Of a stretch of DNA of 64,000 nt, positions 1 to 64,000 are shown piece by piece. Origin of the DNA: Aliiglaciecola lipolytica (GTDB lineage: Bacteria > Pseudomonadota > Gammaproteobacteria > Enterobacterales > Alteromonadaceae). The notes beneath the pieces were generated by a model that saw nothing but the letters and a program-made list of their open reading frames with translations, made no database searches and was not told the DNA's origin. Numbering within the stretch: position 1 is the stretch's first letter; each line of letters opens with the position of its first letter. Position numbers and translations under genes: made by a program. The stretch is taken from the NCBI RefSeq assembly GCF_018860635.1, contig NZ_JAHKPT010000021.1:26515-90514 (forward strand). The letters run 5' to 3'.

Positions 1-420
1 TTCTCGGGATTGTAGCATGGTCTTTAGGCCATGGGTTTGGCTCGGGGCTAAAGCCACCGACTACAGGATGTATTTCTCGGGATTGTAGCATGGCCTTTAG
101 GCCATGGATTTTCGTCCAGAGATAAACCAATATCGGGGTTTTTCCAACCTATCTCGGGGCTGAAGCCACCGACTACAGGGATGGATTTCTCAAGGTTGTA
201 GCATGGCCTTCAGGCCATGGATTTTCACCATCTCGGGGCTAAAGCCACCGACTACAGGGAAGGTATTTCTCGGAATTGTAGCATGGCCTTCAGGCCATGG
301 ATTTTCACCATCTCGGGGCTAAAGCCACCGACTACAGGATGTGTTTCTCGGGGTTGTAGCATGGCCTTCAGGCCATGGAGTGTCCCAAGCCCTATACCTC
401 TTGGGGAAAGCCACCGATAT
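1..420 (+). repeat. REP/BIME-like array 1
   Basis: Two palindromic elements alternate. Element A has a GTAG head followed by the palindrome ATGGCC-TTTA-GGCCAT, and about five copies are visible. Element B, read on the opposite strand, has a GTAG head followed by a GGC-TTTA-GCC hairpin, and about four copies are visible. A degenerate B copy closes the array near 400-420. The array is probably cut by the left window edge. It lies just beyond the terminator of asnB. The layout matches RAYT-associated REP elements, which typically carry a conserved tetranucleotide beside an imperfect palindrome. Confidence 0.85.
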
Positions 421-445
421 ATAAGGCGAGGTCTTTATTTCGCGC

Positions 446-475
446 AAAAAAATGGGGCTAAAAAGCCCCATTTTT
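446..475 (-). terminator. Rho-independent terminator of asnB
   Basis: A perfect stem, AAAATGGGGCT with its complement around a TTTT loop, is followed on the minus strand by a run of seven T. It lies 16 bases beyond the asnB stop codon and separates that gene from repeat array 1. Confidence 0.85.
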
Positions 476-490
476 GGTTTTTACTAGCGG

Positions 491-2158
491 TTATGACTTG
501 CCGTGAACACTGATTACAGAGCGTCCTGATGGATCAGCCATATTCTTAAAGCTTTCATCCCACTCTAAGGCTTCTACGGTACTACAAGCGATAGATTTTC
601 CACCGGGTACGCAGTTCGCCGCGCTTTCTTGAGGGAAGTAACCTTCAAAAATGGTGCGATAGAAATAACCTTCTTTGGTATCTGGTGTATTGTGTGGGAA
701 ACGAAATTCAGCGGTAGCGAGTTGCTGTTCTGTCACTTCGTTATCAACATAGTCTTTGATGGAATCAATCCAAGAATAACCTACACCGTCACCAAACTGT
801 TCTTTTTGACGCCACAGTACTTCAGGTGGTAAATATTCGCCATTATCAAAGGCTTTACGAAGAATCCATTTTTCCATTTTTCCGTCAAGACACATTTTGT
901 CTTTTGGATTAAGACGCATAGCCACATCAAGGAACTCTTTATCCAAGAATGGAACGCGGGCTTCTACACCCCAAGCTGCTGTTGCTTTGTTTGCTCTTGC
1001 ACAATCAAACATATGCAGACGGTCTAATTTACGCACTGTCTCTTCATGGAATTCTTTTGCATTTGGTGCTTTATGGAAATACAAGTAACCGCCGAATATC
1101 TCATCAGCACCTTCACCAGATAGGACCATTTTGATACCCATAGCCTTAATTTTACGACTCATTAAGTACATTGGTGTAGCAGCACGGATGGTTGTAGTAT
1201 CGTAAGTTTCAAGATAGTAAATAACGTCACGAATGGCATCAATACCTTCTTGAATAGTAAAGTGAATCTCGTGATGCACAGTGCCTATCATGTCAGCTAC
1301 TTTCTTAGCCGCCACTAAATCTGGCGCACCTTCAAGACCTACTGCAAATGAGTGTAGGCGAGGCCACCAAGCGTCTGACTTATCTTCGTCTTCTATGCGC
1401 TTGGCTACATATTTAGCCGCAATTGCCGAAACCAAAGATGAATCCAATCCGCCTGATAACAATACAGCGTAAGGCACATCTGACATCATGTGAGACTTCA
1501 CTGATTTTTCAAAAGCCGTTTTTAATTCGTCTAAATCTGTGGTGTTGTCTTTGACTGCGTCATAAGACATCCAATCTCGTTGATAATATTTTTTCAACTC
1601 ACCGGTTTTGCTCCACAGGTAATGCCCTGGTGGAAATTCTGAAACGGTTTTACATACTGGTACCAATGCTTTCATTTCTGAAGCAACATAGAAGTTTCCA
1701 TGTTCATCAAAGCCAGTATATAGAGGGATGATGCCAATATGGTCACGAGCGATTAAATACGCATCTTGCTCTTCATCATACAAAATGAAAGCGAACATGC
1801 CTTGTAGCTCATCTATAAATTCAATTCCTTTTTGTTGGTACAAAGGAAGAATTACTTCACAGTCTGACTTGGTTTTGAAGTCATAAGGTTGCGCAAGATC
1901 TTTTTCTAACGCTTTGTGGTTATAGATTTCACCGTTGACAGCCAGAACGTGATTATTATTTCGGCTAATTAAAGGTTGCGCTCCAGTATCCACGTCTACG
2001 ATCGCCAAGCGTTCGTGACTCAAGATTGCGCTATTATTATTCCAAATACCTGACCAGTCAGGGCCACGATGGCGTAGCAATTTGGAAAGCTCTAACGCTT
2101 GCGTCCTAAGTTCTGATACATCAGTTTTGATGTCCAGAATGCCGAATATTCCACACAT
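491..2158 (-). CDS. asnB: Asparagine synthetase B (glutamine-hydrolysing)
   Basis: This cytosolic enzyme makes asparagine from aspartate, ATP and glutamine. The protein starts MCGIFGI, so Cys2 becomes the N-terminal nucleophile of the class II glutaminase domain (about residues 1-190). The synthetase domain carries the PP-loop SGGLDSS at about residues 235-241. A later GEGADEIFGGY segment is also typical of AsnB. The length of 555 residues matches the E. coli AsnB type. The gene is monocistronic: it has its own terminator and is divergent from the peroxiredoxin gene across a 450-base AT-rich spacer. Some polysaccharide loci carry AsnB-like amidotransferases, but this copy lies 13 kb outside the capsule locus and looks metabolic. 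Confidence 0.96.
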   Translation of the reverse strand: MCGIFGILDIKTDVSELRTQALELSKLLRHRGPDWSGIWNNNSAILSHERLAIVDVDTGAQPLISRNNNHVLAVNGEIYNHKALEKDLAQPYDFKTKSDCEVILPLYQQKGIEFIDELQGMFAFILYDEEQDAYLIARDHIGIIPLYTGFDEHGNFYVASEMKALVPVCKTVSEFPPGHYLWSKTGELKKYYQRDWMSYDAVKDNTTDLDELKTAFEKSVKSHMMSDVPYAVLLSGGLDSSLVSAIAAKYVAKRIEDEDKSDAWWPRLHSFAVGLEGAPDLVAAKKVADMIGTVHHEIHFTIQEGIDAIRDVIYYLETYDTTTIRAATPMYLMSRKIKAMGIKMVLSGEGADEIFGGYLYFHKAPNAKEFHEETVRKLDRLHMFDCARANKATAAWGVEARVPFLDKEFLDVAMRLNPKDKMCLDGKMEKWILRKAFDNGEYLPPEVLWRQKEQFGDGVGYSWIDSIKDYVDNEVTEQQLATAEFRFPHNTPDTKEGYFYRTIFEGYFPQESAANCVPGGKSIACSTVEALEWDESFKNMADPSGRSVISVHGKS

Positions 2159-2609
2159 AAAGGTTTATCTCTCTTATTTCCAAGTTTAAGGTAAGGGAAA
2201 AGTATCGCAAGAATAAGGCTGATAAAGGAAATAACTTTTTCGAACAGCTCAGATTTTTATGACGTATGTCCTTTTCCAACGGGTGAATTTGCCAGTATGA
2301 GCAAAAATTGCAAGGATAATATGTAATTTATTTTCAATTAATTAAATTAAGTACGCAAGTTTACAATTAATTCATTGAATTCGATGAAAATAACACCCAT
2401 ATGTAACTTAAGCGTAACAAAACTAATTAACTATCTATCAGTAAACTATTTTGGCAGGCAACTTATATTTTTTCGATTGAAAAGCTGCTCAATAACCCTT
2501 TAATCTGTTTTATAGATTACCATGATTTGTTTTAATCATTATTATTAAAAGTGTAAAGGCTGTATTATTTACCCAACTAGCCGGAATTATTAATTAATTG
2601 GAGATTTAC
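2159..2609. other. Divergent intergenic region asnB / prx-grx
   Basis: This AT-rich spacer of about 450 bases lies between two divergent starts, so it must hold both promoters. No convincing sigma-70 pair, operator or small gene could be assigned by eye. Confidence 0.5.
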
Positions 2610-3359
2610 ATGACACAAACTAATCCAAACTTTGAAGACAAAACGGGTCAAAAGGTCCCTTCTGTTACTTTTCGCACTCGCCAAAATGACGAATGGGTTG
2701 ATGTTACAAGCGACGAGCTTTTTGCTGGCAAAACAGTTGTTGTTTTCTCGCTTCCTGGTGCATTTACACCAACTTGTTCATCTACTCACTTGCCTCGTTA
2801 CAATGAATTGGCAAAAACATTTAAAGAAAATGGCGTAGATGACATTGTTTGTATGTCTGTAAACGATACTTTTGTAATGAATGCTTGGGCAGCCGACCAA
2901 GAAAGCGACAATGTTACTTTAATCCCAGACGGTAATGGCGAATTTACTGACGGCATGGGTTTGTTGGTTGATAAAAACGACCTTGGTTTTGGCAAGCGCA
3001 GCTGGCGTTATTCAATGTTGGTAAAAGACGGTGTGGTAGACAAAATGTTTATCGAACCTGATTTACCAGGCGACCCGTTTGAAGTATCTGACGCAGACAC
3101 TATGTTGGATTACGTCGCACCTGGCGCATTGAAGCCTCAAGCCGTAAGTATTTTCACCAAACCTGGCTGCCCTTTCTGCTCAAAAGCAAAAGCGTTGCTT
3201 AAAGACAAAGGTTATTCTTACGAAGAAATCGTTATGGGAGCGGGCGCTACTTTAACTTCGCTTAAAGCCATCACCGGTCGTGATACTGTTCCACAAGTAT
3301 TTATTGGTGGAAAACACATTGGTGGTAGCGAAGAATTGGAAGCTTATTTCAAATCATAA
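2610..3359 (+). CDS. Hybrid peroxiredoxin-glutaredoxin (Prx5/Grx fusion)
   Basis: This is a glutathione-dependent peroxidase. Residues about 1-160 form a Prx5-type peroxiredoxin with the peroxidatic cysteine in [10 protein letters not shown] (Cys56). Residues about 175-249 form a glutaredoxin with the active site CPFC at about 186-189. The fused glutaredoxin would recycle the peroxidase with glutathione, as in the Haemophilus influenzae hybrid Prx5. I chose the ATG at 2610 because GGAG lies just upstream; an in-frame TTG at 2598 is less likely. A strong terminator follows, so the gene is monocistronic. Confidence 0.93.
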
Positions 3360-3384
3360 GTAATGAGCATCGAAGAATAAATTG

Positions 3385-3410
3385 AAAAACGGGCGTTAGC
3401 CCGTTTTTTT
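3385..3410 (+). terminator. Rho-independent terminator of prx-grx
   Basis: An ACGGGC / GCCCGT stem around a GTTA loop is followed by eight T. It sits about 25 bases beyond the peroxiredoxin stop codon. Confidence 0.88.
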
Positions 3411-3421
3411 TGCATCCGTCC

Positions 3422-3977
3422 CCGTAGCATTGCCTTTAGGCCATGGGGGGTTCGCTCGCCAATCTCGGTGTTGAAACGATCCATCTCGGGGCTAAAGCCA
3501 CCGACTACAGATTGTAGCATGGCCTTTAGGCCATGGGATTTTCTCTCGTCAATCTCGGTGTTGAAACGATCTATCTCGGGGCTAAAGCCACCGACTACAG
3601 GTGTAGCATGGCCTTTAGGCCATGGGATTTTCTCTCGTCAATCTCGGTGTTGAAACGATCCATCTCGGGGTTAAAGCCACCGACTACAGGTCGTAACATG
3701 GCCTTCAGGCCATGGATTTCTTGCTCGCCAATCTCGGTGTTGAAACGATCCATCTCGGGGCTAAAGCCACCGACTACAGGTTGTAGCATGGTCTTTAGGC
3801 CATGGGTTCCTCTCAGGGTTTAACCTATCCATCTCGGGGCTAAAGCCACCGACTACAGGTGTAGCATGGTCTTTAGGCCGTGGGGTTTTCGCTCGTCAAT
3901 CTCGGTGTTGAAACTATCCATCTCGGGGCTAAAGCCACCGACTACAGGTGTAGCATGGTCTTTAGGCCATGGGGTTT
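3422..3977 (+). repeat. REP/BIME-like array 2
   Basis: About seven A elements (GTAG head, CATGGCC palindrome) alternate with about six B elements. The period is about 80-90 bases. Several units share a conserved linker containing TCTCGGTGTTGAAACGAT, so whole A-linker-B units appear to have been amplified in tandem. The array fills the space between the prx-grx terminator and the hydrolase gene. Short open frames crossing it, on either strand, are translations of the repeat and not genes. Confidence 0.88.
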
Positions 3978-4054
3978 ATAATGTTAAATAAACGTAGCAA
4001 TGGGGGATTGGGCTGTTTATAGTATTTTAACTACAGTGTTTATGGCCCATTTCT

Positions 4055-5080
4055 ATGTCAAAATTATCCTTAATTGTCCTCGGACTGTCGCTATTTGTTG
4101 TTCAAATTAGCCATGCTAAAAGTCCTGATTGGCTAATTCCGTTCAAAACCTTTTATGCCGAAGAGCTTGGTACAACCGCGGATTGTAAAAGTCCTAAGCC
4201 CTTTGTCTACAAAATCTGCTCTTCTGCTCTTAAAAACGACGGCAACGCGGCATACGTTTACCATCACAATCAACCCACAGATACAACAGTGGTGTTATTC
4301 CATGGTTTGAGTGATTCACCTTTCTTTTTTGAATCCATTGCTCCTGCTATTCATCAACTTGGTTACACTGTGATTGTCCCGTTGTTACCTGGGCACGGCA
4401 AATTAGATGCAGATGATGATATGGAGGACGGCGATTTAGCAAAACGCTGGACCTCTCATGTAGACGAAGTCATGGCATTTGCCCACACTTTAAGCCCGAA
4501 TGTATACATCGGTGGCTTTTCAACTGGAGGTGCACTTTCAGCGCAACACGTGTTGACTCATCCTGATCAGCAAAAAGGATTAATTTTATTTTCTGGCGCT
4601 CTGGCACTAGATGAATCTGTTGAAGGAATGGCAGGGATTTGGGGAATTAAGTCTTTAGCAAAGTTGCTTGATTGGAGTTACCAAACGCAAGGACCTAACC
4701 CTTACAAGTACCCTGAAGTATCGCGTCACTCTGCATTTATGTTAACTGATATTATTTTTGACGTTCGCGATAAATTAGCTGACGGAAATGTCCTTAATCT
4801 ACCGATTTTTTCTGTTCATTCAGAGGCTGATGCAACCACGCCAATTCGAGGTGTAAAAGACTTTATCAAACAAAACGCCGGACAAAGTGAAACATTTTTT
4901 ATCGATGCCTCCTACCAAGTTTGCCATGCTGATTTAGTGGTAAGTGAATCGCAATTGAATGATATGCAATATGATGCATCTAAAGTTGATGAGTCTGAGT
5001 CTTGCAAAGTTCCCAAAGCAAACCCTAAGCATGCAGAAATGATAGCGGCTTTAATTCACTTTCTAAATAACAATAAGTAG
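4055..5080 (+). CDS. Secreted alpha/beta hydrolase (esterase/lipase-like)
   Basis: This is a probable carboxylesterase or lipase of unknown substrate. A Sec signal peptide covers about residues 1-21 (cleavage after SHA), so the protein is exported. The fold markers are the oxyanion-hole motif VLFHGLSDS, the nucleophile elbow GFSTGGA (Ser at about 154), an acid candidate in SEADATTPI and a histidine in YQVCHAD. It is followed after 7 bases by a GST-like gene, so the two are probably co-transcribed. No clear ribosome binding site precedes the ATG. The family is clear but the substrate is not. Confidence 0.8.
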   Translation: MSKLSLIVLGLSLFVVQISHAKSPDWLIPFKTFYAEELGTTADCKSPKPFVYKICSSALKNDGNAAYVYHHNQPTDTTVVLFHGLSDSPFFFESIAPAIHQLGYTVIVPLLPGHGKLDADDDMEDGDLAKRWTSHVDEVMAFAHTLSPNVYIGGFSTGGALSAQHVLTHPDQQKGLILFSGALALDESVEGMAGIWGIKSLAKLLDWSYQTQGPNPYKYPEVSRHSAFMLTDIIFDVRDKLADGNVLNLPIFSVHSEADATTPIRGVKDFIKQNAGQSETFFIDASYQVCHADLVVSESQLNDMQYDASKVDESESCKVPKANPKHAEMIAALIHFLNNNK

Positions 5081-5087
5081 TTAATTT

Positions 5088-6185
5088 ATGTCTAAAATGT
5101 TTACCTTGTACGGCGCCCAAATGTCACTCTACACGGGGAAGGCTAGAGCTTATCTAACCTACAAAAAAATTCCTTTTCGAGAGGTATTTTCGTCAGTCAA
5201 GGTTTACAAATCCATTATAGAACCCAAAACTGGGGTTCGATTTATCCCTGTTGTTGAAACGCCTGAGGGCGAATTTATCCAAGATACAGTGCACATTATT
5301 GACGAATTGGAAAAGCGTTTTGAGGGGCATAGCATTTATCCGGCCACTCCCAAGCAACAGTTGGTGTCAGAAATATTTCAATTATGGGGTGATGAATGGT
5401 TAGTCATTCCAGCTATGCATTATCGTTGGAACAAAAATAATTTTCCGTTTATATATGAAGAGTTTGGGCGAGTAGCAACGCCTAACATGCCTGCATTTGT
5501 GCGTCGTTTTTTTGGTAAAAAATTGGCGAGCAGATTCAAAGGGTTTGTGCCTGTTTTAGGCATTACTGAAAAAACCATTCCGGCAATCGAAGACTGGTTC
5601 GAAAATCACGTTTTAGTGGAATTAAACAAGCACTTTTCTACTCACGAATTTCTGCTAGGTAGCCGGCCGTGCGCTGGTGATTTTGGATTATTCGGACCCT
5701 TATATGCGCATCTTTATCGTGATCCTGTACCTGGCGCAATTTTAAGGGAAAAAGCCCCGCATGTTGCTAAATGGGTAGAACGGTTACGAAATCCCCCTAA
5801 AAATGACGGAAGTTGGCTTGAAGGTGATGCGATACCGGATACTTTGATACCATTGTTATCCCGCATTTTTAAAGAATTTTGGCCTGTTTTGATGCATAGC
5901 GTTGAGAGTGTACAAAAATGGATTGTTGAAAATCCAGATGTTGAAAAAATTCCTAGATCCATTGGTTTTCACCAGTTTACCATTGGTGGTATATCAGAAA
6001 AACGCGCGATTATGCCGTTTCAACAATGGAAATTGCAAAGGGTAGTGGATGTTTATAACAAGTTTGATGTCGAACAAAAGGCAAACGTTGATAACTTTAT
6101 AAACGCATCATTTGGCCTAAAGATTGAGGCTTTGCCGATGTCTAAAAGGTTGCAGCGTAAAAATAATAAATTGGTCGTTGCATAG
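5088..6185 (+). CDS. Glutathione S-transferase family protein
   Basis: The N-terminal 80 residues look like a GST thioredoxin-fold domain: MFTLYGAQMSLYTGKARAYL, then a cis-proline-like FIPVVETPEG and the QDTVHIIDELEKRF segment. A helical GST C-terminal domain follows, with FLLGSRPCAGDFGLFGPLYAHL typical of the N-capping region. At 365 residues it is longer than a canonical GST (about 210), with roughly 120 extra C-terminal residues. It sits 7 bases after the hydrolase gene, suggesting a two-gene operon. The substrate cannot be inferred. Repeat array 3 starts right after the stop codon. Confidence 0.82.
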   Translation: MSKMFTLYGAQMSLYTGKARAYLTYKKIPFREVFSSVKVYKSIIEPKTGVRFIPVVETPEGEFIQDTVHIIDELEKRFEGHSIYPATPKQQLVSEIFQLWGDEWLVIPAMHYRWNKNNFPFIYEEFGRVATPNMPAFVRRFFGKKLASRFKGFVPVLGITEKTIPAIEDWFENHVLVELNKHFSTHEFLLGSRPCAGDFGLFGPLYAHLYRDPVPGAILREKAPHVAKWVERLRNPPKNDGSWLEGDAIPDTLIPLLSRIFKEFWPVLMHSVESVQKWIVENPDVEKIPRSIGFHQFTIGGISEKRAIMPFQQWKLQRVVDVYNKFDVEQKANVDNFINASFGLKIEALPMSKRLQRKNNKLVVA

Positions 6186-6192
6186 AAAAATG

Positions 6193-6903
6193 GGGTTGTA
6201 GCATGGCCTTTAGGCCATGGGGTTTTCTCTCGTCAATCTCGGTGTTGAAACGATCCATCTCGGGGCTAAAGCCACCGACTACAGGTGTAGCATGGCCTTT
6301 AGGCCATGGGTTCCTCTCGGGGTTTAACCTATCCATCTCGGGGCTAAAGCCACCGACTACAGGTTGTAGCATGGCCTTCAGGCCATGGGTTCCTCTCGGG
6401 GTTTAACCCAACCCAATTTCGGGGTTGTAGCATGGCCTTTAGGCCATGGATTCCTTTCAGGGTTTAACCTATCCATCTCGGGGCTAAAGCCACCGACTAC
6501 AGGTTGTAGCATGGCCTTTAGGCCATGGGTTCATCACGGGGTTTTCCCAATCCAATAACGGGGTTGTAGCATGGCCTTTAGGCCATGGATTCCTCTCGGG
6601 GTTTAACCCAACCCAATTTCGGGGTTGTAGCATGGCCTTTAGGCCATGGGTTTATCACGGGGTTAACCTAACCCAATTTCGGGTTGTAGCATGGCCTTTA
6701 GGCCATGGGTTCCTCTCAGGGTTTAACCTATCCATCTCGGGGCTAAAGCCACCGACTACAGGTTGTAGCATGGCCTTCAGGCCATGGATTCCTCTCAGGG
6801 TTTAACCTATCCATCTCGGGGCTAAAGCCGCCGACTACAGGTGTAGCATGGCCTTTAGGCCATGGGTTTACCAATCTCGGGGCTAAAGCCACCGACTACA
6901 TGC
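6193..6903 (+). repeat. REP/BIME-like array 3
   Basis: This is the densest array, with about ten A elements and six B elements in 710 bases. It fills the space between the convergent GST and yceH genes. Some A elements are paired with each other through linkers such as GGGTTTAACCCAACCCAATT instead of with a B element. The final B copy overlaps the yceH stop codon. Confidence 0.88.
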
Positions 6904-7558
6904 CTAGTTCTTGTTTAAATTGTTTGAACTGTTCTTTTAATTCGGCAAGTTCGGCTTCTAATGTGTCGACCCTTTGTGATAACGAATTTTGTGGTGTTGA
7001 TGACGATGCGGTGCCCTCTGGTCGCGATTCAAATTCGCTGATCTCAGGCTCTCCTGAAAACAAGTGCATGTATCTTGATTCTCGTTTGCCGGGTTCTCTG
7101 GGAAGCTTGGTTACAAGGCATTCGCCATTAAGAGTTTTCATGTATTCAAGATTTTCTTCCACTTCGTCTACATTTTTAAATTCTGCCAGGCGGTTAGTGC
7201 GACTGCGTAATTCCCCTGGCGTCTGAGGGCCGCGCAAAAGCAATACACATATTATGGAAAATTGCTGTCGAGTGAGTTTTAGGTCGCCAAACTCGGTATT
7301 GCAGAAGCGATGTTGGTATTTCACCACGCGACTACCAAAACCGCTGTGCTCGTTGATTTGTTTTAGTTCTCTGAGTTCGTCAACCGTGCGCTGAACATCA
7401 CTTTCAGTTAAGTTCATTACTGGATCACGATTACTTTTTTGGTTACAACCTAAGGTTAGTCCATTAATTGATAGTGGGTACTGATCCGGTGTGGTGACTT
7501 CTTTTTCAAGGAGTACTCCAATAACACGGCACTGAAGAGGGGTTAATTGCACTAACAT
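6896..7558 (-). CDS. yceH: YceH / UPF0502 (DUF480) family protein
   Basis: This matches the conserved YceH family of unknown function, predicted to hold tandem winged-helix domains. The start [20 protein letters not shown] and the segment [21 protein letters not shown] are characteristic. The second half includes [17 protein letters not shown]. The C-terminus is a predicted coiled coil ([20 protein letters not shown]). I chose the ATG at 7558, which has an AGAAGGA ribosome binding site; an open frame extends 16 codons further upstream. The gene follows pulA by 28 bases on the same strand. Its TAG stop lies inside the last B element of array 3. Confidence 0.9.
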
Positions 7559-7586
7559 TTTATTTCCTTCTATTTCTTGTTCTTTT

Positions 7587-10415
7587 TTATCGAACGAATA
7601 CTGCAACTGTTAATTCAGGCAAATTAAAACCATATTCATCTGTTGTTGCGGTCTTAACTAATGGGTCGCTTCCTGTTTGTTGTGCAGGATGCAAACTGAA
7701 TTGCTGAGCCTGCGGCATGTCAAATTTTACAGAATGAGTATTGTGATTAAAAATAACTATGACCTGTTTGAAATTAGAGTCAATATTTTCTGTATTGGCA
7801 GAATTAATGGACATCACTATCAAACCTGTTTTTTGATTAGTGCCGGTATTCAGAAACTTAACTTGCTGAATAATTTCATCTGCGGTTTGCAGATTGAAAA
7901 GCGGCGTTGAAGTGCGAATTTTTAGAAAGTCTCTAAATACCTGTGAGGCAAATTGAATTTCTTGAGTTGAAACAACGTCTCTGCCTTGGTTTTGCGCAAT
8001 TGTTTGAGTAATTACTTCCCAATTGCTTTGGTCTTTTTCGGCAGGGGGTAATCCCACATTATAATTATTCGACTTTTTCCCGAAGTCTACCTTGTTGAAC
8101 CAATCGCCGTAATCATAACTGTCGCGCAAAAACGATTTGGAGCGCAACAACTCGCTACCCATATGTAAAAAAGGTATGCCTTGTGCCATCAAGGGATAGG
8201 CGAGGGACATGATGTGCATTCGGACCCGTTGTTCGGTGGTAGCCTGATGTGCAGTGCGATACTGATTGTTGTCCCATAAGGTTTGATTATCGTGTTTCGA
8301 CACATAGTTTATGGTATCCGCCGGATCTAGTGCATACCCGGTAGGCGCACCCCCATAATCTATATCACGGCCAAATACATGCTCTCCTTGGGCATTTTCC
8401 AGCGGAAAGTTCGCTAAGTTAGCGGCAAGTCCAATACGGGCTTGGTCCATGGAAAGCTGGTATTCCTGCTGCAAGGATTGCGTATCAATTTGGCTTTGCA
8501 ACTCATTTGGGAACACCAATAAGCCGTTTCCTAAGCCTTGGCCTTTACGAATATCTTGACCTGATAAGAATGACGAACCGCCTCTTACAGCATCCCTTAA
8601 TCTGTCTGTGAAGGTGCCTATTTCGGTGCCTGCCATTTCAATCTGACTGGCTTGGATGAACTGTGAATTGTTAGCAACTTCACCAAAGTTCCATCCTTCA
8701 CCATAGAAGTAGGTGTCAGGATCTACCGCTCTGACCGCTTCTCTGGCATGCAACATGGCGCTTTTAGGTTGATGTCCCATGAGGTCGAAGCGAAAACCAT
8801 CGATTTTATAGTGTTTCGCCCAGGTGACTAATGAGTCTGTCATCAATTTGGCCATCATGACATTCTCAGTCGCAGAGTTTTCACAACAGGTTGATTGTTC
8901 AATGGCCCCTGAAATTGGGTCTAGACGGTGATAGTAATTAGGCACAATTTTGTCTAAGACTGATTTTTCAGCCAATCCAGCGGCAAAGGTGTGGTTATAC
9001 ACAACGTCCATTATTACGCGGAAGCCCAATTGGTGGATGTCCATGATCATTTTTCTGAATTCTATAAGTCGTGGAATGCCTTCTGGATTTAACGCGTAGC
9101 TACCCTCTGGCACAGTGTAATGATAAGGATCATAGCCCCAGTTGTAATCATCTTTACTGCGGATTAGCCCAATTACTTTTTGAGCCTCGGAGGACGAGGG
9201 CGTATAGCTAAGTAAAAGACTTTGCAAGGACAATTCAGGGTTATAGTCGGTATGACAAATTTCCAATTCAGAGGCTAAAACGCACACTTTTTCTAAGCTG
9301 TCGTGCATGGAAATGACGTTGTTAGGGATTTCATCTATGGTGCTTAAATCATAGGTGGGGAGCAAGTGGATTGTATTTAGTCCCGCCTTTCTAAGTGCTT
9401 TCAAGTGATTGATGGAGTCACTGTTGGATTGACTGAATGCCGCGTATTTTCCAGCTAGATTTGGGTTAGAGAGGTTTTGGTCTGACGCGCTAAAATCTTT
9501 AATGCTTGTTTCATATAAAATTAAACTTTCCGGTGAATCGACCACAGGGATATTTTGTTGTTGCCAATTTTCTGGTTGAGTTTGCGGTGAGCTTAAATCC
9601 ACCACTTGGGAATAGACACTATTGGTGGATAAGCTTAAGGAGTAGGGATCTGTCACCTGTAATACTTCAATCTGTTTCGATTCAGGGTGATAAACCTGAA
9701 CTTGATAGCGATAGAAGGTTCCTTGCGGAGCATGACTAGTAATGCCACTCCAAGCGCCAGTTTGGGGATCTTCAGTGAGCTCTAATATGCCACTTTCCAA
9801 CGGGTTTTTATGTTCATCGAACAGGCGAACTTTGACGTTCAGTGCGGTGGGAGCCCAAATCGTGAAACGCGTAGAGCTTCCTAATAGTTGCGCGCCAAAA
9901 TTATCAATTTCATCTGCATCGTCCTGTTTTGAGGTATATAACGCGTCGAGTAGTTTTGCATTTTGTAGATAAGATAGACTTTCGATATCTGCCAAGTTTG
10001 GTTTTTTTGTGTGGTGATTAACGCTGACTACAGCGGCTTGCTGTTTCAGTAGCGATTTTAACTCAGAACGGGGAATGTCCACTTTGTAGGCATAAAAGTG
10101 GCTTAAATGTGGGTAGGATTGCGACACCCACTGAGGTGTTTCCACCGCTACTAAATTGAACAGTCTGTCTGCTTTTTTCTTGTCATCTATACTGCCATTT
10201 TTCGAAAAGACCAAAGCTGGGTGGGATTTTTTATTCGCTAATAAAATTAAATCGGCGCGAATCCAGTGGGCGGAAAAATCGACCTGCATTGTGCTGTTGT
10301 CATAATTAAGTGCTATTGGTTCGCCAACACTACGGTTAGTTTTTGTCGAGCCGCAGGCTGTCAAGATGAGCAGCATGACTAAGCTAATAGTACAAGTATA
10401 AATAGTAGGTTTCAT
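7587..10415 (-). CDS. pulA: Pullulanase-type alpha-1,6-glucosidase lipoprotein (GH13)
   Basis: This is a debranching enzyme that cleaves alpha-1,6 links in pullulan, glycogen or limit dextrin. From the ATG at 10415 the protein has a lipoprotein signal (LILTAC-GS), so it is probably anchored to a membrane. It then has a pullulanase N-terminal region, a CBM48-like domain ([17 protein letters not shown]) and a GH13 catalytic domain. Visible catalytic regions are MDVVYNHTF (region I), GFRFDLMGH (nucleophile Asp, about residue 544), [11 protein letters not shown] (acid Glu, about residue 573) and [11 protein letters not shown] (region IV). An AGGA ribosome binding site supports the chosen start; the open frame runs 34 codons further upstream. 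yceH follows by 28 bases. Confidence 0.93.
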
Positions 10416-10974
10416 GTTAAATCCTGTCTCACTCTCAACGCTTCTATGGGCGTTATAAACGGGCGTTGGTTTTTTAAATAATTGATTCGATTTGCCAATG
10501 TCTATTTGGTCAAGCACCTAGTCTATAAGTTCATTTGCTTAGGCGCGAATTACATACGTATGTTGTTTGTAAATAAATGAATTGGTAGGTTTAGAGCTCG
10601 TTTTACGCGCCTTTATGGGTAAGAGCAAACTTATAAGATTAGGCAAAATATTTAGTTTATCTGTCATTTTAGGGTCATAAATACTGAGTAGCATCGCCCA
10701 TTAAGCTGTGCAAAACGATTAGGTTAACGAGCTGATTTTATAAGCTTTTAGTCGTAAAAAACATGAATTTTATATACACCTAATTATTATCTGTTAACCT
10801 AATAATCAGCGTGTAACATAAACGTGAATTACATTTTACTTAAGAATATCTTTACATCTGTTTTACCAGTTAGTTATTGAATAATTTCTGTTAGTAACAT
10901 GCATTATTTCCATCGTTCTACACAGCTAAACCGGCGTGCATGCGCTATTTATTGACAAAAATTAGGAAAAGACT
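10416..10974. other. Divergent intergenic region pulA / csp
   Basis: This 559-base AT-rich spacer holds the promoters of pulA (minus) and the cold-shock gene (plus). The csp side is probably a long untranslated leader, as is usual for cspA-type genes, but no cold-box could be assigned by eye. The one clear site is the palindrome listed separately. Confidence 0.5.
10552..10563. promoter_or_regulatory. Perfect 12-bp palindrome, candidate operator
   Basis: ACATACGTATGT is a perfect palindrome with a central CG, the general form of LacI-family operators. It lies about 137 bases upstream of the pulA start and about 410 bases upstream of csp. Control of pulA by a sugar-responsive repressor is inferred only. 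Confidence 0.35.
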
Positions 10975-11181
10975 ATGTCTAAATCAACTGGAATTGTTAA
11001 GTGGTTCAACGCAGAGAAAGGCTTCGGCTTTATTACTCCCGATAATGGCGGAGCTGATGTGTTTGTACATTTCCGTGCTATCGCTAGCGATGGCTACAAA
11101 ACGCTAGACGAAGGTCAGCAAGTGACGTTCGATATTGAGCAAGGCCAAAAAGGTCCTCAAGCGGCAAACGTGACTGTTTAA
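10975..11181 (+). CDS. Cold-shock domain protein (CspA family)
   Basis: This 68-residue, single cold-shock domain protein binds single-stranded RNA/DNA and acts as an RNA chaperone. It carries the RNP1 motif KGFGFI and the RNP2 motif VFVHF after the typical start [11 protein letters not shown]. The length is standard. It is preceded by a long leader region and followed by a strong terminator, so it is transcribed alone. Which paralogue it is (CspA, CspD, CspE or other) cannot be told from sequence alone. Confidence 0.95.
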
Positions 11182-11203
11182 AACATCACTGCGAGTCCAT
11201 ATG

Positions 11204-11236
11204 AAAAACGTCAGCTTAAGCTGACGTTTTTGTTTT
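11204..11236 (+). terminator. Rho-independent terminator of csp
   Basis: The 11-base stem AAAACGTCAGC with its complement around a TTAA loop is followed by a T-rich tail. It lies about 25 bases after the csp stop codon. Confidence 0.9.
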
Positions 11237-11262
11237 TTGGGCCCGGCAATGTTGGTTTGATG

Positions 11263-11708
11263 AACCCCATGGCCTATAGGCCATGCTACGGATTTTTTGT
11301 AGGCGGTGGCTTTAGCCCCGCGGGAACATGCGAGATTCCATGGCCTAAAGGCCATGCTACAAATATTGGGGGTTATCACCTGTAGTCGGTGGCTTTAGCC
11401 CCGAAACGCAATACGAACATTCCCACGGGATGAATCCCGTCCTACAGGGGGTTATTCAGCCTCGAGAATATTGGTTTGATGGGCCATGTTACGGATTTTT
11501 TTGTAGGCGGTTGCTTTAGCCCCGCGGGAACATGCAAGATTCCATGGCCTAAAGGCCATGCTACGGATTTTTTGTAGGCGGTGGCTTTAGCCCCGCGGGA
11601 ACATGCGAGATTCCATGGCCTAAAGGCCATGTTACGGATTTTTTGTAGGCGGTTGCTTTAGCCCCGCGGGAATATACAAGATTCCATGGCCTAAAGGCCA
11701 TGCTACAT
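11263..11708 (-). repeat. REP/BIME-like array 4, inverted relative to arrays 1-3
   Basis: The same A and B elements appear in reverse orientation: CCATGGCCTAAAGGCCATGCTAC alternates with GTAGGCGGTGGCTTTAGCCCCG. About six A copies are present, one of them truncated near 11480, along with several B copies. The array lies between the convergent csp and galE genes and also contains a single copy of a third element type. Confidence 0.87.
11422..11446 (-). repeat. Third REP-like element (type C)
   Basis: Read on the minus strand, a GTAG head is followed by the palindrome GACGGGAT-TCA-TCCCGT. It has the same head-plus-palindrome layout as types A and B but a different stem. Only one copy is seen. 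Confidence 0.6.
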
Positions 11709-11723
11709 GGATTGTTGGTATTC

Positions 11724-12740
11724 TTATTTAAATCCGTTGGGATTATTGGATTGCCAATTCCATGAGTCGCGACACATTTCCGCTAGGCCTTTTTTTGCGG
11801 TCCAGTTTAGTTCTTCTTTGGCCAGCTTTGGATCTGCATAACAAGCTGCTACATCGCCACTGCGTCTGGGCACAATATTGTACGGAATGGACTGTCCACT
11901 TTGTTTCTCGAATTCTTTAACCATATCCAACACGCTATAACCTTGGCCAGTTCCCAAATTATAGGTCACTAATCCTGCGTTTTCAGTGAGTTTATCCAGC
12001 GCCTTTAAATGGCCATTGGCCAAATCTTCAACGTGAATATAATCGCGCACACCGGTGCCATCTGGGGTGTCATAATCGTCACCAAAAACCGATAATGCTT
12101 CGCGTTTTTTAGTGGCAACTTGTGTGATGAACGGCATTAAGTTATTCGGAATACCATTAGGATCTTCGCCTATTCGGCCTGATGGATGAGCGCCTGCTGG
12201 GTTGAAGTAGCGCAAGATTGCAATATTCCAACTGTTGTCTGACTTAAACAAATCTTGCAATACTAATTCAACCATCAGTTTAGATTGGCCATAAGGATTT
12301 GTCGGTTGACCGGTTGGCAAGTTTTCATGCAGCGGCAGGGTAGTTGGGTCGCCGTATACGGTGGCAGATGAACTAAACACAATATTTTTGACATTATGTT
12401 TGGCCATGGCTTCACACAAATTCAGTGTGCCATACACATTATTTCGATAATAAAGTAAAGGTTTTTCAACCGACTCGCCAACAGCTTTTAAACCTGCGAA
12501 ATGGATAACAGAGTCAATCTTATTTTCAGTGAATACCTTATCAAGAATGTTTGAATCTTGAATATCACCTTCTACAAACGCAATTTCTTTCCCGGTTAAT
12601 TCAGATACTCTTTTTAAGGATTCTGGAGAAGAGTTACATAGGTTATCTAGCACTACGACTTGATCGCCATTTTCCAATAATTGCAACACTGTGTGGCTGC
12701 CGATATAACCAGCACCGCCAGTAACGAGTATAGTAGACAT
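11724..12740 (-). CDS. galE: UDP-glucose 4-epimerase
   Basis: This cytosolic SDR-family enzyme interconverts UDP-glucose and UDP-galactose and would supply UDP-Gal for polysaccharide synthesis. It shows the NAD-binding motif GGAGYIGSH at the N-terminus and the catalytic YxxxK in NPYGQSK, with Ser in FSSSATVYG. The 338 residues match E. coli GalE. AAAGGAA precedes the ATG. The gene lies 1 base downstream of a small membrane-protein gene on the same strand, so they are probably co-transcribed. It lies outside the capsule locus proper. Confidence 0.95.
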
Positions 12741-12741
12741 G

Positions 12742-13053
12742 TTATTCCTTTATTTGTGAATCATCAGGTTGTTTCAAATATTTCGCCGATAAGCTGTATT
12801 GAAAGGGCTTCAAAATTAGTGGGTAAGCAATGATTATCAGTGCGGCCCAAAGTAACGAAGACCAATCTTGAAAAGTGCGCAGTACAAAAACAAAAAAAGG
12901 CACCATAATAAGCAGTTTTATAACGTTAAGAAATAACTTCTCAGGCGCAGTCAGCTTGCTTTCAGCTGCACGAATTTCTACAAAGCGCTCTTTAAGGCTT
13001 AAGTTTTGTAGTTGAGGAATTTGACGTGTCGAAAAATAGAATTTCAAAAGCAC
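12742..13053 (-). CDS. Small membrane protein of unknown function
   Basis: This 103-residue protein has a charged N-terminal half and two adjacent hydrophobic segments at about residues 44-62 ([17 protein letters not shown]) and 67-84 ([17 protein letters not shown]). The start is a GTG with AAGG upstream. It sits directly upstream of galE with a single-base gap, so the two are probably one transcript. I do not recognise a named family; similar short proteins may be conserved in Alteromonadales. Function cannot be assigned. Confidence 0.7.
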
Positions 13054-13106
13054 TACCTTGAGATCTTCGAATTATAATGGCGACATTATACAAACTATTT
13101 GGATCA

Positions 13107-13143
13107 AAAACGCCCCGAAATAATGTTTTTTGTTTCGGGGCGT
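13107..13143 (-). terminator. Rho-independent terminator of the peptide transporter gene
   Basis: A CGCCCCGAAA / TTTCGGGGCG stem with a 12-base loop is followed on the minus strand by TTTTTGATCC. It lies about 55 bases beyond the transporter stop codon. Confidence 0.85.
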
Positions 13144-13196
13144 GATTCAGTCTTTTAAATAAATGTTTTAGCTAAAAATTTATGGTGTTTCTAACA

Positions 13197-14714
13197 CTAC
13201 AAAATCGTTGGCTTTTCTTCGTCATGATTAAAGGTTTTCTTTTCAGCCAGTTTTTCCCACTTACGTGTTTTCAGGGTTAATAGCCCAACAACAAGCGCGG
13301 CGGCTACGGTAATTTGTCCAATACCCCAAAACAGATTTGGCATATCACTCAAATTATCTGGGTCTAGTCCACCGGCTAATAAGCCCGCTGTCACATTACC
13401 GATTGAGTAAGTAAGTACAAACACGCCCATCATCTGACCGGCAAAACGTTTAGGCGACAATTTACTCACAGCAGCCAGCGCGACTGGGCTTAAACAAAGC
13501 TCGCCCACTGTATGCAAAAAGTAAGTAGCAACCAAGAAATAAGGCGCCGCTTTTAAGCCACTTGCGGCAATTTGTGCAGCAAAGAACATTACGATAAAGC
13601 CAGTGGCCATTATCACCAAACCAATGGCGCACTTGATTCCGTATGAAGGCGTTATCATGCGCTTACCCAGATTTACCCATAAGGCGGCAAAGAACGGGGA
13701 TAAAGTAATGATGAAAAATGAATTAGCGGATTGGAACCAAGCTGGTGGGATCTCAAATGAACCTATCATGCGTTCTGTGTAGTCACGACCGAATAAGTTT
13801 AATGAAGAGCCTGCTTGTTCAAAGCCGGACCAGAAGAATATTGAGGCTAAACACACCACAAAGAGCGCACCTAAGGTTCGTTTTTCGTCTGATGACAAGT
13901 TACCAAACGCATAGATGCCAGCGTAATAAGCTAAGAAGACAACCGTAATGGCTACTGCTACATATTGAGCAAGGGTGACCGGGTCAATACTCAGCATTCC
14001 CGTCATCATCGCAAACGTTAGCACTGCAATACCCACTAAAAACACAGCGATTACTGTCCAGCTTTTCTTTTCCCCAGATGGTGTCATTTTAAGCAGAGGT
14101 TCAGCGCCTACGCCACCTAATCGGCCTATGGTGGCACGATATTGCAGTAGACCAATTGCCATACCTACGGCAGCAGCACCGAAAGCGTAATGGTAGCCTG
14201 CATTGACCTGCAACCAACCACAAACAAAATACCCAATTAACGAACCTAGATTGATACCCATGTAATAAATGGTATATCCCGCATCACGTCTTTGATCTTC
14301 AGGGGCATAAAGCTGACCAACCAAAATACCTACATTGGGTTTTAACAGTCCAGTTCCTATCACCACTAGGATTAAACCAATAAAGAAACTCCAGCTGGCT
14401 GGAATGGCAAGCACAATGTGACCACACATGATCACGATACCACCGTACCAAACTGCTTTTTGGCTGCCTATTAGTCGGTCGGCTATCCAACCGCCGGGTA
14501 AACCCATGAAATACACTGCACCTGTGTACAATCCATATATTGCAGTAGCGGATGCCACCGTAATTGCCATTCCTTCTTCTTGAATACTGGCGGTCATGAA
14601 CAAAACTAACAAAGCACGCATGCCGTAGTAGCTCATTCGTTCCCACATTTCAGTATAAAATAGTGTTTGTAGGCCACCTGGGTGACCGAAAAAATCGGGT
14701 GTTTTTGAATTCAT
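13197..14714 (-). CDS. POT-family proton-coupled peptide transporter
   Basis: This inner-membrane protein probably imports di- and tripeptides with protons. It has the POT/PTR signatures FYTEMWERMSYYGMRALL (the ExxER-type motif in helix 1), GLPGGWIADRLIG and a long run of about 12-14 hydrophobic helices. About 505 residues is normal for bacterial POT proteins. I prefer the ATG at 14714 because family members start shortly before the PxGLxTLFYTEMWER segment; an ATG nine codons upstream (14741) is possible. The gene is monocistronic with its own terminator. No substrate specificity can be read beyond the family. Confidence 0.9.
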   Translation of the reverse strand: MNSKTPDFFGHPGGLQTLFYTEMWERMSYYGMRALLVLFMTASIQEEGMAITVASATAIYGLYTGAVYFMGLPGGWIADRLIGSQKAVWYGGIVIMCGHIVLAIPASWSFFIGLILVVIGTGLLKPNVGILVGQLYAPEDQRRDAGYTIYYMGINLGSLIGYFVCGWLQVNAGYHYAFGAAAVGMAIGLLQYRATIGRLGGVGAEPLLKMTPSGEKKSWTVIAVFLVGIAVLTFAMMTGMLSIDPVTLAQYVAVAITVVFLAYYAGIYAFGNLSSDEKRTLGALFVVCLASIFFWSGFEQAGSSLNLFGRDYTERMIGSFEIPPAWFQSANSFFIITLSPFFAALWVNLGKRMITPSYGIKCAIGLVIMATGFIVMFFAAQIAASGLKAAPYFLVATYFLHTVGELCLSPVALAAVSKLSPKRFAGQMMGVFVLTYSIGNVTAGLLAGGLDPDNLSDMPNLFWGIGQITVAAALVVGLLTLKTRKWEKLAEKKTFNHDEEKPTIL

Positions 14715-15492
14715 TGTGTCGCTGCCTTTAGGTGAGTTCATCAGATGCGTTAACGCTAACTTTGCATGTGAACTGCTTTATTTTAATTATTGTTGTTTTT
14801 CTCATAGATTGATCCATTGCTTGCATCAAATCACCGAGATGAAAACTTGTAAACCCATTGTTTATACTAGAGCTCTTGTCTGAAAACAAGATTGTCGGTT
14901 TTTATTGTGCTTTATTTAAACGAATTTAAAGGAGATTTTCATTTACAGGCTAAGCAGGTTATTAAAAATCTAATTTCCCACCGAGCAGTGCTGTACGATT
15001 AATGTGCATTTTAACAACGAGATTGCTCTAAATTAAATATATTCGTGCACAGACTCGGTGCATCAAATTTGGTGCATGCATTCCAAAATGGTAGTAGCTC
15101 ATTTTTTGGTAACAATTAGAGAATAAAATTGCGCTTAAAAAACAAGCGATTCTAAGCGTTTTTTATTCTGTGTTGCGAAAAACATACAGTTTTTTGATGG
15201 GTAAATGTTTTTCCTGTATATTATACCAACGGATAATACGTCGATTGCATTTAGTAACACGATTTTACTGGTTTTCAGCAACTGATATTTGGTATCATCC
15301 CCGCGAATTTTCGAAGTAGCGGCGTTACCTATTTATTAGGAATACGAAGGAAAATACGATTTTCTTATAAATATCAAGAGGGTATAACTTGATTCTCATT
15401 GAAAACACAAGTTCTGCTGGAACGCTATGCTGCATACAGGCTCGATTATTGCTTCTGCAGCTTTAACGAATTAACAAGGAATCGTGTAATAT
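14715..15492. other. Long intergenic region before the capsule locus
   Basis: About 780 bases separate the divergent peptide transporter and the wecA-like gene. One good sigma-70 candidate is listed separately. No RfaH ops element (GGTAGYNT) was found on reading, although ggtagtag at about 15092 and gtagcggcgtt at about 15317 come close. No small gene is supportable. Confidence 0.5.
15194..15222 (+). promoter_or_regulatory. Candidate sigma-70 promoter for the capsule locus
   Basis: TTGATG, a 17-base spacer and TATATT form a plausible -35/-10 pair. Transcription would start near 15229 and leave a leader of about 265 bases before the wecA-like gene. This was identified by eye only. Confidence 0.45.
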
Positions 15493-16563
15493 ATGTTTGC
15501 CTATTTGGAGTTTGTTCCACTTTTTACTGCGTTTTTTGTAGCGGTAATATTGTTGATTGTAATGACTCCCTTTGCTCATCAACTTGGTTTGGTTGATCAT
15601 CCTACTGCAAGAAAACAGCACAATGGTATGGTTCCGCTCACCGGTGGTGTGGCCATTTTTGGTGCAGTTTTAATTACTAGTATCTTAACCGATGTCTGGT
15701 TTAAAAACGGTTCTCTATTTTTTACCGCATCTTTTTTCATTATTTTGCTAGGTATGCTGGACGACAAGTTCGACTTAAGCGCTAAAGGGCGACTTATGTG
15801 TCAGTTCGGTGTGGCCGCAATAATGGCGTGGGCTGCGCAGAATTATATCACCTCGCTAGGCGATATTTTTGGCTTCGGTGACACCTCTTTTGGTTTATTT
15901 GGCTATTTCTTCACATTAATTTGTGTGGTTGGTGTTATCAATGCGTTCAATATGATTGACGGTATTGATGGGCTCGCCGGCGGTATGAGCTTGATAGTGC
16001 TGCTTGCCGTGGTCTTTTTGTTATTAATTTCCAATAATGGCAACGCCATTATGGCACCTATGATGGTTATTGCAGCCATCGTACCTTTCATGGCATTTAA
16101 CTTGAGCTGGAAAGGATTCAAAGGTAATAAAATATTTATGGGTGACAGCGGCAGCATGTTCGTTGGACTAACCATTGTTTGGTTGATGGTCGATTTTACC
16201 CAAGGTGCAGAGGCGGCTATGCGTCCAATGACCGCGGTGTGGATTATCGGGTTACCATTAATGGACATGGCTGCAATTATGTACCGACGGGCGAAAAAAG
16301 GTCAGTCAGTATTGAAGCCTGACCGCCAACATCTACATAATATCTTTATGCGAGCCGGCTTCTCTTCGCGTCGCTCGTTAGCCGCAATCTTGCTAATGGG
16401 ATGTTGTTATGCCGCGGTAGGAATTTTGTGTGAACTGTATGAAGTTGCCGAATATATCATGTTCTATGGTTTCATAGTGTCGCTATTTATATACAGTTAC
16501 GTAATTCAAAATATCTGGACTATTTTACGCTTTGTTCGTGGAAAACGAAAAATAGCTCGCTAG
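15493..16563 (+). CDS. wecA: Undecaprenyl-phosphate sugar-1-phosphate transferase (WecA/TagO-like)
   Basis: This polytopic inner-membrane enzyme is predicted to transfer a HexNAc-1-phosphate from its UDP form to undecaprenyl phosphate, starting a lipid-linked glycan. Signature motifs are LGMLDDKFDLSAKGR (Asp pair), NAFNMIDGIDGLAGG, GDSGSMFVG and the cytoplasmic DRQHLHNIF histidine motif. About ten hydrophobic helices are visible over 356 residues, the usual length. The next gene starts 123 bases on, after a hairpin. An initiating transferase of this kind is unusual beside a KpsMT-type exporter, because group 2 capsules start on a lipid-Kdo acceptor. The sugar (GlcNAc or other) is not determined by sequence. 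Confidence 0.9.
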   Translation: MFAYLEFVPLFTAFFVAVILLIVMTPFAHQLGLVDHPTARKQHNGMVPLTGGVAIFGAVLITSILTDVWFKNGSLFFTASFFIILLGMLDDKFDLSAKGRLMCQFGVAAIMAWAAQNYITSLGDIFGFGDTSFGLFGYFFTLICVVGVINAFNMIDGIDGLAGGMSLIVLLAVVFLLLISNNGNAIMAPMMVIAAIVPFMAFNLSWKGFKGNKIFMGDSGSMFVGLTIVWLMVDFTQGAEAAMRPMTAVWIIGLPLMDMAAIMYRRAKKGQSVLKPDRQHLHNIFMRAGFSSRRSLAAILLMGCCYAAVGILCELYEVAEYIMFYGFIVSLFIYSYVIQNIWTILRFVRGKRKIAR

Positions 16564-16572
16564 AATAGCATC

Positions 16573-16600
16573 AAGGGCAACCAACAGGTTGCCCTTACTT
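16573..16600 (+). terminator. Hairpin after the wecA-like gene, possible terminator
   Basis: A perfect AAGGGCAACC stem around an AACA loop sits 10 bases after the stop codon. The T-run after it is weak (ACTTTT), so it may be an attenuator or a partial terminator. Confidence 0.6.
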
Positions 16601-16686
16601 TTAGTGTTACTTTGCAAACGCATTCTTTGCAAAATCAAGGTGACGCGTTAGTATGAACTGTTGTGGACAAAAGCTAATAATAATTT

Positions 16687-17046
16687 ATGAAAAAACTGAG
16701 TAGTTTCTTTTTACTAAGCATCCTTCTTCAAGGCTGTACTTCGATTGACCAACCCATTGCTAGTCGAGCACTTGTAGAGCATGAATTTGTTTCAGACGCT
16801 AAGCCTGTGTCATCTGCGCAGCAAGCTATTTTGTCCCAGTCTTCTATGTCTACAAATGTGAAAATCGACGGTAAACCTGCGGTTTTAGGCAAACCTTTTT
16901 TCGCGGCCAGCGGTAAAACCTGTCGTAAAGTGCAGTTTATGCTTGATGGTCAACGTGTGTATTGTAAAACCAGTAACGGTGATTGGTACGCAGTTAGCCC
17001 TGTTTTAGCCAGCTACAGTGAAGCTACAACAGGAGGAAACCAATAA
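16687..17046 (+). CDS. Small lipoprotein upstream of the capsule export porin
   Basis: This 119-residue predicted lipoprotein has a signal MKKLSSFFLLSILLQGC with lipobox Cys17. The mature part contains a Cys pair (KTCRKV and VYCKTS) that could form a disulfide. Its stop codon overlaps the ATG of the KpsD-like gene, so the two are translationally linked and an accessory role in export or outer-membrane assembly is reasonable. No named family is recognised. Confidence 0.75.
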   Translation: MKKLSSFFLLSILLQGCTSIDQPIASRALVEHEFVSDAKPVSSAQQAILSQSSMSTNVKIDGKPAVLGKPFFAASGKTCRKVQFMLDGQRVYCKTSNGDWYAVSPVLASYSEATTGGNQ

Positions 17047-18815
17047 TGTTATTAAATTATCGTGTCGTTTCTGCTTTCCTATCTAGAACAGTACTTTTCA
17101 TCGCAAGCTCAATGTTTGTAGGTTCCATATTTGCGCAACAAGCACCAACCCAAGAACAACTGCAACAAGCTCAACAGGCTAGCCAAAGTCAACGAGTTGA
17201 CTTGTCGCAATATATTCAATCAGGTGGCAATAGTACCGGTAGAGGAGGGAGTATCAATTTACCTTCGGATTCTGGCCCTATGCCTGCTGGCGAAGAAGGG
17301 CTGCCGCCGCCGTATGGCGCTAACCTGTTCAAAGGTGGTTTTGAAACGGAACGTAGTGATGGATTAAATTCGTCTTATTTAGTTGCCCCTGGCGATAAAA
17401 TTGCGATTCAAATGTGGGGCACGGTGAACAGTTCAGAAGTGGTTACCGTGGATAATCAAGGCAATATATTCATTCCAGATATCGGCCCGATTAAAGTGCA
17501 AGATGTGCCCGCTAGTCGCGTCAACAGCGTAGTGACGCAAGGTATAAAATCAATATACACCAACAACGTGAGTGTGTATGTCAATCTGCTTACGGCAACG
17601 CCAGTGAGTGTGTTTGTGGCAGGTCCGGTGCTAAGACCTGGTCAGTACGCCGGTTTGGCGTCAGATTCAGTGTTGTTTTATCTAAAACGAGCTGGTGGGA
17701 TTGATCCCCATCGCGGCAGTTACCGAAACATTACGGTAATGCGTCAGGGTGAAACGGTGCTAACTTACGATTTATACGACTTCCTAAAAATGGGTAAATT
17801 ACCTGCATTCTCGTTCAAAGATGAAGATGTGATTTTTGTAGGCGAACAGGGCGCTATGGTGAACGTAGAAGGCGCGGCTAGATACCCATTTAGATTCGAG
17901 TTAGAAAAATCAAAACGCTCTGGCACTGCATTAATGAACTATGCTCGACCATTGTCGAAAACCAGTCATGTGGCGATAACCGGTAATCGTGAATCTGGCC
18001 CAATTTCAGTTTATTTGCCAGTGAATGAATTCGATCAATTCACCATGGCTGATGGTGATACCGTGTTGTTTAATGATGACATTAGACCGCAAGTGATCAG
18101 CGTCCAAATCTCGGGCAGTTATGAAGGACCGTCATATTACGCGGTGGAAAAAGATACTCGTTTACTCGACCTCCTAAGCTATATTGAGATTGACCCGGAA
18201 CAAGCCAACTATGGTTCGATTTACGTTAAACGTGAAAGCGTGATGGAACAGCAAAAAATGCTGATCAACGAATCCTTAGATCGCCTAGAACGCAGTTTGT
18301 TTACGGCCCCAGCTTCAAGCAGCGGCGAAGCGTCAATTCGTGCTCAAGAAGCCCAGTTAGTTTCACAATTTATTGCCAGAGCAAGAAGAATAGAACCTCT
18401 TGGCAAAGTGATCGTCTCTGAAAACGGCAAAGTGGCCAATATTCGCCTAGAACAAGGGGATGAAATTGTTATCCCGGCACAAACCGACCTCATTCAAATT
18501 GCTGGTGAAGTATTGATGCCCCAAGCGGTGGTATACAACCCAGAAGCGACGGTATCAGACTACATTGCATGGGCCGGTGGATTTAGCGAGCGAGCCGATG
18601 ATGACCGCATAGCCATTGTGCATGCTAACGGAATTACCAGTTTTGTGTCATCTGATGCTGGCCAACACTGGTACACCGATGATGAAAACGCCACCTTAGA
18701 AGCCGGCGACCAAATTCTGGTACTGCCAAAAGTGGATGCGAAGATCATGCAATCCATCAAAGATGTCACCCAAATCATCTATCAAATTGCTGTAGCAGCT
18801 AATGCTGCAAGCTAA
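17046..18815 (+). CDS. kpsD: Polysaccharide export protein with SLBB domains (KpsD/Wza-like)
   Basis: This is a predicted periplasmic/outer-membrane component of the capsule export channel. It has a Sec signal peptide (cleavage near IFAQQA), then a Poly_export domain from about residue 113 (LVAPGDKIAIQMWGTV) and SLBB-type repeats from about 195 (VFVAGPVLRPGQYAG), 345 and 480 (IQIAGEVLMPQAVVYNP). At 589 residues it is close to E. coli KpsD (about 558) and much longer than Wza (about 380). No lipobox is present. An AGGAGG ribosome binding site precedes the ATG. kpsM, kpsT and kpsE homologues follow directly. Confidence 0.88.
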   Translation: MLLNYRVVSAFLSRTVLFIASSMFVGSIFAQQAPTQEQLQQAQQASQSQRVDLSQYIQSGGNSTGRGGSINLPSDSGPMPAGEEGLPPPYGANLFKGGFETERSDGLNSSYLVAPGDKIAIQMWGTVNSSEVVTVDNQGNIFIPDIGPIKVQDVPASRVNSVVTQGIKSIYTNNVSVYVNLLTATPVSVFVAGPVLRPGQYAGLASDSVLFYLKRAGGIDPHRGSYRNITVMRQGETVLTYDLYDFLKMGKLPAFSFKDEDVIFVGEQGAMVNVEGAARYPFRFELEKSKRSGTALMNYARPLSKTSHVAITGNRESGPISVYLPVNEFDQFTMADGDTVLFNDDIRPQVISVQISGSYEGPSYYAVEKDTRLLDLLSYIEIDPEQANYGSIYVKRESVMEQQKMLINESLDRLERSLFTAPASSSGEASIRAQEAQLVSQFIARARRIEPLGKVIVSENGKVANIRLEQGDEIVIPAQTDLIQIAGEVLMPQAVVYNPEATVSDYIAWAGGFSERADDDRIAIVHANGITSFVSSDAGQHWYTDDENATLEAGDQILVLPKVDAKIMQSIKDVTQIIYQIAVAANAAS

Positions 18816-18836
18816 TTGCACAAGCAAGCGTAATTC

Positions 18837-19622
18837 ATGACAACAGTTATTAAACGCAACAAATGGGAAATATGGCGAGACGTCATATTTGCCCTTTTTG
18901 CCCGCGAAATTCGCACGGGGTTTAATGATAAGTTTGGTTTGAGTTGGGCGGTGGTAAATCCAATTGCTTTTATTTTTGTACTGTCTTTTATTAGAGGAAG
19001 ACTGGCCGGAGGTGAAACTCATACTATTCCCACTTTTACCTTTATGGCTATTGGTATCTTACTTATTCAAAGCTTTTTACAAACATTGGGAAGTTCGGCT
19101 CGATCAATCAGTAAAAACAAAGCGCTGTTTGCATTTCGGCAGGTGCAGCCAATTAGTGCTGTTTTTGCCAGTGCTTTATTTCAGTTTTTAATTAAGATAT
19201 TTGTAATAATTGGCATAATCATCATCATGTATTTCATGGGGATGGATTTACACATATCCGATCCACTTTTGTTTTTAGTTTGTTTCTTCCTGTTGTCGAT
19301 TCTTGCTGTTTCATTAGGGCTTTTATTTGGTATTGCAGAGCTTTTCGTTAAAGAAATTGGCAAAGTAAGAGAATTGCTGACGAGGCCTCTATTTTTTGTA
19401 TCTGGCGTTTTTTTCTCGCTACAAGATTTTCCTAGAGAATATTGGCACTTCTTAAATTGGAATCCAATACTTCACGCCATCGAATTAACGCGATATTCAG
19501 TACACTCTACTTATGGACACGAAGGCGTAAGCTTAGGCTTTTTAGCAAATGTTGTATTAATTTTTGCATTTATGTCTTTGGCGGTTTACCACGTTTCATG
19601 GAAACAGGCTATTAGCAGATGA
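18837..19622 (+). CDS. kpsM: ABC-2 type capsule polysaccharide exporter permease
   Basis: This inner-membrane permease would move the completed polysaccharide across the cytoplasmic membrane. At 261 residues it has about six hydrophobic helices and the N-terminal amphipathic segment REIRTGFNDKFGLSWAVVNP typical of KpsM/CtrC. Its last codons overlap the kpsT start by 4 bases (ATGA), which indicates translational coupling. The KpsM-type assignment over an O-antigen Wzm rests on the partner KpsT, which lacks a carbohydrate-binding tail, and on the flanking KpsD and KpsE homologues. Confidence 0.92.
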   Translation: MTTVIKRNKWEIWRDVIFALFAREIRTGFNDKFGLSWAVVNPIAFIFVLSFIRGRLAGGETHTIPTFTFMAIGILLIQSFLQTLGSSARSISKNKALFAFRQVQPISAVFASALFQFLIKIFVIIGIIIIMYFMGMDLHISDPLLFLVCFFLLSILAVSLGLLFGIAELFVKEIGKVRELLTRPLFFVSGVFFSLQDFPREYWHFLNWNPILHAIELTRYSVHSTYGHEGVSLGFLANVVLIFAFMSLAVYHVSWKQAISR

Positions 19623-20269
19623 TTCGTTTAGAAAATATCACTAAATATTATCCTTCTAAATTAGGTCATCAGTATATTTTTCGAAATGTCACTTTCGATA
19701 TTCCAGCAGGTCATAATATTGGTATCTTGGGTTCAAATGGAGCCGGTAAATCGACATTGTTTAGACTGCTTGCTGGCAGTGAATATCCGAACAAAGGGAG
19801 AATCATTACTGACTTAAGCTTGTCTTGGCCAGTTGCTTTGACCACTGGTATTCACCAGCAAATGACAGGCCGGGAGAATACTAGGTTTATCGGTAAGGTG
19901 AATGGTATTGCTGACTTAGACAAGTATGAACAACGAGTGCGAACCTTTGCTGAATTAGGCAAAAAATTTGATTTACCCGTTAGATCTTATTCCAGCGGTA
20001 TGAAACCCAGATTGGCATTTGCTTGCTCTATTGCTATCGACTTCGATGTATATCTGATTGATGAGGTTACATCGGTTGGCGATGCTAAATTTAGACGAAA
20101 AGCCAAAGAGGCCCTTTTGGAGCGAAGTGAAAAAGCAAATGTCATTATGGTCAGCCATGAAATGGATGAAATTAGACAGTTTTGTGATAGTGCTATTGTG
20201 CTGCACAAAGGTGAATTAACGTTTTACAACGATCTTGAGCAAGGGATCGAACAATATCAGGCATTATAA
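19619..20269 (+). CDS. kpsT: Capsule polysaccharide exporter ATP-binding protein
   Basis: This is the cytoplasmic ATPase subunit of the exporter. Walker A is GSNGAGKST, the signature is YSSGMKPRLAFA (variant LSGGQ), Walker B is FDVYLIDEV and the switch histidine is in MVSHEM. At 216 residues it matches KpsT/CtrD and lacks the C-terminal glycan-binding domain of Wzt, so terminal-sugar recognition is not expected. It overlaps kpsM by 4 bases, and the KpsE homologue starts 2 bases after its stop. Confidence 0.94.
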   Translation: MIRLENITKYYPSKLGHQYIFRNVTFDIPAGHNIGILGSNGAGKSTLFRLLAGSEYPNKGRIITDLSLSWPVALTTGIHQQMTGRENTRFIGKVNGIADLDKYEQRVRTFAELGKKFDLPVRSYSSGMKPRLAFACSIAIDFDVYLIDEVTSVGDAKFRRKAKEALLERSEKANVIMVSHEMDEIRQFCDSAIVLHKGELTFYNDLEQGIEQYQAL

Positions 20270-20271
20270 GT

Positions 20272-21729
20272 ATGACTAAACAAGCTCAATTAGAATTGGA
20301 AAAACGTTTCGGTGATCTCAAAGCTATCCTGACTGATGAGCAATGGTCTGATGCTGACTTTTTACTTAAAAAAGTAGAAGAGCTAGAGTTAACCGACATG
20401 TCGTTAGCGTTTAGATTAATGCAACGGGTTAAAAACTTATCTCCAATAGAAGCCAACCAAGCTAAATTGAGAGAGTTGCGGGCTAAAGCATTACTGGAAG
20501 AACCTGAGTTGGCGACGTTATCTTCAAACGAACCTAGCAGTCGAAAAGCAATGCTAAAAGATAATGCTGCAAATATAAAAGATAAAATAGTCGTTTTATC
20601 AGCTCATCCTAAGTTTCAGAAGTTTACCCGTCCGTTTGCACTTTGCGTGCTTTTACCGTTTTTATTATTTGCTTTTTATCAGGTAATTTGGGCAAGCCCC
20701 AGGTATGAAAGCCAAGCTAAACTAATCGTTAAAGAGCCTGATGGCATGGCCACTTTAGACCCTGCAATGGCAATTATGTCAGGATTTGGTGTTTCATCTG
20801 GTAGTTTAGATACAGAATTGGTAAAAGCCTTTGTTTATTCAAATGATATGTTGATTTATTTGGAAGATACCTTAGACATATCAAAACACTACAGTAATGC
20901 AGAGTTTGATGTTTTTAGTCGACTTGATGATGAAGCAAGTAAAGAAAGTCGGTTAAAGTATTATTTAGATCGGGTACTAGTTGAGGTAGATGAAAAATCT
21001 CAAGTCATTAGTGTTTTTGTACAAGCATTTGATCCCGATTTTGCCCATTTAATGAGTAAGACAATTGTTGATAGAGCCGAGTGGTATATAAATGAAATTG
21101 GTCACAATTTAGCGAAAAAGCAATTGGAATTTGTGATGTTAGAGCATAAGTTGGTTGAAAAGCGACTTCAGAAGGCTAAAACCGAACTACTCGCCTTTCA
21201 ACGTCGTCACAATTTACTCGATCCACAAGCAGAAGGAATGGCCTTACAGCAAATAACCTACCAACTAGAAGGGCAAATTGCAGCCAAAAGAACGGAACTA
21301 AACGCTCTAAGAAATAGTATGAGTGAAAATGCGCCACAAGTATTGCAAGCTAAATCTCAATTAGAAAGCATGGTAGAGCAGCTTGAAAATGAAAGGGCTA
21401 GACTGACTACTGATAAAACCGTGGACACTTCTTTGCCAGATGATGAAAAGAACCTGAGTGTTTCACAAGTCATGGCGAAATTCAGTGATTTTAAAATAAA
21501 TATGGAGTTAGCACTCCAAGCCTATACTTCTTCTCAGGTTTCTTTAGAGAAGTCGAGAATTGAAGCATATCGTCAATTAAAATATTTGGTTACTGTGGAG
21601 TCGCCCACTTTACCCCAAGATGCGAAATATCCAGAAGTATTTTATAACCTCAGTTTATTTTTAGCAGTAATATTGATGCTCTTCGGTATAGGTCGAATTG
21701 TAATCGCTACTGTAGCCGAATTAAGATAA
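20272..21729 (+). CDS. kpsE: Capsule export inner-membrane protein (KpsE/CtrB-like, Wzz fold)
   Basis: This polysaccharide co-polymerase type protein spans the periplasm and links KpsMT to KpsD. The first transmembrane helix is at about residues 120-138 (FALCVLLPFLLFAFYQV), followed by PRYESQAKLIVKEPD (Wzz domain) and a long periplasmic coiled coil (about 280-390). The second transmembrane helix is at the C-terminus. A soluble helical N-terminal extension of about 110 residues precedes the first helix and would be cytoplasmic; E. coli KpsE (about 382 residues) is much shorter. The gene ends the export operon; an 85-base gap leads to rmlA. Confidence 0.88.
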   Translation: MTKQAQLELEKRFGDLKAILTDEQWSDADFLLKKVEELELTDMSLAFRLMQRVKNLSPIEANQAKLRELRAKALLEEPELATLSSNEPSSRKAMLKDNAANIKDKIVVLSAHPKFQKFTRPFALCVLLPFLLFAFYQVIWASPRYESQAKLIVKEPDGMATLDPAMAIMSGFGVSSGSLDTELVKAFVYSNDMLIYLEDTLDISKHYSNAEFDVFSRLDDEASKESRLKYYLDRVLVEVDEKSQVISVFVQAFDPDFAHLMSKTIVDRAEWYINEIGHNLAKKQLEFVMLEHKLVEKRLQKAKTELLAFQRRHNLLDPQAEGMALQQITYQLEGQIAAKRTELNALRNSMSENAPQVLQAKSQLESMVEQLENERARLTTDKTVDTSLPDDEKNLSVSQVMAKFSDFKINMELALQAYTSSQVSLEKSRIEAYRQLKYLVTVESPTLPQDAKYPEVFYNLSLFLAVILMLFGIGRIVIATVAELR

Positions 21730-21814
21730 ACCATAGTGGCGGTTTTACATTAAGTTGTAGAGCAAATTTAATCGTTTTAGATCCAAAAAATTTAAATTTT
21801 ATAAGGTAATAAAT

Positions 21815-22693
21815 GTGAGAAAAGGAATCGTTTTAGCTGGTGGCTCAGGTACGCGCCTTCATCCCTTGACATCGGTGATCAGCAAACAATTAATGCCAGT
21901 GTATGATAAACCGATGATTTACTATCCTATTTCTACCTTAATGTTGGCTGGCATCAAAGATATACTAATTATTTCAACACCAGAAGAGCTACCTAGATTT
22001 GAATCTCTATTGGGGACAGGTGAAGCTTGGGGGGTGAATTTTAGCTATGTTGCTCAGCCTTCACCTGATGGCCTTGCACAAGCGTTTATATTAGGTGAAG
22101 AATTCATTGGCGATGATCACTGTGCCCTAGTATTAGGTGATAACCTTTACTATGGCCATGACCTGCAATTATCCTTAACTAATGCGAATAAACAAACTAC
22201 GGGTGCTACCGTATTTGGTTATCATGTTACCGACCCTGAGCGATATGGGGTAGTGGATTTTGATGATGACTGGAAGGCGTTGTCTATCGAAGAAAAACCC
22301 CAAAAACCCAAATCAAATTATGCAGTAACAGGCTTGTATTTCTACGATAACCAAGTTGTGGAATTAGCGAAACAGGTAAAGCCTTCCCATCGCGGTGAAT
22401 TAGAGATAACCGATCTCAATAACTTATACTTAGAGCAAGGTAACTTGAGAGTAGAGTTGATGGGGAGGGGATCTGCTTGGCTAGATACTGGTACCATTGA
22501 TAGCTTATTGGATGCGTCAAATTTCATTGCCGCGATAGAAAAACGCCAGGGGTTAAAAATATGCTGTCCGGAAGAAATTGCCTTCCGCAAAGGGTTTATT
22601 GATGCGGAGCAACTTAAAATGTTAGCAAAACCACTTATTAAAAGCGGATACGGCAAATACCTATCTAAATTATTAACTGAGAAAGTGAAGTAG
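21815..22693 (+). CDS. rfbA: Glucose-1-phosphate thymidylyltransferase
   Basis: First step of dTDP-L-rhamnose synthesis: dTTP plus glucose-1-phosphate gives dTDP-glucose. The N-terminal nucleotide-binding motif [11 protein letters not shown] is clear, and [13 protein letters not shown] and [20 protein letters not shown] match RmlA. The 292 residues are standard. The start is GTG at 21815 with AAGG upstream. rfbC follows by 1 base; the order here is A-C-D-B. Confidence 0.96.
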
Positions 22694-22694
22694 T

Positions 22695-23243
22695 ATGAAA
22701 TTAGTAGAAACTAGTATTCCTGACGTAAAAATTATCGAACCTAAAGTATTTGGTGATGAACGTGGTTTTTTCATGGAAACTTTCCGTGATGACTGGTTCA
22801 AAGAAAATGTAGCTGACGTAGAGTTTGTACAAGATAATCACAGTAAATCTAAGCATGGCATTCTTCGAGGTTTACATTATCAACTGCAACACACTCAAGG
22901 AAAGTTAGTGAGGGTGATAAGCGGCGAAGTGTATGATGTAGCTGTAGATATGCGTAAATCGTCGCCCACATTCGGTAAAAGTTTTGGCATTCTGCTGTCA
23001 GCAGAAAATAAAAAGCAATTGTGGGTGCCTGCCGGATTTGCTCATGGTTTTTATGTGACTTCCGAATTTGCCGAGTTTGTTTATCGCTGTACTGATTATT
23101 ATCACCCTGAGTCAGAAGTTTCTATACGATACAACGATGCTATGCTTGGTATTGACTGGCCTTTGGTAAACGGTATAAAACCGAGTTTATCTGCAAAAGA
23201 TGAAGCCGGTTTAGATTTTGAATCTGCACCCAGTTTCGATTAA
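22695..23243 (+). CDS. rfbC: dTDP-4-dehydrorhamnose 3,5-epimerase
   Basis: Third enzyme of dTDP-L-rhamnose synthesis, a small cupin-fold epimerase. DNHSKSKHGILRGLHYQ contains the catalytic histidine motif, and WVPAGFAHGFYVTSEFAEFVYRC is also typical. The 182 residues match RmlC. It sits 1 base after rfbA and 28 bases before rfbD. Confidence 0.96.
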   Translation: MKLVETSIPDVKIIEPKVFGDERGFFMETFRDDWFKENVADVEFVQDNHSKSKHGILRGLHYQLQHTQGKLVRVISGEVYDVAVDMRKSSPTFGKSFGILLSAENKKQLWVPAGFAHGFYVTSEFAEFVYRCTDYYHPESEVSIRYNDAMLGIDWPLVNGIKPSLSAKDEAGLDFESAPSFD

Positions 23244-23271
23244 TATATCGCGCATTCAATACGAGATTTAA

Positions 23272-24159
23272 ATGACAATAATTGTAATCGGAAAAACTGG
23301 CCAGTTAGCGCAAGAATTAAAACTACTAGATGACAATGTAGTTTGTTTAGGCCGCAGTGAAGTCAACATCACCGATCCTGAAAACCTGAACTCAACCCTA
23401 AATAAGTATGATGTGGCAGGCATTATTAATGCTTCCGCTTATACCGCAGTAGATAAAGCTGAATCAGAACAACAGCAAGCCTTTGAAATTAATGCTAGCG
23501 CCGTAGAGAATTTGGCAAAGGTCGCAAAGCAAAAAGCAGTGCCATTTGTACATGTTTCAACGGATTATGTGTTTTCTGGTGATAAAGGTTCTCCCTATCA
23601 GGTTGATGAAGTACATGCACCTATTGGTGCTTATGGAGCGAGTAAAGCTGCGGGTGAGAAGGCCATTCAACAATACGCTGCAGAAGTGAGTTGTATTATT
23701 CGAACCAGCTGGGTGTATTCCCAGTTCGGCAATAACTTCGTAAAGACTATGCTCAGATTAATGGCAGAAAAGCCTGAACTTGGTGTGATAGATGATCAAA
23801 TTGGTTCACCTACATTTGCCAAGGCACTGGCTCATGCTTGTTTATATGCGGTTAATCATAAGGTAACGGGTGTGCATCACTTTACCGATTCAGGAGTATG
23901 CAGTTGGTACGATTTTGCCTTGGCGATTCAAGAGTTGGCAATAAAACATGGACTTTTAGAGAAACCCATACCCGTTAAGCCTATTCCCACATCCGCCTAT
24001 CCCACTCCAGCTAAAAGACCCAGCTACAGTGTATTAGACAAATCAACCCTTAAAGACGCATTTAATGGGCTTCAACCTAAGCATTGGCGTAACGAATTAG
24101 AGATTGTGATTCAGCAATTAGCAACTCAAAAACAATTAAAAGATATGAAAAATGACTAA
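23272..24159 (+). CDS. rfbD: dTDP-4-dehydrorhamnose reductase
   Basis: Last step of dTDP-L-rhamnose synthesis, an SDR-family NAD(P)H-dependent reductase. The nucleotide-binding motif is GKTGQLAQEL, the catalytic YxxxK is in YGASKAAGEK, and FVHVSTDYVFSGDKGSPY is a family signature. The 295 residues are standard. The 3' end overlaps the rfbB start by 8 bases. Confidence 0.96.
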   Translation: MTIIVIGKTGQLAQELKLLDDNVVCLGRSEVNITDPENLNSTLNKYDVAGIINASAYTAVDKAESEQQQAFEINASAVENLAKVAKQKAVPFVHVSTDYVFSGDKGSPYQVDEVHAPIGAYGASKAAGEKAIQQYAAEVSCIIRTSWVYSQFGNNFVKTMLRLMAEKPELGVIDDQIGSPTFAKALAHACLYAVNHKVTGVHHFTDSGVCSWYDFALAIQELAIKHGLLEKPIPVKPIPTSAYPTPAKRPSYSVLDKSTLKDAFNGLQPKHWRNELEIVIQQLATQKQLKDMKND

Positions 24160-25234
24160 AAATAAAACCCTACTTGTCACTGGTGGAGCCGGATTTATCG
24201 GTGCAAATTTCGTATTGTATTGGATGCAGAATAACCCAGAAGATAAAGTGGTAGTGTTAGATGCCCTGACTTACGCAGGAAATCGGGCTAACTTAGTATC
24301 CGTAGAATCCAATGAGAAATTTGTGTTCGTGAAAGGTGATATTTGCGACACTGCTTTGGTTGAATCTCTGCTTTTGGAACATGGAATAGATACCATAGTG
24401 CATTTTGCCGCTGAGTCTCATGTTGACCGCTCTATCACCGGCCCAGATGCTTTTATTGAAACCAATATTATAGGTACATACAGTTTACTCAAAGCTGCTA
24501 AAAAAGTATGGATTGATCTTCCTAAAGATGAAGGGAAAGAAGCAATTCCCCACAGGTTCCATCATGTGAGTACCGATGAAGTCTATGGTAGCTTAGAGCC
24601 AAATGATCCGGCATTTACCGAAGATACTGCTTATGCGCCTAATTCTCCTTATTCAGCCAGCAAGGCGGCCAGTGATCATCTAGTACGAGCTTATCATCAT
24701 ACCTATGGTTTAGAAGTGACTACCAGTAACTGTTCCAATAACTATGGCCCATACCATTTCCCAGAAAAACTGATCCCACTGATTATCACTAACATTCTGA
24801 ATGATAAACCACTTCCGGTGTACGGTGACGGTCAACAAATTCGCGACTGGTTATATGTAGAAGATCATGCCCGTGGTATTGAACTAGTATTAAAAGAAGG
24901 CCGCATTGGTGAAAATTACAATATTGGCGGTCACAACGAATGGGCCAATATCGATATAGTTAAACTAGTGTGCAACAAGATGAACCAGGCATTCGCCAAT
25001 AAGCCTGATTTAATAGTAAAGTATCCTTTGGCAACAAAAGCTGTTGAAGGCAATGCCGAAGCGCTAATAACGTACGTTACCGACAGAGCAGGGCATGATA
25101 GACGTTATGCGATAGATGCTACTAAAACTAATAAGGAATTAGATTATAAACCGGCTGAATCTTTTGAAACTGGTATTATGAAAACTATTGAGTGGTATTT
25201 AGAAAATAAAAGTTGGTGGGAATTGTTACTTTAA
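24152..25234 (+). CDS. rfbB: dTDP-glucose 4,6-dehydratase
   Basis: Second enzyme of dTDP-L-rhamnose synthesis, an extended SDR. GGAGFIGANFV binds NAD, FHHVSTDEVYGSL carries the Thr-Asp-Glu catalytic residues, and YSASKAASDH holds the YxxxK pair. The 360 residues match RmlB. It completes the A-C-D-B set, so dTDP-rhamnose can be made from glucose-1-phosphate within this locus. A gap of 217 bases with no clear feature follows. Confidence 0.97.
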   Translation: MTKNKTLLVTGGAGFIGANFVLYWMQNNPEDKVVVLDALTYAGNRANLVSVESNEKFVFVKGDICDTALVESLLLEHGIDTIVHFAAESHVDRSITGPDAFIETNIIGTYSLLKAAKKVWIDLPKDEGKEAIPHRFHHVSTDEVYGSLEPNDPAFTEDTAYAPNSPYSASKAASDHLVRAYHHTYGLEVTTSNCSNNYGPYHFPEKLIPLIITNILNDKPLPVYGDGQQIRDWLYVEDHARGIELVLKEGRIGENYNIGGHNEWANIDIVKLVCNKMNQAFANKPDLIVKYPLATKAVEGNAEALITYVTDRAGHDRRYAIDATKTNKELDYKPAESFETGIMKTIEWYLENKSWWELLL

Positions 25235-25451
25235 ATGAATACCCTCAGTATTTTGAGCTGTATTTAAGTTAATTCCCAACCTTTCCTCTACAGCTCAGAC
25301 TTCTTGTGGCGGTTAACTGGAAAACTCAATATATTGAGCAGGTGCTTAGTAAGACAGGTACCGTACATATTGGACTGTATTTAAGAAAGTTAAACACTCT
25401 ATTTTATGTTGCCTACTTTCAGATTGTTGCTAATTTTTCGGGAAATTTATA

Positions 25452-26117
25452 GTGAAAATTAAAAAATATAGCGGTAAGAATAGATTTCAAATAATCGACC
25501 TTATACAAAAGGATAATCTAATAGGATTGGAGTTAGGCATTGCGGAAGGTGTATTTAGCGCAGAAATGATGAAATCAAAGAAATTTATGAGATATTTCGG
25601 TATTGATAGATATTCTGACCATCACGATGTGAAAGAGTATCTCGCTGTTCTAAAGAAAATAATGATTCCGCATCAAAACTTTACGCTAATAAGATCCACA
25701 TTTGATGAAGGGGTTGATTTATTTCCTGATGAGTATTTTGATTTTATCTACGTTGATGGGTATGCGCATACAGGTGAGAATGCTGGTAAAACTATCGAAA
25801 AATGGTACCCAAAACTTAAAGTGGGGGGAATCATGGCAGGTGATGATTATCACGATGATTGGCCATTAGTAAAGTTAGTCGTTAATCATGTAGTTGAACA
25901 GTTAGGTGTCGAATTAAATGTTACAGAAAATACATCAAAAGAAAGGTACTGTATGTACCCCTCATGGGCTTTTTTAAAACCTAATTTGGGTAATGTTTTT
26001 ATAGATGAAGAGATAGTGCTTATTTGTACACAAGAAGAAAATAAAAACGTTAGAAAAGATCTAAAAAAATTAAAAGAATGGTCACAAAAATCGAACGGAG
26101 GAACTAGTGATAGTTAA
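25452..26117 (+). CDS. Class I SAM-dependent methyltransferase-like protein
   Basis: This 221-residue cytosolic protein has a Methyltransf_24-like Rossmann core. GLELGIAEGVFSAEMM is the SAM-binding glycine motif, YFGIDRYSDHH is strand 2, FDFIYVDGYAHT carries the acidic residues after strand 4, and LKVGGIMAGDDY follows. It could O-methylate a capsule sugar, but the substrate is unknown. The start is GTG; it overlaps the next gene by 11 bases. From here to about 34 kb the genes are noticeably AT-rich, consistent with the variable part of a capsule locus. Confidence 0.75.
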   Translation: MKIKKYSGKNRFQIIDLIQKDNLIGLELGIAEGVFSAEMMKSKKFMRYFGIDRYSDHHDVKEYLAVLKKIMIPHQNFTLIRSTFDEGVDLFPDEYFDFIYVDGYAHTGENAGKTIEKWYPKLKVGGIMAGDDYHDDWPLVKLVVNHVVEQLGVELNVTENTSKERYCMYPSWAFLKPNLGNVFIDEEIVLICTQEENKNVRKDLKKLKEWSQKSNGGTSDS

Positions 26118-26859
26118 GCACGCCTACACCAATGCCATGAAGTATAGAGCACTAGCTAAAAGGGCAAAAAATACAATAAATCAATTAAAAGATAGTAATG
26201 TCGGTAGAAAAGTACTTATTTTAGGTACAGGTCCATCGTTAAATGATATCGAATTAGAAAGAATAAATGTGGATGCCGTTATTTATTTAAACAATGCGGT
26301 TACGATTAGAAAGCGAATCAAAAATATAAAAGAATACGTTGTAATAACTGACTTTTTGAGGATGACGGAGTTAAGACCACAATTAATATCGGATAGCTCT
26401 TTAACCGTGCTTTGTAGTAGTGATAAAATATTCAATCCAAATATTGATAGTAAAATATTCGATGACCCTTTTTTATTTATTTATCCAAAAGTTGATTATG
26501 AAGCTACCAGCAAAAGCGTAAATATGGCTGTAAGTCCTTCAAAGTTGCTTTCTGAAGATATACTGGAAGGAATATATTTAGGTAAGTCCGTGGTTTTTCC
26601 TGCAATCCAAATTGCATCGTATTTAGGGTTTAGTTCTATGTATCTTGGTGGAGTCGATATGAATCCAAATGAAAAGGTATATTTTAATGAAAACGTTAGA
26701 GGTAATTGGTCAGGTTTCAATTATGAAACTGATGGTAAGGAACACATGAGGAATTGTGCAAACTTTTTGATGAAATTAAATAAGAGACTTTATTCTTTAG
26801 GCTATAAAGGGGTAAATAAAGAATTGGCAAGATTACCTGTGGAAGTTATTTATGAATGA
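26107..26859 (+). CDS. DUF115/GT42-like putative glycosyltransferase
   Basis: This 250-residue protein carries the motif KVLILGTGPSLNDI followed by VDAVIYLNNAV. That nucleotide-binding arrangement is seen in DUF115 proteins and the related sialyltransferase-like fold (GNGPSL type). A later segment, MYLGGVDMNP, fits the same group. Function is inferred only: possible sugar transfer within the capsule pathway. It has a GTG start with a strong GGAGG ribosome binding site and overlaps both neighbours, so it is translationally coupled in the operon. Confidence 0.5.
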   Translation: MIVKHAYTNAMKYRALAKRAKNTINQLKDSNVGRKVLILGTGPSLNDIELERINVDAVIYLNNAVTIRKRIKNIKEYVVITDFLRMTELRPQLISDSSLTVLCSSDKIFNPNIDSKIFDDPFLFIYPKVDYEATSKSVNMAVSPSKLLSEDILEGIYLGKSVVFPAIQIASYLGFSSMYLGGVDMNPNEKVYFNENVRGNWSGFNYETDGKEHMRNCANFLMKLNKRLYSLGYKGVNKELARLPVEVIYE

Positions 26860-29812
26860 TTTGGATATTCTTTTTTTACTACCAGTATCTGGGTTTGGTG
26901 GGGCTGAAATTCATTCATTTGAGTTAGCGAAAAAATTAAAAAATCAGGGGCATAATATCTCTTTTTGTTTTAATTTTAGTGAAGAAAATAAAAAGCTATT
27001 TGTGAGTGCATTTGAAGCTGGGTTTTCTTTATATAACCTGCCTATTCACTTATTTGATCATCGTGATATCCAATCATCGGTGAATAGACAATGTGATAGT
27101 GCATCTGATTTCCTAAACTCAAAAAAATTTGATTTAGTGATAATACCAGCTCCAAATCCATTTATGTCATTAGGGTTAATTGAAGCTTGTACAAAATCTA
27201 ATATTCCCAATATTGTTATCTTTCACTTGGTTAGAATGAACACAAATGTCTCAGATGCAATACGTACTCGGTTTCTAAACGCTATCTCCCCTTCTACAAG
27301 GCTGGTAAGCGTATCTGATTTCTGTAAGGATGCCTTAAGTTACAACTTCAAAATACCTTCGAATCAAATTGAAGTTATAGAAAATGGAGTAATACTTCAA
27401 AAGTTGGACAAGGGTTTCTCTAAAATTAAAGAGGCTTTAGGTGTTGTTAATAAAAGATTAATTATCACTCCTGGAAGGTTTCACCCGCAGAAGAGTTGGG
27501 ATACATTTATTGAAGCTATACCATTGATTCTAGAAAAACATCAAGATGTTCACTTTCTTTGGTGCGGGGATGGTGACATGGTTTCTCAATTGAAATTACG
27601 AGCAAAAGAACTTGGAATCGAGCGCTACATTTCAATTATAGGCTTTATCAAGTTTCCGTATAAATTATATGCACATGCAGATTTAGTTGTTTTACCGACT
27701 AGATTCGAGGCTTTTTCTTTACGTTTGTTAGAAGCGATGTCTAGTGGAGTTCCAATCATTACGACTGACGCTTCTTATCAAGATCGAGTAATAAAGCACA
27801 TGGACAATGGTTTAATTGCTTTAACAGATTCAATTGAATCGTTGGCAGACAATGTTAATTACGCCTTGAGCAACCCTTTTGAGATGAAAGAGATGGGGGC
27901 AAATGCAAAAAAGTCATCTACACTTTACACTCCTGATAGGATGTATTCTAGCTACTTTAAACTTATTAATAATTTAATTTCTAGTAAAGCTGATGATCAT
28001 TGTAACAATGTTGAAGTTTTTTCTACAGTGGAGGTGGACTGCAACACTGGTTCTCTAATGCTGGAAAACGTTAAAGTTGATTTAGTTGACTTTTTTAATC
28101 TTAAAACTTGTGATACTCATCAAAAAAGCTCAAAAAAAATAAGATTAATTCTAAATAATTATGTTAAGAATAGTGTGACTATCATTTTTAACATAAGAAA
28201 TGTGCGCGATATTTATAGGGAAATGATGCACGAATTATCGTCACAGAAGCCTTTGGCTGGTGATATTGTAAATAGCTTTTATTGCGCAGCTTTAGAAAAG
28301 CTCACCGAAAACTCAATAAAAAACTTGGAAACTGTTGATTATTTGTTTGAGTCAATAATTTGTAGTGGGGGTGTAAAATCTAAAGTTTTTTTGGGTCTAC
28401 TGAGAAATATATCTATTTTTAGTAATGAAGCAAGAGAACGTGTAATTTATAAATTCTGTTCACTGAAGATGCTCGATGCTTCTGGAAATAACAATTACTT
28501 TGAATTTCTAAAGTCTGTTGAATCAGAAAAAAGTTACTCAGATTTTTGGAATAATGGCGCATGCTTTTATTATTCATATATTGGTAAACCTGAGTTTGGT
28601 AAGTTTTTAGCTCCTGCTAAATCGGATCAGAAGGTTGCGATTTTGTTTGCGTCTCATTTTAACTATCCTTTACGGAATGGTTCAGACCAACGCATATATT
28701 CATTTGTCGAAAAGTATCACTTAAAGGGTTTTAAAGTTGTACTCGTAACCTTCCATGGGAATGGTCAAAGGGATAGAAGGTTGATATCTGGATTAAAAAA
28801 CAAATTTGACTGTGATGTTAAAATAATTTATCAAAATAGAGTTCAAATCGACAATTATAAAGATGCCTTCCACTCTTTGAAAGATGGAAACTTTGATATT
28901 CACAAGTTTTACGATGAAAAATTACTATTAGAATTCTATAATATATGTAATGTCTACAAACCAGAACTGGTGCATATAAACTACTTTTATTTTGGGTGGC
29001 TATCGCTTGCGAGTCAACCTTCAAATAAAGTCAAACTAGTTTTAGATACTCATGATCTTATATCTAAGAGAAGAGCTGTATTCGACAAACTCAGAACTAT
29101 ATCCGCTGGTATCCCTACTCAAACTAGTCAAATTAATCTAGAAAAGATACTGGATTCAAGTAATCAAGCTTTAGAATTTAAATTAGATGACTCTGAGTTG
29201 GATTTTTATAATAGCTTTGATCAAGTAATTTTTATTTCTAAATTAGAAATGTCTATTCTTTGTTCTCGTCTAAGTGGGACTGAAAGCTTGTTTCTTCCCT
29301 ACAGGCCTAAATTCGTCGAAATCGAGAGGAAACAGACTTTAGCTAATAGTAGAACGCGTGCGCTATTTATGGGCTCGAATAATGCCTTGAATATTATGGG
29401 AGCCGCTTTGATAGAGAAAATAGCACAGAGAATCAGTGGTTTATATGATTTCGAATTCAGAGTTGTTGGCGATATTTGTAACTCTATGTCAAATATTGAT
29501 GGGATTAATAAAGGTTACTTTGTTGATGACTTAATTTTAGAATATAGCGCATGTGATTTCACTGTTTGTCCTATACCTTTTGGAACGGGTCAAAATATTA
29601 AAATTACGGAGTCGTTAGCCTTAGGTATACCTGTTATTGCTCACAGCGGAGTGGCCTATTCAGCCAACATCATTAATGGAGTAAATGGCTTGGTTTTTTC
29701 TACTGTACAAGAATTTTATGAAACTTTAGTAAGGCTGCATAGTGACACTATTTTTATGCAAGAAATAAAAGAAAGTTGTAAAATCTGGGCACTCGAATAT
29801 TTTGGAGAATAA
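26852..29812 (+). CDS. Dual-domain glycosyltransferase (two GT4 modules)
   Basis: This 986-residue cytosolic protein has two GT-B fold modules. Module 1 (about 1-370) shows GFGGAEIHSFELAKKL, ITPGRFHPQKSWDTFIEA and the EAFSLRLLEAMSSGVPII donor-binding region with E-x7-E. A linker (about 370-590) has no clear signature. Module 2 (about 590-986) shows FNYPLRNGSDQRIYSFV and FGTGQNIKITESLALGIPVI. Two modules suggest that two successive glycosidic bonds are made by one polypeptide, as in known bifunctional capsule polymerases. Donors and acceptors cannot be read. It overlaps the previous gene by 8 bases. Confidence 0.85.
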   Translation: MNDLDILFLLPVSGFGGAEIHSFELAKKLKNQGHNISFCFNFSEENKKLFVSAFEAGFSLYNLPIHLFDHRDIQSSVNRQCDSASDFLNSKKFDLVIIPAPNPFMSLGLIEACTKSNIPNIVIFHLVRMNTNVSDAIRTRFLNAISPSTRLVSVSDFCKDALSYNFKIPSNQIEVIENGVILQKLDKGFSKIKEALGVVNKRLIITPGRFHPQKSWDTFIEAIPLILEKHQDVHFLWCGDGDMVSQLKLRAKELGIERYISIIGFIKFPYKLYAHADLVVLPTRFEAFSLRLLEAMSSGVPIITTDASYQDRVIKHMDNGLIALTDSIESLADNVNYALSNPFEMKEMGANAKKSSTLYTPDRMYSSYFKLINNLISSKADDHCNNVEVFSTVEVDCNTGSLMLENVKVDLVDFFNLKTCDTHQKSSKKIRLILNNYVKNSVTIIFNIRNVRDIYREMMHELSSQKPLAGDIVNSFYCAALEKLTENSIKNLETVDYLFESIICSGGVKSKVFLGLLRNISIFSNEARERVIYKFCSLKMLDASGNNNYFEFLKSVESEKSYSDFWNNGACFYYSYIGKPEFGKFLAPAKSDQKVAILFASHFNYPLRNGSDQRIYSFVEKYHLKGFKVVLVTFHGNGQRDRRLISGLKNKFDCDVKIIYQNRVQIDNYKDAFHSLKDGNFDIHKFYDEKLLLEFYNICNVYKPELVHINYFYFGWLSLASQPSNKVKLVLDTHDLISKRRAVFDKLRTISAGIPTQTSQINLEKILDSSNQALEFKLDDSELDFYNSFDQVIFISKLEMSILCSRLSGTESLFLPYRPKFVEIERKQTLANSRTRALFMGSNNALNIMGAALIEKIAQRISGLYDFEFRVVGDICNSMSNIDGINKGYFVDDLILEYSACDFTVCPIPFGTGQNIKITESLALGIPVIAHSGVAYSANIINGVNGLVFSTVQEFYETLVRLHSDTIFMQEIKESCKIWALEYFGE

Positions 29813-29815
29813 TTA

Positions 29816-31355
<1,540 letters not shown>

Positions 31356-31356
<1 letters not shown>

Positions 31357-32126
31357 TGAACTTTCATATTGTAATCCCTGCAAGATTCAACTCATCTCGG
31401 CTGCCTGGAAAACCGCTTCTAGATCTTCATGGTAGACCTATGATTTGGCATGTGTATCAACGAGCTCTTGAGTCTGGTTTTAAGTCGATAACTATTGCTA
31501 CAGATGACTCTCGAATTTTCAAAGCTGTTTCATCGTTTGGTGGTAACGTTTTAATGACTAAAGATTACCACGAGAGTGGCACTGATAGGCTGGCAGAGGT
31601 AGCAGAGTTAAAGTCTTTTTGTGATTCCGATATAGTTATCAATTTGCAGGGGGACGAACCGCTGGTACCCGCAAAGTGTATAACTAAATTAGCAGATACT
31701 TTTCAGAGAAAAACTGAAATTGATATTGCAACTTTAAGTGCTGAAATTACTGATAACAACGATATTTTCAATTCAAATGTGGTTAAAGTTGTGACGGATC
31801 TCAAAAGGAAGGCATTGTATTTTTCCAGAGCCCCTATTCCGTGGCATAGAGATAATTTTGAAAAGAATGAAAAACATTTAATATCACGTTATAAAATGGA
31901 GCGACACATTGGTATGTATGCCTATCGAGTTGATCAATTAAAAACAATAAGTAAGTTAGCAAAATCACCACTCGAAGAGATAGAGTCGCTGGAGCAACTG
32001 AGGGCTATAGAGAATGGTTTGAGGATATATGTAAATAAGCTAGAGTTTCAACCTCCACATGGGGTAGACACTATAGATGATTATGAAAAATTACTTGTTA
32101 CAATGAGCGATTACAATGACATATAA
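31356..32126 (+). CDS. kdsB: 3-deoxy-manno-octulosonate cytidylyltransferase (CMP-Kdo synthetase)
   Basis: Activates Kdo as CMP-Kdo using CTP. Key segments are IPARFNSSRLPGKPLLDL (nucleotide-binding loop), INLQGDEPLVP (metal-binding Asp) and FSRAPIPWHRD. I place the start at the ATG at 31356; an in-frame TTG one codon earlier is less likely. The length of about 256 residues is normal. It overlaps kpsF/kdsD by 11 bases. Confidence 0.95.
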
Positions 32127-33048
32127 ACATATTGCTGAACGAGTTTTTAAAATTGAATCGGATGCAATTTCTGCTTTAGCTAACAACTTGGATAGTAATT
32201 TTACTTCAAGCGTAGATGCTATGTTAAATAACTCTGGTCGGCTCATAGTTTGTGGTATGGGCAAGTCAGGTATTATTGGAAGAAAAATTTCTGCTACTTT
32301 CGCCAGTACTGGTACACAAAGCTTTTTTATGCACCCAGGAGAAGCTTTTCATGGTGATTTAGGAATGGTGAATTCAGAAGACATTTTTCTTGCAATTTCA
32401 AACTCCGGAGAAACTGATGAAGTATTAAAGCTGTTACCTTTTTTAAAAGAAAATGGTAATTTACTAGTATCTATGACGGGAAACAAAGAATCTACGTTAG
32501 CAAAAGAGAGTACTTTTCATCTTGACATATCAGTTCAGAAAGAAGCTTGTCCTTTAGCGTTAGCCCCAACAGCTTCTACTACCGCGACTTTAGCAATGGG
32601 GGATGCACTTGCTATCGCCCTGATGGATGCTAGGCGATTTAAACCTGAAAATTTTGCTCGCTTCCATCCTGGGGGCTCGTTGGGACGCCTACTTTTAACA
32701 AAAGTGAAGGATGAAATGATCCAGCATAATTTACCTGTAGTGAGTAAGGGTACCTGCTTTGTTGATTTACTACATGTAATTACAAGTGGGGAACAAGGTT
32801 TAGCTATTGTTGTTGACGTCAATGGTTACATTGAAGGGGTGGTTACCGATGGGGACGTAAGAAGAGCTATGGAGTCACATAAATCCTCTATCTTCTTAAT
32901 GACTTCACAGGATTTAATGACATCAGCACCAATTACAATAGGCCCAAATGAGCTTTTGTCCTATGGGATATCAATAATGGATAATAATAATATCAATAAG
33001 TTAGTAGTTTCAGTTGATGAAAAGTTGGTAGGTATATTGCGAAAATGA
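32116..33048 (+). CDS. kpsF: Arabinose-5-phosphate isomerase, C-terminally clipped
   Basis: Converts ribulose-5-phosphate to arabinose-5-phosphate, the substrate of KdsA. The SIS domain shows VCGMGKSGIIGRKISATFASTG and AISNSGETDEVLKLLP; PTASTTATLAMGDALA follows. Two CBS-type repeats come next. The protein stops at KLVGILRK, where KdsD/KpsF homologues normally continue for about ten residues (an HDL-type helix after GIL). The loss coincides with the start of a scar region carrying an IS66 remnant. The catalytic SIS domain is intact, so activity may be retained. kdsC is not present in the window. Confidence 0.9.
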   Translation: MTYKHIAERVFKIESDAISALANNLDSNFTSSVDAMLNNSGRLIVCGMGKSGIIGRKISATFASTGTQSFFMHPGEAFHGDLGMVNSEDIFLAISNSGETDEVLKLLPFLKENGNLLVSMTGNKESTLAKESTFHLDISVQKEACPLALAPTASTTATLAMGDALAIALMDARRFKPENFARFHPGGSLGRLLLTKVKDEMIQHNLPVVSKGTCFVDLLHVITSGEQGLAIVVDVNGYIEGVVTDGDVRRAMESHKSSIFLMTSQDLMTSAPITIGPNELLSYGISIMDNNNINKLVVSVDEKLVGILRK

Positions 33049-33241
33049 TTTGACCATTACAAATCAACCTTCCGTTTTCTCCGGCCTCCCATTTCCACAC
33101 AACGATTGTTTACCTTCGGGGCTAAACTACCTTACGGAGCTATACAGGGGTTTCCTCGTTTCATATCAGAGATTTGATGGATTAGGTCTCTCATTTACAC
33201 CTGCGATGCGTAGACTCACGATATCCCATCTGTGAAAGAGA
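33049..33241. other. Scar sequence of unknown origin after kpsF
   Basis: This 190-base segment lies between the clipped end of kpsF and the IS66 remnant. A 61-codon open frame runs through it (33050-33235), but it has no ribosome binding site and I do not regard it as a gene. The sequence does not continue tnpB or kpsF, so it is probably debris from another insertion. Confidence 0.4.
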
Positions 33242-33292
33242 GATAAACAGGCCATCCATGAATGGCGACAGCTCTAGTTGCTGTTCAACCAT
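33242..33292 (-). pseudogene. IS66 tnpB fragment
   Basis: Translation of the minus strand from 33292 gives MVEQQLELSPFMDGLFI. This matches the conserved stretch after the N-terminal 25-30 residues of IS66 TnpB (usual form VEQQLxLxPFxxALFVF). Homology stops abruptly at 33242. The N-terminal part before MVEQQ is also missing, so both ends are deleted. Confidence 0.6.
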
Positions 33293-33294
33293 AA

Positions 33295-33606
33295 TCATGA
33301 GGTTACTGCCTTCATGATACCAGCTAACCACGTCACTTCACTTGTTTGCTCCACATTCAAGGTTACATCGCGATAAACGATTGTAATCGGAGATTCTGTA
33401 GCAACCGGTTCTGGTTTGGCGCTAGCCACTTTCAGTAATTTGTTGGTCGACCGAGTCCTTCCTTTATACAGATCGCTTTTACGTGCAGAAAAAGTTTTCA
33501 AATGAATGTCGTGCTTGACACAATATTTATGAGCGGTTAACTCACTTGATCGATACTCTACAAATATAGCTTCCCACCCTTCTTGAGTTCGACGTTCTCT
33601 TCGCAT
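33295..33606 (-). CDS. IS66-family accessory protein TnpA-like, in a truncated element
   Basis: This 103-residue protein resembles IS66 TnpA: a charged start MRRERRTQEGWEAIFVEYRSS, a short helix-turn-helix-like region ELTAHKYCVKHDI, and the C-terminal VTWLAGIMKAVTS. The frame appears complete, but the downstream tnpB is a fragment and the DDE transposase (tnpC) is absent, so the element cannot move by itself. The stop codon lies 3 bases before the tnpB fragment. Confidence 0.65.
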   Translation of the reverse strand: MRRERRTQEGWEAIFVEYRSSELTAHKYCVKHDIHLKTFSARKSDLYKGRTRSTNKLLKVASAKPEPVATESPITIVYRDVTLNVEQTSEVTWLAGIMKAVTS

Positions 33607-33685
33607 AATGCCCTCGACTGAAAATCAAAAAACATTGTGCAGAATTAAACATCTAATGAATAGGCGGCCTTTGCTAGACGCTCAC

Positions 33686-34339
33686 ATAAATAGAGCGTAA
33701 AATCTGAAATAGTTGATAATGATATTTTTGTTTGAAATTCTTTACTGAAGGAAATAGTACAGGAGTAAATTATGTAAAGCGTATTGATGATTTAGCGTTC
33801 CAGAATATTTTACCTAGTTTGAAGTTTGTTCAGAACACATTTAATATTTTTCACATTAACTCTATAATGGATAAGAATTACATAACAGGTATGTTTATAC
33901 TTTGTTCGTTTATGAATTAGTGAAATAGCCTCTGAGAATATAGACCATTCTCGAGCTGCAACAGGCTATAATTTGGGTATGCTAGCGCGTCCTGCTTTTG
34001 TGAACGGGTAAATACGGTGATAGGTACTCCAAAGAATTCGCTTCTTAGCATTTGGCAGAGTACTGTTATCGGTTTAATATCCATGTCAATTTGAGAGCTC
34101 TATGATTTTCCCCTAACCCCGTAGACATTTTTTACTTAGAGTCTGAAGTAAGGTAAAAAGTGTTATGAATAAGAAAGAAGCAGCTTAATAGCTCAGGCGA
34201 CAACTACCTTGAAAAACGCCGCGACACAAGATTGTAAAAAATATTGCATAGAACCAAACTACAAAGTTTTGTAGTATCTAGTCAGAACTGGATAATGTGC
34301 GTCAAATGCTTGGAATGGCTTTAGGAACCTCGACCAATA
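33686..34339. other. Non-coding scar region before the GT-D/sulfotransferase gene
   Basis: About 650 bases contain no supportable gene; the short frames in it lack ribosome binding sites and family signals. An imperfect inverted repeat (ACATTTTTTACTT ... AAGTAAGGTAAAAAGTGT) lies at about 34127-34164 and could be a decayed element end. The promoter for the following gene is not apparent. Confidence 0.45.
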
Positions 34340-36214
34340 ATGAACGAAAAATTGTTAGAACAATTACAACAAACCCAACATTTACAACGCTCACTTTTTA
34401 TTCATAATGAGAAAAACCCGTTTCATTGTACTGAAGAGCTGTTCAGTACACTCAAAGAGGCGATAAACAAAAAGACTCCGTTCTCATTGATTCGCTTAGG
34501 TGATGGTGAGGGACGAATCCTAGCCTACCCTCGTTTATTTGAAGATGATGTATTTATTTCACAGGTGCTTACATACCAGTTCGGTAAAGAAGTTATTGGT
34601 GAGTTGAAAAAAGAAATCGCTGAAGATTTTCTTGCGCCGAGCATGCTGAAACTGCAATCACTAATAAAAAATTCAATTTTAAATGCCGATGTTATTGGCG
34701 CTCCGAGCTGGTTACATTTTCGGGAAGCTGTAAATGAAAAGAATATCATTGCACAAACGGCACAGTCTGTGTGCCTTCAGAGTGTCGACCAACTTGTAAG
34801 TAAAGACATTCCAATTTTTGATCATTTCATTTTTAAGCCTTTTAATAAAAGTGGCTTTTTCAAGCGCTTGTTAGAAAATCTGGACTGTCTAACTGTTATT
34901 TCTCATACCGATATCAGTGACACATTGGTAGATACGTTTGATCTGAAAAGCTGCAACCACATTAAAATCCCTGGGCATCAATCTTTCATGAAGTCCGGGG
35001 AGTTTCATTTTCCTACTCGTTACAAAGAAATCGAAAACGAAATACAAGTTCCCGATAGAGGTCACTTGTTTTTTGTAGCCGCAGGTTATCTTGGTAAGCA
35101 TTATTGCAACATCATCAAGCAAAAAGGTGGTATTGCTATCGATATTGGTTCAATTTTCGACGGATGGACAGGTTTAGGTCGCCCGGATGCTACCGCTAAT
35201 GAAGAGCAGCGTCTGAAAAAGCCCCGTAAGTTGTATATACACATGGGGCACCATAAAACCGGTACAACATCTCTGCAGTTTTCACTTGTTCAGTCTGAAA
35301 ACCAGTTAAAAGAAGCTGGGATTTCGTTTTTAAAGCATAACAAAAGTGGCAACTCTTCTGAATTGATCTCAGTTTCTGCTGCACGCAGCAGGATAACAAC
35401 CAAACTGACTTCTACGTTTTATAATTTAATTCGCGAAGCACCGGAGGGTGATGGCATTATTTCTGCGGAACATCTTTCTTTTATCGAAAACGAAGCTGTA
35501 ATAGAAGAATTAGCGATGGAATGCAAAAAGCATTTCGATGATGTAGTAGTGATATGCTACCTTCGGCGTCAGGATAAACTTGCTATTTCTTTGAAGCAGC
35601 AAGCAGCAAAGCAACCTTTTAGTGGCGCATCACCTAGTAGCGCATTATGTGGCCATGACAATAAAAATGTCTTACCACCACTAACATTTACTCTGTTCAA
35701 TTACTTAAACTTTGAACAAAAAGTGCAAAAGTGGCAACGCGTATTCGGCGCAAACAAAGTGGTGATAAGAGTTTACGATAAAGAAGTGCTACATGAAGAA
35801 TGTATTTGCGCTGATTTTTCTAAATTACTAAAACTGAAAACGCCTCTTAAGACTATAAATGTTAACGATGGCCTTGGCGCAGTAAAAACCAAAATTAAAC
35901 ACTTGTTGCTAGAAACCAAAGCGCCCTCTGAGATCATTGACTATTTTGATAAACTAAAGATATCAGACGGCGATTATGAATTACGTAAGGTCGAGCATAG
36001 CCACGTTAACTTCATGCGAGCCTTTGCTGAAATAAATAATAGTTTCATACTGGATAGCGAGCTCTTATCAGTATTAAGTAACAATAATCCTGTGACCTAC
36101 TATGAGCCAGAGCGAGAAGTGGAAGATGTCGTTATCGAATTACTATTAATGGCTGAAAATATCCCACCCGATGTTCGTAACAACTATATCAAGCTATTGA
36201 AGGTGTTTAGATGA
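34340..36214 (+). CDS. GT-D glycosyltransferase fused to a sulfotransferase domain
   Basis: This 624-residue cytosolic protein has two enzyme modules. Residues about 1-285 resemble the GT-D (DUF1792-type) glycosyltransferases, with FSLIRLGDGEGRILAYP carrying the metal-binding DGE motif. Residues about 294-600 look like a PAPS-dependent sulfotransferase: LYIHMGHHKTGTTSLQ is the 5'-phosphosulfate loop and VVICYLRRQDKLAISLKQQ the 3'-phosphate region. The sulfotransferase half resembles the separate protein at 44514. I infer sugar addition coupled to sulfation of that sugar or its neighbour. The stop overlaps the next gene by 4 bases. Confidence 0.75.
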   Translation: MNEKLLEQLQQTQHLQRSLFIHNEKNPFHCTEELFSTLKEAINKKTPFSLIRLGDGEGRILAYPRLFEDDVFISQVLTYQFGKEVIGELKKEIAEDFLAPSMLKLQSLIKNSILNADVIGAPSWLHFREAVNEKNIIAQTAQSVCLQSVDQLVSKDIPIFDHFIFKPFNKSGFFKRLLENLDCLTVISHTDISDTLVDTFDLKSCNHIKIPGHQSFMKSGEFHFPTRYKEIENEIQVPDRGHLFFVAAGYLGKHYCNIIKQKGGIAIDIGSIFDGWTGLGRPDATANEEQRLKKPRKLYIHMGHHKTGTTSLQFSLVQSENQLKEAGISFLKHNKSGNSSELISVSAARSRITTKLTSTFYNLIREAPEGDGIISAEHLSFIENEAVIEELAMECKKHFDDVVVICYLRRQDKLAISLKQQAAKQPFSGASPSSALCGHDNKNVLPPLTFTLFNYLNFEQKVQKWQRVFGANKVVIRVYDKEVLHEECICADFSKLLKLKTPLKTINVNDGLGAVKTKIKHLLLETKAPSEIIDYFDKLKISDGDYELRKVEHSHVNFMRAFAEINNSFILDSELLSVLSNNNPVTYYEPEREVEDVVIELLLMAENIPPDVRNNYIKLLKVFR

Positions 36215-36948
36215 AAATTTTAGTTGTAGGTGACAGTCACTCTAGATTTATGAACATAACCAGCGAGATGAGAGATTGCTTATCCGTTACCCGAGGACTA
36301 TCGGTAAGAGTAATGCCAATCTCAGGCGCAACAATAACTGGTTTTGGTAAACGTGCATCAACTTTAGATTCGTATGGTTCGATGGTTGACATATACCATC
36401 AATTTAACCCTGATTATGTTTGTTTTGCTCTTGGACAAGTAGACATAGAGCTAGGTTATTTTTACAGAAAAGTAATAAAAGAAGAACAAATTGAGTACAA
36501 GAGTTTCATTGACGGTTTAGTAGCAAACTATGCTGAAAAATGTAACGAATTTGTGTCAAGTTTCAATCCGAAAGGGCTGTCGATTAAAGGCGTTAACCTT
36601 TCAACCTTAACAGAATCCAGAAGTAAAGCAGTACATTATACAAGTAGAATCATCGCGGAAAACGTGAATGATGACGAACAAAAGAAGCATTTCAATAAGC
36701 AGCTTAGGGAATTTTTTCCTTCCAATATAGAGAGAAATTCAGCTCATTTATATTTCAATAAGTCATTAAAGGAAATGTGCTTAGCTAATGGGTTCAACTA
36801 CTTTGATATTGTCGAGGAAACGAGTGACCTGAATTCTCTTTCGGTTTCTAAGCAGTTCATCCCGTGCAGTGACGATCATCACTTATTGGACTCTTTGTAC
36901 GTTAGAGAATGTCATTTAATTAATTTAGTAAAATCTCTAAGTCTATGA
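36211..36948 (+). CDS. SGNH-hydrolase-like protein
   Basis: This 245-residue protein has an SGNH/GDSL-type pattern: block I is KILVVGDSHSRF (Ser nucleophile candidate), ALGQVDIELG is a block III-like segment, and CSDDHHLLDS holds a block V Asp-x-His candidate. There is no signal peptide, so it should act in the cytoplasm, perhaps as an acyl transferase or esterase on a capsule sugar. It overlaps the GT-D/sulfotransferase gene by 4 bases, which suggests work on the same product. Confidence 0.6.
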   Translation: MKILVVGDSHSRFMNITSEMRDCLSVTRGLSVRVMPISGATITGFGKRASTLDSYGSMVDIYHQFNPDYVCFALGQVDIELGYFYRKVIKEEQIEYKSFIDGLVANYAEKCNEFVSSFNPKGLSIKGVNLSTLTESRSKAVHYTSRIIAENVNDDEQKKHFNKQLREFFPSNIERNSAHLYFNKSLKEMCLANGFNYFDIVEETSDLNSLSVSKQFIPCSDDHHLLDSLYVRECHLINLVKSLSL

Positions 36949-37350
36949 ATATTTTCTTTGATGAGGCTAACCCGGCATTCGGCCTGATAGAAGCCATGGA
37001 AATCAACAAATTTGACCTTCCAAGAGGCCGAAACATAGCGATCGATTAATTGAATTTCTACGGCAGCGAAGAGACAAGGATATAATTGCTTGCTTAAAAT
37101 CTCATGTGGGCACTCTACGCCAGCAATGCTGTATTTGCTAAATTTATTTCGAATTGTGCACAATCGGAAAACTCTAACCTGAGAGTAGTGGTAAGTAATA
37201 TTTTGTCGAAAATTCAGGCGTAAATGTCCGTTTGCATTTAACCTTACCCTGTTTCAGGTTAGCTGTGCACTGTTGAAATATTAGTTTCTTTGATTCAGGA
37301 TATTAAGCTACAGCTAAGATAAACTCTTAGCTGCATCCGACCTGTAATAG
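36949..37350. other. Intergenic region between convergent genes
   Basis: About 400 bases separate the SGNH gene (plus) and the large minus-strand glycosyltransferase. No clear gene, terminator or repeat is seen. Short frames on both strands may be debris from a lost gene but resemble nothing I recognise. Confidence 0.4.
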
Positions 37351-40047
37351 CTACCGGCAACTATAAATTCCTACTGATTCAAAAATTGTCTTAAATTGTT
37401 TCACACCATGTTCGAAAGAATAGTTCTCTTTGGCTAATAATTGACTATTTTCGGCAAAACTTTGCCAAAGTTTTTGGTCATCATATAATTTGATTATTTC
37501 ATCAACCCACTCTTGCGGCTCTTTTGCGATTAAAGTGTTCAATCCGTTAGTTAGGCCAGTCCCTTCAGCAGCTACATCGCTTAAGACACAGGGTACCTGA
37601 TAAGCCATCGCTTCTAAAACTTTTCCCTTTATACCTGAACCTGATAGAAGAGGAGCAACAAAAACTCTGTGCTTATGAAATACATCGTCTAGGCTTTTAG
37701 CAAACCCGACGATTTCAATATTTTCGCACTCATAGTCATCGAAGGACTTAGGCATTTTACTGCCGTAAACATACAGTTTTATATCTGGACGGCTTGTTAG
37801 CAGTAAAGGCATGATTTTTTCTACTAAATATTCTACTGCCTCTACATTTGGTTGGTGGCCATAACCTCCAAGAAATGCTATTCCTTCTCGTTCTTCGAAA
37901 CTAGGACCTGCAGTTTTACTTTCGAGTACCCAGGGGGTTATATGGAAGTTTCCTTGCTCCAATATATGAGATGCAATAACAGCATGCTCTGTGTTGTTAT
38001 AACATAAGATAGCGTCTACTTTTTTGCATATATTCAATTCATCTTCACGAGTTTTTATCGCTTTTGATCTATCTTCATCACTTTTTGCCGAGCGTAATTC
38101 TCGTAAGAAATGTAGATCTGCGTTATTAAACAATATTGGTATAGATGGTTGAAGACTCTTTATTCTGTCAACAAAGCTCTGTGCAACGTAATATCGAGTA
38201 ATATAAACAGCATCCATCTCTTTTAAACGCTTTGCTAACATACTATCAATAGATATATAAAAAGGCGCATAGAGCACTTCGACTCCCATTTTTTGAAGCT
38301 TGGTAGTCAATTCCCCTAAGTGAGCAAGATTGTCTGTTGTAAACGTCACTTTAAAGCCCAGTGATTGCATCAACTTTATTTCTTGAATGGCGGCATATGA
38401 TCCTGCATCTCTGCTAGGATCAGGTGCTGTGTAATCAATAACTAGAATACGCTTTTGAATATTACGATCTTTTTCAATCTGCAAGTTCTCAATACTTGCT
38501 TGTCCATTGTATCTTACTTCTGATGACCAGCGCTTTGCGAATTTGTTGAAATTAACTACTTGGTTTTTCTTAACACCACTATTGAGATCTCTACCATTAG
38601 TCATTCCTTCGAAATGAAATACCTCTGAGCTAGGAACATACAGCGTTGAATATCCTGCTTCTCGCACTTTGAATGCTATATCAGTGTCTTCAAAATATGC
38701 TGGGGCTAAATAATCACTAAAACCTTCAACTTTGTCCCAAATATCTCTTCGAATACAAAGTGAAGCTCCACTTAAATAATCAGCATGGCGCATATAGTTA
38801 TATTCCGGCTTATTTGGGTTGTCACCGTTTCCTACATTCCAAGGATTGCAAGAAGCCCAAACGATTCCGCCAGCTTCTTGTAATGTTCCATCTTCGTTAA
38901 GGAGCTTGCTTCCCACAATGCCGCAATCGTCATTCGATGAAATAACTTCGATTAATTCATCTAACCAACATGATGTGACTTCTGTGTCATTATTTAAAAA
39001 TAAAAGATACTCTCCTTGGCAAATTTCTGCTGCTTTGTTGCAGTTGCGAAGGAACATTAGATTTTTTTCATTTCGGGAGACTATCAGGTTTTCTATATAA
39101 ATTTCTGCCTCTTCTGTTTCATCAGTAGAACAGTCATCCGCTAAGATCACTTCAAATGGTGTTTTGTTATAAGCAAGTATTAGTGAGGCAATACAATGAT
39201 AAGTTAATTCAAACTTATTATAAGCGGGAATAATTATGCTTACCAAAGGTTTATCGAATTTAGGTAAGCTTAGTTTGGGGTATTCTTTTCGATTATTCCA
39301 ACCCTCACACAAAACGCTATGAGCATTATGAATATTGTTAAGAGTAGCCAAATCTAACTTTTCATCGAACCACAATTTTAGTGATTCATATCGAAACGCG
39401 GCTTGCGCGCAGTCGCTAATTAATCGTGTTGCCTTGTGAGGGTTTTTAAGGTGCTCTCTGGGAGTAATTATCGGAGAAAATTTTGCATGTCCTTGCCATA
39501 AAGCGTTAGAGCTGCCCTCTAACCCTATGGTGTACAGTCGTTCAATTCCATCTAATAATTCAGTTGGAATTGAAACTGATACTTGGTTATTACCTGTAAT
39601 TACATTCAGATGTTGGAAATAAACGAGTTTATTTCCGGCATTTAGCTGCAAACGAAGATTTGGGTATGCTTGGTCCGACTGAACATTAAAAATAAAGTTG
39701 AAAGAATCTTTAAACTTTAAATCCATTTCAAATGTGGGTTCTGTCCTTTCAAAAAGGAAGCTATTACCTTCTACTTTGTCACCAGTTTCTGAACACAATC
39801 TAATTGAAAGTTCACCATATTCAGTTATTTTATCGTCGATGAAAACTCGAAATGCATGACAACCATCGGTAAACCCTGCATCTTTTAGATCCTGTCTGAA
39901 AAGGGACGCTTCACCAGTACCTATAACTTTGCCATTGATTTCTATTTGAAAAGAAGACGATTCTGATGAAGGAGTGTTATTGAAATACCAACCAGAAAGA
40001 AATCCTGCGGTGAAGTCTTCAATCACAAACTGTGCTGTTTCAGACAT
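37351..40047 (-). CDS. Dual-domain glycosyltransferase (GT2 + GT4)
   Basis: This 898-residue protein is the only large gene of the capsule locus on the minus strand. Residues about 1-200 form a beta-rich N-terminal domain of unknown role. A GT2 domain begins at about 268 with PLVSIIIPAYNKFELT and has the LADDCSTDET and LFLNNDTEV motifs and the acceptor-region ED (FEDTDIAFKVREAGY). A GT4-type domain (about 534-890) begins ILVIDYTAPDPSRDAGS and includes GSGIKGKVLEAMAYQVPCVLS. Donor sugars are unknown. Being inverted, it must have its own promoter, probably in 40048-40294. Confidence 0.85.
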   Translation of the reverse strand: MSETAQFVIEDFTAGFLSGWYFNNTPSSESSSFQIEINGKVIGTGEASLFRQDLKDAGFTDGCHAFRVFIDDKITEYGELSIRLCSETGDKVEGNSFLFERTEPTFEMDLKFKDSFNFIFNVQSDQAYPNLRLQLNAGNKLVYFQHLNVITGNNQVSVSIPTELLDGIERLYTIGLEGSSNALWQGHAKFSPIITPREHLKNPHKATRLISDCAQAAFRYESLKLWFDEKLDLATLNNIHNAHSVLCEGWNNRKEYPKLSLPKFDKPLVSIIIPAYNKFELTYHCIASLILAYNKTPFEVILADDCSTDETEEAEIYIENLIVSRNEKNLMFLRNCNKAAEICQGEYLLFLNNDTEVTSCWLDELIEVISSNDDCGIVGSKLLNEDGTLQEAGGIVWASCNPWNVGNGDNPNKPEYNYMRHADYLSGASLCIRRDIWDKVEGFSDYLAPAYFEDTDIAFKVREAGYSTLYVPSSEVFHFEGMTNGRDLNSGVKKNQVVNFNKFAKRWSSEVRYNGQASIENLQIEKDRNIQKRILVIDYTAPDPSRDAGSYAAIQEIKLMQSLGFKVTFTTDNLAHLGELTTKLQKMGVEVLYAPFYISIDSMLAKRLKEMDAVYITRYYVAQSFVDRIKSLQPSIPILFNNADLHFLRELRSAKSDEDRSKAIKTREDELNICKKVDAILCYNNTEHAVIASHILEQGNFHITPWVLESKTAGPSFEEREGIAFLGGYGHQPNVEAVEYLVEKIMPLLLTSRPDIKLYVYGSKMPKSFDDYECENIEIVGFAKSLDDVFHKHRVFVAPLLSGSGIKGKVLEAMAYQVPCVLSDVAAEGTGLTNGLNTLIAKEPQEWVDEIIKLYDDQKLWQSFAENSQLLAKENYSFEHGVKQFKTIFESVGIYSCR

Positions 40048-40294
40048 CCTTTACCTACTTAATTAATGATTTAAAAACCGACGTAATGTATCATTTATAA
40101 AATCCATTCAGAAGAGCTGTCAGTGAAATTTCTTGTAATTTAATACCCTTAGCGTTGAATTAAAAACCTTTAAAAATATAAAAAGGTTAAATAGTTGCTA
40201 TTAACGCTATTCCGGTAGATGAGAATTTGAAATATAAATCAGTTTGGTAGTTATGATGGGGTATCTATTATGTTGTACTTAGGAGTTAATAACT

Positions 40295-41746
40295 TTGCTT
40301 AATCGGCTTAAAAATTCGTTAAAAAGGAAATTATCTAAAGATGCACTGTTACACGTGGATTTTATCATCAGCCAAGGGAATATGGTTTTAATACTAGGAT
40401 GGGCGGCACATAAAAGTGCAAGTCTTAGTGCTAATATGATCGAAGCCCATTTTAACGGGCAAAAGTTAGAACTTGATTTGTTCACCTTTTCTAGAAGCGA
40501 TGTGGTTCAACGATTTCAGTTACCTAGCGATAGCAGTTGCCTTGGATTTTTAGCTGTGCTCTCAGGAGTTTCTGGTGATTTAGATAATATATCTCTAAGC
40601 CACTCGCAAACCCAGTTTGGTATGTCGAAGTTGAATTTTAAGCAAGCAAATAACGTTACTGAAATCTTAAGCCATGTTCCCGTTCGCCAAGATGAAGCAA
40701 AGAAGTTTGTAGAAAATTATGGAATATCTTTAACGGGTTCTAATTCATCCAGTAGTCTGATAATAAGAAATCGAGACAAAGACGTTGAGAAAATAAAAAG
40801 CATTTTGCAGGGAGTTGATATTGCTAAAGTAGGTGCTTTAGAAACTTTACATTCTGAAGCGTTACCAGAAATTCATCGCATTTGGAAAGCCAAGCAATCT
40901 AAGAATAACAACCGAGAATTAAAGGTTTTTGGTGATGAAATTGACGAGCCGAAAGTGAGCGTTGTCATTCCTCTTTATGGCCGTTACGATTTTATGCAGC
41001 ATCAGTTAGCTAATTTTGCTGCGGATCCTTTTATGTCTGCAGTGGAAGTTATTTATGTACTCGATGATCCCGCATTACAACGGGAAGTTTTGATTACTGC
41101 CCATGGCTTATTTAAAACGTTTAGACACCCGTTTAAGTTAGTTTTGTCTGAACGTAATCGAGGTTTTGCCGGTGCCAATAATTTAGGTGTGGAATTTGCC
41201 ACATCAGAGCATTTATTGTTACTTAATTCGGATATTTTGCCAAAGCAAAATAGATGGCTTGAAGTTTATCTGGAGCAGTTCTCGTCAATAGATGATGCCG
41301 GAATTATGGGGGCAACGCTTACCTATGAGGATGAAACAATTCAGCACGCAGGAATGGAATTCAGAGAAGACTCCCACTATCCAGGAATTTGGATGAATCA
41401 CCATCCATTTAAAGGCGTACCAGTGGATTTAGTGCCATTGGAAGATGTTTTCCCATCTCCAATTACAACGGGGGCTTGTATGCTAATGACTACAAAATTA
41501 TATAGGGAGTTAGAAGGCTTTGACCCTATGTATGTGTTGGGAGATTTTGAGGATTCAGACCTTTGCTTAAAAGTCATCGACAGGGGCTTTAAAGTGTATG
41601 TATCCGGAAAAATTAAACTCTATCATTTGGAGCGTTTATCCCAAGATTTAGTGGATAGTGGAGATTGGAAATTTAAATTGACCTTAGCAAATGGAGCATA
41701 TCAAGCAAATAAGTGGCGTAATTTGATTCAGGAGGTCTCTGCATGA
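40295..41746 (+). CDS. GT2 family glycosyltransferase
   Basis: This 483-residue cytosolic protein has a GT2 domain from about residue 221 (VSVVIPLYGRYDFMQHQL), with YVLDDPA, GFAGANNLG, LLLNSDILP and the FEDSDLCLKVIDRGF acceptor/base motif. The N-terminal 215 residues are a separate domain without a clear signature. It overlaps the following GT4 gene by 4 bases, so the two are coupled and may build adjacent linkages. Confidence 0.85.
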   Translation: MLNRLKNSLKRKLSKDALLHVDFIISQGNMVLILGWAAHKSASLSANMIEAHFNGQKLELDLFTFSRSDVVQRFQLPSDSSCLGFLAVLSGVSGDLDNISLSHSQTQFGMSKLNFKQANNVTEILSHVPVRQDEAKKFVENYGISLTGSNSSSSLIIRNRDKDVEKIKSILQGVDIAKVGALETLHSEALPEIHRIWKAKQSKNNNRELKVFGDEIDEPKVSVVIPLYGRYDFMQHQLANFAADPFMSAVEVIYVLDDPALQREVLITAHGLFKTFRHPFKLVLSERNRGFAGANNLGVEFATSEHLLLLNSDILPKQNRWLEVYLEQFSSIDDAGIMGATLTYEDETIQHAGMEFREDSHYPGIWMNHHPFKGVPVDLVPLEDVFPSPITTGACMLMTTKLYRELEGFDPMYVLGDFEDSDLCLKVIDRGFKVYVSGKIKLYHLERLSQDLVDSGDWKFKLTLANGAYQANKWRNLIQEVSA

Positions 41747-42984
41747 GTAGTTTACAAGGGAAGCGCTTATTAATCATTTCTCATGGTCACCCAGACCTGA
41801 ATAAAGGCGGTGCTGAGATGGCTGCCTACAATATGTTTCAGGAACATCTGAAGCAAGGTGTCGACGCCTATTTTCTAGCACGGACCGATCAGACTCCCCA
41901 CGGCGGTGCTGCTTTTTCACAGAGAAATAGCGCTCGTGAAATCTTATTTCACACGACTATGGATGATGGCTTTTTATTTTCAAACATCAAAACTCGGCAT
42001 ATGTGGCAGGAGTTTAGAGACTTACTGTTACTTATCAAACCCGATGTAGTTCATTTACATCACTACTTCTTACTGGGAATTGAGATACTTGAAGAAATTA
42101 AACTGTCTTTACCAAATGCTAGGATTGTTCTTACTCTTCATGAATATTTAGCCATTTGTCACAACAAGGGGTTGATGGTTAAAACCAATGGTAAACTTTG
42201 TTATAAAGCCACTTCACGAGATTGCCATAGCTGTTTCCCTGAAAAACAGCCAGGAGATTTCTTTCTTCGTGAAAAATACATTAAGCGTCTTTTTCAAAAT
42301 GTTGATCACTTTGTCTCTCCATCAGCTTTTTTAGCCAAACGCTATATTGATTGGGGGATTGACGAAAGTACAATTTCTGTCATTGAGAACGGCCAAAATT
42401 GCATTCAAAAAAATACAACCGTAAGTCAAGCGGATAATGATTTCAGACCAGTAAAATTCGCTTTCTTCGGTCAGATTAACCCCTACAAAGGAATTGATGT
42501 GTTGATAGGCGCACTAGCGGGGTTAACTAAACAAGTTAAAAAGCAAGTTGTGATAGAAATTCATGGTGCCAATTTAGAGCATCAAACAGGAAGTTATCAG
42601 CAAAAAGTTAAAACTCTGATGAATAAATATGGAGCCCGTGTGCATTTTCATGGCGCTTATGAACCGCAGGAGATGCCGTCTATCTTGTCTTCAGTTGATT
42701 GGGCAGTTGTACCATCGATTTGGTGGGAAAACTCTCCCATGGTGATTCAAGAGGCATTCAATTGCGGTGTACCTCTAATTGTGAGTGATATTGGTGGTAT
42801 GAAAGAAAAAGTTGAAGATGGTGTTGACGGGTTGCATTTCAGAGATGGTAGCCCATTTGATTTAGCTGATAAAATGAGTTTGTGTGTAAATGATAGGCGT
42901 CTACGAAACCAACTAGCAGCTAATATTAAAGCTCCTATGAGTATCGAAGAGTGTGTAGACCGTCATTTATCAATATATTGCTAG
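41743..42984 (+). CDS. GT4 family glycosyltransferase
   Basis: This 413-residue GT-B protein starts RLLIISHGHPDLNKGGAEMAAYNMF and has VHLHHYFLLGIEIL. The C-terminal donor domain contains KFAFFGQINPYKGIDVLIGAL and WENSPMVIQEAFNCGVPLIVSDIGGM with the E-x7-E motif. A Cys-rich insertion with spaced cysteines (CHNKG, LCYKATSRDCHSC) at about 140-165 resembles the metal-binding Cys motif seen in some GT4 enzymes. Donor unknown. It overlaps the upstream GT2 gene by 4 bases. Confidence 0.88.
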   Translation: MSSLQGKRLLIISHGHPDLNKGGAEMAAYNMFQEHLKQGVDAYFLARTDQTPHGGAAFSQRNSAREILFHTTMDDGFLFSNIKTRHMWQEFRDLLLLIKPDVVHLHHYFLLGIEILEEIKLSLPNARIVLTLHEYLAICHNKGLMVKTNGKLCYKATSRDCHSCFPEKQPGDFFLREKYIKRLFQNVDHFVSPSAFLAKRYIDWGIDESTISVIENGQNCIQKNTTVSQADNDFRPVKFAFFGQINPYKGIDVLIGALAGLTKQVKKQVVIEIHGANLEHQTGSYQQKVKTLMNKYGARVHFHGAYEPQEMPSILSSVDWAVVPSIWWENSPMVIQEAFNCGVPLIVSDIGGMKEKVEDGVDGLHFRDGSPFDLADKMSLCVNDRRLRNQLAANIKAPMSIEECVDRHLSIYC

Positions 42985-43048
42985 TTTGTTTTTAGCATTG
43001 TTCTTTGTGTTTTTGGAATGTAACGGTAATTTAAGGGATTAGAGCTGA

Positions 43049-44422
43049 ATGCTGCGAAGAATCAAGCAAGCCATTGTTCATAAGTTTGCGACTCAAAAAA
43101 CAACAGGTTTTATCGTTGAGCGACTCGACTGCAATCAAATATCTGGTTGGATTGTTCCCCAAAATGATGACAACCCGAAGGCGTGTAATTTTCAGGTAAT
43201 TGAAAGTGGTCGGGTAGTTGACATAAAAGTGCGTTTGTTTCATCGAGCTAACTTTGAGGCACAAAACGCTGCGAACCTGTTCGGTTTCAGGATCAGTTTC
43301 AAACAACAACTTGTGGATTTGTCTGCTACCTCTTTCTTTTATATTGATGGGCAAAATAGGCTCGAACCACATTTTCTTGCTCAAGTAAGCGTTGCCTTAG
43401 CTGAGCCTTCATGCTCAGTGTACTTCCTGAATAAAATGGTTTCCCAGAAACTAGTAAATGCTGAAACTTTACCCTCTAAGGAAGCATTAACTCTTCTAAA
43501 CTCTTCAGAATCGGGCACAAATAAAAATATCGAAGAAAAGATGACGGAATTACTTTGTAAGGATATTTCAGCATTCCATCTGCAGGCTGGGTTGAAATCT
43601 AAAAGTGGTGTTGCAATTACCGGAAAGTCAGGTCATCTTTTTCTTCATGGTGGCTCTAACAAGGTTGATGAGTTATTTCAGAACAATGATATTCATATAG
43701 AGAAAGTCCCAAAGTGGTTAGCGTTATTTTCAACCAGAAAAGAAAGAGCAGAAGGAGCAAATTATCGTTATGTTCAGTTTGTCATCCCCGAAAAACAAAC
43801 CTTAATGACCCAACACTATTATCGGAATATTGACGGTCCTTCTCAATTGCTTAAATCAATAGAAGAATCAGATCGCAGTTTTTATTTCTCAATGGTTGAC
43901 GCTTTTGCAGAGTACGATGGGAGCGATTTGTTTTTTAAGACAGATAGTCATCTAAATGCAAAAGGTACATATTATTTATTCAAAGAGCTCGTGAAGTATT
44001 TGGGCTTAACTTTAGATTCAGAACCTCAGTTTAGAGTTTCAAAACAATTAAGTGGTGATTTGGGCAGAAAGTATTACCCATTTACGTTTTGGGAAGAGTT
44101 TGAGACAACTAATGACATACCCAAGTTTGATCGCCAAGTGAAATATAAATTTATTCCTGCTAACAAAGCCCACATGGGAAGGCATATACATTGGGTTAAT
44201 CCAGACGCTATTTTCGAAAAAAAGGTGTTGATTTTTGGGAACTCATTTTGTGAAATGGGAACTAAACAACATCACTTAACTTGGTGGTTTTCACAATATT
44301 TCTCAGAATGTCAATTTGTGTGGTCTGGTGATTTTAACAATAAACTTATCGATAAATTTCAACCTGATATTGTCATTGGGCAATCAATAGAAAGGTTTCT
44401 TAGACTTGTGCCTAATTATTAG
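43049..44422 (+). CDS. AlgX/AlgJ-like SGNH O-acyltransferase-type protein
   Basis: This 457-residue protein has an AlgX/AlgJ-like SGNH domain from about residue 187: GVAITGKSGHLFLHGG (the G-x-x-GWLF-type entry), TDSHLNAKGTYYLF (catalytic Asp and His at about 299 and 301) and VLIFGNSFCEMG (Ser at about 398). In alginate systems such proteins acetylate the polymer in the periplasm. Here no signal peptide or membrane anchor is visible and no MBOAT partner is nearby, so a cytoplasmic acyl transfer or esterase role is inferred. The N-terminal 170 residues are uncharacterised. Confidence 0.68.
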   Translation: MLRRIKQAIVHKFATQKTTGFIVERLDCNQISGWIVPQNDDNPKACNFQVIESGRVVDIKVRLFHRANFEAQNAANLFGFRISFKQQLVDLSATSFFYIDGQNRLEPHFLAQVSVALAEPSCSVYFLNKMVSQKLVNAETLPSKEALTLLNSSESGTNKNIEEKMTELLCKDISAFHLQAGLKSKSGVAITGKSGHLFLHGGSNKVDELFQNNDIHIEKVPKWLALFSTRKERAEGANYRYVQFVIPEKQTLMTQHYYRNIDGPSQLLKSIEESDRSFYFSMVDAFAEYDGSDLFFKTDSHLNAKGTYYLFKELVKYLGLTLDSEPQFRVSKQLSGDLGRKYYPFTFWEEFETTNDIPKFDRQVKYKFIPANKAHMGRHIHWVNPDAIFEKKVLIFGNSFCEMGTKQHHLTWWFSQYFSECQFVWSGDFNNKLIDKFQPDIVIGQSIERFLRLVPNY

Positions 44423-44513
44423 TCTTTTTCATATCCATCGCTAGCGACACATTCATTCGCTAGCATTTTTCTGCGAGAAGTGCGTTTCGCACTCGCCAAT
44501 AATAGAGTTTTCA

Positions 44514-45458
44514 ATGAAACAATTAATCTTACATGTCGGTTTACATAAAACCGGAACATCTTCTATTCAATCTTTCTTAATGAAGAATATTGAGATACTA
44601 AAAGAACAGGGAACCGCAGTTTATACCCGAAAAGGTAAGGCGGGAGTCCACTGGGTTCCTGCGATGATCAAGAATAAACAGCCTCATCAGGTGAAAATGG
44701 TTGCAGACTTCGTGCGTTCAGAACTAGCCAAGGATGACGTTAACCAAGTAATTATTTCGTCCGAAAACTTTACCCAAACAAAACAAGTTAATTATCCAAT
44801 GATTACGTCATTACTGCCCTCAAACACTCAGCTAGTCATAATTATTTATTTAAGGCGGCAAGACTTACTGAAGCAATCTGTTTATAGTCAGATGGTTAAG
44901 CAAGGTACCTTCAGTGGTACTATAAACGAAGATAGTCACTATAATTTTGACCTTTACAAGCAGTGTACAAAGTGGAAAGCACTGACAAATGATATTAGGG
45001 TCAGAGTGGTTGAGCGTTCGCAGTTAATTGAAGGCGATTTACTTAAGGATTTTGTTCACACTATTGGATTAAAGTGGAATGAAAAGTTTGAACCGCTAGT
45101 AAATCAAATTAATGAATCGTATTGCTCTGATACAATGGAATTTAAACGATTGTTGAATGCAAAAAAGTTACCACCAACAATTAATAAAAAAATAGCTGCA
45201 ACTTTATCTCAGTATGACAAAGAAAGAAGTGATAATGAGCGCGAAAAAGCGGTCTTTTTTGATTTTAGTGAGGCGAGTAGTTTTTTAGATGGGTTTAACG
45301 AGGGGAACAGTGGTATAGCTCGAGAGTTTTTGGGGAGAGAGGATGGGCTGCTTTTTACTGAGATGCCATCTGAAGAGCAACTAAAAAATATTCCTAAATT
45401 GTCAGAAAAACAAATATTAAACTTTTCAGCGTATTTGATAAAAAATCTAGTGAGTTAA
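44514..45458 (+). CDS. Sulfotransferase family protein
   Basis: This 314-residue predicted PAPS-dependent sulfotransferase is cytosolic. The 5'-phosphosulfate-binding loop is LILHVGLHKTGTSSIQSFL at the N-terminus; the 3'-phosphate region is VIIIYLRRQDLLKQSVYSQMVKQGTFSG. The same KQ-x-FSG layout occurs in the C-terminal half of the fusion protein at 34340, so the two are paralogues. The acceptor is probably a capsule sugar. A small hairpin (AGTGCG-TTT-CGCACT, about 44487-44501) precedes the start. A pyruvyl transferase pseudogene follows. Confidence 0.78.
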   Translation: MKQLILHVGLHKTGTSSIQSFLMKNIEILKEQGTAVYTRKGKAGVHWVPAMIKNKQPHQVKMVADFVRSELAKDDVNQVIISSENFTQTKQVNYPMITSLLPSNTQLVIIIYLRRQDLLKQSVYSQMVKQGTFSGTINEDSHYNFDLYKQCTKWKALTNDIRVRVVERSQLIEGDLLKDFVHTIGLKWNEKFEPLVNQINESYCSDTMEFKRLLNAKKLPPTINKKIAATLSQYDKERSDNEREKAVFFDFSEASSFLDGFNEGNSGIAREFLGREDGLLFTEMPSEEQLKNIPKLSEKQILNFSAYLIKNLVS

Positions 45459-45640
45459 TTTTAAACCTTCTAAGTTAAGTTTCGTTCTTTCAATTCCAAC
45501 AGCCGATATTATTTTGTCTTATATTATCGGCTACAAGTGGCCAGAACGCTCCACTACTTTAAATTCTATTTCTCAAATGGTGATTTTAGCGGTTAACTCA
45601 TTTGTTAGGTTTTTAAATTGTTTAAGTCGCTTTTTAACGG
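45459..45640. other. Intergenic segment before the pyruvyl transferase pseudogene
   Basis: No gene is seen. A hairpin with GCCGATATTAT / ATATTATCGGC-type arms at about 45500-45532 could end transcription of the sulfotransferase gene, but it lacks a clear T-run. Confidence 0.35.
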
Positions 45641-46051
45641 GAGTACGTTCCTCTTACTTATTGGTTGCAGGCATCTAATTTTGGAGATCTACTTGCACCA
45701 TGACTATTTAGCACGCTTAACGGTAAAGAAACATAACTGGTAAGAGTTGCGCCTGATCCAGATAAGGAACTTCTTAAAAAGCCAACTTATATTGCGGTAG
45801 GCTCAATTATATTCCGTGTCCAGAATAATTGAATTGTATGAGGGGCTGGCTCATTTGGAACGGAGCAGGCACTACAAATAAGTAAAAAGGCTAAATATCA
45901 CGCAGTCATGGGACCTTTGACGAGAAGCTTAGTCATGAACCAAGGTGGGGAATGTCCAGCAATTTATAGAGATCCAGCTATGCTTTCCCCTTAAGCGTAT
46001 AACCCATCGGTAAAAGTTAAGTGTGAAATTGGCTTAATTCCAGCATTCCTA
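45641..46051 (+). pseudogene. Decayed polysaccharide pyruvyl transferase
   Basis: One frame reads YWLQASNFGDLLAP, the entry motif of polysaccharide pyruvyl transferases (YW....NFGD.L.P). It continues through PTYIAVGSII, then KYHAVMGPLTRSLV, GECPAIYRDPAMLSP and CEIGLIPAF, which follow the family order (RGxLT, GDPAxLxP, GxIPH). At least five in-frame stops interrupt it (45701, 45734, 45830, 45839, 45992). The first two-thirds of the family are represented in about 410 bases; the C-terminal part is not recognisable. It is a dead gene that once added pyruvate ketals or a related group. Confidence 0.8.
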
Positions 46052-46243
46052 AAGGATAAGAGTTTAAATTTTTTCATTACTTTTTATTGGTTGATAAAAT
46101 TCGACATGCACAACCATACAATTTTCGGGTATTTACACACAATTTAAATACTAAGTTGCATATAAATGTTGCATATTTATGGCAGTTATATGACATTTCG
46201 GTATACTAGCCCGTTTTTAAAATAAGTGTAAATTTCATCCCCA

Positions 46244-48193
46244 ATGATAAGCAGATTGAAAAAAGGACTTTCTAGGCGTATTCGATTAGGTCGAGATAAG
46301 TTCAAAGCTCAAAAAAATTCAAAATTAATGTCTTTTTCGGATCTCTATTCCGTTAAACAGAGCAAAGATGCCTTATTGCTAAAAAGTGGCCTTCCAGGCC
46401 TTGTTTATGGTCCATTTAGAAATGTTGCGGCCCATAGGTTTCATGTAGAGATGCCAGTTAAAGCTGTTCGACTATCATTAATTGCGGAGTATAACGAAGT
46501 TCTAAACTTTAACCATATAGCTATTTGGGCCAGGGATGACAACAATAAGCTGTATAAGGTTACTAGCGATTATGAATGCCAAATGAGTAGTGTCTCTAAG
46601 GTGCTCCCCGATCCAACTCAGGCAATGTTAGGGGATGGTGCTAATTCGGTTTCTGTTCATTCTAAACGAGAGATTAAACCATGGTGGATAGTTAAATTCG
46701 ATAAAGTTCATCATGTGGCTTTCATTGAGTTTTACAATCGTAAAGACAAGTGGGGTGTTCGGTCTAAAAGTATGCTGCTCTCTTGTCTAAATGAAAAAGA
46801 TAAAATAGTTTTTCAGGCAGGTAATGTCATTAAGAAAGGCGCTAAGCAGGCGTTTTACGATTGGGGATTGCCATTACTGGAAAAATGTACGGATTTTCTT
46901 AATTCGAAAGGTTTAAAAAATCAAGCAACTGAAATCGAGCAAAAGTTTGTTGAATATTTAACGGATAACACTATTGACGCCGAGAAGCGCGGGTCATTGT
47001 TAACTTGTTTACAAAAGTGTCAAACCTTAATCGAAAGTGACACGCCTGATTTACCTAACGAACTTGATAAAGCGTTAGTTGTCACTGTACCTGCAGATGC
47101 GAAGTACCTTAGGGTAATAGGATACCGACGCAAGCTAATGCGTCCTGTAACCCTAAAAGTTAGACTTGACGGTAGCACTTCCACTTTATTAGAAGAACAT
47201 GATCCTGATTTTATGGAAGCGCATTTTCAAAATAATAAGTGTATTTGGACGCTTCAGCATCCACACATATTTAATATTCCTGTTGAATCGAAAGGGGATA
47301 TTAAAAAAGTAGAACTATGGTGTGATGATTTTTATAGTGGAGACGCATTTGTTCAGCGTCAAATTCAAGTATCTGCGGATAATAAAACCTGGCAATCCAT
47401 TGAATCTACGTTTGAACGTTTTGCAGCAAGACTTGCATTACTAACGGCTCAAGAGTGGCTGTTAGGTGAAACTTGGGACCATGTGTTTGTTGAACAATTA
47501 GGGCATTTTTTGGCAACTTATCGTATGAGTCAGGCTCGTACAGTGAAGCCTCTTTTAAGAGCCAATAGAGATTTGTTGCCGTCGTTTTACGAGGGCGTTG
47601 AGCGGGGGGGAAGCAGCGCTAGTTTTTTGCCACCGGTAATTTACACTCGTCATGGATTAACTATACCTTTTGAACACATCGATTCTGCGTTTTTGGCGGA
47701 TAGGATGAAACGCTTCACGAACTTCTTAGATGAAAATCTCAACCTACAAGCTTTTCCGTGCTACGGAACTTTGCTAGGTATTCATCGAGATGGAGACTTT
47801 CTTCCCCATGATGATGATATTGATTTGGCAGTTATAGTTGATTTACCCGCCGATACTGATTATCTAGATGCTACTAAGCAATGGGCAGAAACTTTGCGAC
47901 AGTTGGGAGTGCCATGTCGCCCACCCACACCGACTAGTTTAAACTTGCATTGTTATTTCGAAGACTTCGATATGGATTTGTTTATGATTTATCGAATCCC
48001 TGACAAGCCAAATCTTGTATGGACACACATGGAAGGTTACCAAACTCGGGAAGTGAAACGCAGTTTATTGGAGCCCATTTCTACATTGGAGTTTTGTGGT
48101 CATGAATTTTACGCACCAGCTAAGATAGAAGCGTTTCTTGAGGATCGCTATGGCAAAGGGTGGGTAACTCCGGATCCTACATTTGAGTTGTAG
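46244..48193 (+). CDS. LicD-family transferase with discoidin-like domains
   Basis: This 649-residue protein has a C-terminal LicD domain (about 485-640): FPCYGTLLGIHRDGDFLPHDDDIDLAV holds the HDDDID metal motif and EDFDMDLFMIY a later acidic site. LicD-fold enzymes transfer phospho-alcohols (phosphocholine, ribitol-phosphate) from CDP donors. The N-terminal half has F5/8C (discoidin)-like beta domains at about 65-185 (KPWWIVKFDKVHHVAFIEFYNR) and a looser one at about 275-390, which could bind the glycan. No signal peptide. The 428-residue LicD gene follows after 25 bases. Confidence 0.8.
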   Translation: MISRLKKGLSRRIRLGRDKFKAQKNSKLMSFSDLYSVKQSKDALLLKSGLPGLVYGPFRNVAAHRFHVEMPVKAVRLSLIAEYNEVLNFNHIAIWARDDNNKLYKVTSDYECQMSSVSKVLPDPTQAMLGDGANSVSVHSKREIKPWWIVKFDKVHHVAFIEFYNRKDKWGVRSKSMLLSCLNEKDKIVFQAGNVIKKGAKQAFYDWGLPLLEKCTDFLNSKGLKNQATEIEQKFVEYLTDNTIDAEKRGSLLTCLQKCQTLIESDTPDLPNELDKALVVTVPADAKYLRVIGYRRKLMRPVTLKVRLDGSTSTLLEEHDPDFMEAHFQNNKCIWTLQHPHIFNIPVESKGDIKKVELWCDDFYSGDAFVQRQIQVSADNKTWQSIESTFERFAARLALLTAQEWLLGETWDHVFVEQLGHFLATYRMSQARTVKPLLRANRDLLPSFYEGVERGGSSASFLPPVIYTRHGLTIPFEHIDSAFLADRMKRFTNFLDENLNLQAFPCYGTLLGIHRDGDFLPHDDDIDLAVIVDLPADTDYLDATKQWAETLRQLGVPCRPPTPTSLNLHCYFEDFDMDLFMIYRIPDKPNLVWTHMEGYQTREVKRSLLEPISTLEFCGHEFYAPAKIEAFLEDRYGKGWVTPDPTFEL

Positions 48194-48218
48194 ATCCGTA
48201 ATTTAAAGCAGGAAACAT

Positions 48219-49505
48219 ATGTTTTTTAGAAAAAAAGCAACGTCATCTGATACACCAGTTGAGGATGAACAAAAGATTCTTAACGAGGTGAGTAGTTATT
48301 TAGCTAACAATCCGCTTAGAGAATTTAAAGGGGTTAAGAGTAACGATCCACTTGTTATTGAGACCAGCAACAAAGCGCGTTTCATTCGCTTAAGCTTGCA
48401 GGTTGAGTCTTCATTTCACCTAGATGCAATAGAAATCTTTAATCAAGCTGGCCGAAACGTAGCACCAAATAAAAATACAATCATTAGTTCTACTTACAAT
48501 GATGAAGAAAAATATAATGGCCAAGGTGCTATAAATGGCAAAAAGAATGGTGGCGCTGGATTTCATACCAAACGTGAACACAATCCTTGGTTAGTAATAG
48601 ACTTAGGTTCAATCCGCAATTTAGCTAAAATCGTTGTCTATAACAGGGAAGGAGAATTTTTTACTCGAGCTTTGAGCTTGAAAGTGGAAACGTCAAGAGA
48701 TCTAAGACATTGGCACTTAGTTCATGATAACTGGGGTTTTATAAAAACCTATAAAGACGGTAGTTTGTCAGAATTTGAGCAAGCACTACTCCATGCCGGA
48801 ATATTGAACCCAGGCCCTCCGGCAGCGTATTTGAAAAAACTAAAAAACCTAGAACAAGATGAAAAAGCCTTATCTTTTCATAGACTAATTAATCAGTTAG
48901 TAAAAAGTAAAGGGGTTGCTTTTGGACCTCATGGTTTTATGAAGACCTTTGATTTAAAAACGGATGCGGAAAAAAACAAAGTTTTTCGCGAGCTTTCAAT
49001 ACTACTAAAGTGGTTAAATGAAGAGTTTGGCGTACCGGCTTTTGTGTCTTCTGGGACGCTTTTAGGTTTAGTGCGTGATGGCAAATTAATTGGTCACGAT
49101 GATGATGTCGATATTTGTTATATTAGTAAAGAACAGGGCGAGCAGGCTATACTTGAAGAAAGAAAAAGGCTTGTTGCATTTTTAACGGAAAAAGGTTGCA
49201 GACTTTCCCCTTCTGGTATTGCACATTATTGGTGTACCACGCCAGGCGGATTAAACTTAGATATCTTTACAGGGTTCACCGAAGAAGGTAAGTGCAGCAT
49301 GAATCCAATAGGAAGAAAAGAAGTTCCTATTGACGCCGTATTGCCTTTGAGTAAACAAAGTATTAACGGCAATATTTTGTATTTTCCACAGAACCCTGAA
49401 CCCTTATTAGTGTTAAACTACGGTGATAACTGGCGTAACCCAGATCCACTTTGGACGTTTAATTGGGGCAAAGCGAAACAAGATTTTGCGTTTCTTTATT
49501 TTTAA
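48219..49505 (+). CDS. Second LicD-family transferase with a discoidin-like domain
   Basis: This 428-residue paralogue has a discoidin-like N-terminal domain (about 50-175), including GQGAINGKKNGGAGFHTK, NPWLVIDLGSIRNLAKIVVYNR and a typical F5/8C core. A LicD domain (about 270-420) shows FVSSGTLLGLVRDGKLIGHDDDVDICYI and GLNLDIFTGF. Presumably it transfers a phospho-alcohol from a CDP donor to a capsule sugar. It is followed after about 15 bases by a TagD-like cytidylyltransferase that could make that donor. No signal peptide, so cytoplasmic. Confidence 0.82.
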   Translation: MFFRKKATSSDTPVEDEQKILNEVSSYLANNPLREFKGVKSNDPLVIETSNKARFIRLSLQVESSFHLDAIEIFNQAGRNVAPNKNTIISSTYNDEEKYNGQGAINGKKNGGAGFHTKREHNPWLVIDLGSIRNLAKIVVYNREGEFFTRALSLKVETSRDLRHWHLVHDNWGFIKTYKDGSLSEFEQALLHAGILNPGPPAAYLKKLKNLEQDEKALSFHRLINQLVKSKGVAFGPHGFMKTFDLKTDAEKNKVFRELSILLKWLNEEFGVPAFVSSGTLLGLVRDGKLIGHDDDVDICYISKEQGEQAILEERKRLVAFLTEKGCRLSPSGIAHYWCTTPGGLNLDIFTGFTEEGKCSMNPIGRKEVPIDAVLPLSKQSINGNILYFPQNPEPLLVLNYGDNWRNPDPLWTFNWGKAKQDFAFLYF

Positions 49506-49520
49506 TTGATTAGAGAATTA

Positions 49521-49919
49521 ATGAGAACAGTAATAACTTTTGGTACTTTTGATGTGTTTCATGTTGGGCACATTAATCTTCTTCAACGCGCTTCTATGCA
49601 TGGAGATTGTTTAATCGTTGGTGTGTCTACAGATAAACTTAACTTTTCGAAGAAAGGAAGAAATCCTGTATATAACCAAAACGATAGAATGAAGATTATC
49701 AACAGTCTTCGCTATGTAAACCTGTGCTTTCCCGAAGAGTCTCTTGAGAAGAAAGCTGAATATATTCAGTATTATAAAGCCGATGTTTTGGTGATGGGGG
49801 ATGACTGGGAAGGAAAGTTTGATCATTTGAAAGACATTTGTGAAGTGGTCTATTTACCTAGGACGCCATCTATATCCACCACCGAAATCATTGAAGTTAT
49901 TAGTTCAAGCGCTGAATAG
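49521..49919 (+). CDS. tagD: Glycerol-3-phosphate cytidylyltransferase-like (TagD family)
   Basis: Predicted to make CDP-glycerol (or a related CDP-alcohol) from CTP and the alcohol phosphate. MRTVITFGTFDVFHVGHINLL carries the HxGH motif, and YLPRTPSISTTEII corresponds to the RTxGISTT signature with Ser replacing Gly. MGDDWEGKFD is also typical. The 133 residues match TagD. The ATG at 49521 is preferred over an in-frame TTG at 49506. Its place right after two LicD genes suggests it supplies their donor. Glycerol against another alcohol is not certain from sequence. Confidence 0.85.
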   Translation: MRTVITFGTFDVFHVGHINLLQRASMHGDCLIVGVSTDKLNFSKKGRNPVYNQNDRMKIINSLRYVNLCFPEESLEKKAEYIQYYKADVLVMGDDWEGKFDHLKDICEVVYLPRTPSISTTEIIEVISSSAE

Positions 49920-49948
49920 CCATTGGTTTTTTGAGTCAGTTATCATTA

Positions 49949-51004
49949 ATGAATAAGACAATACTTATCCATATTGGCCCGCCCAAAAGCGGCACCTCGG
50001 CTGTGCAAAAAGCTCTCAGTAATAATCGCGATCTATTATTACAACATGGGGTAGATTATCCAGAGCATGAAATTGGCCCTAATGGCATAAGTTCTGGAAA
50101 CCTAACGTCTATTCTTGATTTGGACCAAGATGGTAAATGGAACGTTAGTCGAAGTAAGGTTTCTGACCTTTTAGAGCGATTTAAATTGTCGGAAGCTCAC
50201 ACCCTTTTACTTAGTTCCGAGTATTTTTTTTATTTAACTAATGAAATTGCAGAGCTTATTCCAAATGCGAAATTAATTGCTTATATTCGCTGCCCTTTGG
50301 AAACCTTTGAATCGTCGTATAATCAGTCTGTCAAAAGGCATATGCGCACAACACCAGTAGAATTTGGCAAAAACCTTCATCTGACTACTTTAAACTTATT
50401 GACAGAGGCCGTTGAAAAACTTGGAAGAAAGCGATTTATATTACGTGCTTATTTGTCTAGCCGTGACTACGATTTGATTGAGGATTTTTGCTCAGCTGTT
50501 AATCTGCCCTCTCTAAAATCGTCGAAAAGCAATACCAATAGTTCATATACATTTGATGCGTTGGAGTTCAAGAGGTGGCTTAATCAATTCAACTTAGAAG
50601 AAATTGATGGGGCAATCGACCAAGCTTTACAAGCCTACGATGGAGGGGATAAGCAATTTTCTCTTTTACCTGAATCGCTATTTAACCGTTATCAAAAACA
50701 ATCTCTGGATAATACAAGAGACTTCGTTCATCAATACAAGGTCGTAAATGGTAAAGCGCTTATTTCTTTTTTAAAAAATCGCCAATCTAAGCCATATCAT
50801 GAACAAAATATAAGTCGGTGCAATGTTAAAGAAATATGTCAGTATTTTATTGAGCATCACCCCCAGGTGTTTGATGACATTTGTGAACGACTAAAGCACC
50901 ATTCAAGTTCAGATATTCAACATGTTGAAATTATTACACTTTTACTTGAACAGCAGAAATTAAAATCGTCGTTTTTAAGACGGTTAGTTTCATTATTTGG
51001 CTAA
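49949..51004 (+). CDS. Sulfotransferase family protein
   Basis: Predicted PAPS-dependent sulfotransferase of about 351 residues. ILIHIGPPKSGTSAVQKAL is the 5'-phosphosulfate loop and LIAYIRCPLETFESSYNQSVKRHM the 3'-phosphate region. It is closely similar in layout to the protein at 52433: both have SSGN near residue 55-60 and an ALEFKRWxNQF segment in the middle. The two flank the pyruvyl transferase gene. I use the ATG at 49949; an in-frame TTG at 49931 is possible. Confidence 0.8.
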   Translation: MNKTILIHIGPPKSGTSAVQKALSNNRDLLLQHGVDYPEHEIGPNGISSGNLTSILDLDQDGKWNVSRSKVSDLLERFKLSEAHTLLLSSEYFFYLTNEIAELIPNAKLIAYIRCPLETFESSYNQSVKRHMRTTPVEFGKNLHLTTLNLLTEAVEKLGRKRFILRAYLSSRDYDLIEDFCSAVNLPSLKSSKSNTNSSYTFDALEFKRWLNQFNLEEIDGAIDQALQAYDGGDKQFSLLPESLFNRYQKQSLDNTRDFVHQYKVVNGKALISFLKNRQSKPYHEQNISRCNVKEICQYFIEHHPQVFDDICERLKHHSSSDIQHVEIITLLLEQQKLKSSFLRRLVSLFG

Positions 51005-51117
51005 ATAGTCAGGCTGTCTGATGTCTGTTAGTAATTTAAATGTCATATTTTTGTAATTTAAAGTTCATCTAATCTACTTACTCTCTCAACTATTCTCAAA
51101 ATAACAGTTGTCTGAGT

Positions 51118-52272
51118 ATGAAACATAAAAAAGTGGCCTTTATTGGACGTCCCGGCTTTATTGAAAATAGTTTTAATAAACCAGTAGAAAGTCTATTTAA
51201 AGAAGTGGGGTTAAATACCGGCAATCTGGCATTTTGGTATGCAATGAGTCAACATATCGCTGATCCTAAAGATTATTTCGGATGGTCTTTCGACCCTAAA
51301 AAAGTTAAGAATGACTACGATGTGCTGGTTTTTCCTGCTGCAAATCAACTCAATCCTGATTGGGATATGGGGGGGTTAGCTGATTTAATTGATAAAGCCG
51401 ATACGCCTCTACTAATTTGTGGTTTAGGGGCTCAAGCTTCAGATATGAGCAAAAAGTTAAGTTTTAATGCTGGAACCAAGCGCTTTTTAAAAGTGATATC
51501 TGAGCGTGCGGTTAAAATAGGCGTAAGAGGCGACTATACCGCTCAGGTGTTAAACGAAAACAATGTTACTAATGTTGAAGTATTAGGCTGTCCGTCAAAT
51601 TTCACTAACCCTTCGAAAACACTGGGGCAGGATATATCACAAAAGTTTTCAACAATGACTGATGTTGAAAAATTAGTGCTTAATATAGATATTACCCAAA
51701 AACTTGCTGAAAAAGTTCGCGTCATGTTTAATTGGACGATGGGGCGCAATACTGAAATTGTTAACCAAGCGCCCCTCGATCTTTTGAAACTTTCCCACAG
51801 AGACACTAAACATATCGATACGCAATTGACTAGACGAGTACATAACCTTTTAGCACCCTCAGTTTCGCTTTCCTACTTCAAAAAAATAGTGAGTAATCAG
51901 TTTGTATCCTACTTTGATGTAAATGAATGGATGTATCAGCTGCATCAATTTGATCTATCGATTGGAACTAGGCTTCACGGAAATATGCTTGCGTTACAAG
52001 CCGGCACGCCTAGTGTATTTATGCCCCACGATTCTAGGACGCAAGAATTAGCAGATATCATGGCTTTGCCTACCTATTCACTTGACAAAGTCACGCGTGC
52101 GACTACTTTAGAAACGGTTATTGAGAATGTAAATTTTGATGGTGCTTTGTATGACAAATCTAGACATAAGCTAAGTTTAAAATATAAAAAACTGATCAAT
52201 GATACTGGTCTAAATGCAAGTGAAGGACTTAAAGCCTTAAGTAAAGGAAAAGAAAAATCATGGCTCGGCTAA
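51118..52272 (+). CDS. Polysaccharide pyruvyl transferase family protein
   Basis: This 384-residue cytosolic enzyme of the PS_pyruv_trans family typically adds a pyruvyl ketal from phosphoenolpyruvate to a sugar. Signatures are PLLICGLGAQASDMS, KIGVRGDYTAQVLNENNV with VEVLGCPSNF, and the C-terminal FDLSIGTRLHGNMLALQAGTPSVFMPHDSRTQEL (the RxHGN motif). It lies between two paralogous sulfotransferases. Unlike the pseudogene at 45.6 kb, this copy is intact. The acceptor is unknown; some family members do other chemistry. Confidence 0.85.
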   Translation: MKHKKVAFIGRPGFIENSFNKPVESLFKEVGLNTGNLAFWYAMSQHIADPKDYFGWSFDPKKVKNDYDVLVFPAANQLNPDWDMGGLADLIDKADTPLLICGLGAQASDMSKKLSFNAGTKRFLKVISERAVKIGVRGDYTAQVLNENNVTNVEVLGCPSNFTNPSKTLGQDISQKFSTMTDVEKLVLNIDITQKLAEKVRVMFNWTMGRNTEIVNQAPLDLLKLSHRDTKHIDTQLTRRVHNLLAPSVSLSYFKKIVSNQFVSYFDVNEWMYQLHQFDLSIGTRLHGNMLALQAGTPSVFMPHDSRTQELADIMALPTYSLDKVTRATTLETVIENVNFDGALYDKSRHKLSLKYKKLINDTGLNASEGLKALSKGKEKSWLG

Positions 52273-52432
52273 TTCACGTGAATTTAAATTAACCTATAAT
52301 CGTTCTCTACTTTTTTTCCCTCCCATTACAAGCTAAAATGCCGCATCTCGCGGTTTCGCCTCTGTATCAAGTATTTTGCTATAGATTAAAAGCTCTGAGC
52401 ATAACTCTCTTTTCCAAATGTTTTATGCTTGA

Positions 52433-53551
52433 ATGAGTCATTATCAGGATGTTGAATTGATAAAAAACGTTTACATACATGTTGGTCCCCCTAAAACGGG
52501 TACTTCAGCAGTTCAAAAGTGGCTGAATAGTAATCAAGATTTTTTAAAAGAAAACGGAATTTTTTACCCTTCTCACAATGTTGATTCTAATGGCGTTAGC
52601 TCCGGAAACGTCAGGTCTATCTATGACATTAACGCAAATAAACAATTAAGTTTAAACACCGATAACCTTTCTAAATTGTTGGATGGATTCTACAAAAGTG
52701 ATTTTACAACTTTGCTTTTATCATCAGAATTCTTTTTCAGAAGAATGGAGGAGCTTAAACGGGCGATTCCAGATGCGAACTTTATTGCATACATAAGAAA
52801 CCCCATGGAAATTAAGGAGTCGACGTATAACCAATCTGTTAAACGACACTTTCAAGTTCAAACAATAAATGTCGATAGAAGCAAACGCCTGCCTTACATG
52901 GATAGGTTTGTTGAATTTATTACACAGTTTAAAGCTGATGATTTATATTTGCGGGTATATGGTGATAAATATTTCAAAAATGGCAACATTGTTTCAGATT
53001 TGCTTTCAGTGTTAGGGGTAGATGTGAGAGCTACATTACCCATGGTGAATAGTTCTTATCAGTTTGAAGCATTGGAATTTAAAAGATGGTTTAACCAGTT
53101 TGAACTGCACGATTATCAAGTGTTAGTAGACCGAGCACTGCAGGGCTATACAGGGGGAACAAGCCATTACTCCCTTATTCCATCCACAAAATATGTTGAA
53201 GATAGTATTTATTATTCCTCTATTATTGAAAATTTCGCGCGAGATTTAAATGCAAGTTGTCTACAGGCATTAGTTGCAGACATGAAATCACCTGTACCGA
53301 AACCGTTTTTTAAGCAAGGGTTAAATAAAACGGATTTCTTAGCAGTATGCGATTATTTGCAAAATCAACTGAAAGTTGATTATTACTTACTGGTTAAACA
53401 AATACAGAACTCGAAAGCATCTGAGGACAGAACTTTTCAATTGCTATTTATTAACTCATGCGCTTCAAAATACAAATATATGCATCGAGTTTATCAATTG
53501 CGTTTTCGGATTAAAAAAGCAATAAATGCATTAAAAAGCATAATCAAATAG
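52433..53551 (+). CDS. Sulfotransferase family protein
   Basis: This 372-residue predicted PAPS-dependent sulfotransferase is paralogous to the one at 49949. VYIHVGPPKTGTSAVQKWL is the 5'-phosphosulfate loop and FIAYIRNPMEIKESTYNQSVKRHF the 3'-phosphate region; ALEFKRWFNQFEL is shared with the paralogue. The C-terminus is basic (FRIKKAINALKSIIK). Four such sulfotransferase domains occur in the locus, each presumably with its own acceptor position. Confidence 0.8.
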   Translation: MSHYQDVELIKNVYIHVGPPKTGTSAVQKWLNSNQDFLKENGIFYPSHNVDSNGVSSGNVRSIYDINANKQLSLNTDNLSKLLDGFYKSDFTTLLLSSEFFFRRMEELKRAIPDANFIAYIRNPMEIKESTYNQSVKRHFQVQTINVDRSKRLPYMDRFVEFITQFKADDLYLRVYGDKYFKNGNIVSDLLSVLGVDVRATLPMVNSSYQFEALEFKRWFNQFELHDYQVLVDRALQGYTGGTSHYSLIPSTKYVEDSIYYSSIIENFARDLNASCLQALVADMKSPVPKPFFKQGLNKTDFLAVCDYLQNQLKVDYYLLVKQIQNSKASEDRTFQLLFINSCASKYKYMHRVYQLRFRIKKAINALKSIIK

Positions 53552-53590
53552 TGTCTATCACTTATTGATTACAATTAATTTATAAGAAGA

Positions 53591-55354
53591 ATGTTATTGA
53601 ATAATAAACCGCGAAAGCACCTAATGCGTGTAATTAAATTTTTTGTAGGACTATTTCCTGCTCAAGTTAGAAAGAGCATGCGAAAAAACATTTGGCTGTT
53701 TAATCTTTATAGTAAAAGTTTGCAAAAATCTGGCTTGTTTTATGGTTTTCCTTCACCCCAAAAACTACAAAAACTTTATGTGAAAACGATAAAAAAGCAA
53801 AACGCTGAAATAGCTAAAAAACTCGAAAATTGTGATCATAATATTCAAGTTAATTGTTTGGTGGTATTAACCGGTAAATATAAATCCGATAAAAGTACAA
53901 TTGAAGCGCTATTAAACTTTACAGGTATTCGTCGGGTATATGTTACAGGGCGTCAAAAGTCAGTAGGACAAGTGGCTGATGAGCTAAATCTGTCATCTGG
54001 AAATAGCATTTTCGATTTAACCCAATTAGTTGATAATGAACGTTCAATACCACTTTTTATATTGTCTGGCGGAGACCTTGTTCACTCCCAAGCTATTACG
54101 CTGATGCATAGCTATTTAGCTGACCCTCAAGAAAACAAAATTGTTTACTGCGATGTGGATTATTATGATAAATCGAACGTGCGTCATTCTGCCGAGTTTT
54201 ATCCAGATTGGAATCCGGATCTACAGTTAGCTACTGGTTATATAAAAACGGGGGTAATGATAAGTGGTGTTGATGTCGTTAATAGGTTTTGTCACTTCGC
54301 GAATAAAAACACATCAACTTCGCTGTTGGCAATTTGGTTGGCTGACAACTATCTGAGAAACTTCTCTATACCTATCGTTCATATTCCATTTAGTTTGGTG
54401 CACAAGAGTGTCAAAAATCAAGACAATTGGGAAAAGCAGTTATCAAGTTTAAACTATCCTAAATTCACTTCTAACAATAGTGATAGTAGCGAGGTTGCAC
54501 AAGTTAAGTGGGATATTTCAGACGGGCCATTGGTTTCCCTTATTATTCCCACTAAAAATGCCAAAGAATTGGTAAAAAACTGTATTGATTCGATTATTTC
54601 TAAAACAAGTTACGCTAACTACGAAATTTTGTTGGTGGATAATAATTCAGATGATGCAGATTCATTAGCTTACTTTGAGCAGTTAAATGAAAATGAAGCA
54701 AAAGTGCGAGTGTTAAAATATCCCTTTGATTTTAACTATTCCGCGATTAACAATTTTGCAGTAAACCACGCAAACGGAAGTGTGGTTGGCTTAGTCAACA
54801 ATGATATTGAAGTTATTTCAGCCGACTGGCTTGATTTCATGGTCGGTCATGTCATACGAGAAGATATCGGTTGTGTTGGCGCTAAATTACTTTATCCCGA
54901 TAATCGTATTCAACATGCCGGAGTAGTGATGGGATACGGGGGCGGTGCAGGTCATGCTCACAAGTATTTTCCTCGTTATCACCCAGGATATTTGAATCGC
55001 TTAATTGCATCTCATAATTTTAGCGCAGTGACCGCAGCTTGTTTATTGGTTAAAAAGTCAGATTATTTAGCTGTAAATGGTTTAAATGAAACCGATTTAA
55101 CTGTCGCTTTTAATGATGTGGATTTTTGTTTGCGGGTTTTGCAGTTAGGTCGAAGAAATCTCTATTGTGCAGAAGCCGTACTTTATCATCATGAGTCTAT
55201 ATCTCGAGGACTTGATGATACTGCACAAAAAAGAGCTCGATTTGAAAGTGAACTGACGTATTTACAAGAAACCTGGCACACTTATATTGTGCATGATCCT
55301 GCGTACAACTCAAATTTAACGCTCAAGCGTGAAAATTTTTCAATTAAAGAATAA
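53591..55354 (+). CDS. GT2 family glycosyltransferase (two-domain type)
   Basis: This 587-residue cytosolic protein has a canonical GT2 domain from about residue 312 (VSLIIPTKNAKELVKNCI), with ILLVDNNSDDADS, FNYSAINNFAV, GLVNNDIEVI and the FNDVDFCLRVLQLGRRNL acceptor motif. The preceding 300 residues look like a degenerate GT2-like first domain (KIVYCDVDYYDKSNVRHSAEFYPDWNPDLQL). This two-part layout is common in rhamnan- and capsule-type transferases. Donor not readable. The basic N-terminus may associate with the membrane. Confidence 0.82.
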   Translation: MLLNNKPRKHLMRVIKFFVGLFPAQVRKSMRKNIWLFNLYSKSLQKSGLFYGFPSPQKLQKLYVKTIKKQNAEIAKKLENCDHNIQVNCLVVLTGKYKSDKSTIEALLNFTGIRRVYVTGRQKSVGQVADELNLSSGNSIFDLTQLVDNERSIPLFILSGGDLVHSQAITLMHSYLADPQENKIVYCDVDYYDKSNVRHSAEFYPDWNPDLQLATGYIKTGVMISGVDVVNRFCHFANKNTSTSLLAIWLADNYLRNFSIPIVHIPFSLVHKSVKNQDNWEKQLSSLNYPKFTSNNSDSSEVAQVKWDISDGPLVSLIIPTKNAKELVKNCIDSIISKTSYANYEILLVDNNSDDADSLAYFEQLNENEAKVRVLKYPFDFNYSAINNFAVNHANGSVVGLVNNDIEVISADWLDFMVGHVIREDIGCVGAKLLYPDNRIQHAGVVMGYGGGAGHAHKYFPRYHPGYLNRLIASHNFSAVTAACLLVKKSDYLAVNGLNETDLTVAFNDVDFCLRVLQLGRRNLYCAEAVLYHHESISRGLDDTAQKRARFESELTYLQETWHTYIVHDPAYNSNLTLKRENFSIKE

Positions 55355-55369
55355 ACAAAGAAAGCCAAA

Positions 55370-56608
55370 TTGAGTAAAGAAAAGGTCTTACCAACAGATA
55401 TCGCTCCCTCAGCAAGATTCTGTGTGTTAGAAAATGCACAGGTTATTCCCATGAGTCCAGGCAGTAGTCCAGGAAAGGTGAATGGCGGTATTTTGCATCC
55501 CAATAAACCGGATTTTGCAGGACAATTTAGAGGAAAGACCGTCTTTCAGAATAGCCAAGAACTTGATCTAGCCACAAACGACGTTTTTCTTGCAAAATGT
55601 GACGTGAAAAGCCGCAAAAATAACGGGAAATATCTGTATTTGGGACCTGTGTTCAACAATTTTGGGCATTTTTTGGCGGAGTGCACTCATCGGGCTTGGG
55701 GATATGAGTATGTTACACAGGGACTTGGAGAGCCTATTAAGCAAGTTATTGTTCTTCCACAGACGCCGGCTAAGTTTCCTTGGTTGCGGCAATTCAAATT
55801 TAAATTACCGTCAATCTTTTTACAAACTCTTGATTATTTGGGGATTCCTGAGAGAAAAATAAAGTATCTGTTTAGTCCATCGACATATGAAAAAATAGTC
55901 GTGCCTGAGCAAGCGAGTTTTTTCCGTTCTCAAAAGTCAGTGGGAAGCGCATATTTACAGTTTCTTAATCGCTGTGAACGTCGTAATAATATACTTGGGA
56001 CAAGGACACAATTTGAAAAAGTCTATGTAAGTCGGATTCATTTTAAATTTCGTGGAGCCTATGCAGCTGAGAGTTACATAGAAAATTATTTTGCAAGCCA
56101 AGGTTACCAGATATTCTATCCCCAAGATCATTCACTGCTTGAGCAGCTTGAAATATACAAAAGTGCAAAGGAGATTATATTTGCTGAAGGCGGAGGGTTG
56201 CATATATTAGAGTTGTTAAGCGAGCTTAAAGCAAAGATTTATGTGCTCGGACGCCGTCCAATGTGTGATGCTGTGTTTACTTCCATTCTGCGTCCGCGGG
56301 TAAAGTCTTTTAAATTTTTCACTCAGGTTACAACGTTACCATCATTATTTATTCCTAAAAAAAGCAATCGAGCGGCCCATGGTTCCGCCATTAGCATGTT
56401 AGACCCTCAGTCTTTAGTTGAGTTTCTAACTGCGCAAATAGGGCTTGATACGTCATCATTTTGTCTAAATGATTTTATTCAGATAGCTAAACAAGATATA
56501 GAATTGTATCGGACTCATTACCAAAGCCTGCAAACGGAAAATCAACAAGTAAAGCTAAACGCGATGGCATCTTTTGATAAGCAGCTCAAAAAACTACTTG
56601 TTGAATAG
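55370..56608 (+). CDS. GT61 (DUF563)-like glycosyltransferase
   Basis: This 412-residue protein matches the DUF563/GT61 pattern: YLGPVFNNFGHFLAECTHRAWGYE in the first third, VYVSRIHFKFRGAYAAESYIENYFASQGYQIFYPQDHSL and EIIFAEGGGLHILELLSE in the second. Family members add pentoses or GlcNAc in known cases, but the donor is unknown here. The start is a TTG with AAGAAAG upstream; a later in-frame ATG would lose about 25 residues. It follows the GT2 gene by 15 bases. Confidence 0.75.
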   Translation: MSKEKVLPTDIAPSARFCVLENAQVIPMSPGSSPGKVNGGILHPNKPDFAGQFRGKTVFQNSQELDLATNDVFLAKCDVKSRKNNGKYLYLGPVFNNFGHFLAECTHRAWGYEYVTQGLGEPIKQVIVLPQTPAKFPWLRQFKFKLPSIFLQTLDYLGIPERKIKYLFSPSTYEKIVVPEQASFFRSQKSVGSAYLQFLNRCERRNNILGTRTQFEKVYVSRIHFKFRGAYAAESYIENYFASQGYQIFYPQDHSLLEQLEIYKSAKEIIFAEGGGLHILELLSELKAKIYVLGRRPMCDAVFTSILRPRVKSFKFFTQVTTLPSLFIPKKSNRAAHGSAISMLDPQSLVEFLTAQIGLDTSSFCLNDFIQIAKQDIELYRTHYQSLQTENQQVKLNAMASFDKQLKKLLVE

Positions 56609-56745
56609 TATTTCATTAGCTCAGAATTGTTCAATTGAGCTGCTGTCGTTAGAAACTCTGATGTAATGCTCGTTATTTTTGATATACTGCGCGGTCAACG
56701 ATATATCCCGTAGTTAATATCACCCGAAATAGGCTGTAATCTCAT

Positions 56746-57642
56746 TTGAAAAATCAATTTACCCCAATAACTCGAATTAATTTGGTCGAGCCGATTGATT
56801 CTGTCGTCGGCATGGGTGTTTACATTGATGATCACTTAAATTGGGTAAAGCAATCGATTGAGAGTGTTCTTTGTCAAAGTTACCAAGGGTTTCTGCTGGT
56901 AATCGTGTTAGACGGTGAAGTTAAAAAAGATGTTTTTAGTTATCTCAAACAACTAAGCACTACGCGGAATAATATCCTGTTAATTGATTCTTCGGTGAAT
57001 GTTGGTTTAAGTAGTTGTATGAACTACGTCATCGATTGGACATTAAATAATATGCCATCTGCAGAGTTCTTTTTCAGAATGGATGCTGATGACATTTCCC
57101 TTTCGGATCGTTTTGAAAAACAAATCAAATTTCTGAAGACGCATCAAAAAACGCAAGTATTGGGCACTTCTTTGGTTGAAATAAACGAGAATGGGAAAAA
57201 AGTGGGTAAGCGAAAGCTGCCTAAAAAACACGGTGATATTTTTCGAATTTTACCGAAACGTTGTGCAATCAATCATCCGACTGTCGTCGTTAGAATGGAA
57301 GTTTTCCAACAAGGTTATCGTTACCGTGAAGACTTGCAAAACACCCAAGATTATTTTTTGTGGGCTGAGCTTTGTGCTGCGGGCTACAAATTTGCTAACC
57401 TTCCGGAGCCACTGCTTGAGTTTAGACGAGTCAATGACTTCTATAAACGTCGCGGCTTGAGCAAATCAATCAATGAATTTAAAGCACGTTTTTACGCTAT
57501 GAAAGTGTTAAAGCGTTATAGTATTGGCAATATTGTTTACGCTTTTGCGGTACTCTTTTTACGTCTAATGCCTTCCAAAATTGTTAAATTAGCGTATAAG
57601 ATAGACCGCTACCTTTTGAATAAGCGGGTTAGACACGAGTGA
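56746..57642 (+). CDS. GT2 family glycosyltransferase
   Basis: This 298-residue GT-A protein has VVGMGVYIDDHLNWVKQSIESVLCQSYQGFLLVIVLDGE, FRMDADDISLSDRFEKQI (DxD motif) and LPKRCAINHPTVVVRMEVF, like WaaE-type or capsule GT2 enzymes. The start is TTG at 56746, because the first in-frame ATG would cut the conserved first strand. The C-terminus is basic and may bind the membrane. Its stop overlaps the next start by 4 bases. Confidence 0.82.
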   Translation: MKNQFTPITRINLVEPIDSVVGMGVYIDDHLNWVKQSIESVLCQSYQGFLLVIVLDGEVKKDVFSYLKQLSTTRNNILLIDSSVNVGLSSCMNYVIDWTLNNMPSAEFFFRMDADDISLSDRFEKQIKFLKTHQKTQVLGTSLVEINENGKKVGKRKLPKKHGDIFRILPKRCAINHPTVVVRMEVFQQGYRYREDLQNTQDYFLWAELCAAGYKFANLPEPLLEFRRVNDFYKRRGLSKSINEFKARFYAMKVLKRYSIGNIVYAFAVLFLRLMPSKIVKLAYKIDRYLLNKRVRHE

Positions 57643-58505
57643 TAGGCGCTACCGTCATTTTATACAAACCAGATATGGGTATTACCCAGGATCTACTTGA
57701 GACAGTTTTGCAACAAGTGGATGTGGTTTCGATTGTGGATAATTCTCCTGTTGCCACTGAACTGCTGTTTGATAAATCCAATATGCATTACCATCATTTC
57801 CCCAATAATATAGGTATTGCTGCAGCTCACAATGTGGGCTTGCGCGACTTACGCTCTTCGGGGTGTGAATTCGGGATGTTGTTAGACCAAGATAGCACCA
57901 TAGACGACGACTTTGCATTTAGGTTGTCATCGCTGCTGGTGGCATCTAAGGTCGAAAATCGTCCAGTGGTGGCCATTGGGCCGCGCATTATCTGCTCATT
58001 TTCTGAAAAGACCGTTAAACCCAGAGTGCAACGTGAAGTCTTAGTGTACGATGAGATCGTGTGCGTAACCCAAATTATTTCCTCAGGAATGATGATCGAC
58101 TTATCTAAACTCGATGCCATTGGTTACAAAGATGAGACGTTGTTTATTGATGGTGTTGATCACGAATGGTGCTGGCGCGCGAAGCAACAAAATTTAATGG
58201 TAGCCATTGCAGATAAGGTTGAGATGATTCACCGCTTAGGTGATTCTCGTAGCAAATTTGCAGGCATTACTTACAAAGTGGGTAGTCCTATTCGACTTTA
58301 CTATCAGTTTCGCAATGTGCTGCTTTTAACGAGACGTGGGTATGTGCCTCGATATTGGAAAATGCGCAATATTTGTGTGTTACCCATTCGATTTTTTGCC
58401 AACAGTTTATTACAAGACCGTAAATTAGAACGCATTAAGTTTATGTTGTGTGGTTTGTGGGACGGTTTATGCAAAAAGAACGGGGCTTTTTCAGACAACT
58501 GGTAA
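57639..58505 (+). CDS. GT2 family, probable rhamnosyltransferase-like
   Basis: This 288-residue protein resembles the rhamnosyltransferase subgroup of GT2: GATVILYKPDMGITQDLLETVLQQVDVVSIVDNSP, NIGIAAAHNVGLRDL, MLLDQDSTIDDDF and FIDGVDHEWCWRAKQQNLMVAI. The rmlABCD set upstream supplies a matching donor, dTDP-rhamnose, but the link is inference. The start is GTG, overlapping the previous gene by 4 bases. It is the last glycosyltransferase before ugd. Confidence 0.8.
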   Translation: MIGATVILYKPDMGITQDLLETVLQQVDVVSIVDNSPVATELLFDKSNMHYHHFPNNIGIAAAHNVGLRDLRSSGCEFGMLLDQDSTIDDDFAFRLSSLLVASKVENRPVVAIGPRIICSFSEKTVKPRVQREVLVYDEIVCVTQIISSGMMIDLSKLDAIGYKDETLFIDGVDHEWCWRAKQQNLMVAIADKVEMIHRLGDSRSKFAGITYKVGSPIRLYYQFRNVLLLTRRGYVPRYWKMRNICVLPIRFFANSLLQDRKLERIKFMLCGLWDGLCKKNGAFSDNW

Positions 58506-58582
58506 ACCAGGTGTTATCTATTTACTCTCTAGTCTTGTTTTCAACCTGTATTTTTCATTTCTGAAGTTATACACTATCCACC

Positions 58583-58604
58583 ATTTGTGATATCACTCAC
58601 AAAA
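58583..58604. promoter_or_regulatory. CRP-like binding site upstream of ugd
   Basis: TGTGA-TATCAC-TCACA has a perfect CRP core in both half-sites (58586-58601) with A/T flanks. It is centred about 82 bases before the ugd ATG, in the 170-base gap after the last glycosyltransferase gene. This suggests cAMP-CRP control of ugd-galU apart from the upstream operon. Confidence 0.55.
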
Positions 58605-58675
58605 TACTCATTTGAATTATTTGCATGAAAATTGCTCACAAAAATACAGCTAAATAATTAAAGGAACTAAAGATA

Positions 58676-60016
58676 ATGAAAGTAACCGTTTTTGGTATTG
58701 GTTATGTGGGGTTAGTGCAAGCAGCTGTATTGGCAGAAGTCGGTCACCAAGTTGTTTGTGTTGATGTGGACCAAAACAAAGTGGACAACTTGGAAAAAGG
58801 AATAATTCCTATTTTTGAACCAGGTTTGACACCTTTAGTTAAGTCTAACTTTGAGGCTGGGCGAGTTAAATTTACCACTGATGCCAAAGCAGGGGTAGAG
58901 CATGGTGATGTGATTTTCATTGCCGTAGGTACGCCTCCTGATGAAGATGGCTCTGCAGATTTAAAATATGTGCTTGCGGTAGCGAAAACGATTTCCGAAG
59001 CTATGAATCAACATAAAATTGTGATTAACAAATCAACGGTTCCTGTTGGTACTGCGGATAAAGTGAAAGCTAAAATTGCTGAAGTCCAAGAGGCTCTTGG
59101 CAAATCAATTCCCTTCGATGTAGTTTCAAACCCAGAATTTTTAAAAGAGGGCGCTGCAGTCAATGATTGTATGCGACCGGACCGTATCATTATCGGTACT
59201 GACAGTGATGGTGCAGAAAAAAAGCTAAGAGAGCTTTATGCACCATTTAATCGCAACCATGACAAGATTATTGTGATGGATATTCGTAGTGCTGAATTGA
59301 CCAAATATGCTGCTAACTGCATGTTGGCTACTAAAATCAGCTTTATGAATGAAATGGCTAATTTAGCCGAGGTGTTTGGTGCTGACATTGAAAATGTGCG
59401 ACTGGGCATAGGTTCTGATCCACGAATTGGCTATCAGTTTATTTATCCTGGTTGTGGTTATGGAGGTTCGTGTTTCCCCAAAGATGTGCAAGCGCTCGCT
59501 CGTAGTGCAAGTGAAGCTGGTTATACTGCAAAGATTCTTGAGTCGGTTGAAGCCGTTAATTACAAACAAAAAGAAAAGTTATTCGAATATATCTGTCGTC
59601 ATTTCAACAATGATTTGAAAGGCAAAACTGTCGCCATTTGGGGGTTGTCGTTCAAACCCAATACAGATGATATGCGCGAAGCGTCTAGTCGTGTTTTGAT
59701 GGAAAATCTATGGGAAGCTGGCGCAAAGGTACAAGCCTACGACCCTGAAGCGATGGAAGAGACACAGCGTATTTACGGCGTACGTGATGATTTGAGTTTA
59801 ACAGGTACCAAAGAAGCCGCACTTAAAGGTGCTGATTTCTTGGTTATTTGTACAGAGTGGCAGGCGTTTAGAGCACCTGATTTTGAGTTAATAAAACAGT
59901 CGTTATCTGAGCCATTATTATTTGATGGACGAAATTTATTTGAACCTTCGTTAATGCAGGAATACGGATTGCATTACTACGCCATAGGTCGTGGATTATC
60001 AATAAAGGAACGTTAA
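58676..60016 (+). CDS. ugd: UDP-glucose 6-dehydrogenase
   Basis: Oxidises UDP-glucose to UDP-glucuronate using two NAD+. The N-terminal dinucleotide motif is [10 protein letters not shown], the catalytic cysteine lies in YGGSCFPKD, and [13 protein letters not shown] and [15 protein letters not shown] are family segments. The 446 residues are standard. GalU follows by 1 base, giving a UDP-Glc/UDP-GlcA supply pair for the capsule. AAGGA precedes the ATG. Confidence 0.97.
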
Positions 60017-60017
60017 T

Positions 60018-60911
60018 ATGAGTCAGGTTAAAAAAGCAGTCATTCCAGTTGCAGGACTGGGGACGAGGATGTTACCAGCAACAAAAGCTATTCCAAAGGA
60101 AATGTTGCCAGTAGTCGATAAACCACTGATTCAGTACGTGGTTGGGGAATGTGTTGCCGCAGGTTTGAAAGAAATTATATTAGTAACTCATGCGAGTAAA
60201 AACAGTATCGAAAACCATTTCGATACCAGTTTCGAATTGGAAGCCACATTAGAAAAACGTGTTAAACGCCAATTGCTCGAAGCGGTGCAAGCTATCTGCC
60301 CTAAAGATGTAACCATTATGCATGTGCGTCAAGGTGTAGCGAAAGGCTTGGGCCACGCTATTCTATGTGCCCGTCCAATGATAGGCGACAACCCCTTTGC
60401 TGTTGTCTTACCTGATGTCATCATTGATGATGCCGCATGTAATCCCAAGAAAGATAACTTGGCTGATATGGTGGCTACTTTTAATACCAGTCAGGTAAGT
60501 CAAATCATGGTGGAAGCGGTGCCTGATGATCAGGTTCATAAATACGGTGTGGTTGATTTAGCTGGAAAAGAGCTAGGTGAAGGTGAGTCAGCTAAAATCC
60601 ATAAGATGGTAGAAAAGCCACCTTTGGAAGAAGCACCCTCTAATTTAGCCGTTGTAGGTCGTTATGTTCTATCTGAAAGTATTTGGGATGAGCTTGAAAA
60701 AACTCAACCAGGCGCTGGTGATGAAATTCAACTCACTGATGCCATTGATACCATGATGGAAAAAGAACAGGTTGATGCATATTACATGACCGGTAAAAGC
60801 CATGATTGTGGAAGTAAGTTAGGTTATATGAAAGCCAATATCGAATACGGCCTACGCCACGAAGAAATTAAAGATGAGTTTCTTGAGTTTTTGAAAGCAA
60901 CAATCAAATAA
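60018..60911 (+). CDS. galU: UTP-glucose-1-phosphate uridylyltransferase
   Basis: Makes UDP-glucose from UTP and glucose-1-phosphate. [22 protein letters not shown] is the nucleotide-binding loop, and [12 protein letters not shown] and [22 protein letters not shown] match GalU. The 297 residues are standard. It is the last gene of the locus, followed by a strong bidirectional terminator. Confidence 0.97.
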
Positions 60912-60925
60912 GCTAATAAGAATAT

Positions 60926-60957
60926 GAAAATGGCGCCAATTTGGCGCCATTTTTTTT
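60926..60957. terminator. Bidirectional terminator galU / comEA-like
   Basis: An AAAATGGCGCC stem with its complement around AATT has a run of eight or more T on the plus strand and TTTTC on the minus strand. The comEA-like stop codon lies at its right edge. Confidence 0.9.
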
Positions 60958-61279
60958 ATTTCACCGAAATAGATGTTTTCAATTTCTCTAACATTCGATT
61001 CCCAATGCCTTTAACGTTGGTGATATCTTCCACACGCTTGAAGCTGCCATTGGCTTTTCTATAAGCGACTATGTCTTGCGCTTTTTTTGAACCAATACCA
61101 GGTAAGGCTTCTAAATCGTCGGCTGTTGCTGTATTTAAATTGATAGGTGTTGACTGAGTTTGTAACTGAGTCTTCGCAGTTTCAACTTTTTGATTTAAAC
61201 TTTTCGCTTGAATGGTTAGTGGGCTGCTTGCTAAAAAGACTGCACAAGCAACTACTAAAGTAGGTAAGAACTTTTTCAT
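60956..61279 (-). CDS. ComEA-like helix-hairpin-helix DNA-binding protein
   Basis: This 107-residue protein has a Sec signal peptide (about 1-25, cleavage near IQA-KS), so it is periplasmic. INLNTATADDLEALPGIGSKKAQDIVAYRKANGSF and VEDITNVKGIGNRMLEKLK form paired helix-hairpin-helix motifs typical of ComEA, which binds incoming DNA during natural transformation. It is small, as in other gammaproteobacteria where ComEA consists of the HhH domain only. A GGAGA ribosome binding site precedes the ATG. The gene is monocistronic. Confidence 0.88.
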   Translation of the reverse strand: MKKFLPTLVVACAVFLASSPLTIQAKSLNQKVETAKTQLQTQSTPINLNTATADDLEALPGIGSKKAQDIVAYRKANGSFKRVEDITNVKGIGNRMLEKLKTSISVK

Positions 61280-61390
61280 ATAGATTCTCCGTGTTCATTT
61301 TTAATCCGTTAGTGCTTAATTTGCACGATTTAAAATTAGTCCGGCTTTGAATACATGTAAAGTCTAGTTTTTATATGAATGAGGATAGGC

Positions 61391-61418
61391 GAAAAAAAGC
61401 TGGAAAAGTTCCAGCTTT
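61391..61418 (-). terminator. Rho-independent terminator of isocitrate dehydrogenase
   Basis: An AAAGCTGGAA / TTCCAGCTTT stem with an AAG loop is followed on the minus strand by a run of seven T. It lies about 20 bases beyond the gene's stop codon. Confidence 0.87.
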
Positions 61419-61440
61419 CAAATTCACCATAAATAAGTGT

Positions 61441-62448
61441 TTAAAGTCTATCTAATACCGCTTGAGTAAAGTCTGTGGTGCCGTGCTCGCCACCAAGATC
61501 TCGTGTTGTGCGATCACCAGATTCAATAACATCTTTTAATGCATTACGGATTTTTTCAGCTTTATCACCCATCTGTAAATATTCAAGCATTTGTACTGAG
61601 GCAAGAATAACAGAGGTTGGATTCGCTAGGTTTTTACCTGCAATATCTGGTGCTGAGCCATGTACCGCTTCAAAAATGGCACAGTCTGAACCTATGTTTG
61701 CACCTGGTGCCATACCTAAACCGCCCACGAGGCCTGCACACAGGTCGGATAGAATATCACCAAACAAGTTGGTGGTTACCATGACATCAAATTGATGTGG
61801 GTTCATAACCAATTGCATACATGCATTGTCAACGATCATCTCTGTTGACTCGATATCGGGATATTTATCGGCTATTTCTCTGGCTACTTTTAAAAACAAA
61901 CCTGATGTTGATTTTAAAATATTCGCTTTGTGTACTGCAGTAACTTTTTTACGTCCTTCGCGGCGAGCTAACTCGTAAGCGAATGTGATAATACGTTCTG
62001 CGCCTTTGCGCGTAATGATACTCTTTGCTTCGGCTTCTGTGCCGTCGTCTGAAACCACTTGCCCTAAGCCTGAGTACATTCCTTCAGTATTTTCTCTGAC
62101 GGTAATGATATCAATGTCTTCGTAACGTGCTTTGGTACCTTTAAAAGACAAAACTGGACGAACGTTTGCGTACATCTGGAACTTTTTACGCAAGCTAACG
62201 TTAATAGAAGTAAAGCCTTCTCCCACTGGCGTTGTCAGTGGACCTTTTAACGCAACTTTGTTCTTTTCAATAAGATCTAAAGTCTCTTGCGGTAACAGTT
62301 CGCCGTGATTCTCCAGCGCCATTAAACCTGCATCGGCAAAATCATACGCAAAGTCGCAGCCAACTTTTTCTAATATCTGTAGGGCAGAATCGACGATATC
62401 AGGTCCGATACCATCGCCTTTGATAACGGTAATACGTTGTTGTGTCAT
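61441..62448 (-). CDS. Isocitrate dehydrogenase, predicted NAD-dependent
   Basis: TCA-cycle enzyme of the beta-decarboxylating dehydrogenase family. GDGIGPDIV opens the fold, TSINVSLRKKF is the isocitrate-binding Ser-x-Asn segment with its arginine, and ITVRENTEGMYSG follows. HGSAPDIAGKNLANPTS carries Asp-Ile where NADP-specific E. coli Icd has Lys-Tyr, which points to NAD+ as cofactor. At 335 residues it is the short, IDH3-like type. AGGAATTC precedes the ATG. Homoisocitrate or isopropylmalate dehydrogenase is less likely given the Ser/Asn substrate motif. Confidence 0.88.
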   Translation of the reverse strand: MTQQRITVIKGDGIGPDIVDSALQILEKVGCDFAYDFADAGLMALENHGELLPQETLDLIEKNKVALKGPLTTPVGEGFTSINVSLRKKFQMYANVRPVLSFKGTKARYEDIDIITVRENTEGMYSGLGQVVSDDGTEAEAKSIITRKGAERIITFAYELARREGRKKVTAVHKANILKSTSGLFLKVAREIADKYPDIESTEMIVDNACMQLVMNPHQFDVMVTTNLFGDILSDLCAGLVGGLGMAPGANIGSDCAIFEAVHGSAPDIAGKNLANPTSVILASVQMLEYLQMGDKAEKIRNALKDVIESGDRTTRDLGGEHGTTDFTQAVLDRL

Positions 62449-62592
62449 GATGAATTCCTATTTTACACTTTGAGGGCTGGGTATTTAACCGGCGTCTAGA
62501 CTGAAATTTAGGGGCGGATTTATACCATTTTTTCAGTTGATTTTCCACGTATTACCGCCATTTCACCGTTATTCCAGCAGATTTTTTGAATT

Positions 62593-64000
62593 TTAAGGTA
62601 AAGCGCAGTAACTGTGACTTTGTGGTAGTGAGTTAGCTAACAATTCACTAACTTTTTGTTCATTTAATTTTAAAAACCTTAAGCTGTTAGTATAAAAACG
62701 TTGCGATACATCATTTAATTGGTGTTCGGAAAAATACAGTCGTCTGGCTAATAGAACACTTAAACCTAGTGTTACTGTCAATGTGTTAAGAATCGGATTT
62801 TTCGACAGTTCATCGGAATCCTGACTATTTGCCATTATTGCATCACTGTAAGAAGTGGGTTGTTGCCAAGCTTGGCATAACTTTAGGCTGTGATTGCGTA
62901 ACGTTTCGGGATTACGAAAATCGAATAAATAGCTAATGTCTTGTTGGCGCTCTTGGCGCCGAGTCCATTGAGTACGGGTTTTTAGTGCTGGTTGGGTGAA
63001 TAAGCCACTGCAGGCAAAACACAACAATGTTGATGCTTCCTCTGGAGATACATGTTTATTTTGTGCGCTGAGGTTGGCTGCAATTTGACTGGCTAATCGA
63101 ATAAATTGCGTAAAGTTTTGTTGCAAGGGGAAATGACTTTGATTCAATCTCAATAACAAAGCTTGTTGAATAAGCATTGAATTTGCTTTCACGTAACCGT
63201 GCATCATTAAACCATGCTTTACCTGTTGCACTGGTAGCTTATTTCTATTCGAAATTGTCGCTGTTTGTTTTAGGTAATCAGCAAAGGCGGGCTCGGAACT
63301 AATTTGCAATGCTAATTTGTCGATATCCACTGAACCGCTATTAAGGTGCTTTTGAACTTCCAGCAGTAATGTAGGCGGTTTGTCTAATGGAAAGTTATCT
63401 TCTATTGGGTTGATACAATCGCTTTTTTCAATTTGCCAATTGATATCCCACCATCGCTGAATTTGACTAAAGCCAGTTACTGTTTGTGTCGCTGATACCC
63501 GTTGAATATTGTCGTTAAATACGCGCTTCAATTGGGCTTTCTCATCTCCTTTTGAATTAATCACAATTACCAGTACTTTATCTTCAGATACACTCAACAC
63601 AACCGCAGGCTGCTGTTGATCAAGCTTTACTAGCGTGCCGGGACAAATCAGCGTTGGATATTGGAGCAATCCATTTAAGCTATTTAAGTAACTCTCTGGA
63701 CAGGTTTGAGTCAGTTTTCGGATTGCACTGGAGAAATGGACCGGCTTTTTTACCTCACTGGGAGTAACTTGCGTCGCAAGTTGATGGGCCAACAAAATAA
63801 CCTGTTGGTTTTTAGTCAGATCTTTTGGCCAACTCCGGTTATTTTCAAATTTAGAAAAAAGGTATTTGTAGACTTGATACCCATCCATCCAAGTTTGTAG
63901 ATTGGCTCTGTTAAGAATTTGCAATAGTCGAACGCTTTTCCGGTGGTGGGAAGGGCGTTGGTTTTGTTGATAAAACCCTTGTAGATCTTCCTGACGTTCA
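62593..64000 (-). CDS. HDOD-like domain protein, 5' end beyond window
   Basis: The frame is open to the right window edge, so this gene is partial; a TTG at 63924 is only an internal codon, because the same frame continues upstream as HHRKSVRLLQILN. At least 469 codons are visible. The middle third, VDIDKLALQISSEPAFADYLKQTATISNR followed by a long all-helical region, resembles an HDOD domain. Around residues 120-170 of the visible part, a beta-rich segment (GTLVKLDQQQPAVVLSV) resembles a PilZ- or SH3-like barrel. A regulatory role is inferred from the family only. Confidence 0.6.
   Translation of the reverse strand, partial: ERQEDLQGFYQQNQRPSHHRKSVRLLQILNRANLQTWMDGYQVYKYLFSKFENNRSWPKDLTKNQQVILLAHQLATQVTPSEVKKPVHFSSAIRKLTQTCPESYLNSLNGLLQYPTLICPGTLVKLDQQQPAVVLSVSEDKVLVIVINSKGDEKAQLKRVFNDNIQRVSATQTVTGFSQIQRWWDINWQIEKSDCINPIEDNFPLDKPPTLLLEVQKHLNSGSVDIDKLALQISSEPAFADYLKQTATISNRNKLPVQQVKHGLMMHGYVKANSMLIQQALLLRLNQSHFPLQQNFTQFIRLASQIAANLSAQNKHVSPEEASTLLCFACSGLFTQPALKTRTQWTRRQERQQDISYLFDFRNPETLRNHSLKLCQAWQQPTSYSDAIMANSQDSDELSKNPILNTLTVTLGLSVLLARRLYFSEHQLNDVSQRFYTNSLRFLKLNEQKVSELLANSLPQSHSYCALP

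Follow-up and report, generated by a model that had tools for sequence, protein, structure and literature searches.

How is an activated alcohol phosphate handed on in a capsule locus that carries a TagD-like cytidylyltransferase without the usual TagB/TagF transferase? This question is raised by three genes of Aliiglaciecola lipolytica (assembly GCF_018860635.1), located in a 64,000-nt stretch (contig NZ_JAHKPT010000021.1, forward strand, 26,515-90,514) that is referred to below as the window. Two of the genes encode LicD proteins and the third the TagD-like enzyme; all three ORFs are intact, lie side by side and point in the same direction (46244-49919). Our answer is that this capsule cluster probably hangs glycerol-phosphate on a surface sugar with a kind of enzyme other than the textbook one.

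The locus

The following features of the window enter the argument.

17046..21729, + strand: polysaccharide exporter of four ORFs, three of them for Poly_export/SLBB, ABC2_membrane and ABC_tran proteins
20272-21729, + strand: the fourth exporter ORF, matching no Pfam family; presumed to take part in export
40295..41746, + strand: GT2 glycosyltransferase; of the 12 loci that contain a LicD2 relative (the window's counted), 11 have a homolog
41743..42984, + strand: GT4 glycosyltransferase; those same 11 loci also have a homolog of this one
46244..48193, + strand: LicD1, 649 aa; F5/8C-like domain at ~64-193, LicD/NTase domain at ~480-649
LicD1 residues ~278-388: second beta-rich region, from the model only
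LicD1 Asp set: D523/D525/D527 and D578
48219..49505, + strand: LicD2, 428 aa; F5/8C domain at ~34-170, LicD/NTase domain at ~245-428
LicD2 Asp set: D294/D296/D298 and D348
49521..49919, + strand: TagD-like cytidylyltransferase, 132 aa counted from ATG; presumed CDP-glycerol synthase
49931..51004, + strand: sulfotransferase-like P-loop protein, immediately 3′ of TagD

The mechanically called ORF of the TagD-like gene opens at TTG 49506, yet its true start is probably the ATG at 49521, 15 bp past the LicD2 stop. A promoter and terminator scan of 45400-51200 returned no more sites than shuffled sequence. KdsA/B/D-like genes and the ABC exporter both lie inside the window.

Domains and fold of the LicD proteins

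An earlier note on this DNA had described both LicD proteins as carrying N-terminal F5/8C-like domains, and the profile searches bear this out. PF04991 (LicD) exceeds its cut-off of 22.6 in both proteins (39.5 and 24.7 bits) and is matched at E<=0.001 by every member of the LicD2 alignment (A6; 10/10) and the LicD1 alignment (A7; 5/5). The F5/8C domain of LicD2 scores 39.6 bits against a cut-off of 28.2, and all 10 members of its alignment, the window's protein counted, match F5/8C at E<=0.001. LicD1 taken alone falls below the cut-offs, narrowly so for PF22633 (27.6 versus 27.8; PF00754, 19.1 versus 28.2), while 5/5 members of its alignment match PF22633. Neither protein matches PF04464 in the Pfam search, and no TPR family appears in the Pfam lists of LicD1, LicD2 or their alignments.

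In fold, both models come closest to FKRP (Z 13.5 and 13.6), which covers the NTase domain only and not the F5/8C part. Both Asp sets listed above are conserved and align with FKRP and with a 380-aa relative (L127); through this relative, they also match by position the essential residues D247 and D293 of Cps7C, a LicD-family enzyme discussed below (PMC11666461, as far as the parts cited here go). At the N-terminus, LicD2 34-165 superposes on residues 640-779 of the galactanase BT0290 (6eon; Z 11.8, 126 aligned, rmsd 3.1; VIA-align, a search that barely probes the N-terminal part of LicD1), and the F5/8C domain of LicD2 probably holds glycan. Among the best 50 Foldseek matches of LicD2 or LicD1, none is an F5/8C lectin by name. 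The second beta-rich region of LicD1 is predicted from its model (mean pLDDT 75).

Conservation of the LicD–TagD pairing

In the whole genome assembly, PF04464 (TagB/TagF) has 0 matches, as the earlier note had supposed from the window. Its further proposal, that LicD takes the TagD product in place of TagB/TagF, is well backed by three lines of evidence: the FKRP fold with its conserved Asp residues, conserved adjacency, and complementarity between LicD and PF04464.

With regard to adjacency, TagD lies in the examined stretch in 11 of the 12 genomes with a LicD2 relative, directly next to it in eight; the examined stretch around the LicD2 homolog of Alteromonas sediminis (40%) is without TagD. 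The LicD–TagD neighbourhood is not due to chance, since further genomes show it again. LicD1 is absent from the examined stretch in 5/12 of these loci; LicD2 is the LicD member most tightly tied to TagD. Four of the 11 genomes having the LicD2–TagD set encode a PF04464 protein elsewhere.

Complementarity is seen among the 80 genomes of the order that bear TagD. LicD is present in 15/15 of those without PF04464 versus 11/65 of those with it (Fisher 1.2e-9, a test that ignores kinship; within-genus permutation P 0.009, resting on only three informative genera). For this comparison LicD was scored not with PF04991 but with a model of our own, A5, whose 20 sequences are the 23 of A4 minus three divergent ones. 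When the five genomes that feed this model are left out, the contrast is 11/11 versus 10/64. At the level of loci, 87 TagD genes have within <=2 kb PF04464 only in 54 cases, LicD only in 17, both in four and neither in 12. LicD also occurs in 26/80 TagD-bearing versus 17/314 other genomes of the order, a difference that can be inflated by the choice of TagD-linked sequences for A5—14 of the 20 come from loci with TagD in the examined stretch, and the neighbours were known when they were picked—with less effect on the contrast within the 80.

A proposed pathway

We put at roughly 0.7 the probability of the following route. In the cytoplasm, the TagD-like enzyme would convert CTP and sn-glycerol-3-phosphate to CDP-glycerol. 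LicD2, with its fukutin/FKRP fold, would bind a metal at the DxDxD Asp residues and the further Asp, and would transfer glycerol-phosphate from CDP-glycerol to a hydroxyl of the polysaccharide made by the neighbouring GT2/GT4 pair, of which the GT2 enzyme (40295..41746) is the candidate partner building the acceptor. LicD1, present in some loci only, would probably perform a second such transfer, either to another position or by adding a second glycerol-phosphate to the first, an idea that derives from the action of FKRP after fukutin. The locus's own ABC exporter would then carry the finished polymer out.

The pairing of LicD with CDP-glycerol as such is already known, and the earlier note's statement that no description existed does not stand. 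In Actinobacillus pleuropneumoniae, Cps7C, a member of the LicD family, uses CDP-Gro from Cps7B, as reconstituted in 2024 (PMC11666461); Cps7C/Cps3C and Cps7B/Cps3B thus resemble the system described here in that a PF04991 transferase with an FKRP-like NTase domain is fed by a TagD-type GCT. What differs is the N-terminal domain (predicted TPR in Cps7C, F5/8C in the window's proteins), the presence of two LicDs, and a genome without PF04464 or KpsC/KpsS (PF05159) matches, whereas Cps7C, in acting on poly(Kdo), follows the PF04464 protein CpsA and precedes CpsD, according to the sections of that paper drawn on here. Since the genome has neither match, the Cps7 route as described is unavailable to it, and an Actinobacillus-type route of CpsA primer, poly-Kdo and CpsD was rejected.

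The same comparison bears on what is made from the donor. Both LicDs might build a poly(glycerol-phosphate) linker or backbone like Cps7C, rather than single decorations. Cps7C, which with its serotype 3 counterpart Cps3C is the only bacterial LicD demonstrated to use CDP-glycerol in the literature cited here, is a glycerol-3-phosphate polymerase (PMC11666461), and an adjacent LicD pair could comprise a primer and an extender. We nevertheless consider this variant, which shares the donor and is nested in our preferred route, unlikely, given a genome without CpsA/CpsD-type PF04464 and without KpsC/KpsS, LicD N-termini that are F5/8C-like rather than TPR, and the five of 12 loci in which LicD2 occurs without LicD1 nearby. 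Decoration with glycerol-phosphate is the more probable outcome.

A wider generalisation is that Gram-negatives have in LicD another general class of CDP-glycerol transferase besides TagB/TagF, the two having been swapped several times, and that the double discoidin–LicD arrangement is a fukutin–FKRP-like relay by which one glycan receives two consecutive glycerol-phosphates with no TagB/TagF primer. This we offer tentatively, as an idea with the odds somewhat against it.

The alcohol activated by the TagD-like enzyme

The route proposed above presumes that the TagD-like enzyme is a CDP-glycerol synthase. That the enzyme is TagD-like is well borne out: its best PDB match is 1COZ (E 4e-38), and the sequence core of TagD (HxGH, GDDWxGKFD, RTxxxSTT) is present. 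The glycerol substrate named in the earlier note fares less well, with a score of 142.2 bits against the curated 165.4 of the glycerol-3-phosphate cytidylyltransferase equivalog TIGR01518, and a position outside the clade of the characterised enzymes: a 99% branch in a quick tree of 135 columns parts the window's TagD type from the clade to which TagD of B. subtilis and TarD of S. aureus belong, and one inserted residue sets its LN-SKK-R stretch apart from theirs.

These observations would fit an enzyme activating another alcohol phosphate, such as ethanolamine phosphate or another small polyol, with LicD transferring that group. Other CDP-alcohols are known donors for LicD-family enzymes, mf1, for instance, taking both CDP-choline and CDP-ethanolamine (PMC11982090), and P-Etn and Gro3P are both substrates of PCYT2 (PMC8587909, in the part considered). 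On the other hand, the two G3P cytidylyltransferases in the PDB (4e-38, 9e-35) far outscore the ethanolamine enzyme (7e-21), two of the 12 loci (G068 and the MAG P03SWT1Cbin.13) use a B. subtilis-type TagD in place of the window's type, and the TIGR01518 cut-off is surpassed in only 13/394 genomes of the order, 47 of the 54 PF04464-only TagD loci likewise falling below it.

The partners of this TagD type can be read in both directions. Across 50 loci, it has a PF04464 (CDP-glycerol glycerophosphotransferase) partner in 31 and a LicD partner in 10, for which reason its LN-SKK-R stretch was dropped as a LicD-specific marker and the CDP-glycerol reading is favoured. Yet PF04464 also includes transferases for other donors, so the pairing is not proof of glycerol, and while eight of the 31 partners match nearly the whole profile, 23 match only its later part (from ~113-160) and may therefore be a subfamily with another donor. 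Overall, we regard an alcohol other than glycerol as distinctly improbable.

The third LicD and the choline question

That TagD and the LicDs have no connection beyond sharing a capsule island, the latter using another CDP compound such as CDP-choline or CDP-phosphonate, is very improbable: the third LicD of the genome does sit in a cluster with PEP mutase-cytidylyltransferase, TPP enzyme and Fe-ADH genes, which makes a CDP-phosphonate pool likely, but it thereby has its own donor genes alongside and carries T at the position of the last Asp kept in LicD1 and LicD2, no choline kinase rises above the PF01633 cut-off (genome's best 22.9 bits versus 29), and the adjacency and complementarity described above speak against it. 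LicA may also belong to PF01636. The phosphocholine reading was set aside on the PF01633 score.

Relation to other systems

The gene pair itself has a precedent in Neisseria meningitidis serogroups H and Z, where cshA/cshB and cszA/cszB are a GCT gene and a licD-domain gene in a capsule locus whose repeat units contain glycerol-3-phosphate; unlike the window, that locus additionally encodes a teichoic acid synthase (cshC/cszC), and the licD-domain product, ~422-429 aa from gene length, is presented without mention of F5/8C in the sections of PMC3647402 used here. Fukutin and FKRP move GroP from CDP-Gro in vitro (PMC8587909, in part) and share with the window's proteins the fold (PDB 6KAJ-6KAN), CDP-polyol use and the tandem action of two enzymes on one glycan, although they are mammalian and their usual donor is CDP-ribitol. 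The phosphocholine transferases of Lic-1 have the Pfam family and DxDxD core in common (PMC10434233, in part), but their donor is CDP-choline from LicA/LicC. TagB/TagF, finally, would use the same donor for the same kind of product, with a GT-B fold and as a separate protein family. Our search of the open-access literature, which leaves room for reports in print, returned no paper joining LicD and discoidin.

LicD proteins tend to be taken as choline transferases (PMC4047060, PMC3647402, in the passages cited). Our results suggest that in Gammaproteobacteria a LicD adjoining TagD is often a glycerol-phosphate transferase instead, a reading that predicts capsule chemistry from sequence and supplies bacterial FKRP relatives for study. 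The choice of donor by LicD becomes testable, since one genome has LicDs beside two different CDP-donor synthases. In the Gram-positive Oenococcus oeni, the eps2 models 277 and C23 combine LicD and TagD in one EPS cluster in which LicA/LicC were not found, but LicD is annotated as choline phosphotransferase, TagD is not linked to it, and the tested strains made soluble EPS without detected glycerol (PMC4047060, in the sections drawn on). In the window, the sulfotransferase-like protein that follows TagD scores 22.7 in Pfam, narrowly under the cut-off of 22.8, and has homologs in several related loci.

Gene set and surrounding locus

LicD1, LicD2 and the TagD-like gene are indeed three adjacent genes on the plus strand, at 46244-49919. 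They belong to a polysaccharide locus that is recognizable from Pfam and profile matches across the window (G000:C1:26515-90514 of a 5.03 Mb genome) and includes numerous glycosyltransferases.

Features of the gene set and the surrounding locus
46244-48193, plus strand: LicD1, 649 aa
48219-49505, plus strand: LicD2, 428 aa
49521-49919, plus strand: TagD-like gene; best start ATG 49521, 15 bp past the LicD2 stop
17046-20269: Poly_export/SLBB protein and ABC exporter (profile matches)
23272-25234: RmlD protein and nucleotide-sugar dehydratase (profile matches)
30505-33048: DAHP_synth_1, CTP_transf_3 and SIS-CBS proteins (profile matches)
34340-36214, 44514-45458, 49931-51004 and 52433-53551: four proteins interspersed in the locus, each with a P-loop resembling that of sulfotransferases (KTGTS or KSGTS)
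37351-40047, minus strand: two-domain glycosyltransferase (GT2 and GT4-like), amid an otherwise plus-strand run

In the mechanism considered here, the TagD-like enzyme would make CDP-glycerol, LicD2 would move glycerol-phosphate onto a cytoplasmic glycan intermediate (as linker, backbone or side group), the F5/8C domain would grip the glycan and LicD1 would perform a second transfer. Its basis is the gene set, the predicted folds, conserved Asp residues, co-conservation and the lack of a match to the usual transferase: PF04464, the TagB/TagF family that the earlier note had reported missing, has no match in the genome. The LicD–TagD set makes sense and probably functions as that note held.

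The proteins encoded at 30505-33048 can be read as KdsA, KdsB and KdsD; despite these Kdo-synthesis-like genes and an ABC capsule exporter (17046-33048), KpsC/KpsS (PF05159) has no match in the genome. Two of the four P-loop proteins were scanned with Pfam, one falling slightly under a sulfotransferase cut-off and the other giving no match, while related loci contain sulfotransferase genes above cut-off; together, the interleaved and related genes point to sulfation of the polymer. The gap ahead of LicD1 (45459-46243) holds the remains of a decayed gene, two similar stretches in different frames with stops (59% over 143 aa and 44% over 55 aa versus a 306-aa protein, L050:4235-5155, of a related MAG locus).

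Domains, fold and catalytic residues

Both LicD proteins exceed the Pfam LicD cut-off. The N-terminal F5/8C domain ascribed to each is above cut-off in LicD2 and is matched in 10/10 members of its alignment, window protein included (E<=0.001); LicD1 falls slightly under, yet PF22633 is matched in all five members of its alignment, again including the window protein (E<=0.001). For the AlphaFold models (mean pLDDT 84.9 for LicD2, 75.2 for LicD1), FKRP is the top match of both in Foldseek (E 7e-7 and 2e-5, respectively) and in VIA-align (LicD2: Z 13.5, rmsd 3.8, 162 aligned; LicD1: Z 13.6, rmsd 4.1, 154 aligned), and a sequence-only search also leads from LicD1 to FKRP (E 0.0064).

LicD1 D523/D525/D527 and D578 align with LicD2 D294/D296/D298 and D348, with FKRP and with L127, a 380-aa LicD of genome G629 that adjoins a TagD and PF04464 proteins. 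In the 378-aa Cps7C, D247 and D293 are essential (PMC11666461), and L127 D246/D248 and D292 are numbered one residue away from these. The window's Asp residues would thus correspond to Cps7C D247/D293 by position and family via L127, rather than by alignment of Cps7C itself. The last catalytic Asp is replaced by T in two of the 18 other LicDs of the alignment, namely the third LicD of A. lipolytica and one from G136, in which TagD is absent from the 3.2 kb fetched; it is kept in other LicDs without a nearby TagD.

Conservation of the LicD2–TagD set

LicD2 relatives were collected from a family search (26/147 genomes match P0002, mostly by the LicD domain alone) and a contig search of genomes (10 loci, among them L057 with a discoidin match only). 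Twelve distinct genomes carry a relative along its length (40-79% identity): the window's genome, G141, XY-R5, G068, Ferrimonas balearica, MAG P03SWT1Cbin.13, Neiella, Psychrosphaera, Microbulbifer agarilyticus, M. guangxiensis, Shewanella jiangmenensis and A. sediminis. The search for the set in other genomes that the earlier note had proposed thus places a TagD within the fetched stretch in 11/12, directly adjoining in eight and ~5 kb away in three (G068, Ferrimonas and the MAG); none was found in the stretch fetched around the A. sediminis relative. LicD1 occurs at 7/12 loci, and homologs of the upstream glycosyltransferases GT2 (40295) and GT4 (41743) at 11/12. G068 and the MAG have the other TagD type, i.e. 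a non-orthologous TagD in the same place. Among the 11 set-bearing genomes, seven gave no PF04464 match (those of the window, G068, Ferrimonas, Psychrosphaera, Neiella and the two Microbulbifer species), while the remaining four have PF04464 elsewhere in the genome, away from the set. G510 has an additional adjacent LicD–TagD pair of this type, outside the count of 12.

More broadly, 13 of the 26 family-search genomes have a TagD (>200 bits, TagD model A3) within 1.5 kb of the matched LicD, and three more (G068, G011 and G110) have one in a wider stretch, such stretches covering 8/26. The cytidylyltransferase seen in G113 is a weaker match (81 bits), and no TagD was seen in the stretches fetched from the remaining nine. 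Several of these LicDs are ~300 aa long with a different N-terminal region.

LicD and PF04464 as alternative partners of TagD

Of the order's 394 genomes, those ranking highest by TagD E-value (~119 bits and up; best 80 of 87 listed) were searched with PF04464 and with the LicD core model A5, built from 20 sequences of earlier matches (14 with a TagD in the fetched stretch, six without). PF04464 was present in 65/80, LicD in 26/80 and neither in none. LicD occurred in 15/15 genomes without PF04464 versus 11/65 with it (Fisher 1.2e-9), and in 11/11 versus 10/64 once the five genomes that had supplied A5 sequences (G000, G002, G009, G023 and G058) were removed. Because genomes are related, a within-genus permutation was run as well, giving 15 observed versus 12.2 expected (P 0.009; three genera with both states); the 15 genomes are spread over five family groups. 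LicD was found in 17/314 other genomes of the order, which include TagD matches under threshold, and eight of these 17 are in group f2. Within 2 kb of the 87 TagD loci, partners were PF04464 only at 54, LicD only at 17 (seven family groups), both at four and neither at 12.

Closest to the TagD-like protein in the PDB are the glycerol-3-phosphate cytidylyltransferases of B. subtilis (4e-38) and S. aureus (9e-35), followed by ethanolamine-phosphate cytidylyltransferase (7e-21); its TIGR01518 score is 142.2 bits, below the 165.4 cut-off. In a tree of 83 TagD proteins (135 columns, quick method; 34/80 inner branches unresolved), the 50 rows of the window's type, which has a one-residue insertion in the LN-SKK-R stretch, separate from the type of the solved enzymes with 99% SH-aLRT. 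Among the 81 of 87 loci with sequence at hand, partners of the window's type are PF04464 in 31, LicD in 10, both in one and neither near in eight; for the other type, the numbers are 18, 7, 3 and 3. The tree requires at least five LicD/PF04464 partner changes, and its well-supported branches alone imply that the LicD label was gained or lost at least four times. Either transferase is therefore served by TagDs of the same lineages, although the labels also cluster by descent. Such switching is as expected if the product common to both were CDP-glycerol. Counting against this reading, some PF04464 partners of the window's type may form a subfamily with another donor, since 23/31 match the later part of the profile only and eight nearly the whole profile.

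Relation to described systems

The earlier note knew of no such module. However, Cps7C is a LicD-family glycerol-3-phosphate polymerase using CDP-3-Gro from Cps7B (PMC11666461), meningococcal serogroups H and Z pair a GCT with a licD-domain gene (PMC3647402), Gro-P units of L. lactis polysaccharide types A and B are associated with LicD proteins (PMC8327497), LicD has been suggested as a ribitol-phosphate transferase (PMC7188991), Oenococcus has LicD and TagD within the same clusters (PMC4047060), and CDP-Gro serves fukutin and FKRP as a donor for GroP transfer (PMC8587909). The principle is therefore already known, and the window's system is a variation on a kind described in 2024. A Pseudoalteromonas O-polysaccharide contains glycerophosphate (PMC3210612), which shows that marine Gram-negatives can carry groups of this kind. 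In the open-access literature searched, no description was found of a discoidin–LicD pair without a PF04464 partner or of the order-wide LicD/PF04464 complementarity.

An additional tie of LicD to glycerol-phosphate is suggested by G110, where a 1687-aa protein (L046:7470-12533) contains both LicD and a glycerophosphodiester phosphodiesterase domain (PF03009, E 9e-15) and lies in the same stretch as a TagD and a TPR-PF04464-GT protein. The third A. lipolytica LicD (G000:C1:351245-355681; L047:8246-12682) lies behind genes for a PEP mutase-cytidylyltransferase fusion, a TPP enzyme and an Fe-ADH. These probably supply a CDP-phosphonate donor, to which this LicD would be dedicated.
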